A stretch of 64,000 bases of DNA from Orenia marismortui DSM 5156 (GTDB taxonomy: Bacteria; Bacillota; Halanaerobiia; Halobacteroidales; Halobacteroidaceae). Position 1 is the first letter of the stretch. The number at the start of each line of letters is the position of its first letter. The stretch spans positions 1-64,000 of the forward strand of contig NZ_KB900622.1 of assembly GCF_000379025.1 (NCBI RefSeq), written 5' to 3'. Under the pieces are notes generated by a model that ran no database searches, was not told where the DNA came from, and saw only the letters and a program-made list of their open reading frames with translations. Positions 1 through 64,000 of the stretch are shown here, piece by piece. The position numbers were made by a program, and so were the translations under genes.

Positions 1-99
1 ACATCTTTTATCACTCCCGGGAGGTTTGTTGTTTGTGATGATTCAACATATCTTTCCCGGGTTTTAACTTTTCTATGCGGAGCATTTCATATAACTTAA

Positions 100-125
100 T
101 TTAAACGACACCAATGTCATTTATA
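100..125. repeat. Degenerate second copy of the recombinase-adjacent dyad
   Basis: Bases 100-125 match 141-166 at most positions following the pattern TTTNAACGA-N5-ATGTCNTT, and keep inverted symmetry (AACGAC, then GTCATT). The copy lies 41 bp from the perfect dyad, in the same orientation. This suggests a tandem pair of protein binding sites or a decayed attachment site. Confidence 0.35.
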
Positions 126-131
126 TCACTG

Positions 132-175
132 TATATAGGATTTTAACGAACTTGATGTCGTTAAAATCCTATATA
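132..175. repeat. loxP-like perfect 18-bp inverted repeat, candidate recombination site
   Basis: The arm TATATAGGATTTTAACGA (132-149) is repeated as a perfect reverse complement at 158-175, around an asymmetric 8-nt spacer ACTTGATG. Two arms with an asymmetric 8-bp spacer is the geometry of loxP and FRT sites. It lies 29 bp past the stop codon of a tyrosine recombinase. There is no T-run typical of a terminator on the gene's strand. An att site or regulatory dyad is inferred; a weak hairpin terminator remains possible. Confidence 0.5.
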
Positions 176-203
176 TCTTAATTAAATCAATAACTTCAAA
201 ATA

Positions 204-1247
204 TCAAAACTTATCCAATGGACTTTCAATCTTCCCAATGTTTTTATTACTTACATGGGTATAAATTTCTGTTGTTTTTGTACTTTGATGACCAAGTAAC
301 TCTTGTATATAACGCAAATCCACTCCTCGTTCTAATAAATGAGTGGCAAAAGAATGCCTCAAACTATGAATTCCTACTTTCTTTTGTATTTTAGCTTTAT
401 AGCAAGCAGATTTAAAGATTCTTTGTACTGTTCTTTTACTTAGATGTGAATTAGAACACCTGCTGGGAAATAACCATTCCTTAGGTTTAGATAACTTATA
501 GTATTTTCTTAATTGCTCTAAAGCAACTTTTGAAAGAATAGTATAGCGATCTTTTCTTCCCTTCCCCTGGTTGACCCTAATTAGCATTCGGTCACTATCA
601 ATATCTTCACATTTTAACTTTACTACCTCACTTACTCTTAATCCAGCAGAATAAGTTAAATAAAGAATAGTCTTATGCTTTTGATTATCTAAAGAATTTA
701 ATATTTTAAATACTTCTTCTTCACTCAAAACCTTAGGTAATGTTTTTTCATTATTAGGCCTGGTAATATTAAAACTAATATCACCCATTTTTAAAATTTC
801 AGAAATAAAAAACTTTAATGCACTAATAGCTTGATTAACAAAGGAATGAGAAAAATTTTGCTTATCTAATAAAAACAAGATATACTTCTTAATTTCTTTC
901 TCAGTAATTTCACTTAGATTTTGGCTTGTATAGTCTGCAAATTTTTTAATGTGAGATAGATAAACCTTGACTGTATTTGAACTATAACCCTGGATTTTTA
1001 ACTCTTCTTCTACTTTAATTAAGATAATATCGTTTTCTTTATAATACTCAAATTGTATATCTAACTTTTCATCCTTAAATAGCTCTTGGATTTCTAATAA
1101 CTTGTCCACATGATAAGGTAATCTCCAGACCTTGTTTTCATGATCCCACCTTCTGCCTCTAATTCTCTTTATCTTATTTACTCTTTCTTTAGTATAAGAA
1201 AAATCAACTATAATTTCTGCCCCTTCTCTTAGAATACAAATAGACAT
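204..1247 (-). CDS. Tyrosine recombinase / XerD-like integrase
   Basis: A site-specific DNA recombinase of 347 aa. The catalytic set of the family is visible: Arg in AGLRVSEV (about residue 205), Lys in GKGRKDR (about 230), HSLRHS (about 294-299), LGHQS (His about 320) and the nucleophile Tyr in IYTHV (about 329). A core-binding SAM-like domain occupies about 80-165. The first 60 residues are an extra arm with the pattern IKRIRGRRWD...KVWRLP, which resembles a short HARP-like module and is not part of minimal XerC/D. GGAGAGGAG precedes the ATG. No chromosomal dif or partner gene is seen. The adjacent 18-bp inverted repeat suggests it serves a local mobile or cassette element rather than chromosome dimer resolution. 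The enzyme class is secure; its role is inferred. Confidence 0.9.
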   Translation of the reverse strand: MSICILREGAEIIVDFSYTKERVNKIKRIRGRRWDHENKVWRLPYHVDKLLEIQELFKDEKLDIQFEYYKENDIILIKVEEELKIQGYSSNTVKVYLSHIKKFADYTSQNLSEITEKEIKKYILFLLDKQNFSHSFVNQAISALKFFISEILKMGDISFNITRPNNEKTLPKVLSEEEVFKILNSLDNQKHKTILYLTYSAGLRVSEVVKLKCEDIDSDRMLIRVNQGKGRKDRYTILSKVALEQLRKYYKLSKPKEWLFPSRCSNSHLSKRTVQRIFKSACYKAKIQKKVGIHSLRHSFATHLLERGVDLRYIQELLGHQSTKTTEIYTHVSNKNIGKIESPLDKF

Positions 1248-1439
1248 GAATTAACTCCTCTCCTAGCAAATATATAATTAACCGCTTACTAAACTTATAA
1301 CCAATTCATATCCTTTGTATACAACAAAAACCATTAATACCACTATAATACTACATTTTATGCATAAATTCAAAGATATAAGAATCTATAAAATGATATT
1401 ATTTGTAAATTGTCTTGATATACATTAGATTAATTAATT

Positions 1440-1826
1440 TTATTTAGAATACCTTTTCTTCATCTCATAAGGTTTAATAAATTTTTGATAATCATCTTTA
1501 GAAGTATCTGATAAGCTATCTTTTACTTTCTGATAATTAATAAATCTTTCTTCTAACCTTTTACAAACATCATCACAAACTAAACAATTATCTAAGCCTT
1601 GTTCCAAGACACATAAGCTTATTGAGCAACTTTTATCTATTATCCGTAAATCCTTATTTTGATTTAAACAACCATAACAATATATCTCTTCTGTGGGGAT
1701 ATTAAGCCCATAATATTTAGACAAGCCTTTACTAGCATCTCTTTGATCAGCTTTACTGTTGATATTCTTTCTATACGCTGAACAGAGATCACATCTATAA
1801 CCACAATAACTTATCATTTTTTTCAC
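1440..1826 (-). CDS. DUF3795 cysteine-rich protein
   Basis: A 128-aa protein with many paired cysteines: CGYRCDLC near the N-terminus, CYGC (about 50-53), then CSISLC and CLVCDDVC. This is the DUF3795 pattern, probably a zinc- or iron-sulfur-binding small protein of unknown function, common in anaerobes. The likely start is GTG at 1826, preceded by GGAGGATTAA. It stands alone, with about 190 bp free on the recombinase side and a terminator-like hairpin before the next gene. Confidence 0.75.
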   Translation of the reverse strand: MKKMISYCGYRCDLCSAYRKNINSKADQRDASKGLSKYYGLNIPTEEIYCYGCLNQNKDLRIIDKSCSISLCVLEQGLDNCLVCDDVCKRLEERFINYQKVKDSLSDTSKDDYQKFIKPYEMKKRYSK

Positions 1827-1941
1827 AAAATTAATCCTCCTACTTTACTATTAATTCCTAACTCCTTTATTAAATAATATAATTATTAGAGAAGCTTTTA
1901 TGACTAAATTAAAGTACTAATTTTAATATATCTAAACAACT

Positions 1942-1977
1942 TTAGCCACCATGAAGTGATCCCTTCATAGTGGCTAA
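1942..1977. terminator. Hairpin downstream of the PfkB kinase gene
   Basis: TTAGCCACCATGAAG (1942-1956) pairs with CTTCATAGTGGCTAA (1963-1977) with one mismatch and a 6-nt loop. It sits 8 bp past the stop of the minus-strand kinase gene. The T-tract is poor on either strand, so it is a moderate terminator call. Confidence 0.6.
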
Positions 1978-1984
1978 TTTATAA

Positions 1985-2893
1985 TTATCCTTTAGTTTTA
2001 TTATAAAGTTGAGTCAACTCAGTTTCAGCTAGAAATCCTTCAGCTGCTGAAGTAGCTCCAATCTTATAAGAAGCAAAAACTATAGCTTTCTTTAATGACT
2101 CATAAGGATCTCTACTTTGATTATAAAAATGAATAAAGGCAGAAAACAAAGCATCTCCAGCCCCAATAGTATTGACTATTTCTCTAGTTTTAACAGCAGG
2201 TATTCTCTCTACAAAATTATCTTTTCTAATAGCTAATAGAGCTCCCTGAGATCCCAAGCCAATTACTACTATCTCAGCTTTGAATTTATTGAAAATCTGA
2301 TTAACCCAACCTTCAGGAGAAGTTGGCAATAGCTCATCACTCATAAAGAGAATATCAGCCGCCTCCATAAACTCCTTATTATAATCATCATTAAGATCAG
2401 AAATAGTATGGACATCAGTAGCAACTATCTTATCTAATTTAACTGCTTTTTTAAGAAAGGGCCTCGAAAAATTAATATTACACAAAGCAAGAATAGAAGA
2501 TTCTTTAACCAACTTTTCAAAGATCTGTTCAGGATAATTACTTTCCTGAATATTCTTTAAATCAACATGAATCTGTCTTTTCCCTTGATCATCATAGATA
2601 ATTATTGATTGAGGAGTAGATTTAAGACTATCAAGTACATAATCTCCAGCTATCCCCTCTTCCTCTAAAGTACTTATGATAGCTTTAGCTGATAAATCCT
2701 GGCCTATCATTGAAAGAAGGTTGACCTCATCGCCAAGGGCAGTCAAAGCTTTAGCAAGGTTATACCCTACTCCAGAAACAGTACTATTAACTCCAAAAAA
2801 AGGATAGTTAACTGGATTGTACTCCAAAGGAAATTCTTTTATCTTTAATGTTGTTTCAATATTTATTAGCCCTGAAACCAGAATTTTACTCAT
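1985..2893 (-). CDS. PfkB-family carbohydrate/nucleoside kinase
   Basis: A ribokinase-type sugar kinase of 302 aa, normal for the family. The C-terminal signature GAGDALFSAF carries the catalytic Asp and anion hole (about residues 245-254). The N-terminal half holds the substrate lid and a GVGYNLAKALTALG segment matching the first PfkB signature. It would phosphorylate a sugar or nucleoside with ATP in the cytosol. The substrate cannot be told from sequence; there is no transporter next to it, and the upstream neighbour is an unrelated small kinase 13 bp away, probably in the same transcript. Confidence 0.85.
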   Translation of the reverse strand: MSKILVSGLINIETTLKIKEFPLEYNPVNYPFFGVNSTVSGVGYNLAKALTALGDEVNLLSMIGQDLSAKAIISTLEEEGIAGDYVLDSLKSTPQSIIIYDDQGKRQIHVDLKNIQESNYPEQIFEKLVKESSILALCNINFSRPFLKKAVKLDKIVATDVHTISDLNDDYNKEFMEAADILFMSDELLPTSPEGWVNQIFNKFKAEIVVIGLGSQGALLAIRKDNFVERIPAVKTREIVNTIGAGDALFSAFIHFYNQSRDPYESLKKAIVFASYKIGATSAAEGFLAETELTQLYNKTKG

Positions 2894-2906
2894 ATTAACT
2901 CCTCCA

Positions 2907-3536
2907 TTAATTATACTTGTTTATCCACTTTTGCACCTGTTCTTCAAAGGTTTCTTTATCTGGAAGTCCAGAATCAACAGCTTGATCAGCTTTACTAATC
3001 TTTCCTGTTTCTAAATATTCCTTCATCCCTTTAATATTTGCCCAATAATAAATCCCCCAATTAATCAAATCCCATTGTGGATCATAATCATTAAATTCAT
3101 AATCTACATAAATCAATTCCTTATTAGAAACTACAAAATTAGTAGGAAAGTAATCGATATTCATCTTAGCCTCTTTCATTATTTTGAAGATTTTAAAGAT
3201 CCTTTCTACCATAGCTTCACTTAATTGCTTCTTAGCAATCAACTCTGCTACAATTGGTCCATCAATGTATTCTTTAATTAGATATTCTTCTTCTAAATTA
3301 TACTCTATTAATTGAGGCATCTTAATCAGATTTTTTAACCTTTTATAATCACTGATTTCACACTTTACTTTACTATCTTGAAAATCATAATATGGACAGG
3401 GTTCATCATGCATCTTCTTTAGAACATAGTTTTCATCACCATTTTCAATTAAATACGAATATCCTGATTTACCTTTGCCTAAAAACTTCTTAACAACAAA
3501 TTCTTTTTCCCTAACTCTAACAACTTCTCCTATCAC
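2907..3536 (-). CDS. Small atypical protein-kinase-like protein
   Basis: A 209-aa protein with a reduced protein-kinase fold. Visible elements are a glycine loop (LGKGKSGYSYL), the ATP lysine in YVLKKM, a catalytic-loop equivalent NIDYFPTNFVV keeping Asp and Asn, and a metal-binding YVDYEFND in the DFG position. It resembles RIO/LPS-kinase-like bacterial kinases that act on small molecules, so the substrate is unknown. The start is GTG at 3536 after GGAGGGAATTAAA. The PfkB gene follows after 13 bp. Confidence 0.65.
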   Translation of the reverse strand: MIGEVVRVREKEFVVKKFLGKGKSGYSYLIENGDENYVLKKMHDEPCPYYDFQDSKVKCEISDYKRLKNLIKMPQLIEYNLEEEYLIKEYIDGPIVAELIAKKQLSEAMVERIFKIFKIMKEAKMNIDYFPTNFVVSNKELIYVDYEFNDYDPQWDLINWGIYYWANIKGMKEYLETGKISKADQAVDSGLPDKETFEEQVQKWINKYN

Positions 3537-3558
3537 TTTAATTCCCTCCTATTTTTTA

Positions 3559-4347
3559 TTAAGATCCTGTAGAACTATAAGCCCCTAAATTCCACAGCCA
3601 AATTCGATAAGCTAAAAGGGAAAACAAAAGAGCAAAAGGTATAATAATAAATGAATACCCAGATTTAAACCCATTAAGTAATGCTTCTACTGGATAAAAA
3701 GAAGCAAAAGCAAAAGGTATAATCCAAGTCAATAATATCCTAAAAAACTTATCGAAAATGTAGATTGGATATCTAGTAAACTCATTTAAATCATGAACCA
3801 ACTCTATTAATGGAAATACCTTCACAAACCTAAAACTAAAAGAAGAAGTAATTAAATTAATTGAAGCATAAAGCAATCCTCCCATTAGAATAAAGATAAC
3901 ATAGATTACTAAAGTAAAGACGGTAAATTCAAAATTTAATTTAGCCACTGCATCTTTAACAATAAATAACCCTACCAACAAATTTCCTATCCCGTCTTCT
4001 TGCCATCGCTCTGCAATTAAATAAAATAGTGGGTTTAGTGGTTTAGTCAATAACCTATCCATCTCTCCATGTTGTACATACCTTTGAGGTAAAAGCCATA
4101 AGTTATCAAAAAAGATATGATTAATTGATTTTGCCAACAGAGCTGTACCATAGATTAATAATATATGCTCATAGCTATAACCCTTAATCTGAGTAACATT
4201 TTTAAATATAACCCAAATCATGGCTAGATTAGCTGCCTGTAAAGATATAGTAGAGATTACTCCGATTAGAAAATCAAATTTATATTGCATTAAGCTCTTA
4301 ATATGGGCTCCTAACATCTTTAAGTAAACCTTTAAATATCGTTTCAT
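3559..4347 (-). CDS. ABC-2 type exporter permease (COG3694-like)
   Basis: A 262-aa integral membrane protein with about six hydrophobic helices. It is the third gene of a permease-permease-ATPase operon read from 6155 down to 3559. The two permeases share the ABC-2/DUF990 layout; this one resembles the COG3694 subunit. It forms half of the membrane channel of an exporter whose substrate is unknown. It starts 3 bp after the other permease stops, so coupled translation is likely. Confidence 0.82.
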   Translation of the reverse strand: MKRYLKVYLKMLGAHIKSLMQYKFDFLIGVISTISLQAANLAMIWVIFKNVTQIKGYSYEHILLIYGTALLAKSINHIFFDNLWLLPQRYVQHGEMDRLLTKPLNPLFYLIAERWQEDGIGNLLVGLFIVKDAVAKLNFEFTVFTLVIYVIFILMGGLLYASINLITSSFSFRFVKVFPLIELVHDLNEFTRYPIYIFDKFFRILLTWIIPFAFASFYPVEALLNGFKSGYSFIIIPFALLFSLLAYRIWLWNLGAYSSTGS

Positions 4348-4350
4348 TCA

Positions 4351-5148
4351 TTACCCCCCTTGTACTACAAGCCTTTTTAATCCTAGCTTATAGTAAAAGT
4401 TTAGAATTAAATATAATAATATTGACCAAATAATTTGAATTACTAAAACTTTAATCAGAGCTAACCCTGAAATTTTCCCCAAATAAATAGACACTGGAGT
4501 ATAAACAGTATTTTGCCAAGGCAGAATATAGATTATCTTCTCTAGCCAATCTGGCATAAATTCTAATGGAATCAAAGTTCCTGTTAAGAATAAATTAATT
4601 CCCATCATAGTAGTATAAACTCCCCATACATTAGTTGTATAAAAAGAAGTTAAACCAACAAATAACCACAAAAAATAAGAGATAAAACTGGCTAATAATA
4701 CAGATATAACGGTGATTAATAAATGAAGCAAACTAGCTGGAGGCTGTAAATGAAAGAAATAAATCCCGATCATAATAAAAGGAACTAATGTCATAGCAAA
4801 AAATAAAGTCCCTGTTCCCATCTGCCAAAAATAAAATTTAAGAATTAAATTATAGGGCTTTACCAACTCCATTACTATATCACCACTTCTAATTAAATTG
4901 GCAATCTCACCCCAATGCCATCTAGGCAGTAAATTATTAATTAAAGTTGCTACTATTATATATGTAACCATACTTTCTAAAGTAAAGCCATGAATTTCAC
5001 TTTGATTCTCAAAGATAGATCTCCACAAATAATAGTACATAAAGATTGCAATTAAAGCATTAATACCCCACATATAAAGCTCAAATTTATAAACCATACC
5101 TGTTTTAATTGCATTAGTAAAAGAAGATAGGTACTTTTTTCCTTTCAT
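4351..5148 (-). CDS. ABC-2 type exporter permease (COG4587-like)
   Basis: A 265-aa membrane protein with six predicted helices and the ABC-2/DUF990 pattern (for example the conserved loop WHWGEIANLIRSGDI). It pairs with the following permease and the upstream ATPase. The ATG overlaps the ATPase stop codon by one base (TAATG), a sign of tight translational coupling. Homologous three-gene sets in Firmicutes are annotated as exporters of viologens, antibiotics or unknown compounds; the substrate here is not determinable. Confidence 0.82.
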   Translation of the reverse strand: MKGKKYLSSFTNAIKTGMVYKFELYMWGINALIAIFMYYYLWRSIFENQSEIHGFTLESMVTYIIVATLINNLLPRWHWGEIANLIRSGDIVMELVKPYNLILKFYFWQMGTGTLFFAMTLVPFIMIGIYFFHLQPPASLLHLLITVISVLLASFISYFLWLFVGLTSFYTTNVWGVYTTMMGINLFLTGTLIPLEFMPDWLEKIIYILPWQNTVYTPVSIYLGKISGLALIKVLVIQIIWSILLYLILNFYYKLGLKRLVVQGG

Positions 5149-6155
5149 TAATTATCACTTCCTAAACTTTTATCTTCATATAATTGCTTGATCATCTGTT
5201 CTAAGGACATCTCTTCAATACTTACATCAACAACTTCAGCTTTTTCCATAATCTTAGTGATAATAGCAGCTGGCTTATACCTATTAGGAAAAATAATTTC
5301 CCAGGCTAAACCTTCTTTTCTCTTATTAATTTTAAACTCATCTTCATTAAATAACTCTACTATCGGAACAGCTTCTTTTAGTTCGACTTCCAAACGTGAG
5401 TTAGTGATAAATTCATCTTTTAACCCTATTAAATTACCATCATATAATATATTACCTTGATCAATAATAATAATTCGATCACATAACTCTTCAATATCAT
5501 CCATATCATGAGTAGTTAGGATAACGGTTGTATTCTTCTCTTGATTAACCTGTTTTAAAAATCTTCGGATAGAATGTTTAACCATCACATCTAAGCCAAT
5601 GGTAGGTTCATCTAAAAATACTACCTCTGGGTCATGTAATAAAGATGCTACTATATTTGCTTTCATCTTCATTCCCAAAGATAATTTACGTACCTGAATA
5701 TCCATAATATCATCTAAACCAATCATCTCATCAAAAATCTCTAGATTTCTTTGATAAAGATCTTCTGGAATCTCATAGATATCTTTAAAAAGATCAAAAC
5801 TCTCCTGTACAGAAATATCCCATAAAAGCTGATTTCTCTGACCAAAAACAACTCCTATATTAAAGGCATTCTCAATTCTATCCCTAAAAGGATCCAACCC
5901 ATTCACCCTAACACTACCTGAAGTAGGTTGTAATACACCAGTTAGCATCTTAATAGTAGTAGATTTACCAGCACCATTAGGGCCAATATAACCTACCATT
6001 TCCCCTTTATTGATCTCTAAATTTATAGCATCAACCGCTTTAACCTCTTCATACTCTCTGCTAAATAGATTTTTTATTGCTCCTTTGAGACCTTTTTTCC
6101 CTCTTTGTACCTTATATGTTTTAACTAAATCACTTACTTTTATTATTGTTTCCAT
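5148..6155 (-). CDS. ABC transporter ATP-binding protein (COG4586/NatA-like)
   Basis: The 335-aa ATPase of the exporter. Walker A is GPNGAGKST (about residues 58-66), the signature region is LSLGMKMK, Walker B is VVFLDEPTIGLD and the switch His is in LTTHD. The N-terminal extension (VKTYKVQRGKKGLKGAIKN) and the C-terminal domain of about 90 residues are typical of COG4586 proteins. GGGAGG precedes the ATG. The gene heads the operon and has an unusual hairpin in its leader (6185-6236). Confidence 0.9.
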   Translation of the reverse strand: METIIKVSDLVKTYKVQRGKKGLKGAIKNLFSREYEEVKAVDAINLEINKGEMVGYIGPNGAGKSTTIKMLTGVLQPTSGSVRVNGLDPFRDRIENAFNIGVVFGQRNQLLWDISVQESFDLFKDIYEIPEDLYQRNLEIFDEMIGLDDIMDIQVRKLSLGMKMKANIVASLLHDPEVVFLDEPTIGLDVMVKHSIRRFLKQVNQEKNTTVILTTHDMDDIEELCDRIIIIDQGNILYDGNLIGLKDEFITNSRLEVELKEAVPIVELFNEDEFKINKRKEGLAWEIIFPNRYKPAAIITKIMEKAEVVDVSIEEMSLEQMIKQLYEDKSLGSDN

Positions 6156-6184
6156 ATATACCTCCCTATCTAAAGAATCATATA

Positions 6185-6236
6185 TTTAAAAGAACCCCGC
6201 TTAATTGTAGCTACAATTAAGCGGGGTTCTTTTAAA
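6185..6236. terminator. Perfect 26-bp palindrome in the leader of the ABC exporter operon
   Basis: Bases 6185-6210 are exactly mirrored by 6211-6236, with a GC-rich core (AACCCCGC...GCGGGGTT) and U-rich flanks (TTCTTTTAAATA on the minus strand). It lies between a good minus-strand promoter (6289-6318) and the ATPase start at 6155. It would act as an intrinsic terminator or attenuator in the 5' leader, or end a short RNA of about 100 nt. Confidence 0.6.
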
Positions 6237-6288
6237 TAAACATTGCCCTTGAATTTTCCTCTTATACACTTATTATTCTTATACTTAT

Positions 6289-6318
6289 ATTATACAATTA
6301 AATTTCAAAAAATGCCAA
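6289..6318 (-). promoter_or_regulatory. Sigma-A-type promoter of the ABC exporter leader
   Basis: On the minus strand, TTGGCA (6313-6318) and TATAAT (6289-6294) are separated by 18 bp. Transcription would start near 6281 and run through the palindrome before reaching the ATPase start at 6155. Confidence 0.55.
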
Positions 6319-6500
6319 TATTTTTTATTATTAGTCAATTAAAACAATTTATTTCATTGTCTCTATTTTAGTATATATACAATTATATTTTACAATTAAA
6401 GTTTCTTATTAATATATACAGAATAATTAAATGAATTATGAAAGCAATTAACAGATAAAAATAGTAACTCTTATCTGTTTACTAGTTATTTATTCAAAAA

Positions 6501-6531
6501 ATTAAAAGTAGGCCTATAAGTTAAGGCCTAC
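6501..6531 (-). terminator. Terminator overlapping the stop codon of the EamA gene
   Basis: GTAGGCCT and AGGCCTAC form a stem around an 8-nt loop (6508-6531), followed on the minus strand by TTTTAATTTTTT. The stop codon (6521-6523) falls in the loop. Confidence 0.8.
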
Positions 6532-7471
6532 CAACTTTTCTTATTGAAGTTTTCTGATAATTAATTATTATTATTCCTAAAGATACTAAAAGTAATGCAA
6601 GAAATATATTTATACTAACTGCCTCACCTGCTAATAGTAAACTAGAAAATAATACTCCACTTACTGGAACTACAAACTTATACATAGTTATATAGCCTAA
6701 GGGGTTATACTTAATTAAGGTATACCATAAAGCAAATCCAATAGCTGAAACCAAGGATAAATAGACTAATAATAATGGAGTAAAACCTACAAAATTTAAA
6801 CTTGTAGGGCTTACCTTAAAAATTGAAATCAAAAATAAGATTATGGATCCCATTAACATCTGGTAAGCTGTTACTAACATTGGACTAATCTTAGTTGTGG
6901 CATTCTTAGCAATTACACTAGCTATAGTAGATACAATTGCCGAAGAAATTATAAAACCTTCTCCTAAGAGAGAAAAAGAAAAATCAAAACTACCTCTCTC
7001 TAGATTAACAATTATAACACCCACTAAGCCTATAATTAATCCACAACTTTTCTGTAAATTTAGCTTATCATCTTTATAAATAAAGTGAGCTATAATTACT
7101 GTTAGAAAGGTTCCCGTTGTCCCTAATATAGAAGCTTTCGTTCCAGTTGTATTAGCTAATCCATTGTAAAAGAAGAAATACTGCAAGGTGGTTTGAAATA
7201 ACCCCAAAAATATTAGCAATTTTAGATCAGATAATTTCAACTTTAAACTACTACTTCCCTTTCTACAAAATTGATAACTTAATAATATTAAAGAAGCAAT
7301 AAAAAAACGATAAGAAGCAAATAACATCTTTAAAAAATAATCATTCTTAGCAATTCTCAACTTTTGATAACTTATCTTCAAAGAAGGAAAAGCTGTCCCC
7401 CATAGTACACAAGCTAAAATTGCTAATACTGCTACTAAATACTTGTTAGTAAATATCTCTTTTTCTCTCAT
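6521..7471 (-). CDS. EamA/DMT family transporter
   Basis: A 316-aa membrane protein with ten hydrophobic segments in two homologous halves, the drug/metabolite transporter architecture. The first half has the typical CVLWGTAFPSLKISY start, and the second half ends LLLVSLGIIIINY. Family members export or import amino acids, nucleosides or other metabolites; specificity is not predictable. The gene is monocistronic, and its terminator overlaps the stop codon. Confidence 0.85.
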   Translation of the reverse strand: MREKEIFTNKYLVAVLAILACVLWGTAFPSLKISYQKLRIAKNDYFLKMLFASYRFFIASLILLSYQFCRKGSSSLKLKLSDLKLLIFLGLFQTTLQYFFFYNGLANTTGTKASILGTTGTFLTVIIAHFIYKDDKLNLQKSCGLIIGLVGVIIVNLERGSFDFSFSLLGEGFIISSAIVSTIASVIAKNATTKISPMLVTAYQMLMGSIILFLISIFKVSPTSLNFVGFTPLLLVYLSLVSAIGFALWYTLIKYNPLGYITMYKFVVPVSGVLFSSLLLAGEAVSINIFLALLLVSLGIIIINYQKTSIRKVGRP

Positions 7472-7555
7472 TTAATATTTCATCCTTTGTTTAGATTATT
7501 TTGATGATAAAAAATTCAGTTATCTTTTTCCAAATAGTTATTAAACTGATATAAC

Positions 7556-9322
7556 TTATAACTTCAAGAACTTTTCAATATCTCTTTCTACAAATTCTAA
7601 AGAACTTCTCCAAAATGAAACTGAATTAACATCTATCTCAATTAAATCAGCTACTGTGGTTATATCATTTTTGGCAGTGGCAGTCAGAAATTTATTATAT
7701 TCTGCTACAAATTCTTGACCTGACTTTAGGTACTTATTATAAATTCCTTTAGCAAATAATAAACCAAAAGCATAAGGAAAATTATAAAAATTCAATTCTG
7801 CAGAATAATAATGTGGCTTACATAACCACATATAAGGGTGTAAATAGTTAGCATCTAATCCTCTTCCATAAGCTTTTCTTTGAGCTTTTAGCATCAACTC
7901 TTTTAATTTATCAACTGACAAGGATGAATCCTTTCTTGCTCTAAATACTTCACTTTCAAATAAAAACCTACTATAGATATCTACTATTACTTGACCAGCA
8001 TCAGAAATAGAAGTTTCTAATATAGCTAATGCTTCTTGATCCTTAGCAGTCTTTAAGGCTGCATCTTTAACTATAGTCTCACAAAAGATTGATGCTGTCT
8101 CTGCTAAAGGCATTGGATAATCACTATTAATTATACTTTCATCTTTTAGACAATGACCATGGTAACCATGACCTAATTCATGGGCTAATGTTAGAACATC
8201 ACTTAAACTGCCCGTAAAATTGGCTAGAATTCTACTTTCTCTAATTGGATGAATATTACTACAAAAAGCCCCACCACGTTTTCCAGATCTAGGTTTAGCA
8301 TCAATCCATCTATTTTCAAAAGCATTCTGAGCATAATCAGCTAATTCACCACTGAAGTTTCTAAAGTTATTAATGATAAAATTCTGAGCTTCTTCATAAG
8401 TAAAAGTCATATCCAAATCAGCAATTGGAGCAAATAGATCATAAAAAGGTAGCCCCCTCTTATGGCCTAATAACTCTCCTTTCTTTCTATAATAACAGTG
8501 AAAAATAGGTAGAGATTTTCTTATAGCCTTAAGCATAGCATCTAAAGTTTCTTGACTCATTTGAGAATTAATTAAAGTCTGATCCAAGGGAGCTTTATAA
8601 CCTCTCATTTCAGATACTGTAAGTACTTCTCCTTTAATTCCATTTAAAGTAGCTGCGATAGAATCATCAATCTTTTCATAAGCACTTAGCTCTGCTTGGT
8701 AGGCTCTTTTTCTAATTTTGGCATCACTATCATAAGCAAGATTACGTACTATAGATAATGGAAGTTCTTTATCTTCACCTTCTAGATTAATCTCAACCAT
8801 TAAAGTAGAAGTTAAAAGATTATAAAGCTTTTCCCAAGCTTTAGATCCTGTATTCTCCAGTTTAGAAATTAATAATTCTTCATCTTTGCTTAGTAGATAC
8901 TTGCTCTTTTCTACTAAACTAGTGATAAAATATCTATGTTCGTTTAAGAGTTCTGATGAAGATATGATAGTTTCTAAATCTTCCAAAGAAGCAATCCATT
9001 TTTGAAATTGCACATAAGGGATTGTTAACTCTGTTTCATATTTCTCTAAACTCTCTATAATCTCCACTGCCTGATTATTTTTAGCCTCTACACTCAAAGT
9101 CAGTTCAGCAAAGTTACTTAATAAATCTAATAAACTATAAATATCACTTAAACTTCTGATAAATTCTTCTGCTTTAATAATAGCATTATCTTTATCCTTT
9201 AAGTTATCCTTAGCCCATAGAATTAATCTATCTATATTATCCTTTAGTCTTCTAAAGTCCCTTCTGAATTTCTTAGAATCAAAACTAGGATATAATTCTT
9301 TTAAACTCCATTTTAAATTCAT
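7556..9322 (-). CDS. M3 family oligoendopeptidase (PepF-like)
   Basis: A 588-aa cytosolic zinc oligopeptidase. The catalytic motif HELGHGYHGH (about residue 380) supplies two zinc histidines and the Glu, and a downstream Glu-rich helix (ETASIFCETIV) supplies the third ligand. An N-terminal oligopeptidase F domain covers about 110-180. Length fits the PepF clade (about 590-600). It probably recycles short peptides. It is monocistronic. Confidence 0.92.
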   Translation of the reverse strand: MNLKWSLKELYPSFDSKKFRRDFRRLKDNIDRLILWAKDNLKDKDNAIIKAEEFIRSLSDIYSLLDLLSNFAELTLSVEAKNNQAVEIIESLEKYETELTIPYVQFQKWIASLEDLETIISSSELLNEHRYFITSLVEKSKYLLSKDEELLISKLENTGSKAWEKLYNLLTSTLMVEINLEGEDKELPLSIVRNLAYDSDAKIRKRAYQAELSAYEKIDDSIAATLNGIKGEVLTVSEMRGYKAPLDQTLINSQMSQETLDAMLKAIRKSLPIFHCYYRKKGELLGHKRGLPFYDLFAPIADLDMTFTYEEAQNFIINNFRNFSGELADYAQNAFENRWIDAKPRSGKRGGAFCSNIHPIRESRILANFTGSLSDVLTLAHELGHGYHGHCLKDESIINSDYPMPLAETASIFCETIVKDAALKTAKDQEALAILETSISDAGQVIVDIYSRFLFESEVFRARKDSSLSVDKLKELMLKAQRKAYGRGLDANYLHPYMWLCKPHYYSAELNFYNFPYAFGLLFAKGIYNKYLKSGQEFVAEYNKFLTATAKNDITTVADLIEIDVNSVSFWRSSLEFVERDIEKFLKL

Positions 9323-9433
9323 CTTCTCACCTCTGTAAATAATTTATTATTTAGTTTATCTTATCATATCTTATTTATTATAGCCATTCTTTATTATAGT
9401 CATAATTGACTAAGTTAAAAATAACTAAATTAC

Positions 9434-9466
9434 CTAAAAATAAAGACTAGCCTAAAAGCTAGTCTT
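9434..9466 (-). terminator. Terminator of the HD-GYP gene
   Basis: AAGACTAGC (9443-9451) pairs with GCTAGTCTT (9458-9466) around a 6-nt loop. The minus strand continues with TTTATTTTTAG. Confidence 0.75.
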
Positions 9467-9519
9467 AAAATTTTTCAAACTATAATCTGTAATTTATAAT
9501 TGTTAATAGTTAATCTTCA

Positions 9520-10578
9520 TTAACTTATCTCTCCTATAATCTCTATATTTAAATCTTTAGAAAGATCTATCTCTAAACCATTAAAATTTAACGCTCTAAC
9601 TATTGGTCTTGACTTCATATCTTCATTAACTTTAATTACTACAGCTTCACATCCAATACTAAGCTTAACCTTAGTCCCAACAGGATAAGGTACAATCATC
9701 TTTAAAAATTCATCTAACAATTCTCTATCCATTTTATTTTCTGTAAAGGTAGTATAAAGGTACTCTATTACTTCTGAAACCTTAATAGAACTACGATAAA
9801 CTCGATCATTGACCATAGCATCAAAGACATCAGAAATTGCTACAATTCGAGCATATTCATCTATGAAGCGTTTACTTATTCCCTTTGGGTAGCCAGAACC
9901 ATCACATCTTTCATGATGCAAGTAAGCTATTCTAGCCGATATTTCTGGAACATCTTCTAACTTGCTTAAAATTTGATAACCATATGTAGTATGCTTTTTG
10001 GCCTCTTCAAACTCCTCAGATGTTAATTTACCTGGTTTATCTAATATTTCAGGTGGAACCATTGATTTGCCGATATCATGTAAAAAAGCTCCTAAACCCA
10101 ATTCTAATAGTCTTTTTCGATTATAATCTAACTTTTTTCCAATAATTAAAGACAGTACAGTAACATTAGTTAAATGAAAAAATAATTCATCCTCTAATAA
10201 CCTTATGTCCTTAATACAATTTAACAATGTAGTATTAGCAGTTGCTGTCTCAACAATCCTTTCAATTAATTTAAATAATTGTTTCTGATCTTTTTCATCT
10301 AATTTATTTTCGCCACAATTTATCTTTTTTATACATTCTTTAGCTATCATTACTGCTTCTTGTTTTATTTTTTCAGGGATAATTTCTATATCTTCTTCTG
10401 CTAAATTTACTCTATCATCTTCAATATAAACATGATTGATCTGTAATGACTTTAACTTATTAATATATTTCTCATTTAATTTTCTTCCAGCACCCAATAA
10501 TAATTTACCATCAGAGTTATATATCTTCTTGGCTAATATATCACCTTTACTTAATTCTGAAACCTTAGCTAAATACAT
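9520..10578 (-). CDS. HD-GYP domain phosphodiesterase
   Basis: A 352-aa protein. The C-terminal HD-GYP domain shows the HD dyad in FLHDIGKSMVP (about 167), HHERCDGSGYPKGI with the GYP motif (about 222-235) and the later conserved metal ligands. The N-terminal 60 residues (MYLAKVSELSKGDILAKKI) form the short DUF3391-like lead domain common in these proteins. It is expected to hydrolyse cyclic di-GMP or a related dinucleotide, linking signalling to motility; the window has many chemoreceptors. It has its own terminator. Confidence 0.88.
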   Translation of the reverse strand: MYLAKVSELSKGDILAKKIYNSDGKLLLGAGRKLNEKYINKLKSLQINHVYIEDDRVNLAEEDIEIIPEKIKQEAVMIAKECIKKINCGENKLDEKDQKQLFKLIERIVETATANTTLLNCIKDIRLLEDELFFHLTNVTVLSLIIGKKLDYNRKRLLELGLGAFLHDIGKSMVPPEILDKPGKLTSEEFEEAKKHTTYGYQILSKLEDVPEISARIAYLHHERCDGSGYPKGISKRFIDEYARIVAISDVFDAMVNDRVYRSSIKVSEVIEYLYTTFTENKMDRELLDEFLKMIVPYPVGTKVKLSIGCEAVVIKVNEDMKSRPIVRALNFNGLEIDLSKDLNIEIIGEIS

Positions 10579-10890
10579 ATAAGAACTCCCCCTTTATATC
10601 TATATCTTCTATTTTGAATGAGGATTCTCTGTTAGAGATTTATTAGAATATTTCTTATCTCCACTTCTGATTAATAGAAAATACATCGATTAATGTTATA
10701 ATTATCTATACTTTCTATATATTTAATTATTCATAGCTTGAATTTTTCCTTCTTTTTCTATTAAATTTATTTATTGTTTATTTATTTAGTTAATATTTTG
10801 AAACCAATTATTATTCTTACATAAACTATAGTATCTAAGCAAAGATTAGCCTAATTAAATTTGAAGCTTTAATGAAAAATTGCCCCAAAT
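10579..10890. other. AT-rich intergenic spacer without recognisable gene
   Basis: About 310 bp of very AT-rich DNA between the HD-GYP start and the nitroreductase terminator. No ORF with a ribosome site, no riboswitch-like fold and no strong repeat was seen. It probably holds the HD-GYP promoter. Confidence 0.5.
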
Positions 10891-10923
10891 ATAAAAAGAT
10901 CATATCTATGCATAGATATGATC
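10891..10923 (-). terminator. Terminator of the nitroreductase gene
   Basis: A perfect 13-bp palindrome, GATCATATCTATG and its complement (10898-10923), followed on the minus strand by TTTTTATATTT. Confidence 0.8.
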
Positions 10924-10954
10924 AATAAACTTAAATACTATTATTTAATATTTA

Positions 10955-11695
10955 TTACCGTTCATTCTTAAATCCCTGGGCCAACATAGTTGGATAAACC
11001 TTTGGGCAGTATACCTTCTGATAAAGTTTCATAGTGTTCACACTCCAATTAACCTCTTGCTCTCTACCGATCTCTTTCAAATATAATGACATTTCTTGAT
11101 CATATTGATCTATTAATTGAGCTAGCTTATCTTTATTATATTCTTCATCATGTCTAAAGGCTTGTTGATCCATTCTAGGTTTGAGATTAGAAGTATCTGC
11201 TGGATAGCCAATTACTAGACCTGCAAAGGGATATGTATATTTAGGAAGTTTAAGAAGTTTAATCAATTCTGCCGGATCATTTCTAATTCCACCAATAGGT
11301 ACAATTCCCAAATCTAATGACTCTGCTGCAGTAATAACATTTTGCATTGCTAATCCAACATCAACTGCAGCTACAGTGGTTGCTTCTACACTATCAGTAA
11401 TTACTAAATCTTGACCTAACTTATCTGCTGCAATTTTAGCTTTATAAAAATCAGCCACAAATAAGAAGAAGACTGGGGCTTGTGCAATCCAAGGTTGTCT
11501 TCCTGCTAACTTAGCAATCTCTGATCTTCTATCTTTATCTTTGATCACAATTACACTTACCTGTTGGCCATTAATTGAGGTAGGAGCTGACTGAGCAACA
11601 GCTATTAACTCTTTAATAATCTCTTCAGAAATTTCTTTATCAATATAGCTTCTAATACTTCTATGACTTTTCATCACTTCAATTACTTGATTCAT
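10955..11695 (-). CDS. NADPH-dependent nitro/flavin reductase (nitroreductase family)
   Basis: A 246-aa FMN enzyme of the NfsA/FRP type. The start VIEVMKSHRSIRSY matches the FMN-binding N-terminus, SAPTSINGQQ the second FMN contact, and ESLDLGIVPIGGIRN the central core. Length fits NfsA-like oxidoreductases (about 240-250). It would reduce nitro compounds, quinones or flavins. It is next to RIC and a flavodiiron protein, which suggests a role in oxidative or nitrosative stress. Confidence 0.88.
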   Translation of the reverse strand: MNQVIEVMKSHRSIRSYIDKEISEEIIKELIAVAQSAPTSINGQQVSVIVIKDKDRRSEIAKLAGRQPWIAQAPVFFLFVADFYKAKIAADKLGQDLVITDSVEATTVAAVDVGLAMQNVITAAESLDLGIVPIGGIRNDPAELIKLLKLPKYTYPFAGLVIGYPADTSNLKPRMDQQAFRHDEEYNKDKLAQLIDQYDQEMSLYLKEIGREQEVNWSVNTMKLYQKVYCPKVYPTMLAQGFKNER

Positions 11696-11727
11696 TTTGA
11701 TCTCCTTTCTAAATATTAATATTCTAA

Positions 11728-11763
11728 ACAGGTATCTAAGAATTTAAATTCTTAGATACCTGT
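11728..11763 (-). terminator. Terminator of the ric gene
   Basis: A perfect 18-bp palindrome (ACAGGTATCTAAGAATTT and its complement) 28 bp past the ric stop codon. Confidence 0.7.
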
Positions 11764-11791
11764 GAATAGAAATTAAGTTTATAATCTGCAA

Positions 11792-12508
11792 TTAATTCTT
11801 ATTCTCCTTCTTTAATCTCTCAAATAAGATATTATTCTCAAGATGAATGTGTTGGAACAAATCTCCCTCTACTGCTTCAAATTTTTTATAAGTTAATTCA
11901 AAGGTCTTACAAGCTGAAGATGGCAGCTTATAATTATTAGTTAGTCTTCTAATCTCTTTTAATATATCTCCAGCCTGATCATGCTCTTCTTCTGTTTCAT
12001 ACATCACCTCAAAAACTTCCCTTAAATTGTCCTGTGACCGGTTCTTCTCATATTCTTTTATTACAGGGAATAAAAGCTTCTCTTCTTTGATTAAATGTTC
12101 TTCAATTTCTCCCCGTAATTGGTAAAATAATTTGTGAATCTTAGCTAATAATTCACCATGCTTAGTATAATGAGCAGATAAAATCCGATTTAATAGCTCA
12201 TTTAACCTAGGCAACTCATCTCTCATAAATTGATGGTGAGTGTTAACAACATAATCTATAAGTTTAGTCATAGACTCTGTTCTCCAATCAATCTCTTCTT
12301 TATCTCTAAGCTTAAATTCTTTATAAGCATTATTTAATTTACTTAGTAGCTTTTTCTCATCTAAATTCTGATCTTTTATTGCTAAAGCTAATGGCCTATC
12401 TCCACCACAACAAAAATCTATATTATATTCCATAAGTATATCAGTGGACTTTGGAAATTCGGCAACAATCTCCCCAATTCTCATCTCACTAGTAAATAAT
12501 TTTTCCAT
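11792..12508 (-). CDS. ric: Iron-sulfur cluster repair di-iron protein (RIC/ScdA/YtfE)
   Basis: A 238-aa protein that repairs Fe-S clusters damaged by NO or oxygen. The N-terminal ScdA domain has the diagnostic DFCCGG cysteine pair (about residues 32-37). The rest is a hemerythrin-like four-helix bundle with spaced metal ligands (for example THHQF, HLIKEE, EEEHDQ, HIHLENN). It lies 28 bp downstream of the flavodiiron gene and is probably co-transcribed, a pairing that makes sense for NO or O2 defence. Confidence 0.93.
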   Translation of the reverse strand: MEKLFTSEMRIGEIVAEFPKSTDILMEYNIDFCCGGDRPLALAIKDQNLDEKKLLSKLNNAYKEFKLRDKEEIDWRTESMTKLIDYVVNTHHQFMRDELPRLNELLNRILSAHYTKHGELLAKIHKLFYQLRGEIEEHLIKEEKLLFPVIKEYEKNRSQDNLREVFEVMYETEEEHDQAGDILKEIRRLTNNYKLPSSACKTFELTYKKFEAVEGDLFQHIHLENNILFERLKKENKN

Positions 12509-12536
12509 ATCTTATCTTCCTCCTCTAATTATATAT

Positions 12537-13766
12537 TTAGGCAATTAATAGATCTGCAACTAAATGAGCTGAATCTTTCAATTCTTTCTTTTCATATTCT
12601 CCTGGAGAAAACTTAACTCTAATTGGAAATCTTAGATTATCCATTCCAGTATTCTTAATCACATAAGAACTATCAACTACCTTTATATTTGTATCATTCA
12701 AGTAATCATTAATTACTTCTATTGCTTCTCCACTCCAACCATAAGAACCAAAGGCAACTCCAAATTTAGTGTTTAAGTCCATTTCTTTTAATTCCTTTAG
12801 TACTTCTTCTAACCCACCTACCAAATCCGCATATCGAGTTGAACTTCCAAAGAAGATTGCATCGGCTGCTTTTATTTCTTCTTTAATATCTTCAAGATTG
12901 CTATTATCTTTGACATTGATTACCTTACTTTCAATTTCTCTCTCTTCTAGTCCTAGTTTTAACTCTTTAGCAAGCTTTCTAGTATTTCCAGTCATAGATG
13001 AATAAAGGATTAGTGCCTGTTTATCTTCAGTAGTTGCTTTACTACTTTGCTCATAAATATCAATATATTTTTGAACATCTTCTCTTAAGATATATCCATG
13101 AGAAGGAGCAATCATATCTATCTTGAGGTCTCTTATCTTCTCAATCATATCTTGTACATATGGGCGATGAGGATGCATAATTAATTTATAATAAGTTTCA
13201 AAGTCTTCTATGATATCTTCATCTGCTAAATCATTAAACAGATCATAAGTTGCTACATGACTACTAAAGATATCACAAGGATATAAAATCTTATCCTCTA
13301 TACAATAGGTAATCATTGTTTCTTCAGTATGAAGATATGGAGTTTCAAAGAAGACTAGAGTTTTTCCACCTATATCTAATTTATCACCATCTTTAACGAT
13401 TAAGAACTCTCTATCATGCAAACGATACATCTCTTTTAACTCTTTAGCCCCTAATTCTGTAGTTACTATTATTGCATCCTTGGCTTTATTAGCTAGTGCA
13501 GGTAATCCTCCAGAATGATCTGGTTCTACATGATTAATTACAATATATTTTATCTCTGCTGGATCCATATACTCCTTAACATTATCTACAATCTTTCTTC
13601 CAAAACTAATATCTACAGTATCGATCACCGTTGCTTTATCTGTCTTTAATAAATAACTATTATAAGTTGTTCCTTTTTCTAAAATTAAGCGATGAAATGG
13701 TACCTTTCTATCGTCAACATAACCTACCCAATAAGAATTTTCAGCAATTTTAATTTCTTTATTCAT
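12537..13766 (-). CDS. fprA: Flavodiiron protein, A-type flavoprotein (FprA)
   Basis: A 409-aa two-domain enzyme. The N-terminal metallo-beta-lactamase-like di-iron domain has NHVEPDHSGG (about residues 79-88) plus later His ligands in LHTEE and PSHGY. The C-terminal flavodoxin domain begins about residue 255 (LYSSMTGNTRKLA binds the FMN phosphate). It reduces O2 to water or NO to N2O in anaerobes, fed by rubredoxin or a similar donor that is not in the window. It sits between ric and the Crp/Fnr gene. Confidence 0.95.
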   Translation of the reverse strand: MNKEIKIAENSYWVGYVDDRKVPFHRLILEKGTTYNSYLLKTDKATVIDTVDISFGRKIVDNVKEYMDPAEIKYIVINHVEPDHSGGLPALANKAKDAIIVTTELGAKELKEMYRLHDREFLIVKDGDKLDIGGKTLVFFETPYLHTEETMITYCIEDKILYPCDIFSSHVATYDLFNDLADEDIIEDFETYYKLIMHPHRPYVQDMIEKIRDLKIDMIAPSHGYILREDVQKYIDIYEQSSKATTEDKQALILYSSMTGNTRKLAKELKLGLEEREIESKVINVKDNSNLEDIKEEIKAADAIFFGSSTRYADLVGGLEEVLKELKEMDLNTKFGVAFGSYGWSGEAIEVINDYLNDTNIKVVDSSYVIKNTGMDNLRFPIRVKFSPGEYEKKELKDSAHLVADLLIA

Positions 13767-13914
13767 TAGTAATTCCCCCTTCTTCTCTTAACTGTTAACT
13801 TAATTATAGATTACTTATCTAAATAAAGATGTGACTTCAATCAATTTAGATCAAATAATTTAAATGTTTTAAAGATATCCAAAAGGAAATAAGCTCAAAC
13901 TATAATTAATAGCT

Positions 13915-13952
13915 GATAAAAAAAGCTTCTAGGACTAATTCCTAGAAGCTTT
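13915..13952 (-). terminator. Terminator of the Crp/Fnr regulator gene
   Basis: AAAGCTTCTAGG (13922-13933) pairs with CCTAGAAGCTTT (13941-13952). The minus strand continues with a run of T. Confidence 0.85.
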
Positions 13953-13967
13953 GCTCGAAATAATTTG

Positions 13968-14669
13968 TTAACTATATTCTTTTAGTTTATCTTTATCTAT
14001 AATAACTATCTTCTTATTACCTACTAATTTAATAATACCCTCTTCTTCAAATTTCTTTAGCTTTCTACTGATAGTCTCTCGAGCCACACCAGTGTAATTT
14101 GACATATCTTCTCTAGTAATAGGAACCTTCATCTCAACACCCTTGGCAGTTTCTTGCCCATATTTATCCTCTAAATCTAATAATAAATTTGCTATTCTTA
14201 CTTCTACTTCATTGGTTGCTAAATTCTGAGCCAAGGTCTCTAAATTAGATATTCGCTCTCCTAAAACCTCCATTATCTTCAATCCTATCTCTGGGTACTC
14301 TAAAACAATGCTTTTCATCTTATCTTTGGTTAGAGTACAGAGCTTAGCAGTAGTAATCGCTTCTGCATTAAAGTGATACTCTCCACCCTTTAACAGATTT
14401 AATTCTCCAAAAAAATCACCATCAGATAATATATGGAGTATCTGTTCCTTACCATCTTTTGTATATTTGAAGAGTTTAATTTGACCTTGATTAATTATAT
14501 ATAAAGTATTTCCTTCTAGTCCTTCAAAAAAGATATTATCTCCTTTATCATATTTTTCATGTCCAGTCATAGCAATTATCTCCATTAGCTCTTCTCTAGA
14601 TAAATTTGCAAAGATAGGAACCTTTCTAGCACATAAGCGGTTTTTACAACTTTCGCAACTTCGAGACAT
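13968..14669 (-). CDS. Crp/Fnr family transcriptional regulator
   Basis: A 233-aa regulator with an N-terminal cyclic-nucleotide-binding-like beta barrel (about 20-130) and a C-terminal winged helix (TREDMSNYTGVARETISRKL, about 180-199). The N-terminus has Cys5, Cys8 and Cys13 (CESCKNRLC), an arrangement suited to an Fe-S or thiol sensor. It is upstream of fprA-ric and transcribed in the same direction, but its own terminator separates it from fprA. It probably senses O2, NO or redox state and controls that set. The effector is inferred. Confidence 0.88.
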   Translation of the reverse strand: MSRSCESCKNRLCARKVPIFANLSREELMEIIAMTGHEKYDKGDNIFFEGLEGNTLYIINQGQIKLFKYTKDGKEQILHILSDGDFFGELNLLKGGEYHFNAEAITTAKLCTLTKDKMKSIVLEYPEIGLKIMEVLGERISNLETLAQNLATNEVEVRIANLLLDLEDKYGQETAKGVEMKVPITREDMSNYTGVARETISRKLKKFEEEGIIKLVGNKKIVIIDKDKLKEYS

Positions 14670-14714
14670 TCTAACCCTCCTTAATAATCTAAACTCTAAT
14701 TTATATAATTTAAA

Positions 14715-14749
14715 GTAAATTGATCAATATAATTGAAATTTCAATTTAC
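14715..14749. promoter_or_regulatory. Nested dyads upstream of the Crp/Fnr gene, likely autoregulatory
   Basis: GTAAATTGA and TCAATTTAC form the outer arms (14715-14749). Inside are TTGATCAA (14720-14727) and the perfect palindrome AATTGAAATTTCAATT (14731-14746). FNR-family operators are TTGAT-N4-ATCAA-like, and these half sites resemble them. The position is 45-80 bp before the regulator start. Confidence 0.45.
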
Positions 14750-14849
14750 ATTATATCAAATAATCACCTAAACATCTATTTTATAAGGTAAATACTTGGT
14801 TATACAAATTAAAAGAATCCAGATATAAAGAGGATTTAATCTGAATAAA

Positions 14850-14886
14850 CATAAAAAAACTAGAAAAGCAAAATGCTTTTCTAGTT
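14850..14886 (-). terminator. Terminator of the YnjBCD-glycosyltransferase operon
   Basis: AACTAGAAAAGCA (14858-14870) pairs with TGCTTTTCTAGTT (14874-14886), followed on the minus strand by seven T. It begins inside the stop codon of the APH-like gene. Confidence 0.88.
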
Positions 14887-15913
14887 ATATAAACTCAGGA
14901 AATATATCCTTCAAAAAATCTTCCTGTAGATACATCTCTATCTTCTTAAAGGTATCCTCATTCTTTAATAAACGACCTGGTTTTTGATATTCAATCCAAG
15001 CCATCGCTGACCAAGAGATTCCTCTCATTGCTGAAAACTTATCAAATATCTTTAACGCTTCTTTAATCTCATCTCTCTTAGCTTCAGCAAAACCACGTTC
15101 TTCACAATAAGCTCTAATAAAGCAATCTCTATCCTCTTTAGACATCCGATAATCTGTCTTCCATAGAGTAGTAGTTGGAACCATAAAATGGCTCAAGTCC
15201 TGTAAGGGAGTAGAAAGAAGAGGTTTCTCCCAATCAACTAAGTAGAAATTATTATGCTTATCATCAATAATAAAATTACCTGAATTGACCTCAGTATTAA
15301 CAATAGATAAAGCTAACAACTCTAAGATACTACTTTCTTGATGACGTAATTGATCTAAACCCTTTAACATTTTCTCTAAAAATAATTTAATTTCAGCTTT
15401 GCCCAAACTAGAGTCAAGATAAGTAGGGATTAACTGCTTACACTCTTCCCAAATTCCTGATAAAGGTTTCTTTTCTATAATCAAATCATGATCTTTAGGA
15501 ATCTCTACATTATGTACTTTAGCCAAAACCTTAGCAGCTTTAACTAAATCTTCTTCATAAATAAGGCTTCTTCCTGGCAGATACTCCATTACTAACATGC
15601 CTAAAGGTAAATCTCTACAACTATCATCCAAAAATAAAGGATTAGGTGTAACTGTAGAACTCTTTAAATTCTCTAAAGCCTGGTACTCATACTTAATCTG
15701 ATTATCTAAATGCATTTGACTTCCGGTATTTAAACGTAAAACATACTTCTTGAACTGATCTTCTAATAAAAAATTGAGATTATACTCCCCCTGAGCTAGA
15801 AAAGAGACTTTAGGATTCCCTGCTAACCCCAGATCTTTTTTGAAATTTTCTTGCTTTATATAGTTCTTCACCTGCTCTAATAGCTCTTTTTTGCTTAGCG
15901 TGTTACTGGACAT
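14885..15913 (-). CDS. Aminoglycoside-phosphotransferase-family (APH) kinase-like protein
   Basis: A 342-aa APH-fold protein: N-lobe with YVLRLNTGS, a catalytic-loop equivalent VNTEVNSGNFIID and a metal loop YLVDWEKP. The usual His-x-Asp of APH is replaced by Asn-x-Glu, so activity on a standard substrate is doubtful, although the DWE metal site remains. Such proteins usually phosphorylate small alcohols such as choline, sugars or amino sugars. It overlaps the end of the TIGR04282 transferase gene by 19 bp and has GGAGG before its ATG. It is the last gene of the importer-glycosyltransferase operon, so it likely acts on the same metabolite. Confidence 0.75.
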   Translation of the reverse strand: MSSNTLSKKELLEQVKNYIKQENFKKDLGLAGNPKVSFLAQGEYNLNFLLEDQFKKYVLRLNTGSQMHLDNQIKYEYQALENLKSSTVTPNPLFLDDSCRDLPLGMLVMEYLPGRSLIYEEDLVKAAKVLAKVHNVEIPKDHDLIIEKKPLSGIWEECKQLIPTYLDSSLGKAEIKLFLEKMLKGLDQLRHQESSILELLALSIVNTEVNSGNFIIDDKHNNFYLVDWEKPLLSTPLQDLSHFMVPTTTLWKTDYRMSKEDRDCFIRAYCEERGFAEAKRDEIKEALKIFDKFSAMRGISWSAMAWIEYQKPGRLLKNEDTFKKIEMYLQEDFLKDIFPEFI

Positions 15914-16623
15914 AAATAAGTTCCTCCTAACTTATTCTCTGATCCAAATAGTTCTTTGGTAAATTTGGCAGTAGCCTTAGGATACAGCTCCCAATTACCC
16001 TCTACTAATAGCCTCTGATATAACTCTAATAACTCTTGATATAGATCAATATCAGCACACTGATCAACTAAGCTATATTGAAGATTACTTTCTTTTTGAA
16101 TCAATTCTATTGTAGCTTCCAATACTTCATCTTTCCCCCACACCAAGTCATCAAAAAGAAATCTTTTTGCTTCTCTAGTTCCCATTAGATAGTATCCTCC
16201 ATCAAAAGAAGGTCCTAATACTATATCATCTTGCAACAATCTATCTATTGCTTTTAAAATATTATTTGGCTGTAAAGCTGGTAGATCACTACCCATGATA
16301 ATTTGACGATCATTACCATCTTCATAAGCATAATTTAAGGCATTATACATCTTCTCACCCAAATCATTCCCCTCTTGAGCAAAAAAATTAAACTCTTTAG
16401 GTATCAAACTCTCCAAAATACTTTCTTTGCCTGAAGGAGTATAAGCTAAATATAACTTAACATCTTGGCGCATCTTGCTAACCTTAGTCAACATCTTAGT
16501 TATATCCTTTAAAAAAGCCTTATGAAGTTCTGCACATTCTTGAGGTGATAAGTGGCTTTGTAATCTAGTTTTAGTCTTTCCAGGAATAGGTATACGGCTC
16601 ATTAGAACAATTCCAACTGACAT
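15895..16623 (-). CDS. TIGR04282-type glycosyl/nucleotidyl transferase (DUF2064)
   Basis: A 242-aa protein starting at MSVGIVLMSRIPIPGKTKTR. GGAGG lies 8 bp before this ATG; an in-frame extension to 16677 is repeat DNA and not used. The N-terminus, IMGSDLPAL and GPSFDGGYYLMG are the hallmarks of the CofC/MobA-like TIGR04282 family, described as radical-SAM/selenodomain-associated transferase 1 and later tied to arsenosugar synthesis. It pairs with the TIGR04283 gene upstream. Substrate unknown. Confidence 0.85.
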   Translation of the reverse strand: MSVGIVLMSRIPIPGKTKTRLQSHLSPQECAELHKAFLKDITKMLTKVSKMRQDVKLYLAYTPSGKESILESLIPKEFNFFAQEGNDLGEKMYNALNYAYEDGNDRQIIMGSDLPALQPNNILKAIDRLLQDDIVLGPSFDGGYYLMGTREAKRFLFDDLVWGKDEVLEATIELIQKESNLQYSLVDQCADIDLYQELLELYQRLLVEGNWELYPKATAKFTKELFGSENKLGGTYLCPVTR

Positions 16624-16648
16624 AATAAACACCTCCAATTTTTTAATG

Positions 16649-16809
16649 ACGAGTAACAAGTGGCCGGTAACGAGCAAAAGTCTAACTATGAGGTTTAGCC
16701 TGTAGCAGTCGAAACTACCTATAAACTACCACAGTTTAAAACCATGTGGCTTAGGGTTAATTTAAAACTCTCTTATGCTTATTAATGATTACTCATCACT
16801 GCATCACCT
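16649..16809. repeat. Heptamer-repeat hairpin between the two transferase genes
   Basis: ACGAGTA-ACAAGTG-GCCGGTA-ACGAGCA (16649-16676) is a run of degenerate 7-mers. The far end (about 16788-16809) carries complementary heptamers (ATTACTC-ATCACTG-CATCACC). The block fills the intergenic gap and would fold as a long imperfect hairpin. Confidence 0.55.
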
Positions 16810-17487
16810 TGCATTTCTATAAATCTGATTCAGTTTAGCTGGACTAACACCTAAGATATAAAGCAACTTGATCTTATGCATTAAAAAGATAGTCTTCCAA
16901 ATTCCGAATTTGTGCCACCTTCTAGCTGAAGTATATATTTTATTAGGCAAATAATCTAGCTTACCTCTTTTAGACATTTTTTTAGAAAACTCCCAGTCCT
17001 CCATCAACTCTATCTCAGGGTAACCACCTAGCTCTGCAAATATTTCTCTTCTAACAAAGATTCCTTGGTCACCAAAGGCTAACTTCAGATACTTAGCTCG
17101 TAAGTTAGAGGTCCAAGAAATAAAACCTAAAACCCAAGAATTATCATCTATCTTCAAAGAAAAATTTCCACCAATTATCTTCTCATCTTTTATAGCATCT
17201 TGAATAGCTAAAATAGCACCTTCTTCTAACCTTGAATCACTATGCAAAAAAAGAATCACATCACCTTCAGCAAGCTCAGCACCTACATTCATTTGGTGAC
17301 CTCTTCCCTTAGTAGTCTGACAGACTTTAGCAGTAAAATTTTGCGCTAGATTATAGGTATTATCTTCACTTCCTCCATCTACAACAATAATCTCTTTATT
17401 ACCTGATAAGCCCTGAACATGCTCTAAAGTTTCAATAATAGTACTCTCTTCATTAAGTACTGGGATAACCACCGATACTAAGCTCAT
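16804..17487 (-). CDS. TIGR04283-type family 2 glycosyltransferase
   Basis: A GT-A glycosyltransferase of 227 aa from the ATG at 17487 (GGAGGGGGAAGG precedes it; the ATG overlaps the ATPase stop as ATGA). It shows SVVIPVLNEESTI, the DXD-like GGSEDNT and LHSDSRL, and the acceptor-side GGYPEIELMEDWEFSKK. This is the pattern of TIGR04283, the partner of TIGR04282 found near radical SAM and selenium or arsenic genes. Together the two may make or transfer an unusual sugar adduct; the product is not known. Confidence 0.85.
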   Translation of the reverse strand: MSLVSVVIPVLNEESTIIETLEHVQGLSGNKEIIVVDGGSEDNTYNLAQNFTAKVCQTTKGRGHQMNVGAELAEGDVILFLHSDSRLEEGAILAIQDAIKDEKIIGGNFSLKIDDNSWVLGFISWTSNLRAKYLKLAFGDQGIFVRREIFAELGGYPEIELMEDWEFSKKMSKRGKLDYLPNKIYTSARRWHKFGIWKTIFLMHKIKLLYILGVSPAKLNQIYRNAR

Positions 17488-18554
17488 CCTTCCCCCTCCA
17501 TAAACCAAATATTTTCTAGAGCAATGATTACTTTAACCTCTTCTCCAACTTCAAAAGATTTTTTAGGTAATTCAGTAACCTCCAAAATATCAGATCCTAT
17601 ATCAACTTGATAATAAATCTTATCGCCAACAAAATGTTCTTCTACTACACTTCCACTAAACTCTAAAGTTTCTTTATTTCCCTCTATTTCCATACTTTCA
17701 AGTTCAATAAATTCAGGTCTAATCATTGCAACTATTGATTTTCCTGACCTTAATTTAAGAGCAAGCTTATCCTTTTCACTAATCAGAGTAGAAACTCCAT
17801 TAAAGATAAAGTTATTACCTTCTAGTTCTACCTTTAAATAATTGGCTTTTCCAAAGAAATCAGAGACAAATCTAGTTTTAGGTTTGGTATATAGCTCTTT
17901 AGCTTTGCCATACTGTTCGATCTTTCCCTGATTCATTACAGCAATCTGATCAGCCATCAGCATAGCTTCATCACGGTCATGAGTTACAAAAATAGTAGTC
18001 ATCTCTTCTTCTAGGTGTAAATTCCGAATAAAGTTCTGCATATCCTCACGTAAGTTAGCATCTAAATTAGAAAAGGGCTCATCTAATAATAATACCTGCG
18101 GGTTAATTGCTAAAGCTCTAGCTAAAGCCACCCGTTGCTTCTGCCCCCCTGATAAATCATTGGGTGAATAATCAGCATAAGCAGTTAAACCTACTAATTC
18201 TAACAATTCACTAACTCTCTGCTTTCGAGTCTTCTTATCAATCCCTCTCATCTTTAAGCCAAAAGCAATATTCTGGCCTACACTCATATGGGGGAATAAT
18301 AGATAATTCTGAAATACTAAGACAGCTCCACGCTCTTTGGTAGGCATATCTAGTACACTCTGATTATCAAAGAATAAATCTCCATTATCTGCCTCTAATA
18401 ATCCTGCAATAATGTTCAAAGTAGTCGTCTTACCACAGCCAGAAGGTCCTAATAAAGCCACTAACTCTCCATCATTAACAGTTAAATTTAATGAATCAAT
18501 CACTGATTTATCTTCAAAACTTTTGCTTAGATTCTGTAGTTCTATCTCTGCCAT
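17484..18554 (-). CDS. ABC importer ATP-binding protein (YnjD-like)
   Basis: A 356-aa importer ATPase: Walker A GPSGCGKTT (about 36-44), Q-loop VFQNYLLFPHM, signature LSGGQKQRVALARAL, Walker B LLLDEPFSNLD, H-loop VTHD. A TOBE-like regulatory domain of about 110 residues follows. It powers the two upstream permeases. Its stop overlaps the next gene's ATG (ATGA), showing that the glycosyltransferase belongs to the same operon. Confidence 0.92.
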   Translation of the reverse strand: MAEIELQNLSKSFEDKSVIDSLNLTVNDGELVALLGPSGCGKTTTLNIIAGLLEADNGDLFFDNQSVLDMPTKERGAVLVFQNYLLFPHMSVGQNIAFGLKMRGIDKKTRKQRVSELLELVGLTAYADYSPNDLSGGQKQRVALARALAINPQVLLLDEPFSNLDANLREDMQNFIRNLHLEEEMTTIFVTHDRDEAMLMADQIAVMNQGKIEQYGKAKELYTKPKTRFVSDFFGKANYLKVELEGNNFIFNGVSTLISEKDKLALKLRSGKSIVAMIRPEFIELESMEIEGNKETLEFSGSVVEEHFVGDKIYYQVDIGSDILEVTELPKKSFEVGEEVKVIIALENIWFMEGEG

Positions 18555-18877
18555 GTTAATTACTCCCCCTCTTGCTAATTAAGAATTTATAATTGATAAT
18601 TGATAATTAAGAATTGATAATTGATAATTGATAATTAAAATATTTAAGAACTTATAGATGTCCAACTTTAAAACAAAATTTAAAAGATTATTTTTGCCAC
18701 GGATTAACACGGATAGATAGAGATGAAAAGTAATAAAAGATTAAGCAAAATATAATTATTAATTGCTTTTAATCTGTGTACATCAGTAGCTAATAATTCA
18801 TTTGAATTAATTTCACTTTAAGGTTGTTTATCTATAATTATAAATTCTACATTATTAATTATTAATTGTATTAACCT
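18555..18877. repeat. Gene-free repeat region within the importer operon
   Basis: No gene in 323 bp. From 18577 to 18640 there is an AATTGAT heptamer array (AATTGATAATTGATAATT pattern), with related AT-rich complement near 18833-18874. A CCACGGATTAACACGGAT block (about 18697-18714) has a partial complement AATCTGTGTACATCAG downstream (about 18771-18786). The same kind of block recurs at 40371 and 53527. The region is probably one or two inserted repeat units inside the operon. Confidence 0.6.
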
Positions 18878-19687
18878 CTACATATAAAAAGTTTGATTCT
18901 TATTCTGATCCTGTTTGAATAGTCTTTCCATAATCAGAGTAAAGATCAAAGCTGCGATAATAAAGACCCAACTATACACTGCTGCTAACATTCTATCTCC
19001 ACTCTTGACTAGTGGAAAGAGTAGCATCGGAAAGGTAACTACTTGTCCTCCACCAATTAAAAAAGTTAATAAATATTGGCTAAAGGAGATAATAAAGACC
19101 ATAATCCCTGCCGAAAAGATACCAGGATAGATTAATGGTAAAGTTACATAGATAAAGGTCTGCCAACTATTAGCTCCTAATACTTTGGCCTGTAACTCTA
19201 ATTTATCACCCATTGCCTCAAATACATTAGTTAGAATTCTAATAGAGTAAGGGATACAGGGAATTAAATGTACAATCATTACCCCAATGACATTATCAGT
19301 CAAACCATACTTCATAAAATTAATATGAATTCCCATAGTCACTGCTAATGGGGGAATAATAATAGGTGCTAAGACCAAAATATTAATCAAACTCTTCCCT
19401 GGAAAATCATACAATCCTAAAGCCTTAGCAGCAGGAATACTCACTAGCAAAGCTAATAAGGTCACTCCAATTCCAATCAAAAAACTACTCTGTAAAGCAT
19501 CCCAAGCCCCATTAACTGGATTAATAAAATACTTCCACCCTTCTAAAGTAAAGGATTGGGGAAATAGTTTAGGCCAAGGCCAATCATTAGTAAAAGACCA
19601 AATTACTAACACTATTAAGGGTAAAATTAAAGATAGTAATAATATATATATAAGAGTAGTCCGAATTACTTTTGTAGTTGTTATCAT
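18878..19687 (-). CDS. ABC importer permease (YnjC C-terminal-half-like)
   Basis: A 269-aa inner-membrane permease with six helices and the BPD_transp_1 EAA-type loop (EAMGDKLELQAKVLGANSWQTF, about residues 158-175). Length fits a 2-domain spermidine/iron-type permease. It pairs with the 290-aa permease upstream. E. coli YnjC carries both halves in one chain; here they are separate genes. Confidence 0.88.
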   Translation of the reverse strand: MITTTKVIRTTLIYILLLSLILPLIVLVIWSFTNDWPWPKLFPQSFTLEGWKYFINPVNGAWDALQSSFLIGIGVTLLALLVSIPAAKALGLYDFPGKSLINILVLAPIIIPPLAVTMGIHINFMKYGLTDNVIGVMIVHLIPCIPYSIRILTNVFEAMGDKLELQAKVLGANSWQTFIYVTLPLIYPGIFSAGIMVFIISFSQYLLTFLIGGGQVVTFPMLLFPLVKSGDRMLAAVYSWVFIIAALIFTLIMERLFKQDQNKNQTFYM

Positions 19688-19709
19688 AATAAATCCCTCT
19701 TTCTAAGAT

Positions 19710-19744
19710 TAGCTAATAGCTACTAGCCATCAGCCATTAGCTAT
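19710..19744. repeat. Five-unit heptamer array (TAGCYAN) at a gene 3' end
   Basis: Units TAGCTAA, TAGCTAC, TAGCCAT, CAGCCAT, TAGCTAT run without gaps. The last unit supplies the stop codon of the permease gene ending at 19741. It resembles the repeats at 46935 and 50277. Confidence 0.65.
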
Positions 19745-20613
19745 TTATACCTCAACACTAAATCTAATAATTTTTTATAAATATATATAAGTCCCAAACA
19801 AATAACAGTCAAGGTAATTGCAATTACCATAGCATAAGGGCGTTGTAATAAATCTGAGCTAACATAGCTTTGATATGCCAACACTGGCAATGTCTTAGGA
19901 TAGGTTGAACCTAATAAGAAAGGAATCTCAAAGGCACCAAAAGAGAAAGCAAAGACAATAATAAAGGATGAACCTATACTAGGCAAAGATAAAGGTAAGT
20001 ATATATTCCAAAATATCTGTTGCTGGCTTGCGCCCAAATTAGCAGCTACCTGCTCAAAAGAATTATTAATATTATTTAAAACAGTATAAACAACCAAGAC
20101 AACAAAAGGAATCTCTTTCCATAAATAGACTAAAATTATTCCTATTCCCCATCTGTCAAAGACTAATTGAGGAAAACTTTCTAAGCCTTTAATAATACCA
20201 AAATGATATAAAATCCTAGCTATTAATCCACTTTGAGTAAAAAATAGAAACACTAATAATGAAGCTATAATATGAGGAACAATAATCGGTAGTTTATAAA
20301 TCAAACGTACTAACTTATACTCCTTTGGTAATCTGACTAATTGATAAGCCAAAAAGACACCAATTACTACAGCCAGAAATGATGATACAAAGGAGATATA
20401 AAAACTATATCTTAAAGCATCTAAAAACTCCGTACTTGTAAATATCTCAATATAATACTTTAAAGTAAAAGTATTTAACCCTAGAAGAGGAAAATAGCCA
20501 AAGCTCTGGGCTAAGGCTAAAATCACCCCTCCTAAGAATAGTCCAAATAATATAATCAGTGCTGGAGTTAATAAGATATATGGTTTTATGATTGAATATT
20601 TCATTAATTTCAA
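19741..20613 (-). CDS. ABC importer permease (YnjC N-terminal-half-like)
   Basis: A 290-aa permease with six hydrophobic segments and the cytoplasmic EAA-type loop (QVAANLGASQQQIFWNIYLP). It sits between the binding protein and the second permease in a classical importer order: binding protein, two permeases, ATPase. The substrate may be an inorganic or small organic anion (inferred from family, weak). Confidence 0.88.
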   Translation of the reverse strand: MKLMKYSIIKPYILLTPALIILFGLFLGGVILALAQSFGYFPLLGLNTFTLKYYIEIFTSTEFLDALRYSFYISFVSSFLAVVIGVFLAYQLVRLPKEYKLVRLIYKLPIIVPHIIASLLVFLFFTQSGLIARILYHFGIIKGLESFPQLVFDRWGIGIILVYLWKEIPFVVLVVYTVLNNINNSFEQVAANLGASQQQIFWNIYLPLSLPSIGSSFIIVFAFSFGAFEIPFLLGSTYPKTLPVLAYQSYVSSDLLQRPYAMVIAITLTVICLGLIYIYKKLLDLVLRYK

Positions 20614-20635
20614 GATCTATTCCTCCAATCAAAAG

Positions 20636-20720
20636 TAAAAATTGAAAATTGATATTTGAGAATTGAGAATTGAGAATTAAGTTCTTAAAACTTTTAATTC
20701 TACATCTTCAATTCTCAATT
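20636..20720. repeat. AATTGAG heptamer array with complementary arm
   Basis: GAATTGAGAATTGAGAATT (about 20660-20679) is followed by the complementary CTTCAATTCTCAATTG (about 20705-20720), giving a hairpin in the gap between binding protein and permease genes. Confidence 0.55.
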
Positions 20721-20725
20721 GCTCT

Positions 20726-21967
20726 TTACTTTCCTACAATCTTATTCCATTCATCTTCAATAATCGGTACTAAATCGGCTGGTAACTCTGGTACACTATG
20801 CTTGTCTAAAACCTCTTGTGATAAAGTAGCTACACCTAAATCTAAGTCAGCCAATTCTTCTTTCTCTTGAACATTTAGCTTATCATAACTGAATACTGGT
20901 AAAGCTCCCCAATTTTCTGGACTATATTTAGACAGCTGAGCTTCAAAACTCTCTAAGAAGTTAGCCACTACTAATGCTCCTGCTTTATTAGGTGAGTTAA
21001 ACGGAATTGCTAGAAAATTAGTATTAGAGATAGTCCCACTCTCTAGTACAAAGGTTCTAGCTGAATCTGGATAAGTCCCTTTAACAATCTCACTAGTTGC
21101 TTTACTTGGATCATAGCCCATACTCATTAGCACTTCACCATCAGCAAACATATTATCTAATTGAGCAATAGTACTTGGATAAGTCTCTCCTTCTCTCCAT
21201 AAATATGGTTCTAAGTCTGCTAAGAATTCAAGAGCAGGTCTAATTTTCTTTCTAATTTCTGCTTCATCTTCTAAATTATAATACTGCTCGTAACCACCAG
21301 TGACTTCATAGATTACATGGCGTACAAAAGCACTTCCTGTAAAGTCTGGCAAAGCAGGATAAGTAAATTTACCTGGATGTGATTTAATCCAAGCTATTAA
21401 TTCTTCAAAACTATAGGGAGCTTCTTCTATCTTATTCTGATCATAAATAAAGATAAATTGTGCTTTACTATATGGTGCTTCATAACCCTTAGTTGGAAAA
21501 CCAAAGTCAGTAGTTATCTGCTTAGAATCGGTATCCATATATCTATTATAATTAGGTAAGCTGTCAGCAAAAGGACCGAATAATAATTCATTATCCATTG
21601 CCGTCTTAAAGTTCTCACCATTAATCCATAATAAATCAATCGTTCCTTCTTTCTTTCCAATCTGCTTTTCTCCTAATAACTTATTAACAAAATCTGTAGC
21701 ATCCATTGGTACCATATTTAAAGTAAGATCATACTTCTCCTTCAAATTCTTTGCCACATAACCTTTAACCCATTGGTTAATAGTTCTACTTCCACCCCAC
21801 ATATAGAAATTAACCTCTGTTCCTTTAGCTGATGCTATAACTTCTTTCCATTCTTGCTCTAAAACATTCTCTTCTTGCTTTTGAGCTTGGGGAGAAGTAC
21901 AGCCAAGAATTGATAATAATAAAATAGTAATAACTAATGCTAAGGATACTACCTTCTTTTTAAACAC
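20726..21967 (-). CDS. Solute-binding lipoprotein, YnjB-like (COG4134)
   Basis: An extracellular binding lipoprotein. The likely start is GTG at 21967 (AAAGGAGA sits 7 bp before), giving a signal peptide with lipobox LSILGC. The mature protein has the YnjB-type pattern NFYMWGGSRTINQWV, DLLWINGENF and MGYDPSK. Length (413 aa) fits. It delivers the substrate to the YnjC-like permeases. The ligand of YnjBCD is unknown; E. coli carries a rhodanese (ynjE) next to it, and this window has rhodaneses nearby, which hints at sulfur (inference). Confidence 0.85.
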   Translation of the reverse strand: MFKKKVVSLALVITILLLSILGCTSPQAQKQEENVLEQEWKEVIASAKGTEVNFYMWGGSRTINQWVKGYVAKNLKEKYDLTLNMVPMDATDFVNKLLGEKQIGKKEGTIDLLWINGENFKTAMDNELLFGPFADSLPNYNRYMDTDSKQITTDFGFPTKGYEAPYSKAQFIFIYDQNKIEEAPYSFEELIAWIKSHPGKFTYPALPDFTGSAFVRHVIYEVTGGYEQYYNLEDEAEIRKKIRPALEFLADLEPYLWREGETYPSTIAQLDNMFADGEVLMSMGYDPSKATSEIVKGTYPDSARTFVLESGTISNTNFLAIPFNSPNKAGALVVANFLESFEAQLSKYSPENWGALPVFSYDKLNVQEKEELADLDLGVATLSQEVLDKHSVPELPADLVPIIEDEWNKIVGK

Positions 21968-22150
21968 CTTAATCTCTCCTTTATTATATAAATTCAATAA
22001 TTACTAAGCAAACATATTCTTTCTTAAAGCTAAATTAATTCAGATATTTCATCCACAAATTTGATTATTGATCCTTTATTTCTATAAAATCTTCAATTAA
22101 TCGATAACAAGAAATATCTACTCTAATTTTTTAACATCAATTTAAACATT

Positions 22151-22182
22151 AAGATAAGCCTATTTATAAATAGGCTTATCTT
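22151..22182 (-). terminator. Hairpin ending the flavoprotein-CCG-TVP38 operon
   Basis: A perfect 16-bp palindrome, AAGATAAGCCTATTTA and its complement, 26 bp past the TVP38 stop codon. Confidence 0.7.
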
Positions 22183-22207
22183 CTATAAATCCTTTATACT
22201 TTATACT

Positions 22208-22927
22208 TTATGCTTTTTTAACTTCTTCCTCTTCTAATAGATCTCCATTTTTCTTCTTTAACCACTTAGGAATTAAAGAGATAGCAAATAATACTATACC
22301 CGCAATTCCTAAATACATAATAATCTCCATCGGACTTCCTCCAGAACTGATAGCTCCACCAGCAAAGGAGAAGGCTAAACAACCTGGTAACATAAATACA
22401 AAAGTAGCTATGGCATAAGAAACTAAGCTGATACTTGTTAATCCATAAACATAGTTTTGAACATTATATGGGAAGATTGGAACTAAACGGGTTAACATTA
22501 CAAAACGCCACCCTTCAGCTTGTACCCCTTCATCAATCTTATTTAATTTAGGATTCTTCTCCATCATTCCTTTTACCATATCACGAGCCACATATTTACC
22601 AGCTAAGAAAGCACAAACTGCACCAACAGTTGAACCTAAAGCTGTGTATAAAGTACCTAACCATGGTCCAAAGATCAAACCTCCTACTAATCCTAAAGCA
22701 GAACCAGGTAAGAAGAACACAGCAGCTATTACCCATAATAACCCAAATACTATAGGTCCCCATGCTCCTAAACCATTAATAGCCTCTTTTAATAACTTTG
22801 GATCTTTAAAGTATTGCATATATCCTAATTTATTAACTAAAAAGATAACAGCAGCCACTACCAATACAAAAGCTATCACCTTAACTTTACTACCCTTTTT
22901 TTCTTGAACTTGAACTTGCTCACTCAT
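22208..22927 (-). CDS. TVP38/TMEM64 (VTT-domain) membrane protein
   Basis: A 239-aa membrane protein; the start at 22927 is chosen from GGAGG 7 bp upstream. The VTT/DedA-like core includes PGSALGLVGGLIFGPWLG, GAVCAFLAGKYVARD and LTRLVPIFPYNVQNYVYGL. Family members are linked to lipid scrambling or ion handling and are frequent neighbours of pyridine nucleotide-disulfide or FAD oxidoreductases. It is the third gene after the flavoprotein and the CCG protein. Confidence 0.85.
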   Translation of the reverse strand: MSEQVQVQEKKGSKVKVIAFVLVVAAVIFLVNKLGYMQYFKDPKLLKEAINGLGAWGPIVFGLLWVIAAVFFLPGSALGLVGGLIFGPWLGTLYTALGSTVGAVCAFLAGKYVARDMVKGMMEKNPKLNKIDEGVQAEGWRFVMLTRLVPIFPYNVQNYVYGLTSISLVSYAIATFVFMLPGCLAFSFAGGAISSGGSPMEIIMYLGIAGIVLFAISLIPKWLKKKNGDLLEEEEVKKA

Positions 22928-22951
22928 TATAAAGCCTCCTTTTAATTTCAA

Positions 22952-23010
22952 TAAGTAGTGAGTAGTGAATAGTAAAAAGATTAATATCTTACTGCTCACT
23001 CCTTACTATT
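22952..23010. repeat. TGAGTAG heptamer hairpin overlapping a gene 3' end
   Basis: TAAGTAG-TGAGTAG-TGAATAG (22952-22972) and the complementary TTACTGC-TCACTCC-TTACTAT (22989-23009) form a hairpin between the CCG gene and the TVP38 gene. The CCG stop codon at 23009 lies in the right arm. Confidence 0.6.
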
Positions 23011-23776
23011 ATTTTAATACCTTCTTAATATTTCTCTTAGACTTATATCTATTTACCCACCCAGTTAAAGGACTAGAAGGGTTATCTGGGAATTCAGATT
23101 TAGAGTTCCATGGACCACCAAAGATTAAATCTAAGATGTGAACAGCCTTCTTGCCACCTTTAACCATAGATTCACGACAAGCTGCACAATAAGTGACCAT
23201 ATAATCTGATTCTACTTCTGATGTTCTCTTATTCATTACTCTTTGAGCAAGCTCTGGATTAGCTGGAACTACCATCCCACCAAATCCACAACACATTGTA
23301 GTCTCTCTAGTATGTGGTGGTTCTTCTGAATTATAACCTAGCTCCTTAATAATCCAGCGAATTCCATCATGGATATCCTTTCGATCTCTTGTTGAACAAG
23401 AGTCATGAATAGCAAAAGTAATATCACTATCTTTACCGATACCTACTGATTCTTCTGGCAATCCAATCTCTGGTAATAGTGACCATAAAGAAGTTACCTT
23501 CTGTGGACTATTTGCAGACATAGTTAAATAACAGGATTGGCAAGCTACAATAATCTCTTCTGCCCCTAATTTATCTATCTCAGCTTGAAATCCAGCATAT
23601 CTCTCCTTAAATTTATCAACTTGACCCAAAGCCTTTGTAGGTTTACCACAACATTTTAAAATTGCCCCTGTTCCAGGTAACTTCTCTTGTAAAAACTCTA
23701 AAGTCTTCTTTACAGCATCAGGGTTATAAGATGGTAAACTACAACCTGGTATAAATACTCGTTTAGTTTTTGACAT
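23009..23776 (-). CDS. CCG-domain Fe-S protein (HdrB-like)
   Basis: A 255-aa cytosolic protein with two cysteine-rich CCG motifs, LKCCGKPT (about 41-48) and TMCCGFGGMV...YCAACRES (about 160-205). This is the heterodisulfide reductase subunit B pattern that binds a noncubane 4Fe-4S cluster and handles disulfides or persulfides. It is 14 bp downstream of the GltD-like flavoprotein, with which it could form a disulfide or sulfur redox complex (inference). Confidence 0.85.
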   Translation of the reverse strand: MSKTKRVFIPGCSLPSYNPDAVKKTLEFLQEKLPGTGAILKCCGKPTKALGQVDKFKERYAGFQAEIDKLGAEEIIVACQSCYLTMSANSPQKVTSLWSLLPEIGLPEESVGIGKDSDITFAIHDSCSTRDRKDIHDGIRWIIKELGYNSEEPPHTRETTMCCGFGGMVVPANPELAQRVMNKRTSEVESDYMVTYCAACRESMVKGGKKAVHILDLIFGGPWNSKSEFPDNPSSPLTGWVNRYKSKRNIKKVLK

Positions 23777-23790
23777 ATTAAAACCTCCCC

Positions 23791-25602
23791 TTATTTTTTA
23801 TCCTTAGCAGGCTTAGCTGTATTAAATAGTTTTGAGAATCCTAAGAATTGATGCATCTCTATAGCTCCATGTCCCTTAATTGGAGATTTACCATTATTAT
23901 TCTTAACCATCTCTTTTCTCATCTTCATAAACTTATCCTTAATTTTAAAATCATTAGGACATACAATTGTACATTGGCTACACATATTACAAGAATAAGG
24001 AATTAAAGGATCTATATCTCCAGTTTTCATTACCTCAGCAAATAAATCTTTTGGTGAATGACAGAAGTCATTTAACATTACACATTCTCCCATACACAAT
24101 CTACATTCACATTGTAAACATCTTTCAGCCTCTTTTTCTGCTAATTCTTGACTTAAAGCAAACTCAACCTCATCAAAGGATTTAATCCTTTCTTTAGGAT
24201 CTAATTCTTGACCATGTACTCTTTCTGGCTTAGGCAAGTTATCCCAATCTAGAGGTATATCTAACTTAGTAGTATATGAGCCTTCTTCTTGAGCAACTCT
24301 GCCTTCCTTTAAATCTTTAGCATTTAAATATCTATCTGCTGATTTAGCAGCTCTTCTACCTTCAGCCATAGCTCCAACTACTATAAAAGCTGTTCCACTT
24401 GCATCTCCTGCTACAAATACATTCTCAGCACTAGCTGATTGCATAGTTAATGGATCACATTCAAAGGTTCCATTTCTTCTTTTAGTCAATACATCTTCGT
24501 TATCAAAGCTTGAATCTACACCTTGCCCAATAGCAAATATAACTGTATCTACATCTAAAGCCTTTTTATTATTCTCATTAAATTCAGGTGCAAAGTTACC
24601 ATCCTTATCAAACATAGTTGTACATTCTTTAAGCTCTAAACCTGATACTCTTCCATCTTTATCTATATTAATTTTATGAGTTCCATAAGCTAAATTAAAG
24701 TTTACTCCTTCATTAAGAGCACCATTAATTTCATGCATTGAAGATGCCATCTCATCATATGTAGACTCTAAACATACAGCATGAACCTCTTCAACTCCAG
24801 CTAATCTAAGTGATGATCTAGCACAATCCATGGCAACATCTCCACCACCGATAACTGCTACCTTCTTTCCTACCCCATCAAAGGCTTGAGTTAATGAAAT
24901 TTCTTTTAAATATTCAGCAGCATGGTAAATTCCATCGGCATCATGATTTTCAAGACTTCTATCAATTCTACCTTGATGCTTACCTACTGCTACAATTACT
25001 GCATCATAGTCTTCTCTTAACTGATTAAAGTCAATATCTTTTCCAATCTCTACTCCCATCTTAAACTCTACGCCAATCTTTTCAAGTAGAGAATATTCAC
25101 TATCTATAATATCTCTTGGAAGTCTATACTCTGGGATACCAACTCTCATCATTCCTCCATAGACCTCTAGACGATCATATACTGTAACAGAATATCCTTC
25201 TCTTCTTAAATCTAAAGCAGCTTGAGCTCCTGCAGGTCCTGCTCCAATAACTGCAATCTTCTTATCATTATCTTCAGCAACATCCAAATCCCAATTATTA
25301 GGATCATCAAAGTTATCAGCAGCATACCTCTTTAAACTTGCTACTGCCAAAGGACTATTCACCTCATTTCTCTTGCAATTTTCTTCACAAGGGTGAGCAC
25401 AAATTCTTCCTAAAGTCTTAGGTAAGAACAACTTCTCTCTAATAACCTCAACTGCTTCTTTACCCTTTCCTTCCCCTATTAGATTGACATATTTCTTGAC
25501 ATTAGTATGCATTGGGCAACTGGCTACACAAGCCGGATCGGCATCACCCATACAATCATCTACTATTTCATTTAATGGCTTTAATACTTTTTCTGATAAC
25601 AA
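23791..25602 (-). CDS. GltD-like FAD/NAD(P) oxidoreductase with ferredoxin domains
   Basis: A flavoprotein of 603 aa from TTG at 25602. GGAGGAG lies 6 bp before this codon, and the inferred transcription start (about 25681) makes the longer reading to 25725 impossible. Order: N-terminal Cys-rich Fe-S domain (CVASCPMHTNVKKYV, CAHPCEENC), FAD Rossmann fold GAGPAGAQAALDLRREG, NAD(P) fold VIGGGDVAMDC, then C-terminal cysteine clusters including CNMCSQCTIVCP. It feeds NAD(P)H electrons to the CCG protein or ferredoxin. It heads the operon with CCG and TVP38. Confidence 0.88.
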   Translation of the reverse strand: MLSEKVLKPLNEIVDDCMGDADPACVASCPMHTNVKKYVNLIGEGKGKEAVEVIREKLFLPKTLGRICAHPCEENCKRNEVNSPLAVASLKRYAADNFDDPNNWDLDVAEDNDKKIAVIGAGPAGAQAALDLRREGYSVTVYDRLEVYGGMMRVGIPEYRLPRDIIDSEYSLLEKIGVEFKMGVEIGKDIDFNQLREDYDAVIVAVGKHQGRIDRSLENHDADGIYHAAEYLKEISLTQAFDGVGKKVAVIGGGDVAMDCARSSLRLAGVEEVHAVCLESTYDEMASSMHEINGALNEGVNFNLAYGTHKINIDKDGRVSGLELKECTTMFDKDGNFAPEFNENNKKALDVDTVIFAIGQGVDSSFDNEDVLTKRRNGTFECDPLTMQSASAENVFVAGDASGTAFIVVGAMAEGRRAAKSADRYLNAKDLKEGRVAQEEGSYTTKLDIPLDWDNLPKPERVHGQELDPKERIKSFDEVEFALSQELAEKEAERCLQCECRLCMGECVMLNDFCHSPKDLFAEVMKTGDIDPLIPYSCNMCSQCTIVCPNDFKIKDKFMKMRKEMVKNNNGKSPIKGHGAIEMHQFLGFSKLFNTAKPAKDKK

Positions 25603-25687
25603 GGGAAACTCCTCCTTCCAATTCATATAAGATATATTTTTCACAAGCACTCCCTTAAAAACAGACTTTATTCCTATTGTCAATATT

Positions 25688-25716
25688 ATTATATCCACTA
25701 AACTAACATTTGTCTT
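25688..25716 (-). promoter_or_regulatory. Promoter of the flavoprotein operon
   Basis: Minus strand: -35 AAGACA (25711-25716), 17-bp spacer, -10 TATAAT (25688-25693). The weak -35 suits an activated promoter. It resembles the double-rhodanese gene promoter at 32692-32720. Confidence 0.6.
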
Positions 25717-25745
25717 TAGAGCCACAAGCTAATTATATACTCTTT

Positions 25746-25766
25746 TTTTGTACTCAATCTACAAAA
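25746..25766. promoter_or_regulatory. Operator dyad shared with the rhodanese lipoprotein gene
   Basis: TTTTGTA-CTCAATC-TACAAAA is a perfect 7-bp-arm dyad. It ends 29 bp upstream of the -35 box, exactly as at 32750-32769. An activator site is inferred. Confidence 0.65.
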
Positions 25767-26027
25767 GACAAGTCATTTTAATTAAAAAAAGCTACTATCG
25801 ATTAAGATATTAATATTTCTTTGTAGCAAAACACCAATTTCATCTTATTTTATATTCCCATATTAAATTGATAATACTTTTTATAGTAAAGCTACATTAT
25901 AGCAACAAAGAATAACTAGTAGCAGATAATAAATTAGATTATCTATATTTCTTAGTAATACCTAAAATATTCTTGTAACTATCTTAATTAAAAATTTTCT
26001 GTAATCAATATTCTACTAACAAATCAA

Positions 26028-26053
26028 AAAGCACAGCTAATAGCTGTACTTTG
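26028..26053 (-). terminator. Terminator of the tusA-yeeE operon
   Basis: ACAGCTA and TAGCTGT form the core stem, flanked by AAAG and CTTT, followed on the minus strand by TTTTTGATTTG. It lies about 215 bp past the YeeE stop. Confidence 0.65.
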
Positions 26054-26149
26054 AAATATTGTTTAACTTTAATATATCTTTAAATGGTGATTTAGCTTTA
26101 AAAAGAAATTTAAATATACTACTATAAATATTATAAAACTTTACTAACT

Positions 26150-26200
26150 AGTCACAAGTAACAAACTTAACTTGTCACCTATTACTCCTCACTCGTTAAT
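26150..26200. repeat. AGTCACA/AGTAACA heptamer hairpin
   Basis: AGTCACA-AGTAACA is followed by complementary ACTTGTC-ACCTATT-ACTCCTC-ACTCGTT. It is similar in style to the blocks at 16649, 22952 and 53444. Confidence 0.5.
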
Positions 26201-26268
26201 ATCTCTTTATATCAACTCAATTTTTTAAACTTAAATATCTATAGACTAATTCTACTAATTAATACTCT

Positions 26269-26823
26269 CTAAGTAAACCATTTCATTAGGACCTTACTTC
26301 CTAAAAAGACGCCTAACATGACAAAAGGGAGATATAACCAACCATTTAGCCCTAATGAAGATATTGAACTATATAAACCTCCAATATTACATCCTACCGC
26401 TACTCTAGCCCCATACCCCATTAACCAACCACCTATTAGTACAATTAGAACTTGTTTCTTATTCTTAACCCTCTTAAATTTAAATTGCTTTGCCAACAAT
26501 ATAGCTATTAAAGCACCAAAAACTATACCAAGATTAGACCAAGTCTGCTTGTCTAGCCATGGTCTAGCATAATAATCATAATAAGTCCAAACATCCCATT
26601 CATTAGTTGCTATTCCAAAATTACTTAACACCCAAGAACCCCAACGGGCTAAGTTAGTTGTAATCGCCCAATAATCACCTGTTAATGCTACATAAATTAT
26701 ATTTAATAATGCCAGTAAGACTCCACCTACCCAATAGGGCCATGGCTGTTTAAATATCTTTTTAAATAAACTCTCTTTATCATCTTTACTTTGTTTTGGT
26801 AACAGTGATTTGCCATTCACCAA
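26269..26823 (-). CDS. YeeE/YedE half-protein (thiosulfate/sulfur-compound transporter, TsuA-like), first half
   Basis: A 184-aa membrane protein with the YeeE/YedE repeat, including the conserved GARVAVGCNIGGLYSSISSL region (the Cys-containing loop that passes sulfur species). Typical TsuA-type transporters have about 350-400 residues and two such halves; here each half is a separate gene. The start codon is TTG at 26823 or GTG at 26820, overlapping the end of tusA by 38 bp. Together with TusA it likely imports thiosulfate or another sulfur or selenium compound. Confidence 0.8.
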   Translation of the reverse strand: MVNGKSLLPKQSKDDKESLFKKIFKQPWPYWVGGVLLALLNIIYVALTGDYWAITTNLARWGSWVLSNFGIATNEWDVWTYYDYYARPWLDKQTWSNLGIVFGALIAILLAKQFKFKRVKNKKQVLIVLIGGWLMGYGARVAVGCNIGGLYSSISSLGLNGWLYLPFVMLGVFLGSKVLMKWFT

Positions 26824-27007
26824 AGGTCACCTCTTCTATCTCCACATTATAACCACGTTTTCTAGCCCATTCTGGCACATTAGTCATTGCACAAGTATGA
26901 TCAACCTCAATATATAGCTTCTCGCCTATCTTTAATTTTTTTATCTTCTTCTCTGCTTTCATTAATGGTAACGGACATGGTTCTCCGATACAGTCTAATC
27001 TATTCAT
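26786..27007 (-). CDS. TusA/SirA-family sulfur carrier
   Basis: A 73-aa TusA-like protein. Start at 27007 is set by GGAGAGGGAGTT before ATG. The catalytic CPxP motif is in IGEPCPLPLMKAEK. TusA proteins accept sulfane sulfur on this Cys. Genes of this kind next to YeeE/YedE transporters are the TsuB partners of thiosulfate uptake proteins. Its 3' end overlaps the yeeE half gene. Confidence 0.88.
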   Translation of the reverse strand: MNRLDCIGEPCPLPLMKAEKKIKKLKIGEKLYIEVDHTCAMTNVPEWARKRGYNVEIEEVTFGEWQITVTKTK

Positions 27008-27083
27008 AACTCCCTCTCCTTTTTCATTAAAATGAATCAAATTTATGTTTTTCCCACAAATAGGCTAATAAATATAGAGCTTC

Positions 27084-28281
27084 ATTGTAAAATCAAATTG
27101 AACAAAATAAAAATAGCCATAGGGCACCAAACTGTAATATAATTAAATCACCACAAAATAACCAGTTACAGGAGGGTGCACACTATGACTTACTTAAATG
27201 ATACACCAAAATCCCGAAAAAATAAACACCTAAATGCTTATGAACGTGGTCAAATTGCATTATTACATTCCGAAGGAATGAATCCAAATGCTATTGCAAA
27301 ACGTTTAGGTAGAGCTTCTAATACCATTAGAAACGAACTAAAACGTGGTACAGTTTCTCAAATTAAAGCTAATAAAAAGATTATGGTCTATTACCCTGAC
27401 ACTGGTCAAAGAGTTTATGAATCTAATCGCAAGAATTGTGGTCCTAAATTTAAACTTTTGCAATGTGAAGAGTTCATTGATTATGTTATAGAACAGTTCT
27501 ACGAAAAAGGACATTCTCTTGATGCTATATGTGGTGCAGCAAAACTTCATAATAAATTTCCAAAGCCAGAGATGGTATCTACTAAAACGCTTTATAACTA
27601 CGTCAACGCTGGATTATTGACAATTAAAAACATTGATTTACCTTTGAAGCTTAAGCGTTCTTCAAAAAGAAAGCACACTAAAAATAATAAAAAGAAGCTT
27701 GGTACAAGTATAGATCAACGCCCTGAAAGTATTAATAATCGTAGTGAGTTTGGTCACTGGGAAATTGACACTATGATAGGCAAAAAGACTAAAAATGAAT
27801 CAGTTTTACTTACTATGACAGAACGTATGACTCGTAAAGAAATTATTCGTAAAATCCCTGCCAAGACTGCTCAAGCAGTTCAAGATGCTATTTTAAAGCT
27901 CGTTAATGAAGCAGGAGATTGTTTTCCAAAAGTATTTAAAAGCTTCACTTGTGATAATGGCTCTGAGTTTGCTCAAATGTCATTTTTAGAGCAAATTAGT
28001 GATACTAAAGTATACTTTGCACATCCATATTCATCATGGGAAAGAGGAACTAATGAGCGTCATAATGGTCTTATAAGACGCTTTATCCCTAAAGGTAATA
28101 GTCTAAACCAATTCTCTATTGAATCTATTGCTAGAGTCCAAAACTGGTGCAATACTTTACCAAGAAAAATCTTAGATTACCTAACCCCTGATGAAATATT
28201 TGAAGATAAATTAAAACAAATTCTTTATGACTAAATAACCAAATTATTACAGTTTGAAAATGTTCAATTTATTATTGCAAT
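27084..28281 (+). mobile_element. IS30-family insertion sequence, intact copy
   Basis: About 1.2 kb bounded by imperfect inverted repeats: left ATTGTAAAATCAAATTGAAC, right (reversed) ATTGCAATAATAAATTGAAC. It encodes one intact transposase. It has no obvious target duplication. It is inserted into the 3' end of the second yeeE half gene, on the opposite strand to the operon. A diverged copy lies at 60846-62058. Confidence 0.85.
27185..28234 (+). CDS. IS30-family transposase
   Basis: A transposase of about 349 aa from the ATG at 27185 (GGAGGG 8 bp before). It has an N-terminal helix-turn-helix (LNAYERGQIALLHSEGM...IAKRLGRASNTIRNELKRG) and a DDE integrase core with GHWEIDTMIG (first Asp), FTCDNGSEF (second Asp) and SSWERGTNERHNGLIRRF (Glu). 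All catalytic residues are present, so the element may be active. Base use is a little less AT-rich in its start region than neighbours. Confidence 0.93.
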   Translation: MTYLNDTPKSRKNKHLNAYERGQIALLHSEGMNPNAIAKRLGRASNTIRNELKRGTVSQIKANKKIMVYYPDTGQRVYESNRKNCGPKFKLLQCEEFIDYVIEQFYEKGHSLDAICGAAKLHNKFPKPEMVSTKTLYNYVNAGLLTIKNIDLPLKLKRSSKRKHTKNNKKKLGTSIDQRPESINNRSEFGHWEIDTMIGKKTKNESVLLTMTERMTRKEIIRKIPAKTAQAVQDAILKLVNEAGDCFPKVFKSFTCDNGSEFAQMSFLEQISDTKVYFAHPYSSWERGTNERHNGLIRRFIPKGNSLNQFSIESIARVQNWCNTLPRKILDYLTPDEIFEDKLKQILYD

Positions 28282-28901
28282 TTAAGTAATAAATATAGAA
28301 TAACTAACATAGATACTTGCAACAAAATACTGGGTCCCCAACCTATCAAAGTAGGTAAGTGAGGTACCTCATAATCACTAAATAATCTATACCACCAATC
28401 AGCATCATGAGCTCCATGTACTGAACCTAAAAGAAATCCGATTAAAGCTACCCATTGCAACTGAAACCCTTCCCCTAATCTAACTAAAGTTCCAGAAGCA
28501 CAACCACCACTAATAGCAGCACCAACCCCAAAGATTAAAGCTCCAATTGGAATGTGCCAACCTAAGGCTACAAATCTTCCTGAAAGACTTAGACCATTTA
28601 CCATTTGATAATATTGAATTATACTATATCCTATTGTCGCTATTAATAATGATAATATAACTGCTCTTGCTAATTCAGTTAAGCCAAAAAAGATTGGATC
28701 TCTCAAGGTTGCAGTAAAACATATCTTAGCACGTTGCAAAGTAAATCCAACTAATAGACCAAAGACCCAAGAAATAGCTAGATTAAAAGCTAATGAATTA
28801 TATAAGTAATAAAAAATTAATGATGAGATAAATAAGAGCACAATAGCCAATTTGATCTGCCATTTAGGATCTTTTCTTCTGGAAACTCCCCTCTTTTCCA
28901 T
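28272..28901 (-). CDS. YeeE/YedE half-protein, second half, 3' end replaced by the IS
   Basis: A 209-aa membrane protein from ATG 28901 (GGAGG 8 bp before). It carries the other YeeE/YedE half (GFTLQRAKICFTATLRD and GAAISGGCASGTLVRLGEG with conserved Cys). The last codons and the stop come from the IS terminal repeat. Joining the flanks across the IS gives an in-frame ending of ...LLKKLYIY and a stop at 27065-27067, so the original operon ran regulator, yeeE second half, tusA, yeeE first half. Only about 8 terminal residues changed, so the protein may still work. Confidence 0.82.
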   Translation of the reverse strand: MEKRGVSRRKDPKWQIKLAIVLLFISSLIFYYLYNSLAFNLAISWVFGLLVGFTLQRAKICFTATLRDPIFFGLTELARAVILSLLIATIGYSIIQYYQMVNGLSLSGRFVALGWHIPIGALIFGVGAAISGGCASGTLVRLGEGFQLQWVALIGFLLGSVHGAHDADWWYRLFSDYEVPHLPTLIGWGPSILLQVSMLVILYLLLKLQ

Positions 28902-28905
28902 TATA

Positions 28906-30185
28906 TTAGCCTCCTTCTTCACAACTACAGATAATAAATTTATGAATCTTATAAGCAGTAGTCAAATTTAATTGTGTTTCAAAATCACGTAAATCAAGCC
29001 CTAAAATTTCTTGTATTCTCTCAATTCTATACCTCATAGTATTTGGGTGAATATGTAGTCGATTGGCAGCATATTGAATACTACATCCCTCTTGCAAAAA
29101 AGCCCCTAAAGTATCTACCCAGTTACTATTATTATTTAAATCATAAGCAATGAGCTCTTTCAAGAATTCATCGGTAAACTTCATTAAATGACGACAATCC
29201 ACCTGCCATAATAAACGTAAAACTCCCAAATCTTCATAAAATAATACCCTATTAACTTCATTTGTTATAGCAAGGAATTCTAAGCTATATAATGCCTGCT
29301 GATAGCTATCTGCTATCATACAACAATCTCTAACAAAAGAACCCCCTCCAATTGAGAAAGATACCCCTTGAAAACGATTACTTAGTTGCTGATGAAGGCT
29401 TTCTATGTCCTCTCTAATCTCTTTAGAGTTATCCTCATAATTAATTAATAGTAAAATATCTCCTTGGTACGAAAATATAATATACTTCCTTGAAATATTT
29501 GTTCTAATAATTCGATGTAAGCTATTAATAATCTTCTCTTCCATCTCGTAGGTATATAATCCATGACCACCTGTATCTTTATCTAAATCACGACTAAAAT
29601 TAGCTTTAATTACAAATAGTTGATAAGAAACTGTCAAATCCCAACCTGCTAATTCACCACTTTTAATTAACTTTTGTCTATCTTTAACTCTACCTTGTAG
29701 TAGATTTTCAATTAATTCATTACTACATCGTTGTGACAAGCTCTGTATAATATAATTTTGATGTAACTTTAAAGAGATAGCATTAACCCCTTGAGTCAGA
29801 GCCAAATAATCATCTTCATCTAAAATATTTTCCTCTAAAATAACAAGATAACCCAATAACTCATCTTGTCCTCCTAACCTAGCTTGAATCTCTGTATACT
29901 CTTTATTCTTCCAAGAATAATATGCTCTCTCTACATGGAAACCATTATCTGTATAAACTACTTCTTTTTTTCTAATTTCTTATAATCTAAATAATCATAA
30001 AAGTCCATATCTTGGCGCAATTTCCTATCTATATAAAGTAAATTCTCACGATATTTATCTAAGATAAATACAAAATTATTGATATCCTCTGTTAAAACAC
30101 CACATAAAGTCCTCAAGCCACCATCCTCAAGAAGTATCTCATTGTATTTATTTTGTAAAGACAATAACCTGTTATTATCTTTCAT
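28906..30185 (-). CDS. PucR-family transcriptional regulator, requires -1 frameshift at 29964-29970
   Basis: Two frames together encode a regulator of about 426 aa. Frame 1 (30185 to the TAG at 29958) gives a 75-aa N-terminus like PucR sensor regions. Frame 2 continues from the same point by a -1 shift (…LEKK-EVVYTDNGFHVERAYY…) into the rest, with no good start of its own. It ends in the PucR C-terminal HTH (AANRLHIHPNTMRYRIERI). The junction is A AAA AAG, the dnaX-type slippery heptamer (GAA AAA AAG AAG TAG). Programmed frameshifting, phase variation, or a single-base loss are all possible. It precedes the yeeE-tusA genes and may control them. Confidence 0.78.
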
Positions 30186-30290
30186 CAGTTAACTTCTCCC
30201 CTATATATTTATATTTTTAGCCCTAGCTCAACTCAATCAATTCCATTTCATCATTAAAGTCTAAATGTTTTTATAGTAATATAATAGATA

Positions 30291-30393
30291 GATGAAGTGA
30301 CATTTTCGGAGTTAGGCGTTAGGAAATGGGAGGTAGGAAGACCTTACTATCCCCTATGACCTATCACCTAGCACCTAAAAATGTCTCTTTATC
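30291..30393. repeat. MITE-like interspersed repeat, copy A
   Basis: About 103 bp bounded by inverted ends GATGAAGTGACATTTT and (reversed) GATAAAGAGACATTTT. The inside has runs of GTTAGG/GGTAGG and complementary CCTAGCACCTA, so the whole unit folds into a hairpin. Very similar copies lie at 33627 and 37901. Confidence 0.75.
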
Positions 30394-30487
30394 CCCATAA
30401 TCCCTTATTAGCCCACTTAAGATTCAACTATCACAAATTTTCCCCTGAATTAATTACAGAAACTTCAAAATAAATCCATACAGATTT

Positions 30488-31369
30488 TTAAAAATTAAGC
30501 CAAGCTGCAAAGATAGCATCTTTAAATTTCTTAATATCCTTTATTCCTGTAGGAATATTAATTACCCCTTCATTTCTTATATCTCGTGACTTATCAGAAA
30601 TATCAACAATTAACGTTCCTGTCTTCAAATCATCTAATTTAGAATTTAAAGTATAATATTGATTCTCAAATAATTCAGGGCTAGTAACATACACAGCAGA
30701 TACTAAATCCCACATGTAAAAACCTTTAGTATTAATTAACTCTTCTCCATAATCATACCAATCCTTAATATAATCACTGATATATTTATAATTATCATTT
30801 TGCTTATTAGATAAAGTTTTCCATTCTTCACTTCCAAAAAATGCTTCTAAACATAAATTTCCACTAGCTACCATAACAGGTACATCAGCTTTTAATACCA
30901 ATTCAGTAGCCTCCCCATCACAAGAAAAGTTCAATTCAGATACTTCTTTATCTCCAAAGTATAATGGCTCAGTAATACCTCCCATAACTACTATCTGTTT
31001 AAGATATGTAAAGAATTGATCATCTTTTTTATAGGCTGCTTTCAAATTAGTTAAAGGACCTGTAGCTAATAAAGTTATCTCTCCTGGATTCTCTTTAGCT
31101 GTTTTAACTAAAAAGTCAGCAGCAGCTGTATCTATATCATTGGCATTAGCAGCTCCTGAATGTAAATTAAAATCTGTAATATCTAATTCTTCAATCATCT
31201 GCTTTGTTACCTGATTGGCTTGAGCTAGAGTTCCATTACCAAAGGTACTGCTAACTCCTAATAGCTCAACATCCTCTCTACCCAATAAATAAAGTAGAGT
31301 TAATCCATCATCAACATCCTTTTTTGGTAATCCCATTGTATTATCACAATCAAATAAAACTTTCTCCAT
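30488..31369 (-). CDS. Inosine/uridine-type nucleoside hydrolase
   Basis: A 293-aa hydrolase from ATG 31369 (GGAGAG 6 bp before). The metal motif is FDCDNTMGLPKKDVDDG, the variant spacing of a Firmicutes subgroup (standard DxDxxxDD is split). LLATGPLTNL and VVMGGI are the conserved core. It splits ribonucleosides into base and ribose. It stands alone between MITE copy A and the lipoprotein gene. Confidence 0.85.
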   Translation of the reverse strand: MEKVLFDCDNTMGLPKKDVDDGLTLLYLLGREDVELLGVSSTFGNGTLAQANQVTKQMIEELDITDFNLHSGAANANDIDTAAADFLVKTAKENPGEITLLATGPLTNLKAAYKKDDQFFTYLKQIVVMGGITEPLYFGDKEVSELNFSCDGEATELVLKADVPVMVASGNLCLEAFFGSEEWKTLSNKQNDNYKYISDYIKDWYDYGEELINTKGFYMWDLVSAVYVTSPELFENQYYTLNSKLDDLKTGTLIVDISDKSRDIRNEGVINIPTGIKDIKKFKDAIFAAWLNF

Positions 31370-31594
31370 ATTTATCTCTCCTCTATAATAAGTATAACAG
31401 CAACTTTTTTTATAGATAAATCTATTAAATTTCATTAATACTATATCATTATTATACGATATAGTACAGTTCTTTTAAAGTTTTATAAAATTTTACCTTT
31501 TTGCCCTGATAAATCATTTATAATCTAAAAGTAGAATAGCAAAAAATTAAGTATTAAGTAATTATTTTATTAAAAGATATTTAAACAAAATTAA

Positions 31595-31618
31595 AGGAAG
31601 GAGGAAATCCCCCTTCCT
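31595..31618 (-). terminator. Hairpin downstream of the rhodanese lipoprotein gene
   Basis: AGGAAGGAGG and CCCCCTTCCT pair around AAAT (one mismatch), about 36 bp past the stop. The minus strand continues with TTTAATTTTGTTT. Confidence 0.6.
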
Positions 31619-31654
31619 GACTATAAATTATATTGTTATATATTATATAAGTAA

Positions 31655-32623
31655 TTATTCACCTTTCTCAATCGGTAAATCTTTTCTTGCACTCCACTCA
31701 ATCCAAGAACCATCATAGTTCTTAACATCTTCATATCCTAATAATTGAGTTAATACAAAAGTAGTATGTGCTGATCTAACAGCTGATTGGCAATAAGGAA
31801 TAATTGTCTTATCTTCAGTTATTCCCTTAGCTTCATATACTGCTTTTAATTCTTCAGCAGTCTTGAAAGTACGAGGCCCTTCAGACTTACCACCATTAAT
31901 AGCCTCTTTCCATTCAATCCATGGAGCAGTTGGAATTCTTCCGCCTCTAGAAGCCATATTCTTCTCACCTGTATACTCAGCTCTAGAACGAGTATCTAAG
32001 ATTTGTAAATCACTATCATTAATAGCCTTTTGAACATAATCAACAGTCGCTAACCACTTATCTTCATTAACCTTAGCTCTGTTAAATTTAAAGTTACCTT
32101 TTTCAACATCTGGTGTTGATATCTGAGTATCATAATCTAATGCCTTCCAACGAACAATTCCTCCATCTAATAATCTAACCTTATCATAGCCATATGTCTT
32201 TAAAATCCACCACATTCTAGCAGCATCATAATCTCCACGATCATCATAAATAACGATTAAATCTCCATTGTTAATACCTTTAGTCTGTAACATTTTTTCC
32301 ATCTGATCTACAGTAGCTCTAATACCACCATATTCAGCATTAGGGTTTTCTTCATCACTACGATAAACATTAACTGCTCCTGGAATATGTCCTAACTTAT
32401 ACTTAGCCACATGTCTAAAATCAACCATAACTAGATCATCTTTATCCTTAATTTTCTTTAATTCTTCTGCACTAATTAATGCTTTTGGATTAGCATAACC
32501 TCTTTCTTTAATCGGTACATAATTTTCATCAGTTATAGCCTCTTTTGTTGAACATCCTACTACTAACATTAGTCCTGAAACAAGTATTGCTAAAGTTATT
32601 ATTGCCAAAAATCTCTTCTTCAT
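31655..32623 (-). CDS. Exported double-rhodanese sulfurtransferase lipoprotein
   Basis: A 322-aa thiosulfate/3-mercaptopyruvate-type sulfurtransferase. It starts with a signal peptide ending in lipobox VVGC (Cys about residue 24), so it is anchored outside the membrane. The first rhodanese domain has YDDRGDYDA where the active Cys would be (inactive, usual for domain 1). The second has the loop PYCQSAVRSAH with the catalytic Cys. Its promoter shares an operator with the flavoprotein operon. It could feed sulfane sulfur to the YeeE/TusA uptake system (inference). Confidence 0.88.
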   Translation of the reverse strand: MKKRFLAIITLAILVSGLMLVVGCSTKEAITDENYVPIKERGYANPKALISAEELKKIKDKDDLVMVDFRHVAKYKLGHIPGAVNVYRSDEENPNAEYGGIRATVDQMEKMLQTKGINNGDLIVIYDDRGDYDAARMWWILKTYGYDKVRLLDGGIVRWKALDYDTQISTPDVEKGNFKFNRAKVNEDKWLATVDYVQKAINDSDLQILDTRSRAEYTGEKNMASRGGRIPTAPWIEWKEAINGGKSEGPRTFKTAEELKAVYEAKGITEDKTIIPYCQSAVRSAHTTFVLTQLLGYEDVKNYDGSWIEWSARKDLPIEKGE

Positions 32624-32691
32624 TAAATTTCGCCTCCCATGTTAACTTTGAATTTTTTTTCACAAAAGATAATTTAAATCTTCATACTATA

Positions 32692-32720
32692 ATCATATCT
32701 ATTTTAATTACGTTTGTCAT
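32692..32720 (-). promoter_or_regulatory. Promoter of the rhodanese lipoprotein gene
   Basis: Minus strand: -35 ATGACA (32715-32720), 17-bp spacer, -10 TATGAT (32692-32697). The spacer and flanks look like the flavoprotein promoter. Confidence 0.6.
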
Positions 32721-32749
32721 TGGTAGCAGGAACTAATTAAAAGCTAATC

Positions 32750-32769
32750 TTTTGTAGTTTGAGTACAAA
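32750..32769. promoter_or_regulatory. Operator dyad, second copy
   Basis: TTTTGTA-GTTTGAG-TACAAA is the inverse orientation of the dyad at 25746-25766 (central seven differ in one base when aligned). It ends 29 bp upstream of the -35 box. The gap 32624-32956 holds no gene. Confidence 0.65.
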
Positions 32770-32956
32770 GCGATCTTAGGCTACTATTAAAATGACTCTT
32801 TTTTGATAATAGCCTTTATCCAATCTTAATCTATATAGGGTAATATAAAATCAAAGTATCATTTCAAATATTGAATAATTAATCTGGAAATATGATCCTT
32901 CTATAAGCTTTATTTTATCAGCATATATATTAACAAAAGTTGATAGGAGGCAGATT

Positions 32957-33616
32957 ATGAGTAATACTCTACTTTTAATTCTAGAGATAGGTACTGGACT
33001 TTTTTGGTCTTTAACCTATATTCTAATTATTTTTAAAGGATTTCAAGACAAGACTTATGGAATGCCCATGTTAGCCTTGTGTGCTAATCTTTCTTGGGAA
33101 TTTATCTTTTCCTTTATTTGGCCACTTGAATTACCTAGACTTTATATTACTATTATTTGGTTCTCCCTTGATTTAATTATTCTACTTCAATTTCTTTTAT
33201 TCGGTCAAGCAGACTTTAGAAATAAATTTTACAGAAAGCTATTTTATCCTATTTTCTTTCTACTATTATTGATAATCTTTTTCACTATTCTATTTATCTC
33301 TTATGAATTCGATGATTATATTGGGAAATATGCAGCCTTTGGACAGAACCTACTAATGTCAATCCTATTTATAACTATGCTAATCAGACGCAATAGTACT
33401 TCAGGCCAATCAATCTATATTGCTATTTTTAAATTAATCGGAACTTTATTTGCTTCTATTATATTCTATCTAAATCAAGGTTCAATACTCATTACTTTCT
33501 TCTCTATTGCAACTCTCTTCTTTGATATTGCTTATATTATACTATTAGCTGCTCAATATACTGACTTGGATATGAGAATATTAAATAGTCTTAAACTTAA
33601 TATAAAGAGAAATTAG
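32957..33616 (+). CDS. PaxB-like seven-helix membrane protein (terpene cyclase family homologue)
   Basis: A 219-aa protein with about seven hydrophobic helices, on the plus strand with GGAGGCAGATT before its ATG. The second and third segments read FKGFQDKTYGMPMLALCANL followed by SWEFIFSF. That is the signature spacing of fungal PaxB-type transmembrane terpene cyclases (DKTY, ALC.N, WEF), where the Glu of WE is a proposed catalytic acid. Bacterial relatives exist but are poorly studied. No prenyltransferase or terpene gene lies beside it, so the activity is only inferred. Confidence 0.6.
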   Translation: MSNTLLLILEIGTGLFWSLTYILIIFKGFQDKTYGMPMLALCANLSWEFIFSFIWPLELPRLYITIIWFSLDLIILLQFLLFGQADFRNKFYRKLFYPIFFLLLLIIFFTILFISYEFDDYIGKYAAFGQNLLMSILFITMLIRRNSTSGQSIYIAIFKLIGTLFASIIFYLNQGSILITFFSIATLFFDIAYIILLAAQYTDLDMRILNSLKLNIKRN

Positions 33617-33626
33617 GTTATAGAAT

Positions 33627-33725
33627 GATAAAGCGACAGTTTCGGCGATAGGAGATAGGCGGTAGGTATTAGGAAAAACTAACTCCCAACTCCTAGCACC
33701 TAAAGCCAAAAAGTGTCTCTTTATC
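33627..33725. repeat. MITE-like interspersed repeat, copy B
   Basis: About 99 bp with inverted ends GATAAAGCGACAGTTT and (reversed) GATAAAGAGACACTTTTT. The inside has GGCGATAGGAGATAGGCGG and complementary CCAACTCCTAGCACC. It begins 10 bp after the PaxB-like stop codon and may serve as its terminator. Confidence 0.75.
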
Positions 33726-33758
33726 TCCATTAACCCCAAATACACCAAAAGCAAAAAG

Positions 33759-34367
33759 TTAATACAACATTTGACCTAATGGTCCTTCTAAATTAATAAT
33801 ATCTTCTATCTCATAGACTGAGATTGGGAAGTAGGGAAATCCAAAAACATAAGGTGTAAATTCATATAATTGATAATAGATCACCAAACATTTATCAGCT
33901 AAATAATAATCTTGATCTTCTCTAACACCTGGGAAATCATCTATCACTCCTATATCACGTTCTTCAATCTGTTCTTCGATAATTTCCGATAATACTTCTT
34001 GATAATTACTATCTTCTTTAAATAGATCGACTAATTTATATACTTTTGCAGTTTCAATATCAAAGGTTAGTGATTTAGTTAATGTCAAACCATGGGCTCC
34101 ACCAGCATAAGCATAATTAATCAAAGTTAAACTTAAAATACCTCGCTGATTATTTTTAATCTCATAATAAGCAGTAATATCTGTTAATGGATTTTCATAA
34201 AAGCCTTGCTCTTCAATTAATTGATAGACTAAATCATAAATCTGGCAATTAATTTCTCTTTGAAGCTTTAAATCGCTCATTCCTCTAACTTGGGGGTAAT
34301 AAAGCTTTAGTCTAGGCCTATTGATTCTAATTGTTTTAATAGCAACAGGTAATTTAATAAAATCCAA
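33759..34367 (-). CDS. DUF4163/DUF3298 domain protein
   Basis: A 202-aa protein. The N-terminal DUF4163-like half has LKLYYPQVRGM and EINCQIYDLV. The C-terminal DUF3298-like half includes NYAYAGGAHGLT and FPISVYEIEDII. These domains occur in PdaC, RsiV and other cell-wall-linked proteins, but here there is no signal peptide. Start: TTG at 34367 fits GGAGGTGG spacing; GTG at 34376 is possible. Confidence 0.75.
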   Translation of the reverse strand: MDFIKLPVAIKTIRINRPRLKLYYPQVRGMSDLKLQREINCQIYDLVYQLIEEQGFYENPLTDITAYYEIKNNQRGILSLTLINYAYAGGAHGLTLTKSLTFDIETAKVYKLVDLFKEDSNYQEVLSEIIEEQIEERDIGVIDDFPGVREDQDYYLADKCLVIYYQLYEFTPYVFGFPYFPISVYEIEDIINLEGPLGQMLY

Positions 34368-34428
34368 ATCAACCACCTCCTTAATCTTTTATATAGTTTA
34401 TTCAATGCTTAAGGAGATGGTTATATAA

Positions 34429-35157
34429 TTACTTTAAATTACTCAAAATAACAGAACTTATTAATCCCAAAGCAGATATCAGGCCAACAATAGGTCCTCC
34501 ATCCTCATAAGCTTCTGGCATCATAGTTGATGAAAGCATTGCTACTATTCCACCTGCAGCAAAAGAACTAATTGTAGCAATTAATGCTTCTGAACCATGC
34601 TCTAAAAAAATAAATCCTACTATTGAACTCAATATAGCAAGAAATGATACAATTAACCATAATACTAGAATTTTAGTCTTTGAATATCCAGCTTTTTTTA
34701 AGCCACTACTACTTGATAGACCTTCAGGAAAATTACTAATAAAAATAGCAACCACTAAAAGCAAGCTAATATTCTCTTCTTTAGTCAAACTAACACCAAT
34801 AATTACTGATTCTGGTATAGCATCCATTACAGTGCCCATAAAGATTGCTATTCCTGAATTTTCAGTTATATTATCCTGTGATCTCTTTCTACTATGACCT
34901 CCTTTTTTAGCAATGATTAAATTAAATAAAGTAAAGAGAGCTGCACCTAAAATAAAACTAATAGCAGTAACTGTTATACCACCATTTTCAACTGCTTCTG
35001 TAAGTAATTCAAAAGCAGCAGCCCCCATTAAAACTCCTGTACCAAAAGCCATAATAAAACCAATAACACTTTTTTTGATATTAAAGAACAAAGCTATTAA
35101 TGAGCCTATAAAAACAGAAGATCCAGCAATTCCTCCCCATAGTGCTGCTCTCCACAT
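34429..35157 (-). CDS. ZIP family metal transporter
   Basis: A 242-aa membrane protein from ATG 35157 (GGAAGGT 6 bp before). Eight helices. Transport-site residues appear in GTVMDAIPESVIIG and SNFPEGLSSS, the M2-site equivalents of ZIP helices IV and V. A His-poor loop (KKGGHSRKRSQDN) separates helices III and IV. It would move zinc or another divalent metal, usually inward. Confidence 0.85.
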   Translation of the reverse strand: MWRAALWGGIAGSSVFIGSLIALFFNIKKSVIGFIMAFGTGVLMGAAAFELLTEAVENGGITVTAISFILGAALFTLFNLIIAKKGGHSRKRSQDNITENSGIAIFMGTVMDAIPESVIIGVSLTKEENISLLLVVAIFISNFPEGLSSSSGLKKAGYSKTKILVLWLIVSFLAILSSIVGFIFLEHGSEALIATISSFAAGGIVAMLSSTMMPEAYEDGGPIVGLISALGLISSVILSNLK

Positions 35158-35247
35158 ATTATTACCTTCCTTTTTTGATAATAGTTCATACTTCAAGTTC
35201 TTAGTATTACTCTTTATATTTTTTTTATTCTATATTATTAAATTAAA

Positions 35248-35285
35248 AAAGAAAGGATTATGGTTTAAACCATAATCCTTTCTTT
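35248..35285. terminator. Terminator of the trehalose operon, possibly bidirectional
   Basis: A perfect 19-bp palindrome centred at 35266/35267 (GGATTATGGTTT and complement). It lies 58 bp past the treR stop. Confidence 0.75.
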
Positions 35286-35343
35286 AAAAATAAACTAAAA
35301 GGAGATTCTTAATAATGAAAGCAAACTTATAGAACTTATTAAA

Positions 35344-36060
35344 CTATTGATGAGTCCTACGAGCAAAATCAACAAATCTAAACTTATCTGGTCTATGTCT
35401 AGATTCAGTATATTGAAATAAAGTAGCATCATCTAAATAAACATAGCTTTTTACTACCACTACTACATTATATCCTTCTAAATCTAAATGTTCTTTATCT
35501 TCTAGTGTAGGTTCTTCTACCGAAATTAATTTCTTAGCAAAACTAATTCTCAGTTCCAATTCATCCTCAATATATTCATAAATTGAATCTTCACATACTT
35601 CCTTACTTAAGCTTGGAACATATTCTTGCTTTAAAAAATCTTTATCAAGAATAATCTTCTGCTTAGATATTTCCCTAACCCTAACAATCTTCCATAGCTT
35701 TTCATCATCAGAAATATTTAATTTAGACTTTAAGTGTTTATCAGGCTTGATTAATTCCAACTCTGAAACAATAGTCTTTGCTTTTGTTCCCATTTTCTTA
35801 GAAAGTTCTTTAAAACTAACAACTCCAGAAACAGGAAAGTCAAATTTATTAACATCTAAAGCAATTGAACCTTTTCCATGAACCTTTTGAATATAACCAT
35901 TCTGAGATAAGAGATCAAGTGCTTTTCTAATAGTCCCTCTAGATAAATCATATTCTTTACTTAGTTGATTTTCAGAAGGTAATTGACTCTTTGGACTTAT
36001 TTCTCCACGTTCTATCTTTTTAGCAAGCTCATTATATATCTTTAGATACTTATTATCCAT
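35344..36060 (-). CDS. treR: Trehalose operon repressor TreR (GntR family)
   Basis: A 238-aa regulator from ATG 36060; the reading to 36126 is an unneeded extension into treC. N-terminal GntR winged helix (PSENQLSKEYDLSRGTIRKAL), C-terminal UTRA ligand domain. In Bacillus, TreR binds trehalose-6-phosphate. Two perfect boxes ACTTGTATATACAAGT lie upstream of treP. It is the last gene of treP-treC-treR. Confidence 0.9.
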   Translation of the reverse strand: MDNKYLKIYNELAKKIERGEISPKSQLPSENQLSKEYDLSRGTIRKALDLLSQNGYIQKVHGKGSIALDVNKFDFPVSGVVSFKELSKKMGTKAKTIVSELELIKPDKHLKSKLNISDDEKLWKIVRVREISKQKIILDKDFLKQEYVPSLSKEVCEDSIYEYIEDELELRISFAKKLISVEEPTLEDKEHLDLEGYNVVVVVKSYVYLDDATLFQYTESRHRPDKFRFVDFARRTHQ

Positions 36061-36094
36061 AATTATCACCCAAAATATTCTATCATTTCTAATC

Positions 36095-37792
36095 TCATTT
36101 TGCAAGATGATAAACAATAGACTCATATGGTCGTAATCTTATATTCTTAATATTTTCAGAAGAATCACCATAATTAGAGATCAAGATTTTAGTGTTATAA
36201 GCACTAAGGTCTGATACTTCATCTGGTAATTTAAAGTCTACATCTTTATCATAGAAGTTATTAATAACTAATAATTTCTCACTATTATAAGTTCTAAGAT
36301 AGACAAAAATATCTTGGTCATCTTCTAAGAGTAATTTATAATCACCATAAGTGATAATATCTAATCTCTTTCTTAACTTAATTAATTTTTGATAATGATA
36401 AAAGATTGAGTTTTTATCTGCAAGAGATCGTTGCGCATTGATATCTTTATAATTAGCTGCTAAATTAATCCATGGAGTACCTGTAGTAAACCCTCCATGC
36501 TGACCTGAATTCCATTGCATCGGAGTTCTAGAATTATCCCTTGATTTAGCTTTTATGGCAGACATAATCTCTTCTTCTGATCTTCCTTCTTCTTTAAGAA
36601 TCTTATAAGCATTTAAAGATTCTACATCACGATAATCATTAATATCTGCAAAATTTGGATTAGTCATTCCAAACTCTTCGCCTTGATAAATATAAGGAGT
36701 TCCTTGCATCATATGAATTGTAGTAGCTAACATCTTAGCGGATTTATTATGATATTTCCCATCATTACCAAATCGACTTACAACTCTTGGTTGGTCATGA
36801 TTACACCAAAATAATGCATTCCAACCTCCACCTTGATTCATTCCTACCTGCCAATCTGATAAAATCTTCTTTAACTCAATAAAATCAAAATCAGCATTAG
36901 TCCATTTCTCACCATTAGGATAGTCTACCTTTAAATGATAGAAACTAAAGACCATATCCAATTCCTTCCGCTTAGGATTAGTATATTTGATACAATCATC
37001 AATATTAGTTGATGACATCTCACCTACTGTCATCATTTCATACTTAGAAAAGACCTCTTGATTCATCTCTTGCATATATTTATGAACTTTTGGACCGTCA
37101 GTATAAAACTTTCGTCCATCTCCAGGAGCAACTGAACCATCATCATCTGGGAAATCTTGATTCTTAGAAATTAGGTTAATTACATCTAATCTAAAGCCAT
37201 CTACACCCTTCTCACCTAGCCAAAAATTCATCATTTTATATAGTTTCTCTCTAACTTCTGGATTTTCCCAGTTCAAATCTGCTTGAGTTACATCAAAAAG
37301 ATGTAAATAATATTGTCCAGTATCTTTATCATATTTCCAAGCCGAACCACCAAATTTAGACTTCCAATTACTTGGCTCTGCTCCACCTTTAGGATCTTTC
37401 CATATATAAAAGTCCCTATATGGATTATCCTTAGACTTAGCAGACTCTTTAAACCATTGGTGCTCTGTAGATGTATGATTAATTACTATATCCATAATAA
37501 CCTTAATATCCCGCTGATGAGCTTCTGCTAGTAATCTATCAAAGTCTTCCATAGTGCCATATCCTTCATAAATACTATAATAATCACTAATATCATATCC
37601 ATTATCATTTTGTGGCGATTTATATATAGGTGTTAACCAAATTACATCTACACCTAATTTATTTAAATAATCTAACTTTTCTATAATCCCTTGTAAATCT
37701 CCTATACCATTTCCTGTAGTATCATTAAAACTTTTAGGATAAATCTGATATACAACTGCTTTTCTCCACCACTCAGCATTAATATTTTCCAT
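36095..37792 (-). CDS. treC: Trehalose-6-phosphate hydrolase (GH13)
   Basis: A 565-aa GH13 alpha-glucosidase-type enzyme. Conserved regions: DIVINHTS, GFRLDVINLIS (nucleophile Asp), VGEMSS (acid Glu), NHDQPR. The oligo-1,6-glucosidase group looks alike, but the neighbours (trehalose PTS and TreR) make phosphotrehalase the better call. It splits trehalose-6-phosphate into glucose and glucose-6-phosphate. Confidence 0.9.
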   Translation of the reverse strand: MENINAEWWRKAVVYQIYPKSFNDTTGNGIGDLQGIIEKLDYLNKLGVDVIWLTPIYKSPQNDNGYDISDYYSIYEGYGTMEDFDRLLAEAHQRDIKVIMDIVINHTSTEHQWFKESAKSKDNPYRDFYIWKDPKGGAEPSNWKSKFGGSAWKYDKDTGQYYLHLFDVTQADLNWENPEVREKLYKMMNFWLGEKGVDGFRLDVINLISKNQDFPDDDGSVAPGDGRKFYTDGPKVHKYMQEMNQEVFSKYEMMTVGEMSSTNIDDCIKYTNPKRKELDMVFSFYHLKVDYPNGEKWTNADFDFIELKKILSDWQVGMNQGGGWNALFWCNHDQPRVVSRFGNDGKYHNKSAKMLATTIHMMQGTPYIYQGEEFGMTNPNFADINDYRDVESLNAYKILKEEGRSEEEIMSAIKAKSRDNSRTPMQWNSGQHGGFTTGTPWINLAANYKDINAQRSLADKNSIFYHYQKLIKLRKRLDIITYGDYKLLLEDDQDIFVYLRTYNSEKLLVINNFYDKDVDFKLPDEVSDLSAYNTKILISNYGDSSENIKNIRLRPYESIVYHLAK

Positions 37793-37900
37793 AATAGATC
37801 ACCTCTTATAAAACAAAACTCTCCATTGGATTAAAGAAGGAGAGCTTTGTTAATTTTTAATTCTTCTATTATTATAGCTTATACAATATGATTTAATGGG

Positions 37901-38003
37901 TATAAAGAGATATTTTTAGGTGCTAGGTCATAAGTTATAGGGGTTAGTAAGGTCTTCCTAACTCCTACCTCCTAACGCCTAATCACGAAACTGTCGCTTT
38001 ATC
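37901..38003. repeat. MITE-like interspersed repeat, copy C
   Basis: About 103 bp in the opposite orientation to copies A and B. The right end, GAAACTGTCGCTTTATC, is the complement of the left end of B. It lies between treC and treP. Confidence 0.75.
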
Positions 38004-38053
38004 TTTCTATAACCTCACATTGAAATTTCATTATATATTTAAATATATCTTAT

Positions 38054-39478
38054 CTATATCTTCTTTCTTCCAGTTGCAATCTTATGTCTAGCAAAGAAGA
38101 TAGTTAAGATAAATGGAACAATTATTGCTATTAGCATAGAAACAGCAAACATTAATATATGCTGTGGTTGAATTGATAAAATACCTGGTAATCCTCCAAC
38201 ACCAATTGAGTTAGCCATAACTCCTGAACTCACTGAAACTAAGCCAGCAATTGCTGAACCGATCATAGCAGCTAAGAATGGGAATATATATTTTAGATTA
38301 ATACCAAACATAGCTGGTTCAGTTACTCCTAAATAACATGAGATTGCTGCTGGAATAGAAACCTGTTTCTCTTCCTCATCATCTCTATTTAAATAAATTA
38401 TCGCTAATACTGCAGAACCTTGAGCAATGTTAGATAAAGCAATCATCGGCCATAGATTAGTTCCCCCAAACTCACTCATTAACTGTAAATCAATAGCATT
38501 TGTCATATGGTGCAATCCTGTGATTACTAATGGTGCATAGGCAAAACCAAATACTGCTGCAAATAACCAACCAAAAGCTGATGTTAACCCTACATATACA
38601 ATATTAGAAATATAAGAACCAACTGTCCAACCAATTGGACCTAATACAGTATGGGCTAATAATACAGTTGGTACTAATGCTAAGAATGGAATTAAAATCA
38701 TTGAAATATACTCTGGAACAAATTTACGTAACCATTTTTCTAAACTAGCTAAAGTAAATCCTGCTAAAATAGCTGGAATAACCTGTGCTTGATAACCAAT
38801 CATCTTAATTTGTGTAAATCCAAAGTCCCATACTGGTGCTTCTGCTCCACCAGCTACACCATAGGCATTCAATAACTGTGGCGATACCAAAGTAATACCT
38901 AATATGATACCTAATATCTCTGTAGCACCCATCTTTTTAGAGATAGACCAAGTGATTCCTACAGGTAGGAAGTGAAAGATAGCTTCACCAATCAACCATA
39001 AAAAGTGATGAATTCCTGCCCAAAATTGAGAAACCTCTGTTAAAGTCTTAGTCCCACCTTCTAATAACTTGATATCTCCAATTACATTTCTAAATCCTAA
39101 GATCAAACCTCCAACTACCAAAGCTGGAATTAATGGTGTAAAGATTTCAGCCAAGTGTGATATTAATCTCTGTAACCAATTTAGATTCTGCCTAGCATTT
39201 TTCTTAGCAGCATCTTTACTAACACCAGATACACCTGAAATCTTTGCAAATTCATTATAAAAATCTGATACTTCATTACCAATGATAACTTGGAACTGAC
39301 CAGCTTGAGCAAAGGTACCCTTTACACAACTAATACTTTCAATCTTATCAATATCTGATTTCTTAGTATCATTTAATACAAAACGCATCCTTGTTACACA
39401 ATGTGATACTGCTGAAATATTCTCTTTCCCACCAATATACTCTAATAATTTTTCTGCTTCTTTTGAAAATTTAGACAT
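38054..39478 (-). CDS. treP: PTS trehalose transporter EIIBC
   Basis: A 474-aa PTS permease: N-terminal EIIB domain with phosphorylated Cys in SHCVTRMRF (about residue 27), then an EIIC membrane domain of about ten helices. No IIA domain is present, so it must borrow one from another PTS. Product: trehalose-6-phosphate inside the cell. It heads the operon under two TreR boxes. Confidence 0.9.
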   Translation of the reverse strand: MSKFSKEAEKLLEYIGGKENISAVSHCVTRMRFVLNDTKKSDIDKIESISCVKGTFAQAGQFQVIIGNEVSDFYNEFAKISGVSGVSKDAAKKNARQNLNWLQRLISHLAEIFTPLIPALVVGGLILGFRNVIGDIKLLEGGTKTLTEVSQFWAGIHHFLWLIGEAIFHFLPVGITWSISKKMGATEILGIILGITLVSPQLLNAYGVAGGAEAPVWDFGFTQIKMIGYQAQVIPAILAGFTLASLEKWLRKFVPEYISMILIPFLALVPTVLLAHTVLGPIGWTVGSYISNIVYVGLTSAFGWLFAAVFGFAYAPLVITGLHHMTNAIDLQLMSEFGGTNLWPMIALSNIAQGSAVLAIIYLNRDDEEEKQVSIPAAISCYLGVTEPAMFGINLKYIFPFLAAMIGSAIAGLVSVSSGVMANSIGVGGLPGILSIQPQHILMFAVSMLIAIIVPFILTIFFARHKIATGRKKI

Positions 39479-39754
39479 TTATAACCCCCCTATATTTTTA
39501 TTACAAGCTAAATTAGAAGTTGTAAATAATCGGTTAAAAAGTTGAATTATTATCTAATTATATAAGTAAGAGCTAGTTATTATCAGAATTATAGAGTTCT
39601 AGCAATTACTACTCTTCTATCTTCTTAACCAAAACCAATTATAATAATAAATTTTAAAGATAGCTTGTAATCTTAAATTTTTATATAGGTTATAATCTTA
39701 TAATTTGTATATACTTTTTTATTTATGCAATAATGACTATTCTTCAAATCTGAA

Positions 39755-39806
39755 ACTTGTATATACAAGTACCTTACATAAGTTATTATAACTTGTATAT
39801 ACAAGT
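39755..39806 (-). promoter_or_regulatory. Two perfect TreR operator boxes
   Basis: ACTTGTATATACAAGT occurs at 39755-39770 and 39791-39806, 36 bp centre to centre, with a degenerate third (ATTTGTATATACTTTT) at about 39703-39718. This matches the TTGTATATACAA type of Bacillus TreR box. They are 277-328 bp upstream of the treP start. Confidence 0.8.
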
Positions 39807-39885
39807 TTGTCAATAGGATAAAATAATTTATTTAAATAATCTGAAAAAGATATTTGAACCTTTAGATTTCACTAAAAATCCTATA

Positions 39886-39925
39886 AATAATAAAACAGCA
39901 GCTATATAGCTGCTGTTTTATTATT
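39886..39925 (-). terminator. Terminator of the small rhodanese gene
   Basis: A perfect 20-bp palindrome with AAACAGCAGCTAT and complement, immediately past the stop at 39931. Confidence 0.85.
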
Positions 39926-39930
39926 TAACC

Positions 39931-40257
39931 TTATTCTACTTTCCCTTTCCAGGCCATCATTCCACCCTTCATATTCTTTACTTTCTCATATCCTAAATCC
40001 ACTAATTTTTTAGCGGCTCTATTACTTCTCATCCCAGATGCACAAACAGTGATAATTTCATTATTCTTATTTATTTTATCTAAATTGTTCTCTACTTCTG
40101 TTACTTCAATATTAATTGAATTAGGAATATGCCCTTGATTATACTCTTCTTTAGTTCTAACATCTAATATTTGTACATTAGCTTTAGCTAATTTCTCTTC
40201 TGTTTCTTTAGGAGATATCGCCTCTACCTTTGATCCAAATAAAGCATCAAAGATCAT
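39931..40257 (-). CDS. Single-domain rhodanese
   Basis: A 108-aa sulfurtransferase from ATG 40257 (GAGGTGG before). The active loop is VCASGMRS with Cys about residue 71. The N-terminus lacks a secretion signal. It would carry sulfane sulfur in the cytosol and belongs to the sulfur gene set that continues upstream with thioredoxin, NapH-like and persulfide reductase genes. Confidence 0.85.
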   Translation of the reverse strand: MIFDALFGSKVEAISPKETEEKLAKANVQILDVRTKEEYNQGHIPNSINIEVTEVENNLDKINKNNEIITVCASGMRSNRAAKKLVDLGYEKVKNMKGGMMAWKGKVE

Positions 40258-40370
40258 AATTACCACCTCTTATCCTTTAGATTAGTATCTTTTATTAATA
40301 TGCGCTTAAATACCTTACTTCATTCTTTAGTCCAAATAATTGATCAACTCATTATAATTATTTTCTACCA

Positions 40371-40447
40371 CAGATCAACACAAATCTCCACTAATCTTTA
40401 ATACTAATTTTATAAATTAGCCCTTTATTCTCTAATCTGTGGCCAAA
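40371..40447. repeat. CCACAGATCAACAC repeat with partial complement
   Basis: CCACAGATCAACACAAATC at the left and CTAATCTGTGG at the right bound the block. The same motif type is at 18697 and 53527. No gene in the surrounding 250 bp. Confidence 0.5.
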
Positions 40448-40506
40448 CTAAGCTTTTACATTTCTTTTTAGAACTATTATCTAGATTTATAAGAAAGATT
40501 ATATAG

Positions 40507-40860
40507 TTAGAACAGCTCCATTATAATCTCCTTTATCCTACTAATTATTGATAATTGACTTAATAACTCTTCTAATTCATCTTGGTCAAGATATCCTATA
40601 TGCCTGCCACGCTCTTTACCATGGCTAAATAGTAATAATGTTGGTGTTTTATCAACATTATATTTCTCAGCCATTTTTTGATTTGTAGAGATATCTATCT
40701 CCAAGAGCTTTATCTCTTCTATATCTATATTATCTTTAAGAAACTCCTTGACCTCTTGACAAGCTGAACAATATTTATAAGAAAATTCTAACAAGACAGG
40801 AACTTCTGCTCCTAAAACCTTCTGCTCAAAACTTTCAGAAGTTACTTTAGTAAATTCCAT
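40507..40860 (-). CDS. Thioredoxin-family protein
   Basis: A 117-aa protein from ATG 40860 (GGAGTGAT before). Active site CSACQEVK (CxxC with Ser-Ala), cis-Pro region DKTPTLLLFS. It reduces disulfides or persulfides in the cytosol. Co-oriented 41 bp downstream of the NapH-like gene. Confidence 0.88.
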   Translation of the reverse strand: MEFTKVTSESFEQKVLGAEVPVLLEFSYKYCSACQEVKEFLKDNIDIEEIKLLEIDISTNQKMAEKYNVDKTPTLLLFSHGKERGRHIGYLDQDELEELLSQLSIISRIKEIIMELF

Positions 40861-40901
40861 CTTTATCACTCCAAAAATAATTTATTTCCTTAGTATCTTT
40901 A

Positions 40902-41567
40902 TTATTTTCTTTCCAAAGCATTAACAGGACAAGCATATACACATTCTTCACAATGTAAACAATCCAAATCTTTATCATTATTGTTAGTAAAATCATAAGG
41001 TGTTAATCCTATAGGACATTCTTTTTCACAAATCTTACAATTAACACATTTGTCCTGGTCAACTCTAATTCTCTTGGGCCTTTCATTTAATTTACGTTTA
41101 ATTTTAGTAATTAAAGCAGATAATGACCCCATAGGACAGAAAGAACACCAAGTTCTCTCATTGAATATGATACCAAATAAAATTGTAATTGCTGTAGTTA
41201 AAAATATAATTTTGTAGAAAACAAAACCTATCTTTACTAAATCACCATTGGCTTTAATAACTCCTGATATAAAATTATATATTAAGAAGATAAAGAACAA
41301 AACTCTAAACCATATTGTCTTAAAAATGGAAGGTATCTCTACACTTCTACTAATTTTACTTAATATATTATCATTAAAGCTTCCTCTTGGACATACGGCT
41401 CCACACCAAACTCTTCCACCTTTCCAAGCTGCTACTATAATAGGAGCAATCATACAGACTAAAGCCAAACTACCGATAATTGGGTGTTGCCACCCTAATA
41501 CTAAAAAAGCCACTATTAGAAGCCAACTCCACCTACCAACAAATCCAATAAATCCTTTTTTCCTCAT
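40902..41567 (-). CDS. NapH-like membrane ferredoxin
   Basis: A 221-aa protein with four to five helices and two cysteine loops, CGAVCPRGSF and CSFCPMGSL, followed by a C-terminal pair of 4Fe-4S motifs (CVNCKICEKECP, CLHCEECVYACP). This is the NapH/NosR-C-terminal plan for passing electrons across or along the membrane. It may supply electrons to the thioredoxin or to a sulfur reductase. Confidence 0.85.
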   Translation of the reverse strand: MRKKGFIGFVGRWSWLLIVAFLVLGWQHPIIGSLALVCMIAPIIVAAWKGGRVWCGAVCPRGSFNDNILSKISRSVEIPSIFKTIWFRVLFFIFLIYNFISGVIKANGDLVKIGFVFYKIIFLTTAITILFGIIFNERTWCSFCPMGSLSALITKIKRKLNERPKRIRVDQDKCVNCKICEKECPIGLTPYDFTNNNDKDLDCLHCEECVYACPVNALERK

Positions 41568-41676
41568 CTTAATCACTCCCCTTGTTAAATTATAATATTA
41601 TAATTTAATTTATTCTATGTCTTTCATGTTGATATATTATCATATTCAAATATTACAATATTGCCTTTGTTTTTTA

Positions 41677-41695
41677 ACCCCCCTATAGAGGGGGT
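41677..41695. promoter_or_regulatory. G-tract dyad, CsoR/CstR-like operator
   Basis: ACCCCC-CTATAGA-GGGGGT is an inverted repeat between the persulfide reductase and the NapH-like gene. G/C-tract dyads of this kind bind the CsoR family, which includes the persulfide sensor CstR. No T-run follows on the reductase strand, so it is not a normal terminator. Confidence 0.45.
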
Positions 41696-41760
41696 GTTTG
41701 AATTAATTATATATACTTTATCAAAAGATGTCAAGAGTATAAAGTATAATTAAAACTTGT

Positions 41761-43428
41761 CTATGACTCTCTATTTTTATTATCTAATAGCTCCCAAGCT
41801 AAAATACCACCTGTCAAATTCTCAACTATATCAAATCCATTAGCTATTAATATCTTATAAGCTAAATAACCTCTATAACCCTTTCTACAATAAACTACTG
41901 TATGTTTAGCAGAATCTAATTCATCTATTCTACCACGTAATTCATTTATAGGTATATGCTTAGCACCACTAATATAAGAATTTTTATATTCGGCTGAAGT
42001 TCTAACATCAACTAATTGAATCTCTTCCTCATCTTTTAACATAGCTTGTAATTCTTTAGGACTTAGTAAATCAGTCTCTCCCCTGAAATGATTAGCAGCT
42101 ATCATCCCTGACATAATTGCTGGACCTTTAGCAGAGGAATATGGTGGTGCATAAGCTAAATCTAGATCTTCTAAATCCTCTACTGTCATTTCTGCATGTA
42201 AAGCCGTAGCAAAAGTATCTATTACCTTATCTACACTTTCTCTACCAATAGACTGAGCTCCTAATAATTTACCACTTTCTTCTTCAACCAATAATTTAAT
42301 CTCTAAACTCTCAGAACCTGGGTAATATCCTGCATGATCTCCTTTATTTAGATAGACAGTATAATAGATTATATTTTTTCGTATACACTCTTTTTCATTC
42401 AGACCTGTGCTAGCAGCAGTTAAATCAAAAACTTTAACAATACTTGTCCCTACCACACCTTTAAACTTCTTCTTTGTATTTCCTACTGCATGGGCTCCTG
42501 CAATTCTACCTTGCTTATTAGCTGGTCCAGCTAGAGCAATTCTTGCTTTTTCACCTGTAATCAAATTACTACTCTCTACAATGTCTCCAGCAGCATAAAT
42601 ATCTTTGTCATTAGTCTGCATATACTCATTAACTACAACTCCTACCTCACTAACTTCTAATCCAGCTTCTTTGAGAAGATTTAACCTTGGCCTTACTCCA
42701 GCAGCTAACACAACAAAATCAACATCTATCTCTTTACCACTCTCTAAAACTACTCTGATACTGTCTTCATCTTTAAATTCTGTCACCCCATTAGCTAAAA
42801 CAAGATTTACTCCTTTTTCTTCCATATGCTGGAGTAATGGAGTAGTCATCTCTTGATCTAATGGTGCTAAGATCTGCTCTGCCATCTCTACCAAGCTAAC
42901 CTCTAAACCTCTAGAATGTAACTCTTCAGCAGTTTCAACACCAATATACCCACCACCTACAACTACAGCTTTTTTAGGTTTCTCTCTTAACTTTTTCATA
43001 ATAGCATCAGCATCAGGGACAGTTAACAATGTATAAATCTTATCACTTTCAATACCTGGAATTGGAGGTTTAACTGCTTCACTTCCTACTGCAATAATCA
43101 ATTTATCATAATTCTCGCTAAACTTCTCTCCAGTATCATGATTAGTAACTTCAACTTGCTTATCCTTTCTATTAATCTTAGTTACTTCATGATTAATCCT
43201 TAGATCAATATTAAATCTCTCATGAAAATAATCATTACTAACTTGAAATAGATTCTTTCTTTCTTTAATCGTGCCCCCTACATAATAGGGCAACCCACAA
43301 TTAGCAAAAGAAGCATAAGGTCCTTTTTCAAAAACTACTATCTCTGCTTGTTCATCCTCTCTTCTAGCTTTAGTAGCTGCACTAGCTCCAGCTGCAACAG
43401 CACCAATTACCACTATCTTCTTAGACAT
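41761..43428 (-). CDS. CoA-disulfide/NADH persulfide reductase with C-terminal rhodanese
   Basis: A 555-aa flavoprotein (CDR-RHD/Npsr type): FAD fold GAVAAGASAATKARR, redox Cys in SFANCGLPYYVGG (Cys about 43), NAD fold VVVGGGYIGVETAEEL, then a rhodanese domain from about 460 with VYCRKGYRGY (Cys about 520). This class reduces polysulfide or CoA-persulfide with NADH, releasing H2S. Neighbouring rhodanese, thioredoxin and ferredoxin genes support sulfur respiration or detoxification. Confidence 0.9.
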   Translation of the reverse strand: MSKKIVVIGAVAAGASAATKARREDEQAEIVVFEKGPYASFANCGLPYYVGGTIKERKNLFQVSNDYFHERFNIDLRINHEVTKINRKDKQVEVTNHDTGEKFSENYDKLIIAVGSEAVKPPIPGIESDKIYTLLTVPDADAIMKKLREKPKKAVVVGGGYIGVETAEELHSRGLEVSLVEMAEQILAPLDQEMTTPLLQHMEEKGVNLVLANGVTEFKDEDSIRVVLESGKEIDVDFVVLAAGVRPRLNLLKEAGLEVSEVGVVVNEYMQTNDKDIYAAGDIVESSNLITGEKARIALAGPANKQGRIAGAHAVGNTKKKFKGVVGTSIVKVFDLTAASTGLNEKECIRKNIIYYTVYLNKGDHAGYYPGSESLEIKLLVEEESGKLLGAQSIGRESVDKVIDTFATALHAEMTVEDLEDLDLAYAPPYSSAKGPAIMSGMIAANHFRGETDLLSPKELQAMLKDEEEIQLVDVRTSAEYKNSYISGAKHIPINELRGRIDELDSAKHTVVYCRKGYRGYLAYKILIANGFDIVENLTGGILAWELLDNKNRES

Positions 43429-43672
43429 ATATAATCTCTCCTCCTAATTAAAATTATCACTATTAATATTTGTTAATAAATAATTTTAATGTGCTTAACT
43501 TTTAATATCTTGTGATAGTTTTAATTTTCAAAGTAAAAAAATATCTTAATAATTAGCTTCAACAACACCTCACAACTCAAGATTTAACTAGCATAAGGCA
43601 CTAGTTTTATAATATAATTAAGATATAATCTACCAAATTATTTTAATTTAATCAAACCTAGGAGGTGTTAAT

Positions 43673-44410
43673 ATTAAGAATAAGAAAAGATTGACCTTTA
43701 TGCTTACTTTATTGATGGTGATTTATTTTTCTCTGCCACTTTGGGCTGCTGATAACGAAGATACAATCTCTACAATTGGAATGAGTACTCTTGACTTGAC
43801 TCCTAATCAAACAGTAATCATGCTTGAAGTTAGTGGTATAGGAAAGAGTGAGGTACAACTTGAATATGAAATCAATCAAAATGTTGATTTGCTAATGGAA
43901 AGATTAAATGATGAAGATGATATAGAAGAAAATAGCATAAAAAAACTTAAGCAAATTATTAAAACTAATAATGATAAGTACAACAGAAAAAAATTTAAAA
44001 TAACTATTCCTCTAAAAATTCAAATTAACAACAATTATACAGATAATCAATTGATAGATATACTAAGAAATGTACTTCAAATAATTAATAATACAGATCC
44101 TAGTAACAAACATGCTACTTATAATCGTTCCATTGAAATTACTTATAATATAAGAGAACTTTATTATAATTTTCAAGACTATCAACAACAACAGAAAAGA
44201 CTTTTTAAGGAAACACTCACAGATAGTAAAGAAAAATTAAAGCTTATAGCAAAGATATTAAACTTGAAAGATCTGAGAATTCATAAAGTTCAAGAAATAA
44301 AATCTAGTAGACTAAAAAATTATAAACAAAGTATAAATCTTAATCATCTGCAATCACCTCAGCCAGCCAAATTCAAAGAGAAAATTAAGGTAACTTACTA
44401 CCTTTATTAG
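43673..44410 (+). CDS. SIMPL (DUF541) domain secreted protein, likely ATT start
   Basis: A secreted protein of about 245 aa. Reading from ATT at 43673 gives MKNKKRLTFMLTLLMVIYFS..., a complete signal peptide ending near LWA-AD. GGAGGTG is placed 6 bp before that ATT; the only other start, TTG at 43691, has no ribosome site and lacks the basic n-region. The mature part has ISTIGMSTLDLTPNQTVIMLEV, the SIMPL beta-strand pattern. Function unknown; members sit at the cell surface or periplasm. Confidence 0.72.
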   Translation: MKNKKRLTFMLTLLMVIYFSLPLWAADNEDTISTIGMSTLDLTPNQTVIMLEVSGIGKSEVQLEYEINQNVDLLMERLNDEDDIEENSIKKLKQIIKTNNDKYNRKKFKITIPLKIQINNNYTDNQLIDILRNVLQIINNTDPSNKHATYNRSIEITYNIRELYYNFQDYQQQQKRLFKETLTDSKEKLKLIAKILNLKDLRIHKVQEIKSSRLKNYKQSINLNHLQSPQPAKFKEKIKVTYYLY

Positions 44411-44471
44411 TAGGCAGATATTCAACTCTAAAATAAAATCCACTGGAAATATTACAGCATTTTAATAATTT

Positions 44472-44620
44472 GCAATGTATAATTGATAATTAATAATTAA
44501 AACCATCTAAACTCAAAATATTGGATAATAATTTATAAATATTGTATCAATTTTTTTATTAATTGAATAGTTTAAGGTTTTAGTCTTTTAATTATACATT
44601 ATAAATCATAAATTAATATG
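44472..44620. repeat. AATTGATAATTAATAATT hairpin downstream of the SIMPL gene
   Basis: TGTATAATTGATAATTAATA near 44478 has a complement TTTAATTATACATTATAAA near 44586-44604. No gene in 44411-44754. It may be a distant relative of the array at 18577. Confidence 0.45.
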
Positions 44621-44718
44621 AAAATATCCTAATATTTTATTATAATGCTATACCTACATTTTACTCTAGAATTAGAAAGCTTATAGTCGTCTGGCCTGAT
44701 AATTAAACTTAGATTAGA

Positions 44719-44746
44719 AAACCTATACTCTATAGAGTATAGGTTT
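44719..44746. terminator. Terminator of the chemoreceptor gene
   Basis: A perfect 14-bp palindrome, AAACCTATACTCTA and complement, 8 bp past the stop. Confidence 0.7.
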
Positions 44747-44754
44747 ATCTTTAT

Positions 44755-46686
44755 TTATTCAACCTCAAATTTATTGATCAATTCATCTAATCTATTAGTT
44801 AATTTAGTTAATTCTAAGGAAGAATTAGTAACTTCATCAACCATATTGATAATTTCATTACTTGAATTATTAACATCTTCACTATTTCCAGCTAATCTAG
44901 TGGTTGAAATACTAATATCCTGTAATTGATAACTTGTCTCTTCTATCGCCTTATCAATCTGCATAAATAATTCTCCAGCTTGGTCAATACTTTCTTTTCC
45001 TTCTTTAACTTGCTGATTTCCAACTTCAGCCGCTTCATTAGCTTCTTGAGAGGTTACTCTAATCTCACTTACCAGCTTACTTATCTTATCTGTTGCTTGA
45101 GCCGTCTCTTCTGATAACCCTCTAATTTCTTCTGCCACTACAGCAAAACCACTTCCATGTTCTCCAGCACGAGCAGCCTCTATAGATGCATTCAGGGCTA
45201 ATAAATTGGTCTGATCAGCTATATTAGTAATAATCTCTATAATCTCTTCAATCTCTTCAGATTTAGTAGTTAACTCAGTTATCTTATTATTTGCTAAATT
45301 AACTTTATTCTTAATTTCATCAACCTCTTGAACTGCTTTTGCTATTAAACCTTTACCATCATTACTTGTAGCACTTACTTCTTGAGCAGATGCACTAACC
45401 TGTTCAACCTTGGTAGCTACTTCTTCAATACTACCTACCATCTCTTGAATATTTCCTATAACAGCTTCCAGTGTAGTTTCTGCTTCTTCAGAAGAGGCAG
45501 ATAATTCTTCACTATTAGCAGTCAAATATTCTGTAGCAGCAATAAGCTCTTCAACTAACTCTGCTAAACTAACTATAGTATGATTAAAACTTTTAGCTAA
45601 TTTACCAAATTCGTCCTTCCTATGCACTTCTAAAGATGAGGTTAAATTCCCATCACTCAAACCTTCCATCTTATCAACTAAATTATTAATAGGATTAATA
45701 ACTTCATTACTAATAAAGTATGAAGCTAATAGAGCAACTACAACTCCTAATAACAAAATACTTAAATTCAGATTAAGTTGTTGCTTTAACTTTTCTTTCA
45801 TTTCTTCATTACTAGATAGAATTTGAACAATTCTACCATGATCCATACTTTCTAATTGAACAAGCTTATAGGTATATGTTAATTGATTACCACTCTTATC
45901 TTCTTCATTAATCACTATTTCATCACCAATTTTTGCTTGTCTTAATTTAAGCTTATGTGCTGCTGGAATAGTATAATTTTTATCACCTATAGTTCTAAAG
46001 TCAATAGAATCAAATATTCTTGCCTTCTTAATAATCCTATCTTTCTTAGTAATCTCATCTAATACCTTAGCAAAATTAGAATTGGCAATACTAGAATCAA
46101 AATCTTCTGCATACCATCCAATTTCGATAATATAATCTTGAGCTACTACTGGTTGATAAGCAAACTTCTTTAACTTATTAGTTCCAACCTCTAAGGCAAC
46201 TTTGTCTCCTACAAATTCCCCTCTCTTTCTTATATTATCTAAAAATTCTCCAAATTGTTCACCAATAGCATCTACCAAATTCAAATTCAAGTTCTCTTCA
46301 ACTGTTGATCTAATCAAAACTCCTCTTTTATCTATAATATAAAGATCTGATACTCCATATTTAGCCTTTAGCTTTTCTAAATCTTTATTACTTAAGACTT
46401 GACCTGCTTGTTGATACTCTTTAAGTAAATCTTTAGCGATCTCTTTCATCTTCTCTTCCATCTTATTATTTAAAACATTATAGGTTACATCAACTAACTT
46501 TAATGAACTTTCTACTTGATGAACTGCTTTCTCTTCTGCAACCTTATATTCATCAACTAATCCATCCCTAGCCATATAGTAATTTACTCCTATAATTAAC
46601 CCTAAGATTATTATCATCATCAAAGTTAACTTAATCATTAATTCATACTTAAAAGATTTAAATTTGTCAAATATACTCACAATCAT
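44755..46686 (-). CDS. Methyl-accepting chemotaxis protein, double-Cache-type
   Basis: A 643-aa chemoreceptor. TM1 about 17-38, a periplasmic sensor of about 260 residues, TM2 about 305-325, a HAMP domain, then the coiled-coil signalling domain with the hairpin tip [26 protein letters not shown]. No C-terminal pentapeptide for CheR. The ribosome site GGGGGGAG is separated from ATG by a 16-nt hairpin. It senses an unknown ligand and couples to CheA outside this window. Confidence 0.9.
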
Positions 46687-46844
46687 TTGCTGGAATTGAC
46701 CAGCTCCCCCCCTTTTTACTTATGATCTTATATTTGATAATTTCGACACTTTTCTACAAAATCCTTTTTCAAAAACTTTAAATCAAATACAATTCATTAA
46801 CTTTTATACTGAAATATTATCAAATTTTATTATCTTCAAATATA

Positions 46845-46888
46845 ATAAGCTATAGTTTAACAATTTAAATTGTTAAACTATAGCTTAT
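46845..46888. terminator. Perfect 22-bp palindrome between two chemoreceptor genes
   Basis: ATAAGCTATAGTTTAACAATTT and its complement are joined without a loop. Transcription of the upstream receptor would end here; T-tract is moderate. Confidence 0.55.
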
Positions 46889-46934
46889 ATCTAGATTAAC
46901 ATTAAATACTTGATAGATATTGTGACAGTTTTTA

Positions 46935-46998
46935 TTAACTGCTGGATATTGGCTACTAGCCGCTGGCTTAGAGCTTATACAATAATACTAATAGCTTA
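46935..46998. repeat. Repeat unit shared with 50277, at a chemoreceptor 3' end
   Basis: ATTGGCTACTAGC and GGCTTAGAGCTTATACAA followed by ATAATACTAATAGCT align closely with 50290-50338. The stop codon of the receptor at 46996 lies at its edge. Confidence 0.65.
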
Positions 46999-48924
46999 CA
47001 AGTTATATCTATTCACCAATTCTTTAAGCTCTAATGCCATAGTTGCTAACTCTTCTGAGGATTTGGTCACTTCTTCTGACATACCTTTCATATCCTCAGT
47101 TGCTCTACTAATCTCTTCACTATTTGATGACAATTCTTCAGTAGAAGCAGTTGTCTCCTGAATATAAGCGGAAGTATCTTCTACTACTTCGGCAATTTCC
47201 TTAAAGGACTGTCCAGTCTCTTCAATTAGTTCTCTTCCTGCTCTAGCTTCTTTATTAACTTGTTCTACTGCTAATAATCCTTCTTTAGATTTATTTTGAG
47301 TCTCTTTAATTAAAGTGATAGCTTTATCAGCAGCTTTTCTAGTATCATCGGACAACTCTTTAATCTCCTCTGCTACCACTGCAAAACCATGTCCATATTC
47401 TCCTGCACGTGCTGCTTCTATAGAAGCATTTAATGCCAAAAGATTAGTCTGTTCTGCGATCTCTGTAATTAAGTTAACTATTCCTCCAACCTCTTGAGAA
47501 GTATCATCTAAACTATTGATAGTATTTTTAGCTTCTTCAACTGCATTAACTATCTCTTCAGTTTTAGTAACTACTTCTTTGATCATTCTCTCTCCTACCT
47601 CAGTTTTATCATGAGCTTGTTGAGAATAATTAGCTACTTCTTGGCTACTATCAGCAATCTGTCTAATACCAGCTGCCAAATCATTAATTCTATCAGTAGC
47701 CGTTTCAGTTACCGCATTTCCTTCTTCAGAAGAAGCAGATAACTCTTCACTATAAGAAGATATATCATCTATCATAGCTAATATCTTCTTTAAAATATTA
47801 GCTTGAGCTGCAATAGTTTGATTGAATTCAAGAGCTACTTCTCCTAATTCATCTTTTCCTTTAACCTCTAGTCTAGTTCTTAAATCGCCATTAGCAATCT
47901 GTTTTAGTTTATCTATGATCACATCTATTTTTTGACCAACCTTTAGAGATAATAAGATAGATATTAAAGCAACTGCCATAATCACTATCACAATAATCTT
48001 AATAGTAATCCATAAGCTTTCCCGTTTACTAGCTTCTAAACGAAGCTTAGGAATAGCATAGCTAAGAGTTGCCAAATTCTCACCATTTATCCCTTTTATC
48101 TGATCTTCAAATAATAGATGCTCTTCTGTTAATTCTTTAATTTCTACATTAACTAGTCCTTTTTCTGGAGACCAATGCTCCTGGGAAGCGATTATATAAC
48201 TACCATCCATTTTAATACCGGAAAAATCATTATTTTTAGAAGTTTCATTAGCAAAAACTAAATTTTCTAATCTTTGATTATAAATATTTGGATTGTTATT
48301 TAAGATGTCCCCCATAATAAAGAAACCAACTAATCTATCTAAAAATCTAACTGGTAGAACTCCCATGATAGTTAGAGCATCTTCTTGATTAGCTGTACTA
48401 ACTATTCTATTACTCAAATTATTACCTACATTATCTTCTTTCTTTAATAAATCAATTGGATACTTCTTATAAGTAACAAAAGAACCTTGAGTCTCTTTAG
48501 TATGACTTATAATCTTATTAAAAGGTAGTTTATCTTTATAATTACTAGGATTATTTCCCCTTCTAACTACCCTACCATCAGGTAGTAGAAAGGTTAAAAA
48601 ATCTAAAGATTCATTTTTCATTATCTTATTTAATTGAACATATAGCATTTCAGCATCTTCACGTTTAATAGCATTAACTAGCTCCTGGTTTTCTAAGACT
48701 CTATTAGATATCTCTGCTAATTTATCCTCTTGAGCTTTTAAACTATCTTTAACAACTTTTAAGTTTGTACTTCCTTGTTGAAGCAAAGACTCCCTAAGCT
48801 TATTGTAATTATTAACTTGTATAAAGAAGCCTGTTATTAATAAAGGAACTATAGTAACAATTAATAACAAGACAGCTATCTTCCATTTAATTGATATATC
48901 TCTCCAATTAAATATATTTAACAT
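46996..48924 (-). CDS. Methyl-accepting chemotaxis protein
   Basis: A 642-aa chemoreceptor. TM1 about 15-35, large periplasmic sensor to about 300, TM2, HAMP about 325-375, signalling domain with [26 protein letters not shown]. It follows an orphan sugar-binding protein by 52 bp, and the two probably act as a sensory pair in one operon. Confidence 0.9.
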
Positions 48925-48976
48925 AAGCTAACACCTTCTTTATTATATATTTGAAATCAATTAAAACATTTTAACA

Positions 48977-50050
48977 TTAATCTTTATAAATATCATCTTT
49001 ATCATAAAAATTAGCTTTAATCACTGTCTGATCAATATTATCCTTAATAACTCTTACAATAGGAGTTACAATTGTAGGAACCTCTTTATAACCATTATCA
49101 AGCATTCGATCTACCACTGTTAATTCTTTTATCTCTTTTGTTGGATTTTTAGCTAATTTATAAGCTAGATTAGCTGCAGCTTTAGCTAATGGTTTAATCT
49201 TCTTAAAAATTTCAACATTCTGTTTTCCTTGAACAAGGTATTTGATATTTTGAAGATCTGCATCTGAACCAGCTACAAATACTTTATCACTATCTGCTAA
49301 ACCTTTTGCTTCTAAAGCTGCAACAACACCACGAGCCATACCACTATTATTACAGATAAAAGCATCAATATTATTATCATATTTATCTAACAACTCTACT
49401 GCAGTAGCCATTGCTTTATCAGAAGACCATCCCTTATGCCATCTTTCTGCTACAAGATTTAATCCTGAATTATTCTTAATTATTCTTTTAGCTCCACTTG
49501 TCATCATAATTGCATTAGAATCATTGGGATGACCTTTGATTAAAACTACATTCCCTTCAACTTTTCCCTTCTTCTCTTTAAACCATTCCAACATTGCTTC
49601 ACCTTGTAATCTCCCTACTGCCCAACTATCTTGCATAACATGAGCATCTAAATCAGCATTGAGAATCAAACTATCATAACCTACTACTTTAACCCCCTGT
49701 TTATGTGCTAACTCAATCATTTTAGATGTCTTATTGCTGCTAACAGGCTGTAATACAACCACATCTACATTCTTATCCAACATCCTCTTAAAACGAGCTA
49801 ATTGAAGATTTTCATCATTACTAGCTGCATCAAAGATTAATTTAGCCCCTAATCTTTTAACCTCATCTTCAAAAGCAAATTTATCCCTTAAGTACCTCTC
49901 TTCTTGCATTGTTTTGAGCAAAAATCCAATTTTAATTTGATTACTATTAATATCATCTTCCTCATCAAACCAACTTGCTAAGCTTATACTAGCAAATAAA
50001 TTACTTATTACTAATATAGCAATTAATAATCCCAAAACTTTCTTTTTCAT
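48977..50050 (-). CDS. Sugar-type periplasmic binding protein, chemotaxis partner
   Basis: A 357-aa exported binding protein (signal peptide ending near SLAS-W). It has the type I fold of xylose/ribose binders: IKIGFLLKTMQEERYLRDK, VVVLQPVSSNKTSKMIELA, VVGYDSLI, AFICNNSGMARGVVAAL. There is no permease or ATPase gene beside it. The gene directly ahead of the receptor at 46996 suggests ligand presentation for chemotaxis. Confidence 0.85.
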   Translation of the reverse strand: MKKKVLGLLIAILVISNLFASISLASWFDEEDDINSNQIKIGFLLKTMQEERYLRDKFAFEDEVKRLGAKLIFDAASNDENLQLARFKRMLDKNVDVVVLQPVSSNKTSKMIELAHKQGVKVVGYDSLILNADLDAHVMQDSWAVGRLQGEAMLEWFKEKKGKVEGNVVLIKGHPNDSNAIMMTSGAKRIIKNNSGLNLVAERWHKGWSSDKAMATAVELLDKYDNNIDAFICNNSGMARGVVAALEAKGLADSDKVFVAGSDADLQNIKYLVQGKQNVEIFKKIKPLAKAAANLAYKLAKNPTKEIKELTVVDRMLDNGYKEVPTIVTPIVRVIKDNIDQTVIKANFYDKDDIYKD

Positions 50051-50276
50051 TATTATCCCTCCTAAGTTGAATGAGTCAAAATAAGAATTCCAACATATTT
50101 AAACTTAATATAATTTATATAACAAAAATTAAAAAGCCAGAAGAAAATTATTGTTTTGAGTATCTTAATCATATCTGATTATATCTCCCAAAAATTTTCT
50201 CCTAGCTTTTGCCTGATCTAGTCAGTAACATGCTATAATAACTTATTAAGTTTTTTAATATTTATAAATTTCAATT

Positions 50277-50360
50277 TAGCTGCTAGCTATTGGCTACTAG
50301 CAGCTGGCTTAAAGCTTATAAAAATAATACTAATAGCTGAAGGCTAGTAGCTAACAGCAA
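50277..50360. repeat. Repeat unit shared with 46935, upstream side of the receptor-binding-protein pair
   Basis: TAGCTGCTAGCTATTGGCTA through TAATAGCTGAAGGCTAGTAG. About 85 percent like 46935-46998 by eye. It also carries a complementary second half (GGCTAGTAGCTAACAGC), so it can fold. No gene in 50051-50416. Confidence 0.65.
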
Positions 50361-50416
50361 AAATATCTCAGCTTTTCTTGAAAATTGAATGACTATATCC
50401 TTGTTGAGAAACTAAA

Positions 50417-52066
50417 TTATAACTTATACTCATCTACTAACTCTTTTAATTTCAACGACATATTTGCCAATTCTTGAGCAGATTTGGTTACTTCATCTGA
50501 CATACCTTTCATATCAGTAGTAGCATTTATAACCTGTTCACTATTAGCAGCAAGTTCTTGAGTTGATGCTGTTGCTTCTTCTATATAGGCTGATGTATCT
50601 TGAACAGAATCAGCAATTTCTTTAAAAGAATTCCCTGTTTTTTGAATTAACTTACTACCAGATCTGCTCTCTCCATCCACTTCTTTTATAGCTTCTAGAC
50701 CTTGATTAGATTTATTTTGAGTTTCTTTAACCAAAGTTATTGCTTTATCAGTAGCTTTAGCAGTCTCCTCAGCTAAAGATTTAATTTCCTCTGCAACAAC
50801 TGCAAAACCATGGCCATGTTGTCCTGCCCTAGCAGCTTCAATAGATGCATTTAAAGCTAATAAATTAGTCTGTTCAGCTATTTCTGTAATCATATTGATA
50901 ATTTCATTAATTTGGCGAGATGTATTATCTAAGTCACTAATAATATTTTTAGCACCTTCTACCTTGTCACTAATCCGCTTCATCTTAACAATAGTCTCTT
51001 CAATCATATCTCTACCTTGTTCTGCCTTTAAGTTAGTGTCTTCTGTTAAACTAACCATTTCCTGACTACTACTAGAAATCTCTTCAATACTAGCAACCAT
51101 CTCATTAATTCTTTCAGAAGCAGTCTCAGTAACTGCATTCCCCTCTTCTGAAGATGCAGATAACTCTTGGCTATATGCAGATAGATCATCTACAGTAGTT
51201 AATATTTCTTTCAATATATTGGCTTGTCCCTCAGTTGCATGATTAAAGCCTTCAGTTAATTCTCCCAATTCATCCTTACTTACTACTTCTAGTTCTACAG
51301 TTAAATCACCTTTAGCTACCTTTCTAAATCCAGCTAAAATTCTATCTATATGCTTAGTCAAATAGTTAGATATTTTTAATATAATAAAACCTAAAACTAC
51401 TATAGTAAGCACAAATATAATCATTAACATTAGTATAGTGTTTAATTTAGTTTTTTCTATCTCTTCTTTAGATTCCTTTAAAGCACTATCAATTACCGAT
51501 TCATATCCTCCAGCTCCAATAAACCAATTGCTTCCAGCAATATCCTCTACATAACCAAACTTTCTTTCTTTTTCCTTAGTATTAGGATTTTCATAAATAT
51601 AAGTGACAAATCCTCCTCCATCTTTAACAGCTTGAACAAACTCTCTTATAATATATGTCCCCTCGCTATCCTTTAAATCCCAACGATTAGTACCCTGTAA
51701 TTTAGGATCAGGCGGTAATGCAACTGTTTCTCCCTGATAATCATATATGAAGAAATAACCTGCTTCTCCAAAACTTACTTGATTATTCTTATCTACTATT
51801 AATTCTTTCAACTCTTTTTCTGATAGCTCTTCCTTATTCTCTTGGTATATCTGTTCTAAATTCTGAGCCATAGTATGTACAGTATCCTTGATTCTATCCC
51901 GTTCTTTAGTTAGTAATACTTCTTTTAGATGTATAGCACTATTATCTGATAACTTATTAAATTGATAGACCACCATTCCACCCAAGATTAACATAGCAAT
52001 TATAAAACTTAGTCCAATTCCTACCAGAATCTTTCTTTTTATCTTCATGTCTTTAAATTTAAACAT
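50417..52066 (-). CDS. Methyl-accepting chemotaxis protein, single-Cache-type
   Basis: A 549-aa chemoreceptor with a short sensor. The sCache_2-like region reads [14 protein letters not shown] ... [10 protein letters not shown] ... [12 protein letters not shown] (about 100-200). TM2 about 210-235, HAMP, then signalling tip [26 protein letters not shown]. Such Cache receptors often sense carboxylates. It is monocistronic. Confidence 0.9.
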
Positions 52067-52324
52067 TATATCCCCCCTTGATCTAAATCTTTAATCACTG
52101 TCTAATAATAACATATCTTGTTATATTGATGCAATTAAAATCATTTTTTACTTAATAATTATATTCGATAATTTTCGACAAAAACCTTCTTTGAAGAAAA
52201 TTAAATTTTATCCAGGGAATATAAGTAAATATCTATAACATTTATGATTATCTGGGATATCCGGAGGTTAATTTCATCACTTTAAATCAGAGTAGGATAA
52301 GTGAATTTTCTTATCTAAATAAAA

Positions 52325-52362
52325 AAATATTTGAAAGAGCTATATAGCTCTTTCAAATATTT
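52325..52362. terminator. Terminator of the PTS IIC gene
   Basis: A perfect 19-bp palindrome, TTTGAAAGAGCTAT and complement, 10 bp past the stop. Confidence 0.8.
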
Positions 52363-52371
52363 AATCAATAA

Positions 52372-53385
52372 TTATAGATCCAATAATAAATCATTATCTT
52401 TAATTAGACCTTGTTTACGCATAAATTCAGCAATAACTAAGGTCAGAATAGCAGGTAATATAAAGTGTAATAATATAATTGAACCTATTGCTTTTATTCC
52501 CATAGCTTCTACAGTCCCAAACTGCCCAACCAAACCAGCTGTACCCATTCCAGCCCCAATTGGAATATTCTTCATTGGCATAATTGTTGTAGCTATTGGT
52601 CCTAAAATAGCCCCTGCTAGTGTTGGTGGTATCCAAATATAAGGGTTTCTAACTATATTAGGCATCTGTAACATTGATGTGCCTAAACCTTGACTAATTG
52701 CTCCACCCCATCCATTTTCACGAAAACTCATTACAGCAAAACCAATCATTTGAGCACTACAGCCAACTGTTGCAGCCCCTGCAGCTAAACCACTTAAACT
52801 TAACATTAATCCTATTGCCGCACTACTAATTGGTAATGTTAAGAACATACCCATTAGCACTGAAACCAAAATTCCCATAGGTACTGGTTGTAATTCTGTT
52901 GCTTTCATAATCACCTGTCCTAAGCTCTTCATCAAAGTATCAATCCCAGGCCCAACAAATTTAGCAGTTAACATCCCCATAATAATAACTATAGCTGGTG
53001 TCAGTACTATATCTAATTTAGTTTCTTTAGAAACAGCCTTCCCAAACTCAGTACCAATCACTGCTGCTAAAAAAGCTCCTACTGGACCACCTAGCTCTGC
53101 GCCTGCTGCTCCGGTTACAACAGAAGTAAAGATAACTAATGGTGGTGCTTCTAAACCATAAGCAATAGCTACACCAATAGCCGGCCCCATCATTCCCATA
53201 GCAGTCTTACTAAAGTCCAATAATATAGGAATATTTAACCTTTGTCCTAACACTTTTAAAATCAACCCTACAATTAATGAAGCAAATAACCCTTGAGCCA
53301 TATAACCTAAAGCCTTAACTCCATAACGCTCTAATGAAAATTCTATATTCTTTCTTGCTAAAAATCCTTTTTTATCTTTAGCCAC
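52372..53385 (-). CDS. Orphan PTS IIC-type membrane protein (PTS_EIIC_2)
   Basis: A 337-aa membrane protein with about nine helices and many GxxG stretches, matching the PTS_EIIC_2 family (GLEAPPLVIFTSVVTGAAG, RNPYIWIPPTLAGAILG). No EIIA or EIIB is nearby and no phospho-His or Cys domain is present. It may be a PTS-independent permease or use remote partners. Start is GTG with AAGGAGGATTAAA. Confidence 0.8.
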   Translation of the reverse strand: MAKDKKGFLARKNIEFSLERYGVKALGYMAQGLFASLIVGLILKVLGQRLNIPILLDFSKTAMGMMGPAIGVAIAYGLEAPPLVIFTSVVTGAAGAELGGPVGAFLAAVIGTEFGKAVSKETKLDIVLTPAIVIIMGMLTAKFVGPGIDTLMKSLGQVIMKATELQPVPMGILVSVLMGMFLTLPISSAAIGLMLSLSGLAAGAATVGCSAQMIGFAVMSFRENGWGGAISQGLGTSMLQMPNIVRNPYIWIPPTLAGAILGPIATTIMPMKNIPIGAGMGTAGLVGQFGTVEAMGIKAIGSIILLHFILPAILTLVIAEFMRKQGLIKDNDLLLDL

Positions 53386-53443
53386 TTTAATCCTCCTTAT
53401 TTTTTATTGTATCCATTTTTTCTAACTCTATATTAAGAATGAA

Positions 53444-53478
53444 AAGTAAGTAACAGGTGACAAGTGACAAGTCACATA
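53444..53478. repeat. TGACAAG heptamer array
   Basis: AAGTAAG-TAACAGG-TGACAAG-TGACAAG-TCACATA. A CCACAGATCAATC remnant of the other repeat family follows at 53526. Confidence 0.55.
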
Positions 53479-53550
53479 TTGTGCTAATAACTCTATTCAT
53501 TTATGACAAATTATATCTTATCCACACCACAGATCAATCTCAAAGCCAAG

Positions 53551-54384
53551 CTAAAAATTCAGGCTAATATCCAAAGATTTAATACTATGGGTTAAAGTTC
53601 CTAAGGAAATTACATCTATCCCTGTTTTAGCTACCTCAATTATATTTTCAGCAGTTATTCCACCAGAAGCCTCTACAATAGCCTTATTAGCTATTAATCT
53701 TACTGCTTCTTCCATCATTTCAAAACTCATATTATCTAGCATAATAATATCTGCCTTAGCAACTAAAGCCTCTTTAACATCTGCTAAGCTCTCAGTTTCT
53801 ATTTCGATTTTCATTGTATGAGGAATATTCTGCCTTGCCCGGTTAACCGCTTCTTGAATTCCCCCTACAGCTCTAATATGATTATCCTTAATCATTACTG
53901 CATCATAAAGTCCAAAACGGTGATTAGCTCCTCCACCTAATTTAACAGCCCATTTTTCTAGTATTCTTAAACCAGGAGTAGTCTTTCGAGTATCAACAAT
54001 TCTGACATCATAATCTTTAACTAAACTCCTATAATAAGCAGTCTTAGTTGCTATACCAGACATTCTTTGTAAGAAGTTAAGAGCCAACCTTTCTCCTGTT
54101 AAAATTGAAGTTGTAAGACCACTCACTTTGGCAATAATAGTTCCTCTTTCTACTCTTTCTCCCTCTTTGACCAAAGGTCTAAACTCAACGCTACTATCTA
54201 AATATTCAAATACCCAAAAAGCTACATCTAGACCAACAATTATTCCATCTTCTTTGGCTAATATATCAGCAGTCATCTCTTGATCTTGATCAATAACTGC
54301 TTGAGTTGTGATATCTCCTGTACCTATATCTTCTCTTAAAGCATTATCAATTATCTTTAAGACCATCTCTTTATTCAAATTCAA
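53551..54384 (-). CDS. nadC: Nicotinate-nucleotide pyrophosphorylase (NadC)
   Basis: A 277-aa quinolinate phosphoribosyltransferase. EDIGTGDITTQAV, RIVDTRKTTPGLR (PRPP/quinolinate Arg), KLGGGANHRFGLYDAVMIKDNHI and VEASGGI are conserved. TTG start at 54384 has GGGAGG 9 bp before. It overlaps nadB by 14 bp. It makes NaMN from quinolinate, last of the three steps. Confidence 0.95.
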   Translation of the reverse strand: MNLNKEMVLKIIDNALREDIGTGDITTQAVIDQDQEMTADILAKEDGIIVGLDVAFWVFEYLDSSVEFRPLVKEGERVERGTIIAKVSGLTTSILTGERLALNFLQRMSGIATKTAYYRSLVKDYDVRIVDTRKTTPGLRILEKWAVKLGGGANHRFGLYDAVMIKDNHIRAVGGIQEAVNRARQNIPHTMKIEIETESLADVKEALVAKADIIMLDNMSFEMMEEAVRLIANKAIVEASGGITAENIIEVAKTGIDVISLGTLTHSIKSLDISLNF

Positions 54385-55999
54385 TGCTCAATTCCTCCCA
54401 CTGATTGTCTTTTTGTAATATAGTATGCTTTTCCCACTCTACTCTACTTTCAGGAAAATCACTACGATAATGGGCTCCACGACTTTCTTCTCTTACTAAG
54501 GCTGCTTTAACAGTTAAATAAGCTACAGTAATTAAGTTCTGTAATTCAAAGCCTGATACATCAGATAGATCAAAGTTCAAACAATTCAATAAAGCTTCTA
54601 ACTCTGCTAAAGCGACTCTCAATTCACCTTCAGTTCTAATTATTCCAACTTGATCAGACATGATATCTTTCAACTTATTTCTAAGCTTATCTATATCTAT
54701 ATTAATACCTTCAGAACATTGATCTCCATAAATAATAGTTAACTCTTCCAATTTTTCGCCTTCTATATCTCTAATATAATCAATAGCTCTATCAGCAACT
54801 CTCTTACCATAAACTAATCCATCCAATAGTGAATTACTAGCTAATCTATTAGCACCATGAATTCCTATAGATGCTGTTTCACCACAGGCAAATAACCCCT
54901 CTATATTAGTTTCACCATTGGTATTAGTAAGAATTCCTCCCATTAAATAATGGGCAGCAGGAGCTACTGGTATATATTCTTTAGTTATATCTATACCATA
55001 ATCTAAGCAGGTCTGATAAATTGTAGGAAATCTTTTGATAATAAACTCTGAATTCAAATGACTTAGATCTAAATAAACGCAATCTGCTTCTGCTTCTTTC
55101 ATTTCTTCATAAATAGCTCTTGCTACTATATCTCGTGGAGCTAAATCTGCTAATTCATGATATTTACTCATAAACCTTTCACCAGCGTGATTTCTTAATA
55201 CTGCCCCTTCACCTCTAACAGATTCAGAAATTAAGAAGTTATCTACACCTTCTAATTCTAAAGTAGTTGGATGAAATTGTATAAACTCTAAATCCATTAC
55301 TTTAGCACCTGCTCGATAGGCCAAAGCAATTCCATCTCCAGTGGCTACCTTAGGATTAGAGGTAGATTGGTATAATTCTCCTGCTCCACCAGTAGCTAAA
55401 ACTACAACTGAGCTTAGATAAGCTATATACTCTTCCTGCTTCTGATCATAAGCTAAAACTCCATAAATCTGCTCATTATTCACTAAAAGATCGATAACAA
55501 AAATTCTATCCTTTACTTGAATATTTGGATTCTCTCTAACCCTTCTTGCCAAAGATGATCTAATCTCTCTTCCAGTTGCATCTCCTCCAGCGTGTAATAT
55601 TCTTCTACAGCTATGAGCTCCTTCTTGAGTTAATGAAATGCCATCATCTTTTCGATCAAAACCTACTCCTAAATCTATTAAGTCATATATTCTCCGACTA
55701 CCTTCTTTAACCAAAATATCTACAGCCTTGGGATTACATAATCCAGCCCCTGCTTTTAACGTATCTGTATAGTGTAAAATTGCTTTATCCTCTTTAGAAA
55801 TTGCTGCTGCAATTCCTCCTTGTGCATACTCTGTATTACAATCCTTTAACTCTTCTTTACCTAATAAAATAACTCTTCCCTGATCAGATAAATTAATTGC
55901 AGTAGTTAAACCAGCAATTCCAGTTCCAATTACCAAATATTCATCCTTTTCTTGCTTTAATTCTGCCAAATTAAAATTTACCAAATATCTATTTAACAT
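54371..55999 (-). CDS. nadB: L-aspartate oxidase (NadB)
   Basis: A 542-aa flavoenzyme from ATG 55999. FAD fold VIGTGIAGLTTAINL, substrate loop EYAQGGIAAA, and ARGEG-like ESVRGEGAVLRN. It belongs to the fumarate reductase/succinate dehydrogenase flavoprotein family. It oxidises aspartate to iminoaspartate; in an anaerobe fumarate is the likely electron acceptor. Confidence 0.95.
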   Translation of the reverse strand: MLNRYLVNFNLAELKQEKDEYLVIGTGIAGLTTAINLSDQGRVILLGKEELKDCNTEYAQGGIAAAISKEDKAILHYTDTLKAGAGLCNPKAVDILVKEGSRRIYDLIDLGVGFDRKDDGISLTQEGAHSCRRILHAGGDATGREIRSSLARRVRENPNIQVKDRIFVIDLLVNNEQIYGVLAYDQKQEEYIAYLSSVVVLATGGAGELYQSTSNPKVATGDGIALAYRAGAKVMDLEFIQFHPTTLELEGVDNFLISESVRGEGAVLRNHAGERFMSKYHELADLAPRDIVARAIYEEMKEAEADCVYLDLSHLNSEFIIKRFPTIYQTCLDYGIDITKEYIPVAPAAHYLMGGILTNTNGETNIEGLFACGETASIGIHGANRLASNSLLDGLVYGKRVADRAIDYIRDIEGEKLEELTIIYGDQCSEGINIDIDKLRNKLKDIMSDQVGIIRTEGELRVALAELEALLNCLNFDLSDVSGFELQNLITVAYLTVKAALVREESRGAHYRSDFPESRVEWEKHTILQKDNQWEELSIEFE

Positions 56000-56010
56000 T
56001 CTAACCACCA

Positions 56011-56919
56011 CTACTTACTAAGCTCTAACATTTTATCTAAAGATCTTTTTGCTCTAACTCTAATCTCTTCTTCTACTGTAATTTGATATTTATTATCTTC
56101 TAAAGCCTTAAGTACATTACTTAAAGAGGTCTTCTTCATATTTTGACAGATCAATCCCTGATTAAGTATATAGAATTCTTTATTTGGGTTATCTTCTTTT
56201 AATTGATACAAAATACCCATCTCAGTTCCAACAATTAATTTATCTGCTTTAGATTCATGGGCATATTTCAAAATTTGGGCAGTACTACCTACAAAATCAG
56301 CTAATTCTACCACTTCTGGCCTACACTCTGGATGTACTAAAACCTCTGCATCTAAATGAAGTTCTCTTACTTTCTCTATGCTATTGCTCTTTACTCGATG
56401 ATGAGTAATACAGAAACCTTCCCATAAGATAACTTCCTTATCAGTCTGTTGGCTTACATAATTTCCTAAGTTTTGATCAGGTACAAATAAGATCTGATCA
56501 TTATCTATTGAATTAACAATATCAACAGCATTTGAAGATGTACAACAGACATCACTCTCTGCCTTAACTGCTGCAGAAGAATTAACATAACAAACAACAG
56601 TAGTATCTGGATACTCTGCTTTCTTCTGACGCAGAGCATCCACACTGACCATATCTGCCATAGGACAGCCGGCATCTATTTCAGGAAGTAATACTGTCTT
56701 ATCAGGAGATAAGATAGCTGCACTTTCAGCCATAAAATCTACTCCACAAAAAACAATAACCTCGGCATCAGTCTCGGCAGCCTTACGACTTAACCCCAAA
56801 GAATCTCCTGTATAATCAGCAACTGCCTGTACTTCATCTATCTGATAATAATGAGCCATAATAATAGCATTTCTTTCTTCTTTTAGCTCTTTTATTCTCT
56901 CAATCAATTCAGTATTCAT
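56011..56919 (-). CDS. nadA: Quinolinate synthase A (NadA)
   Basis: A 302-aa 4Fe-4S enzyme. Cysteines in CGVDFMAES (about 82), SDVCCTSSN (about 110) and NQGLICQNM (about 255) with HPECRPEV provide the cluster ligands. It joins iminoaspartate and DHAP to quinolinate. First gene of nadA-nadB-nadC. Confidence 0.95.
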
Positions 56920-56975
56920 AACTCCCTCCTAAGATTTATATATTATCTATTCTACTTCCAACTTTACTACTCAAT

Positions 56976-57016
56976 ATTGTATAATTTGACTGCTGTAATG
57001 TCAAGTGTCTTTACAC
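56976..57016 (-). promoter_or_regulatory. nadABC promoter with adjacent NiaR-type dyad
   Basis: Minus strand: TTGACA (56999-57004), 17-bp spacer, TACAAT (56976-56981). Directly upstream lies GTGT-CTTT-ACAC (57005-57016), a dyad like NiaR boxes of Firmicutes. The niaR gene is 5.8 kb away. Confidence 0.6.
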
Positions 57017-57061
57017 CTGTTTATCTGTTAATATTAGAAATTAATATAATTAAGAAAAATA

Positions 57062-57097
57062 AAAAAAGAGTCCTATCCGAAGATAAGACTCTTTTTG
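57062..57097 (-). terminator. Terminator of msrB with TTCG tetraloop
   Basis: AAAAAGAGTC and GACTCTTTTT flank an inner TATC-TTCG-GATA stem (minus strand), ending in a long T-run. Confidence 0.88.
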
Positions 57098-57117
57098 ATA
57101 CTATCCAGATTAAAAAA

Positions 57118-57516
57118 TCAATCTTTCTTATCAAAATCCAAGGCAATAGAGTTGACACAATACCTCTTTCCAGTAGGCTGCGGTCCATCATTAAATATAT
57201 GGCCTAGATGTGCACCACAAGCAGCACATAAGATCTCAGTTCTTGCCATACCTAAACTTTTGTCTGCTTTATAATCAATATGGTCCTTATCAATCACTTC
57301 CCAAAAACTAGGCCACCCGCTCCCACTATCATACTTCTTTTCTGATGAGAATAATTCTAGTCCACAATTTATACACTTATAGATTCCTTTTTGATCATAA
57401 TTATAGTATTTGCCAACAAAAGGAGCTTCAGTTCCTTTTTCCCGTGTAACTCTAAATTGCTCTTCCGTTAAAATTCCCTTCCATTCCTCTTTACTCTTTT
57501 TAATCTTATCTACCAT
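57118..57516 (-). CDS. msrB: Peptide-methionine (R)-S-oxide reductase MsrB
   Basis: A 132-aa enzyme. Zinc cysteines CINCG and CAACGAHLGH, GSGWPSFW substrate region, and the catalytic Cys in RYCVNSIAL (about residue 120). It repairs methionine-R-sulfoxide, using thioredoxin. Monocistronic with a strong terminator. Confidence 0.95.
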   Translation of the reverse strand: MVDKIKKSKEEWKGILTEEQFRVTREKGTEAPFVGKYYNYDQKGIYKCINCGLELFSSEKKYDSGSGWPSFWEVIDKDHIDYKADKSLGMARTEILCAACGAHLGHIFNDGPQPTGKRYCVNSIALDFDKKD

Positions 57517-57724
57517 CTTACTTCCTCCTTTCTGATAAATAGACTTAATTATAGAATGAATAATTTTATACTTAGATAAGTTATTTGGAAAAGTTCTAAA
57601 TTTGACCTATAATATCTATAATTCCCTTACTCTAAACTCTTAATCATATTTAGCTTCTCTAGAAATAAAAGGTGCAGCTCCATGGTTTTATTAAAAATTA
57701 ATTATTTTGATATTATATATCCTT

Positions 57725-58429
57725 TTAAATATTTAATGTATTAGCATTAATTCTTAACCATTCCTTCCTAGCTTTATAGTCAGGAATTATATTCTCCACT
57801 AAACTCCAAAAATTTGGCGAGTGATTTGGCTGAACCAGATGAGCCAATTCATGTACTACCAAATAATCTATTATCTCTATTGGTGCCATAACTATCTTCC
57901 AATTAAAATTAAGATTACCCAAACTACTACAACTGCCCCACCTCTTTTTATGATTTTTAACTCTAACCTTATTAGTTTCTTTACCTATGATTACTTTATA
58001 TCTTTCTATTCTCTCCATTAATATCTTTATTGCCTGATCTTTGTACCAATCTACTAATTTATCTTTAATTAACTCTTTATTATTAAGGTTTATCTTAGGA
58101 TTAACTTTAATTTGCAAACTTCCTTGGGATAAGTCTATAGCTATTTCTTTACTTATACCTTTTATCAACCTTAATTTATAGCTTTCTCCTAAGTATAAAA
58201 AACTTTCTCCATTGATAAATTTTTTAGGAGCAGCCTTAGGCTTGATCTCGCTGACTTGTTCTTTCTTCTTTAATATCCAATTAGCTTTCTTCTTTACCAA
58301 TTCTCTTATTTTAGATTTAGATAAATGCTTAGGTGTTCTAATTACTACTCCATCTTCAGGATCTACTATGATAGCCAAGGTCTTTCTATTACTCCTAATA
58401 ATCTTATCCCATAACTTAATCTCTTGCAA
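57725..58429 (-). CDS. YgjP-like zinc metallopeptidase (DUF45/M48)
   Basis: A 234-aa protein from TTG 58429, after GGGGGTATAGTA. HELAHLVQPNHSPNFW holds the zinc-binding HExxH plus third His; RVKNHKKRWGSC is the conserved upstream motif. Cytosolic YgjP/WLM family; function debated (peptidase or nucleotide pyrophosphatase). The longer reading to 58465 lacks a ribosome site. Confidence 0.85.
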   Translation of the reverse strand: MQEIKLWDKIIRSNRKTLAIIVDPEDGVVIRTPKHLSKSKIRELVKKKANWILKKKEQVSEIKPKAAPKKFINGESFLYLGESYKLRLIKGISKEIAIDLSQGSLQIKVNPKINLNNKELIKDKLVDWYKDQAIKILMERIERYKVIIGKETNKVRVKNHKKRWGSCSSLGNLNFNWKIVMAPIEIIDYLVVHELAHLVQPNHSPNFWSLVENIIPDYKARKEWLRINANTLNI

Positions 58430-58612
58430 TACTATACCCCCAAACGAAATTAGATAAACTATCAAATATATATTTCTTATAATTAAACTTTAATAAAAAT
58501 AAACTCTTTTATTATCATAATAATCAAAAAATAAAGTAGCCCTAATACTAAACAACATTCTAAAGTCTACAGTATTAGAGCTAATTTTGAAAAATTTACT
58601 ATTTATAATAAA

Positions 58613-60622
58613 TTAAACTTTAAACTTCTCAACTAAAATATGTAACTTCTGTGCTATATTGGTTAATTCTTGAGCAGAATCCGTTATATCTTCAGACATA
58701 TTAGTAATTTCTTGTGAAGAATTCATAATTTGCTCACTCTCCTGATTAAGCTCTTGAGAGATATGGGCAGTATGCTCCACTTGCGATGATGTATTTTGGA
58801 TTGCACCTCTAATTTGATCAAATACCAACCCTGTCTCTTGAGCAATTGATTCTCCCTCTTCTGCTTTTACCTGCACATCTTTAATTGCTTCTAACCCTAC
58901 ATAAGATTTGTTTTGAATATCTTTAGTTAATGTAGTAATATTATCAGTTGATTTTGCCGTTTCTTCAGCTAATTCTCTAATTTCATCTGCTACTACAGCA
59001 AAACCTTTACCATGTTCTCCAGCTCTAGCTGCCTCAATAGCTGCATTTAATGCTAATAGATTGGTCTGCTCTGCTATATTATTTATCAACTCAACTATTT
59101 CACTAATTTTAGCAGAAGTTTTATCTAATTTATTAATTACTTGTACTGCTTCTTTAACAGAGTTGTTGATTTCATTAATGTTAGTAATTGTTTTTTCAAT
59201 ATTCTGCTTACCTATCTCAGTCTGTGAATTTGCCTCTTCTGAAAGCCCTGCAACCTCTTGACTCGTAGCAGAAACCTGTTCTATATTAGATATCATACTT
59301 TTTAAATTTTCGATAGTTAATTCTATGGTTTCATTACCCTGTTCAGATGAAGCAGATAATTCCTCACTGTAGGCTGATAATTTATCTACAGTTTCTAAAA
59401 TGTTATGGACCATATTCTTTAAATTATTCTTCATATGATTAAGCGATGACACCAGATCTCCGACCTCATCATTATTATCTTCAGATAAATCATCTATATC
59501 TAAGTGTCCATCAGCTATTTGATTAGCAAAGTTCTTACTCTTAATAATTGGTTTAATTAGTTTGTTAACAAACATAGCTAAAATAAATATAGATATCACT
59601 AATAATAACAATCCAATAGCCAACTGCTTGTACATCTCAAAAGTTGCCTGTTTAGTTATAATTTTTTTAGGCATTGTATACCAAATAGCTAAGTCTTTAT
59701 TGGCAATTTTAATAGGCTCTAATACTTCAATTTTATTATCTCTTATCATAACTTTAGTTCTCTCATCTTTAATATAAGATAAAAATTCATTATATTCTTT
59801 TTCATTTCTAATAATATCGCTTAATCTAACATCATACCAATCTTGAAAATCTTTATTATCAGATTTTTTGTTATCAGCTTTCTGATTGGTAATGAGTTTA
59901 GATAATTCATCTCTCTTTTTATTGTATCCTAATATACTTCCTTCATCAGTTAAAACAAACATATCTGCTTTATCAGTAACCTCATTTATAATCTCTTCAA
60001 TAAAGCTTATACGCACATCTAGACCTACCATCCCTTTGAATTCTCCATTAACCATAATTGGTTCAGCTACAGTAGTTAAAGGATCACCATTATATCTATA
60101 GGGCTCTATCAGAATAGTATCCTTATTCTCTTTAACAGCATCATACCAATTAATTTTACTTATTTCATCAGGACCAGCTAATAAATTAGATGGGTTCTTT
60201 CCCCTTACTATATAAAAAGCAAATCTTCCATTAGATGCAGAATAGAATGAATCATTGCTAAACTCTTTATCTCTCATATCATAGGCATTCACTTCCCAAA
60301 CTGTAGTTATTCCATTTAAATTAGAATGTTCACTAATCGTTGATTTAAGCATATTTTCTACTGCATCTCTATTTACATTAGATTCTCTAGCTCCTCTCAG
60401 AACAGAAGCCATATCTCTAGTTATGCTAATAGGAAGATCAAATTTCAATTTTATTTTTGACTTACTTTCTCTAACTGTATTTATCATTCTTTCCTTACCC
60501 ATATCAATTGCTTGTTCTCTTATTTTAGTAGCAGAAATCATAATAATAATTAGTACTGTAATTATTAGAAGAGAGCCCACTAAAAATAATGTCTTTTCTC
60601 TAAGCCTTAATCTCTTATACAT
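58613..60622 (-). CDS. Methyl-accepting chemotaxis protein, dCache_1-type
   Basis: A 669-aa chemoreceptor with a double-Cache sensor: membrane-distal pocket NGITTVWEVNAYDMRD ... RFAFYIVRG ... WYDAVKENKDTILIEPYRY ... VAEPIMVNGEFKGMVGLDV (about 100-220). TM2 about 340-360, HAMP, tip [26 protein letters not shown]. Sensors of this kind usually bind amino acids or amines. Confidence 0.9.
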   Translation of the reverse strand: MYKRLRLREKTLFLVGSLLIITVLIIIMISATKIREQAIDMGKERMINTVRESKSKIKLKFDLPISITRDMASVLRGARESNVNRDAVENMLKSTISEHSNLNGITTVWEVNAYDMRDKEFSNDSFYSASNGRFAFYIVRGKNPSNLLAGPDEISKINWYDAVKENKDTILIEPYRYNGDPLTTVAEPIMVNGEFKGMVGLDVRISFIEEIINEVTDKADMFVLTDEGSILGYNKKRDELSKLITNQKADNKKSDNKDFQDWYDVRLSDIIRNEKEYNEFLSYIKDERTKVMIRDNKIEVLEPIKIANKDLAIWYTMPKKIITKQATFEMYKQLAIGLLLLVISIFILAMFVNKLIKPIIKSKNFANQIADGHLDIDDLSEDNNDEVGDLVSSLNHMKNNLKNMVHNILETVDKLSAYSEELSASSEQGNETIELTIENLKSMISNIEQVSATSQEVAGLSEEANSQTEIGKQNIEKTITNINEINNSVKEAVQVINKLDKTSAKISEIVELINNIAEQTNLLALNAAIEAARAGEHGKGFAVVADEIRELAEETAKSTDNITTLTKDIQNKSYVGLEAIKDVQVKAEEGESIAQETGLVFDQIRGAIQNTSSQVEHTAHISQELNQESEQIMNSSQEITNMSEDITDSAQELTNIAQKLHILVEKFKV

Positions 60623-60845
60623 ACTAGTACCTCCAATTCAATACCTTTATAAAATTTAATTATTCCTTAAGTTCTAAGAAAATATCTTCGCTATTCCTTG
60701 AACATCATTAGTCATTATTATAACCCATATTTTGTTTTTATGTCAAGAAGTTACATAAACATCAAATAAGACACACTATATATTTTATTAACCATTTTCT
60801 AATAAAGCCGATAGGAAGTAATGTTATAAAATATTTAAGAGGTTG

Positions 60846-62058
60846 ATTGTATAATTAAATTGAACTAATAAAAAAATTAATAAAAAAATGCCCATAGTGG
60901 ACCAAACTGTAATATAATTGAATCACCACAAAACAAAAAATTACAGGAGGGTGCACACTATGGACTACTTACATGATACACCAAAATCCCGAAAAAATAA
61001 ACACCTAAATGCTTATGAGCGTGGTCAAATTGCATTGTTACATTCCGAAGGAATGTCGCCTTATGCTATTGCAAAACGTCTAGGTAGAGCTTCTAATACA
61101 ATTAGAAACGAGTTAAAGCGTGGTACAGTTTCCCAAATTAAAGGCAATAAAACTGTAGAGATTTACTTCCCTGACGCTGGTCAAAAAGTTTATGAATCTA
61201 ATCGTAAAAATTGCGGACCGAAATTTAAGCTTTTAGAATGTGAAACATTCATTGATTATGTTATAGAGTTATTTTGCGAGCATAAACAATCTCTTGATTC
61301 TATTTGTGGTGCAGCAAAGCTGCATAACAAATTCTCAAAGTCAGAGATGGTATGCACTAAAACTCTATATAACTATATAGATCTTGGACTACTTCAGATT
61401 AGCAATATTGATTTGCCATTGAAGCTTAAACGTTCTTCAAAATCAAAATGTCTTAAGCGTAATAAAAAGAAACTTGGCACAAGTATCGATGAACGCCCTG
61501 AAAATATTAATGATCGCAGTGAATTTGGGCATTGGGAAATTGACACTGTTATTGGTAAAAAAGAATAAAAATGATGAAGTTTTACTCACTATGACAGAGC
61601 GCATGACTCGTAAAGAAATCATTCGTAAAATTCCTGGTAAAACAGCTGAATCTGTTCAAAATGCTATATTAAAACTAATCAAAGACTCTGGAGAGCTTTT
61701 TTCTAATGTATTTAAAAGCTTTACCTGCGATAATGGCTCTGAATTTTCAGAGCTAGGTGTTATAGAAGAAATAGTTGATACAAAAGTATATTTTACTCAT
61801 CCCTATTCATCATGGGAAAGAGGTACCAATGAACGTCATAATGGTCTCATAAGACGTTTTATACCTAAAGGCAGAAGTATAAGTGAATTCTCTATTGAAT
61901 CTATTGCTAGAGTTCAAAACTGGTGTAATACTCTACCAAGAAAAATTTTAGGATACCTAACTCCTGATGAAGCTTTTGAAGATCAATTAAGAGAAATTCT
62001 ATATAACTAATTAACCAAATTATTACAGTTTGAAACTAGTTCAATTTAATATTGCAAT
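60846..62058 (+). mobile_element. IS30-family insertion sequence, frameshifted copy
   Basis: Ends ATTGTATAATTAAATTGAAC and (reversed) ATTGCAATATTAAATTGAAC match the first copy. Coding DNA is clearly diverged from copy 1 at many third positions, so this is not a recent duplicate. Confidence 0.82.
60960..62010 (+). pseudogene. IS30-family transposase, 1-nt frameshift
   Basis: Reads as 352-aa-like transposase interrupted after GHWEIDTVIGKKE. The A-run is six A here and five in the intact copy (GGCAAAAAG), so a single-base insertion near 61558 shifts the frame; the second part (to 62010) keeps the rest of the DDE domain. Likely inactive unless slippage rescues it. Confidence 0.85.
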
Positions 62059-62087
62059 TTAAGAAAATATTTAAGATATAAGTTTTA

Positions 62088-62816
62088 TTAATTGCTATCA
62101 TAATCATCTTTTTTTTGCCAGGCTCCTACCAAAGAAGATACTCCTTGGATAAAGAATATTCCTGCAACCCAATAGTATACAAATTGTGGATATAATAATA
62201 TCAATACTCCCACAAATAAATACATAATACCTGTAAAGATTAAACTTGCCCGTTCTGTCTTACCAGTCTTCTCACTCACAATATCAGCCACCTTTACCAC
62301 ATTAGTATTCTTTAGTAATGTATTCCACGTAATTGAGTGTAATTTAGACTCTAAAATATTATTTCTAACCTCTCGCCAAAAATAGGGAAAGAATAATATA
62401 TTCAAAAAAATACCGATTAAAAACAAACTTAATAAATAGGTTAATCCTGAATAATAATTTCCCCAAGTTAATAACAGACCAATTTCATCCATAAATAGGC
62501 CTAAACCTGAACCATAAATTAATGCTGCATGCTTCCTATTTAAGATTGAAGAACCAACTATAGAAATCCAACCAGCAATAGCAATTAAAATAATCCCAAA
62601 ATAAAAATGATGTATATGGTGACCAAATAAAATAATATTTCTTCCAATATAAAATCTAGTATCTGGACTTAAACCTTCTTTAGCAACTTGAGCAAATTGA
62701 CTTTCTGCAGATCCTGCTATCAATACCATTAGCCTGATTAATAAAAAAGAAAATAGATAAGATATAGTAATCAAAAATGGTATAGTCTTATTTTCTTCTT
62801 TACTAACTAGAATCAT
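62088..62816 (-). CDS. Histidine-rich integral membrane protein, family unknown to me
   Basis: A 242-aa protein with about seven helices. A cytosolic or periplasmic turn has GHHIHHFYFGI, and a later segment YGSGLGLFMDEIGLLLTWG places acidic residues in the membrane. A metal or heme site can be imagined, not shown. Spacing to the ribosome site is unusual: GGGG directly abuts ATG. It follows niaR by 16 bp. Confidence 0.6.
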   Translation of the reverse strand: MILVSKEENKTIPFLITISYLFSFLLIRLMVLIAGSAESQFAQVAKEGLSPDTRFYIGRNIILFGHHIHHFYFGIILIAIAGWISIVGSSILNRKHAALIYGSGLGLFMDEIGLLLTWGNYYSGLTYLLSLFLIGIFLNILFFPYFWREVRNNILESKLHSITWNTLLKNTNVVKVADIVSEKTGKTERASLIFTGIMYLFVGVLILLYPQFVYYWVAGIFFIQGVSSLVGAWQKKDDYDSN

Positions 62817-62832
62817 CCCCTTTTATATAATC

Positions 62833-63345
62833 TTAACTTTTCAACAAATAGCCTTCATCTTCTAGCTTATTCTCTATTAAATCTAACACTTCTTCATTTA
62901 GCGCTTCAATAGTATGTAAATGAACCCCTTCAGTTAAAGCAGATAATGGTTTAACTCGTTCTTGATTATAATTCTCCAAGAATTTAGATAAATCTTCTCG
63001 ACTTTGTATCATTAGTAATCCTTTAATCTCTCCATAAATAGAGTGTTCTACAATAACATCCTTTACTCTACCACCATATCTTATTATTATTGATAGCTCT
63101 TTTTCTATATCTGCTGCTCCATGCTGGCAAGCAATTGTGCGCCTAACCATATTACTATCCTTAGAAATAATATATCCTCTAGCTGTTGCTAGAATTTCTT
63201 CACCTCGAGCTCGTAATATTGCTATATCTTGTACTATTACTTGCCTACTTACACCAAATAATCCAGCCAAATCAGAACCAGTTATAGGTTCGTTTTCTTT
63301 TTTTAATTTATTTAAAAGATCGTTTCTTCTCTCTTTAGCAGACAT
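62833..63345 (-). CDS. niaR: NAD biosynthesis repressor NiaR (HTH-3H)
   Basis: A 170-aa regulator. N-terminal HTH (GSDLAGLFGVSRQVIVQDIAIL) followed by the 3H domain with CQHGAADIEKEL, EHSIYGEI and EGVHLHTIEA, the three His groups. Nicotinate-bound NiaR represses NAD genes; its candidate box is at the nadA promoter. ATG at 63345 (AGGAG 9 bp before), TTG 63348 possible. Confidence 0.9.
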   Translation of the reverse strand: MSAKERRNDLLNKLKKENEPITGSDLAGLFGVSRQVIVQDIAILRARGEEILATARGYIISKDSNMVRRTIACQHGAADIEKELSIIIRYGGRVKDVIVEHSIYGEIKGLLMIQSREDLSKFLENYNQERVKPLSALTEGVHLHTIEALNEEVLDLIENKLEDEGYLLKS

Positions 63346-63463
63346 CAATATCACTCCTGCACAAAAAATTTAATAAATAATAGTAGATTGATTACTATAT
63401 TCTTTATTCACTAAAATAAAAAAAAATCCTGCTTAAAAAGCTGGCTATAATGGCAACTCATAT

Positions 63464-63613
63464 TTATTCTCTTGCAAAACTGGCACATTTTGTTCCAGCA
63501 GCTTCAATTGTAAATTCCCCATTATCATCACAATTAACTAAAATTTCTTCTAAAGAACATATCTTTTTTTGATTATAAGCACAACTTTCTACATTACAAT
63601 TAATTTTAGACAT
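63464..63613 (-). CDS. DUF1540 mini-protein
   Basis: A 49-aa protein too short for ordinary gene tracks. It reads MSKINCNVESCAYNQKKICS ... TKCASFARE, with four spaced Cys of the DUF1540 family (CNVESCAYN, CSLEEI, CASF). GGAGG lies 6 bp before ATG. A small metal-binding protein, function unknown. Confidence 0.78.
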   Translation of the reverse strand: MSKINCNVESCAYNQKKICSLEEILVNCDDNGEFTIEAAGTKCASFARE

Positions 63614-63649
63614 TATCTTCCTCCTTATTTTTATCAATATAGATCAACC

Positions 63650-63760
63650 CTAAAATGAACATAAAAAGTTCAAAGTAGAGTTAGTTCCAAGGCCTTGAGA
63701 TGCAAGCTGAATTAAATGTGTCACAATATAATCATTAAGTTTCACTTTAGAATTGGACAT
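63650..63760 (-). CDS. Possible 36-aa small ORF
   Basis: Reads MSNSKVKLNDYIVTHLIQLA and ends in FLCSF. Only a weak AAAGG is upstream, and the spacing is long. No family recognised. Low support. Confidence 0.25.
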   Translation of the reverse strand: MSNSKVKLNDYIVTHLIQLASQGLGTNSTLNFLCSF

Positions 63761-63880
63761 CTATATCTTAATACCTTTGTTTTTAATTTATCACTCATTA
63801 ATATCATATAATATATGATATTAATTTACTTTAACCCCTACAAATCCATTAATCACCTCCACAGAATATATATCATAGAT

Positions 63881-63915
63881 AGATAAAAACAAGAGCTTAG
63901 CTCTTGTTTTTATCT
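63881..63915 (-). terminator. Terminator of the gene entering from the right edge
   Basis: GATAAAAACAAGAGC and GCTCTTGTTTTTATC pair around TTA. It overlaps the stop codon of the partial gene. Confidence 0.85.
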
Positions 63916-64000
63916 ATTCTCAAAGTCTTCAAAATCATCTGGATTTAAATCTCTTTCTCGTTCACGATTTTTCAGCTTACCCTTTACATTTGTAAGTCCA
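63910..64000 (-). CDS. C-terminal end of a gene cut by the window edge
   Basis: The last 29 codons are visible, ending in an acidic tail NPDDFEDFENR after a basic KGKLKNRERER segment. Family not recognisable. Confidence 0.6.
   Translation of the reverse strand, partial: GLTNVKGKLKNRERERDLNPDDFEDFENR

Follow-up and report, generated by a model that had tools for sequence, protein, structure and literature searches.

The genes considered here lie in a 64,000-nt stretch of Orenia marismortui DSM 5156 (NZ_KB900622.1), termed the window; coordinates are positions in it, and every cluster gene and promoter element located below is on the minus strand. In relatives, the cluster begins with a rhodanese, a nucleoside hydrolase, and a PucR-type regulator, continues with two YedE-like halves flanking a TusA-like gene and then a GltD-like flavoprotein, and ends with a CCG/HdrB-like protein, a TVP38/DedA protein, and a YnjBCD-like ABC transporter (NF008633, 505 bits). 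In the window, the exported tandem rhodanese occupies 31655-32623, with a terminator-like hairpin beyond it at 31618-31595. Inspection of its sequence reveals a lipobox (LVVGC) and a Cys loop (CQSAVR) that is found only in the second domain. The PucR-type gene, a candidate regulator with a GGDEF-like domain and an HTH_30 domain, lies at 28906-30185 and carries a -1 frameshift at AAAAAAAG (within 29958-29979).

The sulfur transporter genes of the window are a YedE/TsuA-like first half at 28272-28922, whose 3′ end adjoins an IS30 element, and a second half at 26269-26823, with a TusA/TsuB(YeeD)-like sulfur carrier at 26786-27040. Against the NCBIfam thiosulfate and selenium families alike, these YedE/TusA-like proteins fall far short of the cut-offs, so that a sulfur and a selenium role are not separable by these scores. 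The GltD-like FAD/NAD(P) flavoprotein is encoded at 23791-25602. Its start, assigned by homology, is the TTG at 25602 behind AAGGAGG; the long-ORF start at 25725 is a mechanical artefact, since relatives show the TTG, and the GltD promoter is therefore fully intergenic. Downstream are the CCG-domain (HdrB-like) partner at 23009-23776, which is fused to the flavoprotein in three relatives (G003, G005, and G014), and the TVP38/DedA-type membrane protein at 22208-22999.

Two promoters in this region have the same layout. An earlier sequence-only reading had claimed that each consists of a dyad, 29 bp, a weak -35, 17 bp, and TATAAT or TATGAT, and this proved exact at both. In the GltD promoter, the dyad at 25746-25766 (TTTTGTA-N7-TACAAAA, core TTGT-N9-ACAA) is followed after 29 bp by AAGACA at 25716-25711 and, 17 bp further, by TATAAT at 25693-25688. 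In the rhodanese promoter, the dyad at 32750-32770 (CTTTGTA-N7-TACAAAA) is followed at the same distances by ATGACA at 32720-32715 and TATGAT at 32697-32692. This dyad, termed box 1, is conserved in 23 promoters of the cluster's relatives and the window combined. The same reading had pointed to a match in the central bases of the two dyads; six of seven bases do match, but solely with one site reversed relative to its own gene, as the sense strands read GATTGAG and CTCAAAC. This match was rejected as a signal because it needs that reversal and because the cores are not conserved in relatives (33% identity).

The arms of the dyad alone prove nothing, since about 2.0 such dyads per genome are expected from base composition; their rarity was rejected as evidence, even though the 3.46 Mb genome has no exact TTTGTA-N7-TACAAA dyad beyond these two. 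The combination is different: arms plus AWGACA at the exact spacing are expected 0.02 times in the genome and are found twice. A genome scan for the dyad with a -35 at any gap of 25-35 bp gives no further site, and the random genome-wide spacing that had been named as an argument against a shared operator does not occur. A profile was also built from 21 promoters with the window's genome left out and was run over 61 whole genomes. In the window's genome, the two promoters rank first at 46.8 and 40.3 bits, and the next match listed scores 16.3 bits. Across all 61 genomes there are 23 matches of at least 34 bits, all of them known module promoters, and the next scores 22.4 bits; this last match, in G045, is a lone stray beside a ribonuclease-Y-like gene, with no neighbour to support it. 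It might still be argued that AT-rich DNA supplies dyads and promoter-like hexamers, from which a reader chose two. The arms are indeed found at unrelated places in relatives as well as about twice per genome by expectation, and the region has only slightly more promoter-like matches than shuffled sequence. Against this, the fixed spacing and the targets are the same in 12 genomes, and both sites lead the search with an independent profile by more than 20 bits. The profile ranks already refute the chance explanation, to which we assign a negligible probability.

The complete module, with both promoter hexamers at the same spacing, was found at 23 promoters in 12 Halanaerobiales genomes of six genera, among the 61 genomes compared, where it precedes rhodanese, flavoprotein, TVP38/DedA, or ABC genes. 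A strict composite pattern matches seven places in five genomes, all of which have this cluster, and gives no control match. A looser pattern has 17 matches spread over 12 genomes, against one in the control; it adds the operator of a lone TVP38/DedA gene in G032, G035, and G046, that of an ABC operon in G032, and one stray match in G025. The module was not found at the rhodanese promoters of G029 and G033, nor in G014, where the PucR-type gene and the cluster are present and a matching arm pair stands at another distance. When the rhodanese and GltD promoters are compared within each of eight genomes, the arms agree at 83% (box 1) and 73% (box 2, described below) and the -35 at 88%, whereas the cores agree at 33% and 51% and the spacers at 46% and 38%. 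Arms that are alike between cores and spacers that are unlike are as expected of selected binding sites. It is thus near certain, as judged from sequence, that both promoters belong to a common regulon, as had been proposed: 12 genomes have this spacing in front of the same set of genes, and no comparable site turned up elsewhere with the profile. For the latter reason, the regulon is also small and dedicated, being confined to the genes of the cluster plus one PAS-domain protein in G012.

Alignment of the 23 promoters on the -35, in whose selection box 2 played no part, reveals this second inverted repeat. It reads TTAG at -16 to -13 and [AC][TC]AA at -3 to 0, counted from the first base of the -35, and nine bases again lie between the arms; the T at -16 is present in 23 of 23 promoters and the T at -15 in 22. 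In the GltD promoter, it is TTAG-N9-CTAA at 25716-25732, whose final base is common to the -35 hexamer, and in the rhodanese promoter it is TTAGTTCCTGCTACCAA (TTAG-N9-CCAA) at 32720-32736. In an exhaustive scan of the 23 promoters for inverted repeats, box 1 (gap 9) ranks highest; among places separate from it, the box 2 position comes out best, with nested repeats of gap 11 and gap 9. Counting upstream from where the -35 starts, the centre of box 1 is at about 40 bp and that of box 2 at 8 bp, so the centres are 32 bp apart, or about three helical turns. The arms of the two boxes are not identical.

This geometry can be compared with that of a characterized promoter. GabR of Corynebacterium glutamicum is a PucR-type activator of a local regulon; at the gabTDP promoter it requires a pair of 21-bp inverted repeats in the -87 to -23 region, and it binds much more strongly when both repeats are present (PMC7652997). 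Inverted-repeat operators of 21, 17, and 24 bp are given for GabR and for PutR and AdeR of Bacillus subtilis in the same source (PMC7652997). The promoters described here likewise place two inverted repeats, both of gap 9, immediately before the -35. They resemble the GabR system in having a PucR-type protein as candidate regulator, a local regulon, two predicted sites in this position, and proposed activation. They differ from it in their sulfur targets, in their arms (TTGT/ACAA and TTAG/CTAA), in the 32 bp between centres, and in being predicted from sequence. Other promoter types fit less well. A LysR-type T-N11-A box was not found in box 1, where the bases at N11 spacing read as G and C, and a CRP/FNR class II site near -41.5 was not found in all promoters, as TTGTG-N6-AWGACAA with TATAAT is present in only a few.

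A further conserved element lies in the transcribed leaders. Of 18 rhodanese and GltD transcripts, 17 carry the sequence TTGTGAAAA or a near variant 22-35 nt before the Shine-Dalgarno sequence, while anything from 5 to 78 nt separates it from the -10. The copies in the window are CTTGTGAAAAATATATC in the GltD transcript (25631-25647), upstream of the ribosome-binding site, and TTTTGTGAAAAAAAATTCAAAG in the rhodanese transcript (32646-32667). Its position is tied to the ribosome-binding site and not to the promoter, which suggests an RNA-level role. No Rfam family matches the leader in the window. The leader element, box 2, the PucR-type gene between the promoters, and the frameshift in that gene had all been missed by the sequence-only reading.

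The PucR-type gene encodes a protein with clear domain matches. HTH_30 (PF13556) scores 81.9 bits in the window fragment and 74-81 bits in four orthologues, compared to a Pfam cut-off of 27, and the GGDEF-like domain (PF17853), which many HTH_30 regulators have, scores 37.7-56.7 bits, compared to a cut-off of 24.5. PF07905 gives no match at E up to 1 in the four orthologues, and the protein is therefore filed only as an HTH_30/GGDEF_2 regulator and not in the PucR family in the strict sense. In a PDB search, the only relatives were the HTH part of MabR (Rv2242) and 3onq; haemagglutinin matches were weak and spurious. GabR is without the GGDEF-like domain. A near-match to the operator at 30055-30075 was rejected as a site, as it falls within the PucR-type gene, in the part encoding the N-terminus.

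Several observations link this gene to the operator. The same 11 genomes out of 61 contain its orthologue, GltD, and the rhodanese, and the gene is present in 10 of the 12 genomes with the module. In the window, it lies between the two operons and outside both operator-driven units, with the hairpin noted above standing behind the rhodanese. Co-occurrence, this position, and the two-site geometry of GabR make the PucR-type protein the best candidate regulator in our analysis. However, the gene is often defective: beside the frameshift in the A7G run of the window, a TAA stops it in G012 and G033, a transposase interrupts it in G005, and it is truncated in G046 and absent from G035. Programmed frameshifting at A-AAA-AAG is not supported, since intact orthologues read through in one frame, and a mutation or an assembly error is likelier. 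With this frameshift, the switch may be unused or only partly used in this strain. All six genomes in which the gene is broken, truncated, or missing, including that of the window, have kept the operator. Either the operator has not had time to decay after losses that are recent, or another protein reads it. The broken and missing genes, together with G014 and the promoters of G029 and G033 without the module, hold our assignment of the PucR-type protein as the activator of both operons to a level somewhat better than even.

If another protein reads the operator, the regulon and module would be as described, with the activator encoded elsewhere (for example, a CRP/FNR-type protein) and the PucR-type gene a mere neighbour. 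This explanation, which we regard as unlikely though by no means negligible, would account for the defects in 6 of the 12 module genomes and for the perfect six-base arms of the window's two dyads beside a frameshifted gene. In several promoters, moreover, the -35 region reads TTGTGA-N6-WGACAA, resembling a CRP/FNR half-site pair near -40, and one CRP/FNR protein is encoded in the window at 13968-14669. That sequence has been retained by only some of the promoters, while most agree with TTAG-N9-CTAA, and by column counts the CRP/FNR (HcpR-like) reading of the -35 region is the weaker. The module also occurs twice in the window's genome and only at cluster genes, which is typical of a local regulator, and the comparison revealed no CRP/FNR gene whose distribution follows the operator. 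Presence or absence of CRP/FNR genes is itself uninformative, as every one of the 61 genomes has several.

The recurrent defects could also be explained if the PucR-type protein were a repressor, since its loss would make the operons constitutive and the gene could be lost repeatedly while its targets stay intact, as is observed. Box 2 overlaps the -35, as a repressor site might. Operators should decay after loss of a repressor, however, and those of the window are intact. In addition, a conserved weak -35 and an upstream box held strictly at about 75 bp from the start are in keeping with activation, and GabR, a PucR-type regulator, is an activator (PMC7652997). We therefore consider repression improbable, and judge from the promoter sequences that the regulator likely acts as an activator. 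The earlier claim of one activator can be kept in part: the fixed spacing, the weak conserved AWGACA, and the two-site geometry fit activation, while a single regulator is plausible only.

The reading we favour, with rather more confidence than doubt, is that the two promoters form one small sulfur (probably thiosulfate) regulon with an activated-promoter module, most likely under a PucR-type regulator. One regulator dimer would occupy each repeat, TTGT-N9-ACAA upstream and TTAG-N9-CTAA nearer the -35, and with centres about three helical turns apart both boxes would lie on one face of the DNA. If transcription starts about 7 nt after the -10, the box centres would be near -75 and -43, with a predicted footprint of about -85 to -36. 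The bound protein would hold RNA polymerase at the weak AWGACA, a sequence that may be fixed because it overlaps the second repeat. The PucR-type regulator would thus activate these neighbouring operons in the presence of its sulfur ligand. What the sequences show directly is the pair of boxes, their spacing and conservation, the set of targets, and the joint occurrence with the PucR-type gene; binding, activation, ligand, and regulator identity we infer. A more elaborate form, in which a PucR/CdaR-type sulfur-responsive activator bridges repeats three turns apart and the leader TTGTGAAAA, some 25 nt ahead of the ribosome-binding site in the same transcripts, adds a second, RNA-level control, is offered as a tentative proposal that we would sooner doubt than accept.

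The nature of the signal is suggested by related bacteria. In Halanaerobium, three rhodaneses and AsrA rise with thiosulfate (PMC5497025), and from this thiosulfate or a product of thiosulfate is likely to be the signal here. These thiosulfate-dependent rhodaneses come from the same order of bacteria, and the part of that report available describes no regulator or operator for them (PMC5497025). SoxR and sHdrR are ArsR-type sulfane-sulfur repressors controlling thiosulfate genes (PMC12423496); control of thiosulfate genes is common to them and to the system described here, whereas they are repressors, belong to another protein family, and act in sulfur oxidation. The cluster resembles the TsuA/TsuB (YeeE/YeeD) thiosulfate uptake system and YedE/YedF in having a YeeE/YedE-like transporter and a TusA/YeeD-like carrier, but unlike in those systems the transporter is split into two proteins. 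In E. coli, ydjXYZ-ynjABCDEF likewise places a TVP38-type membrane protein, a YnjBCD-like ABC transporter, and a rhodanese side by side; its arrangement differs, and it is without the flavoprotein/HdrB pair or a PucR-type gene.

Halanaerobium species sour gas wells by converting thiosulfate to sulfide with rhodaneses (PMC5497025). In the literature searched, no paper joins Halanaerobiales with PucR and no regulator of these genes is described. With the operator defined, the targets few, and a candidate regulator named, this control can be tested directly. The occurrence of the rhodanese, the split YeeE/TusA proteins, the GltD/HdrB pair, TVP38, and the ABC transporter in one regulon or cluster is evidence for one pathway. 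The link to the regulator would offer a function for an uncharacterised PucR-type clade and, if true, would within the literature searched make it the first member of the PucR/CdaR-type family tied to thiosulfate use.

The PucR-type gene, the candidate cognate regulator of the module, lies on the minus strand at 28906-30185, where it is split by a -1 frameshift in a AAAAAAAG run. In five further genomes, this gene is broken, truncated, or lost, and the operator is retained. An IS30-family element at 27084-28281, which has imperfect 21-nt terminal repeats, is inserted so that it separates the YedE-like first half from the TusA-like gene, and it overlaps the 3′ end of the YedE-like half. An additional full-module promoter was observed in G012, one of the genomes compared (record L145, 1501-1577 and 1853-2287), 5′ of a gene for a PAS-domain-like protein, which is located at the contig end and adjoins an IS30-type ORF.

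A leader element, TTGTGAAAA-N5-WTC, is found on the minus strand of the window at 25631-25647 and 32646-32667. Among relatives, it is conserved in the majority of transcripts for rhodanese and GltD, at 22-35 nt 5′ of the ribosome-binding site and at a variable distance from the promoter. The DedA transcripts of three genomes (G032, G035, and G046) also carry this element, at 39-49 nt. Leaders comprising a TCACAAAG-like sequence and then a GATGCCC...GGGCATTTTT-like hairpin occur in G033 and, 5′ of the ABC operon, in G032 and G051 (L089 ~7580-7660, L092 ~1230-1330, and L276 ~3500-3680, in records of relatives' DNA). This arrangement looks like an attenuator.

Downstream of the ABC genes, the minus strand encodes two “arsenosugar biosynthesis” glycosyltransferases, TIGR04283 and TIGR04282 (both matches above cut-off), and also a kinase-like gene (14885-17508), and the order in Halanaerobium is similar. 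The sole tRNA call in the window (22683-22782, minus strand), which falls within the coding sequence of the TVP38/DedA protein, is probably a false positive. Finally, a CRP/FNR-type regulator gene (13968-14669, minus strand) adjoins genes for ODP/flavodoxin (flavo-diiron-type) and ScdA/hemerythrin-type proteins, and these genes possibly form a set that responds to nitric oxide or oxygen.
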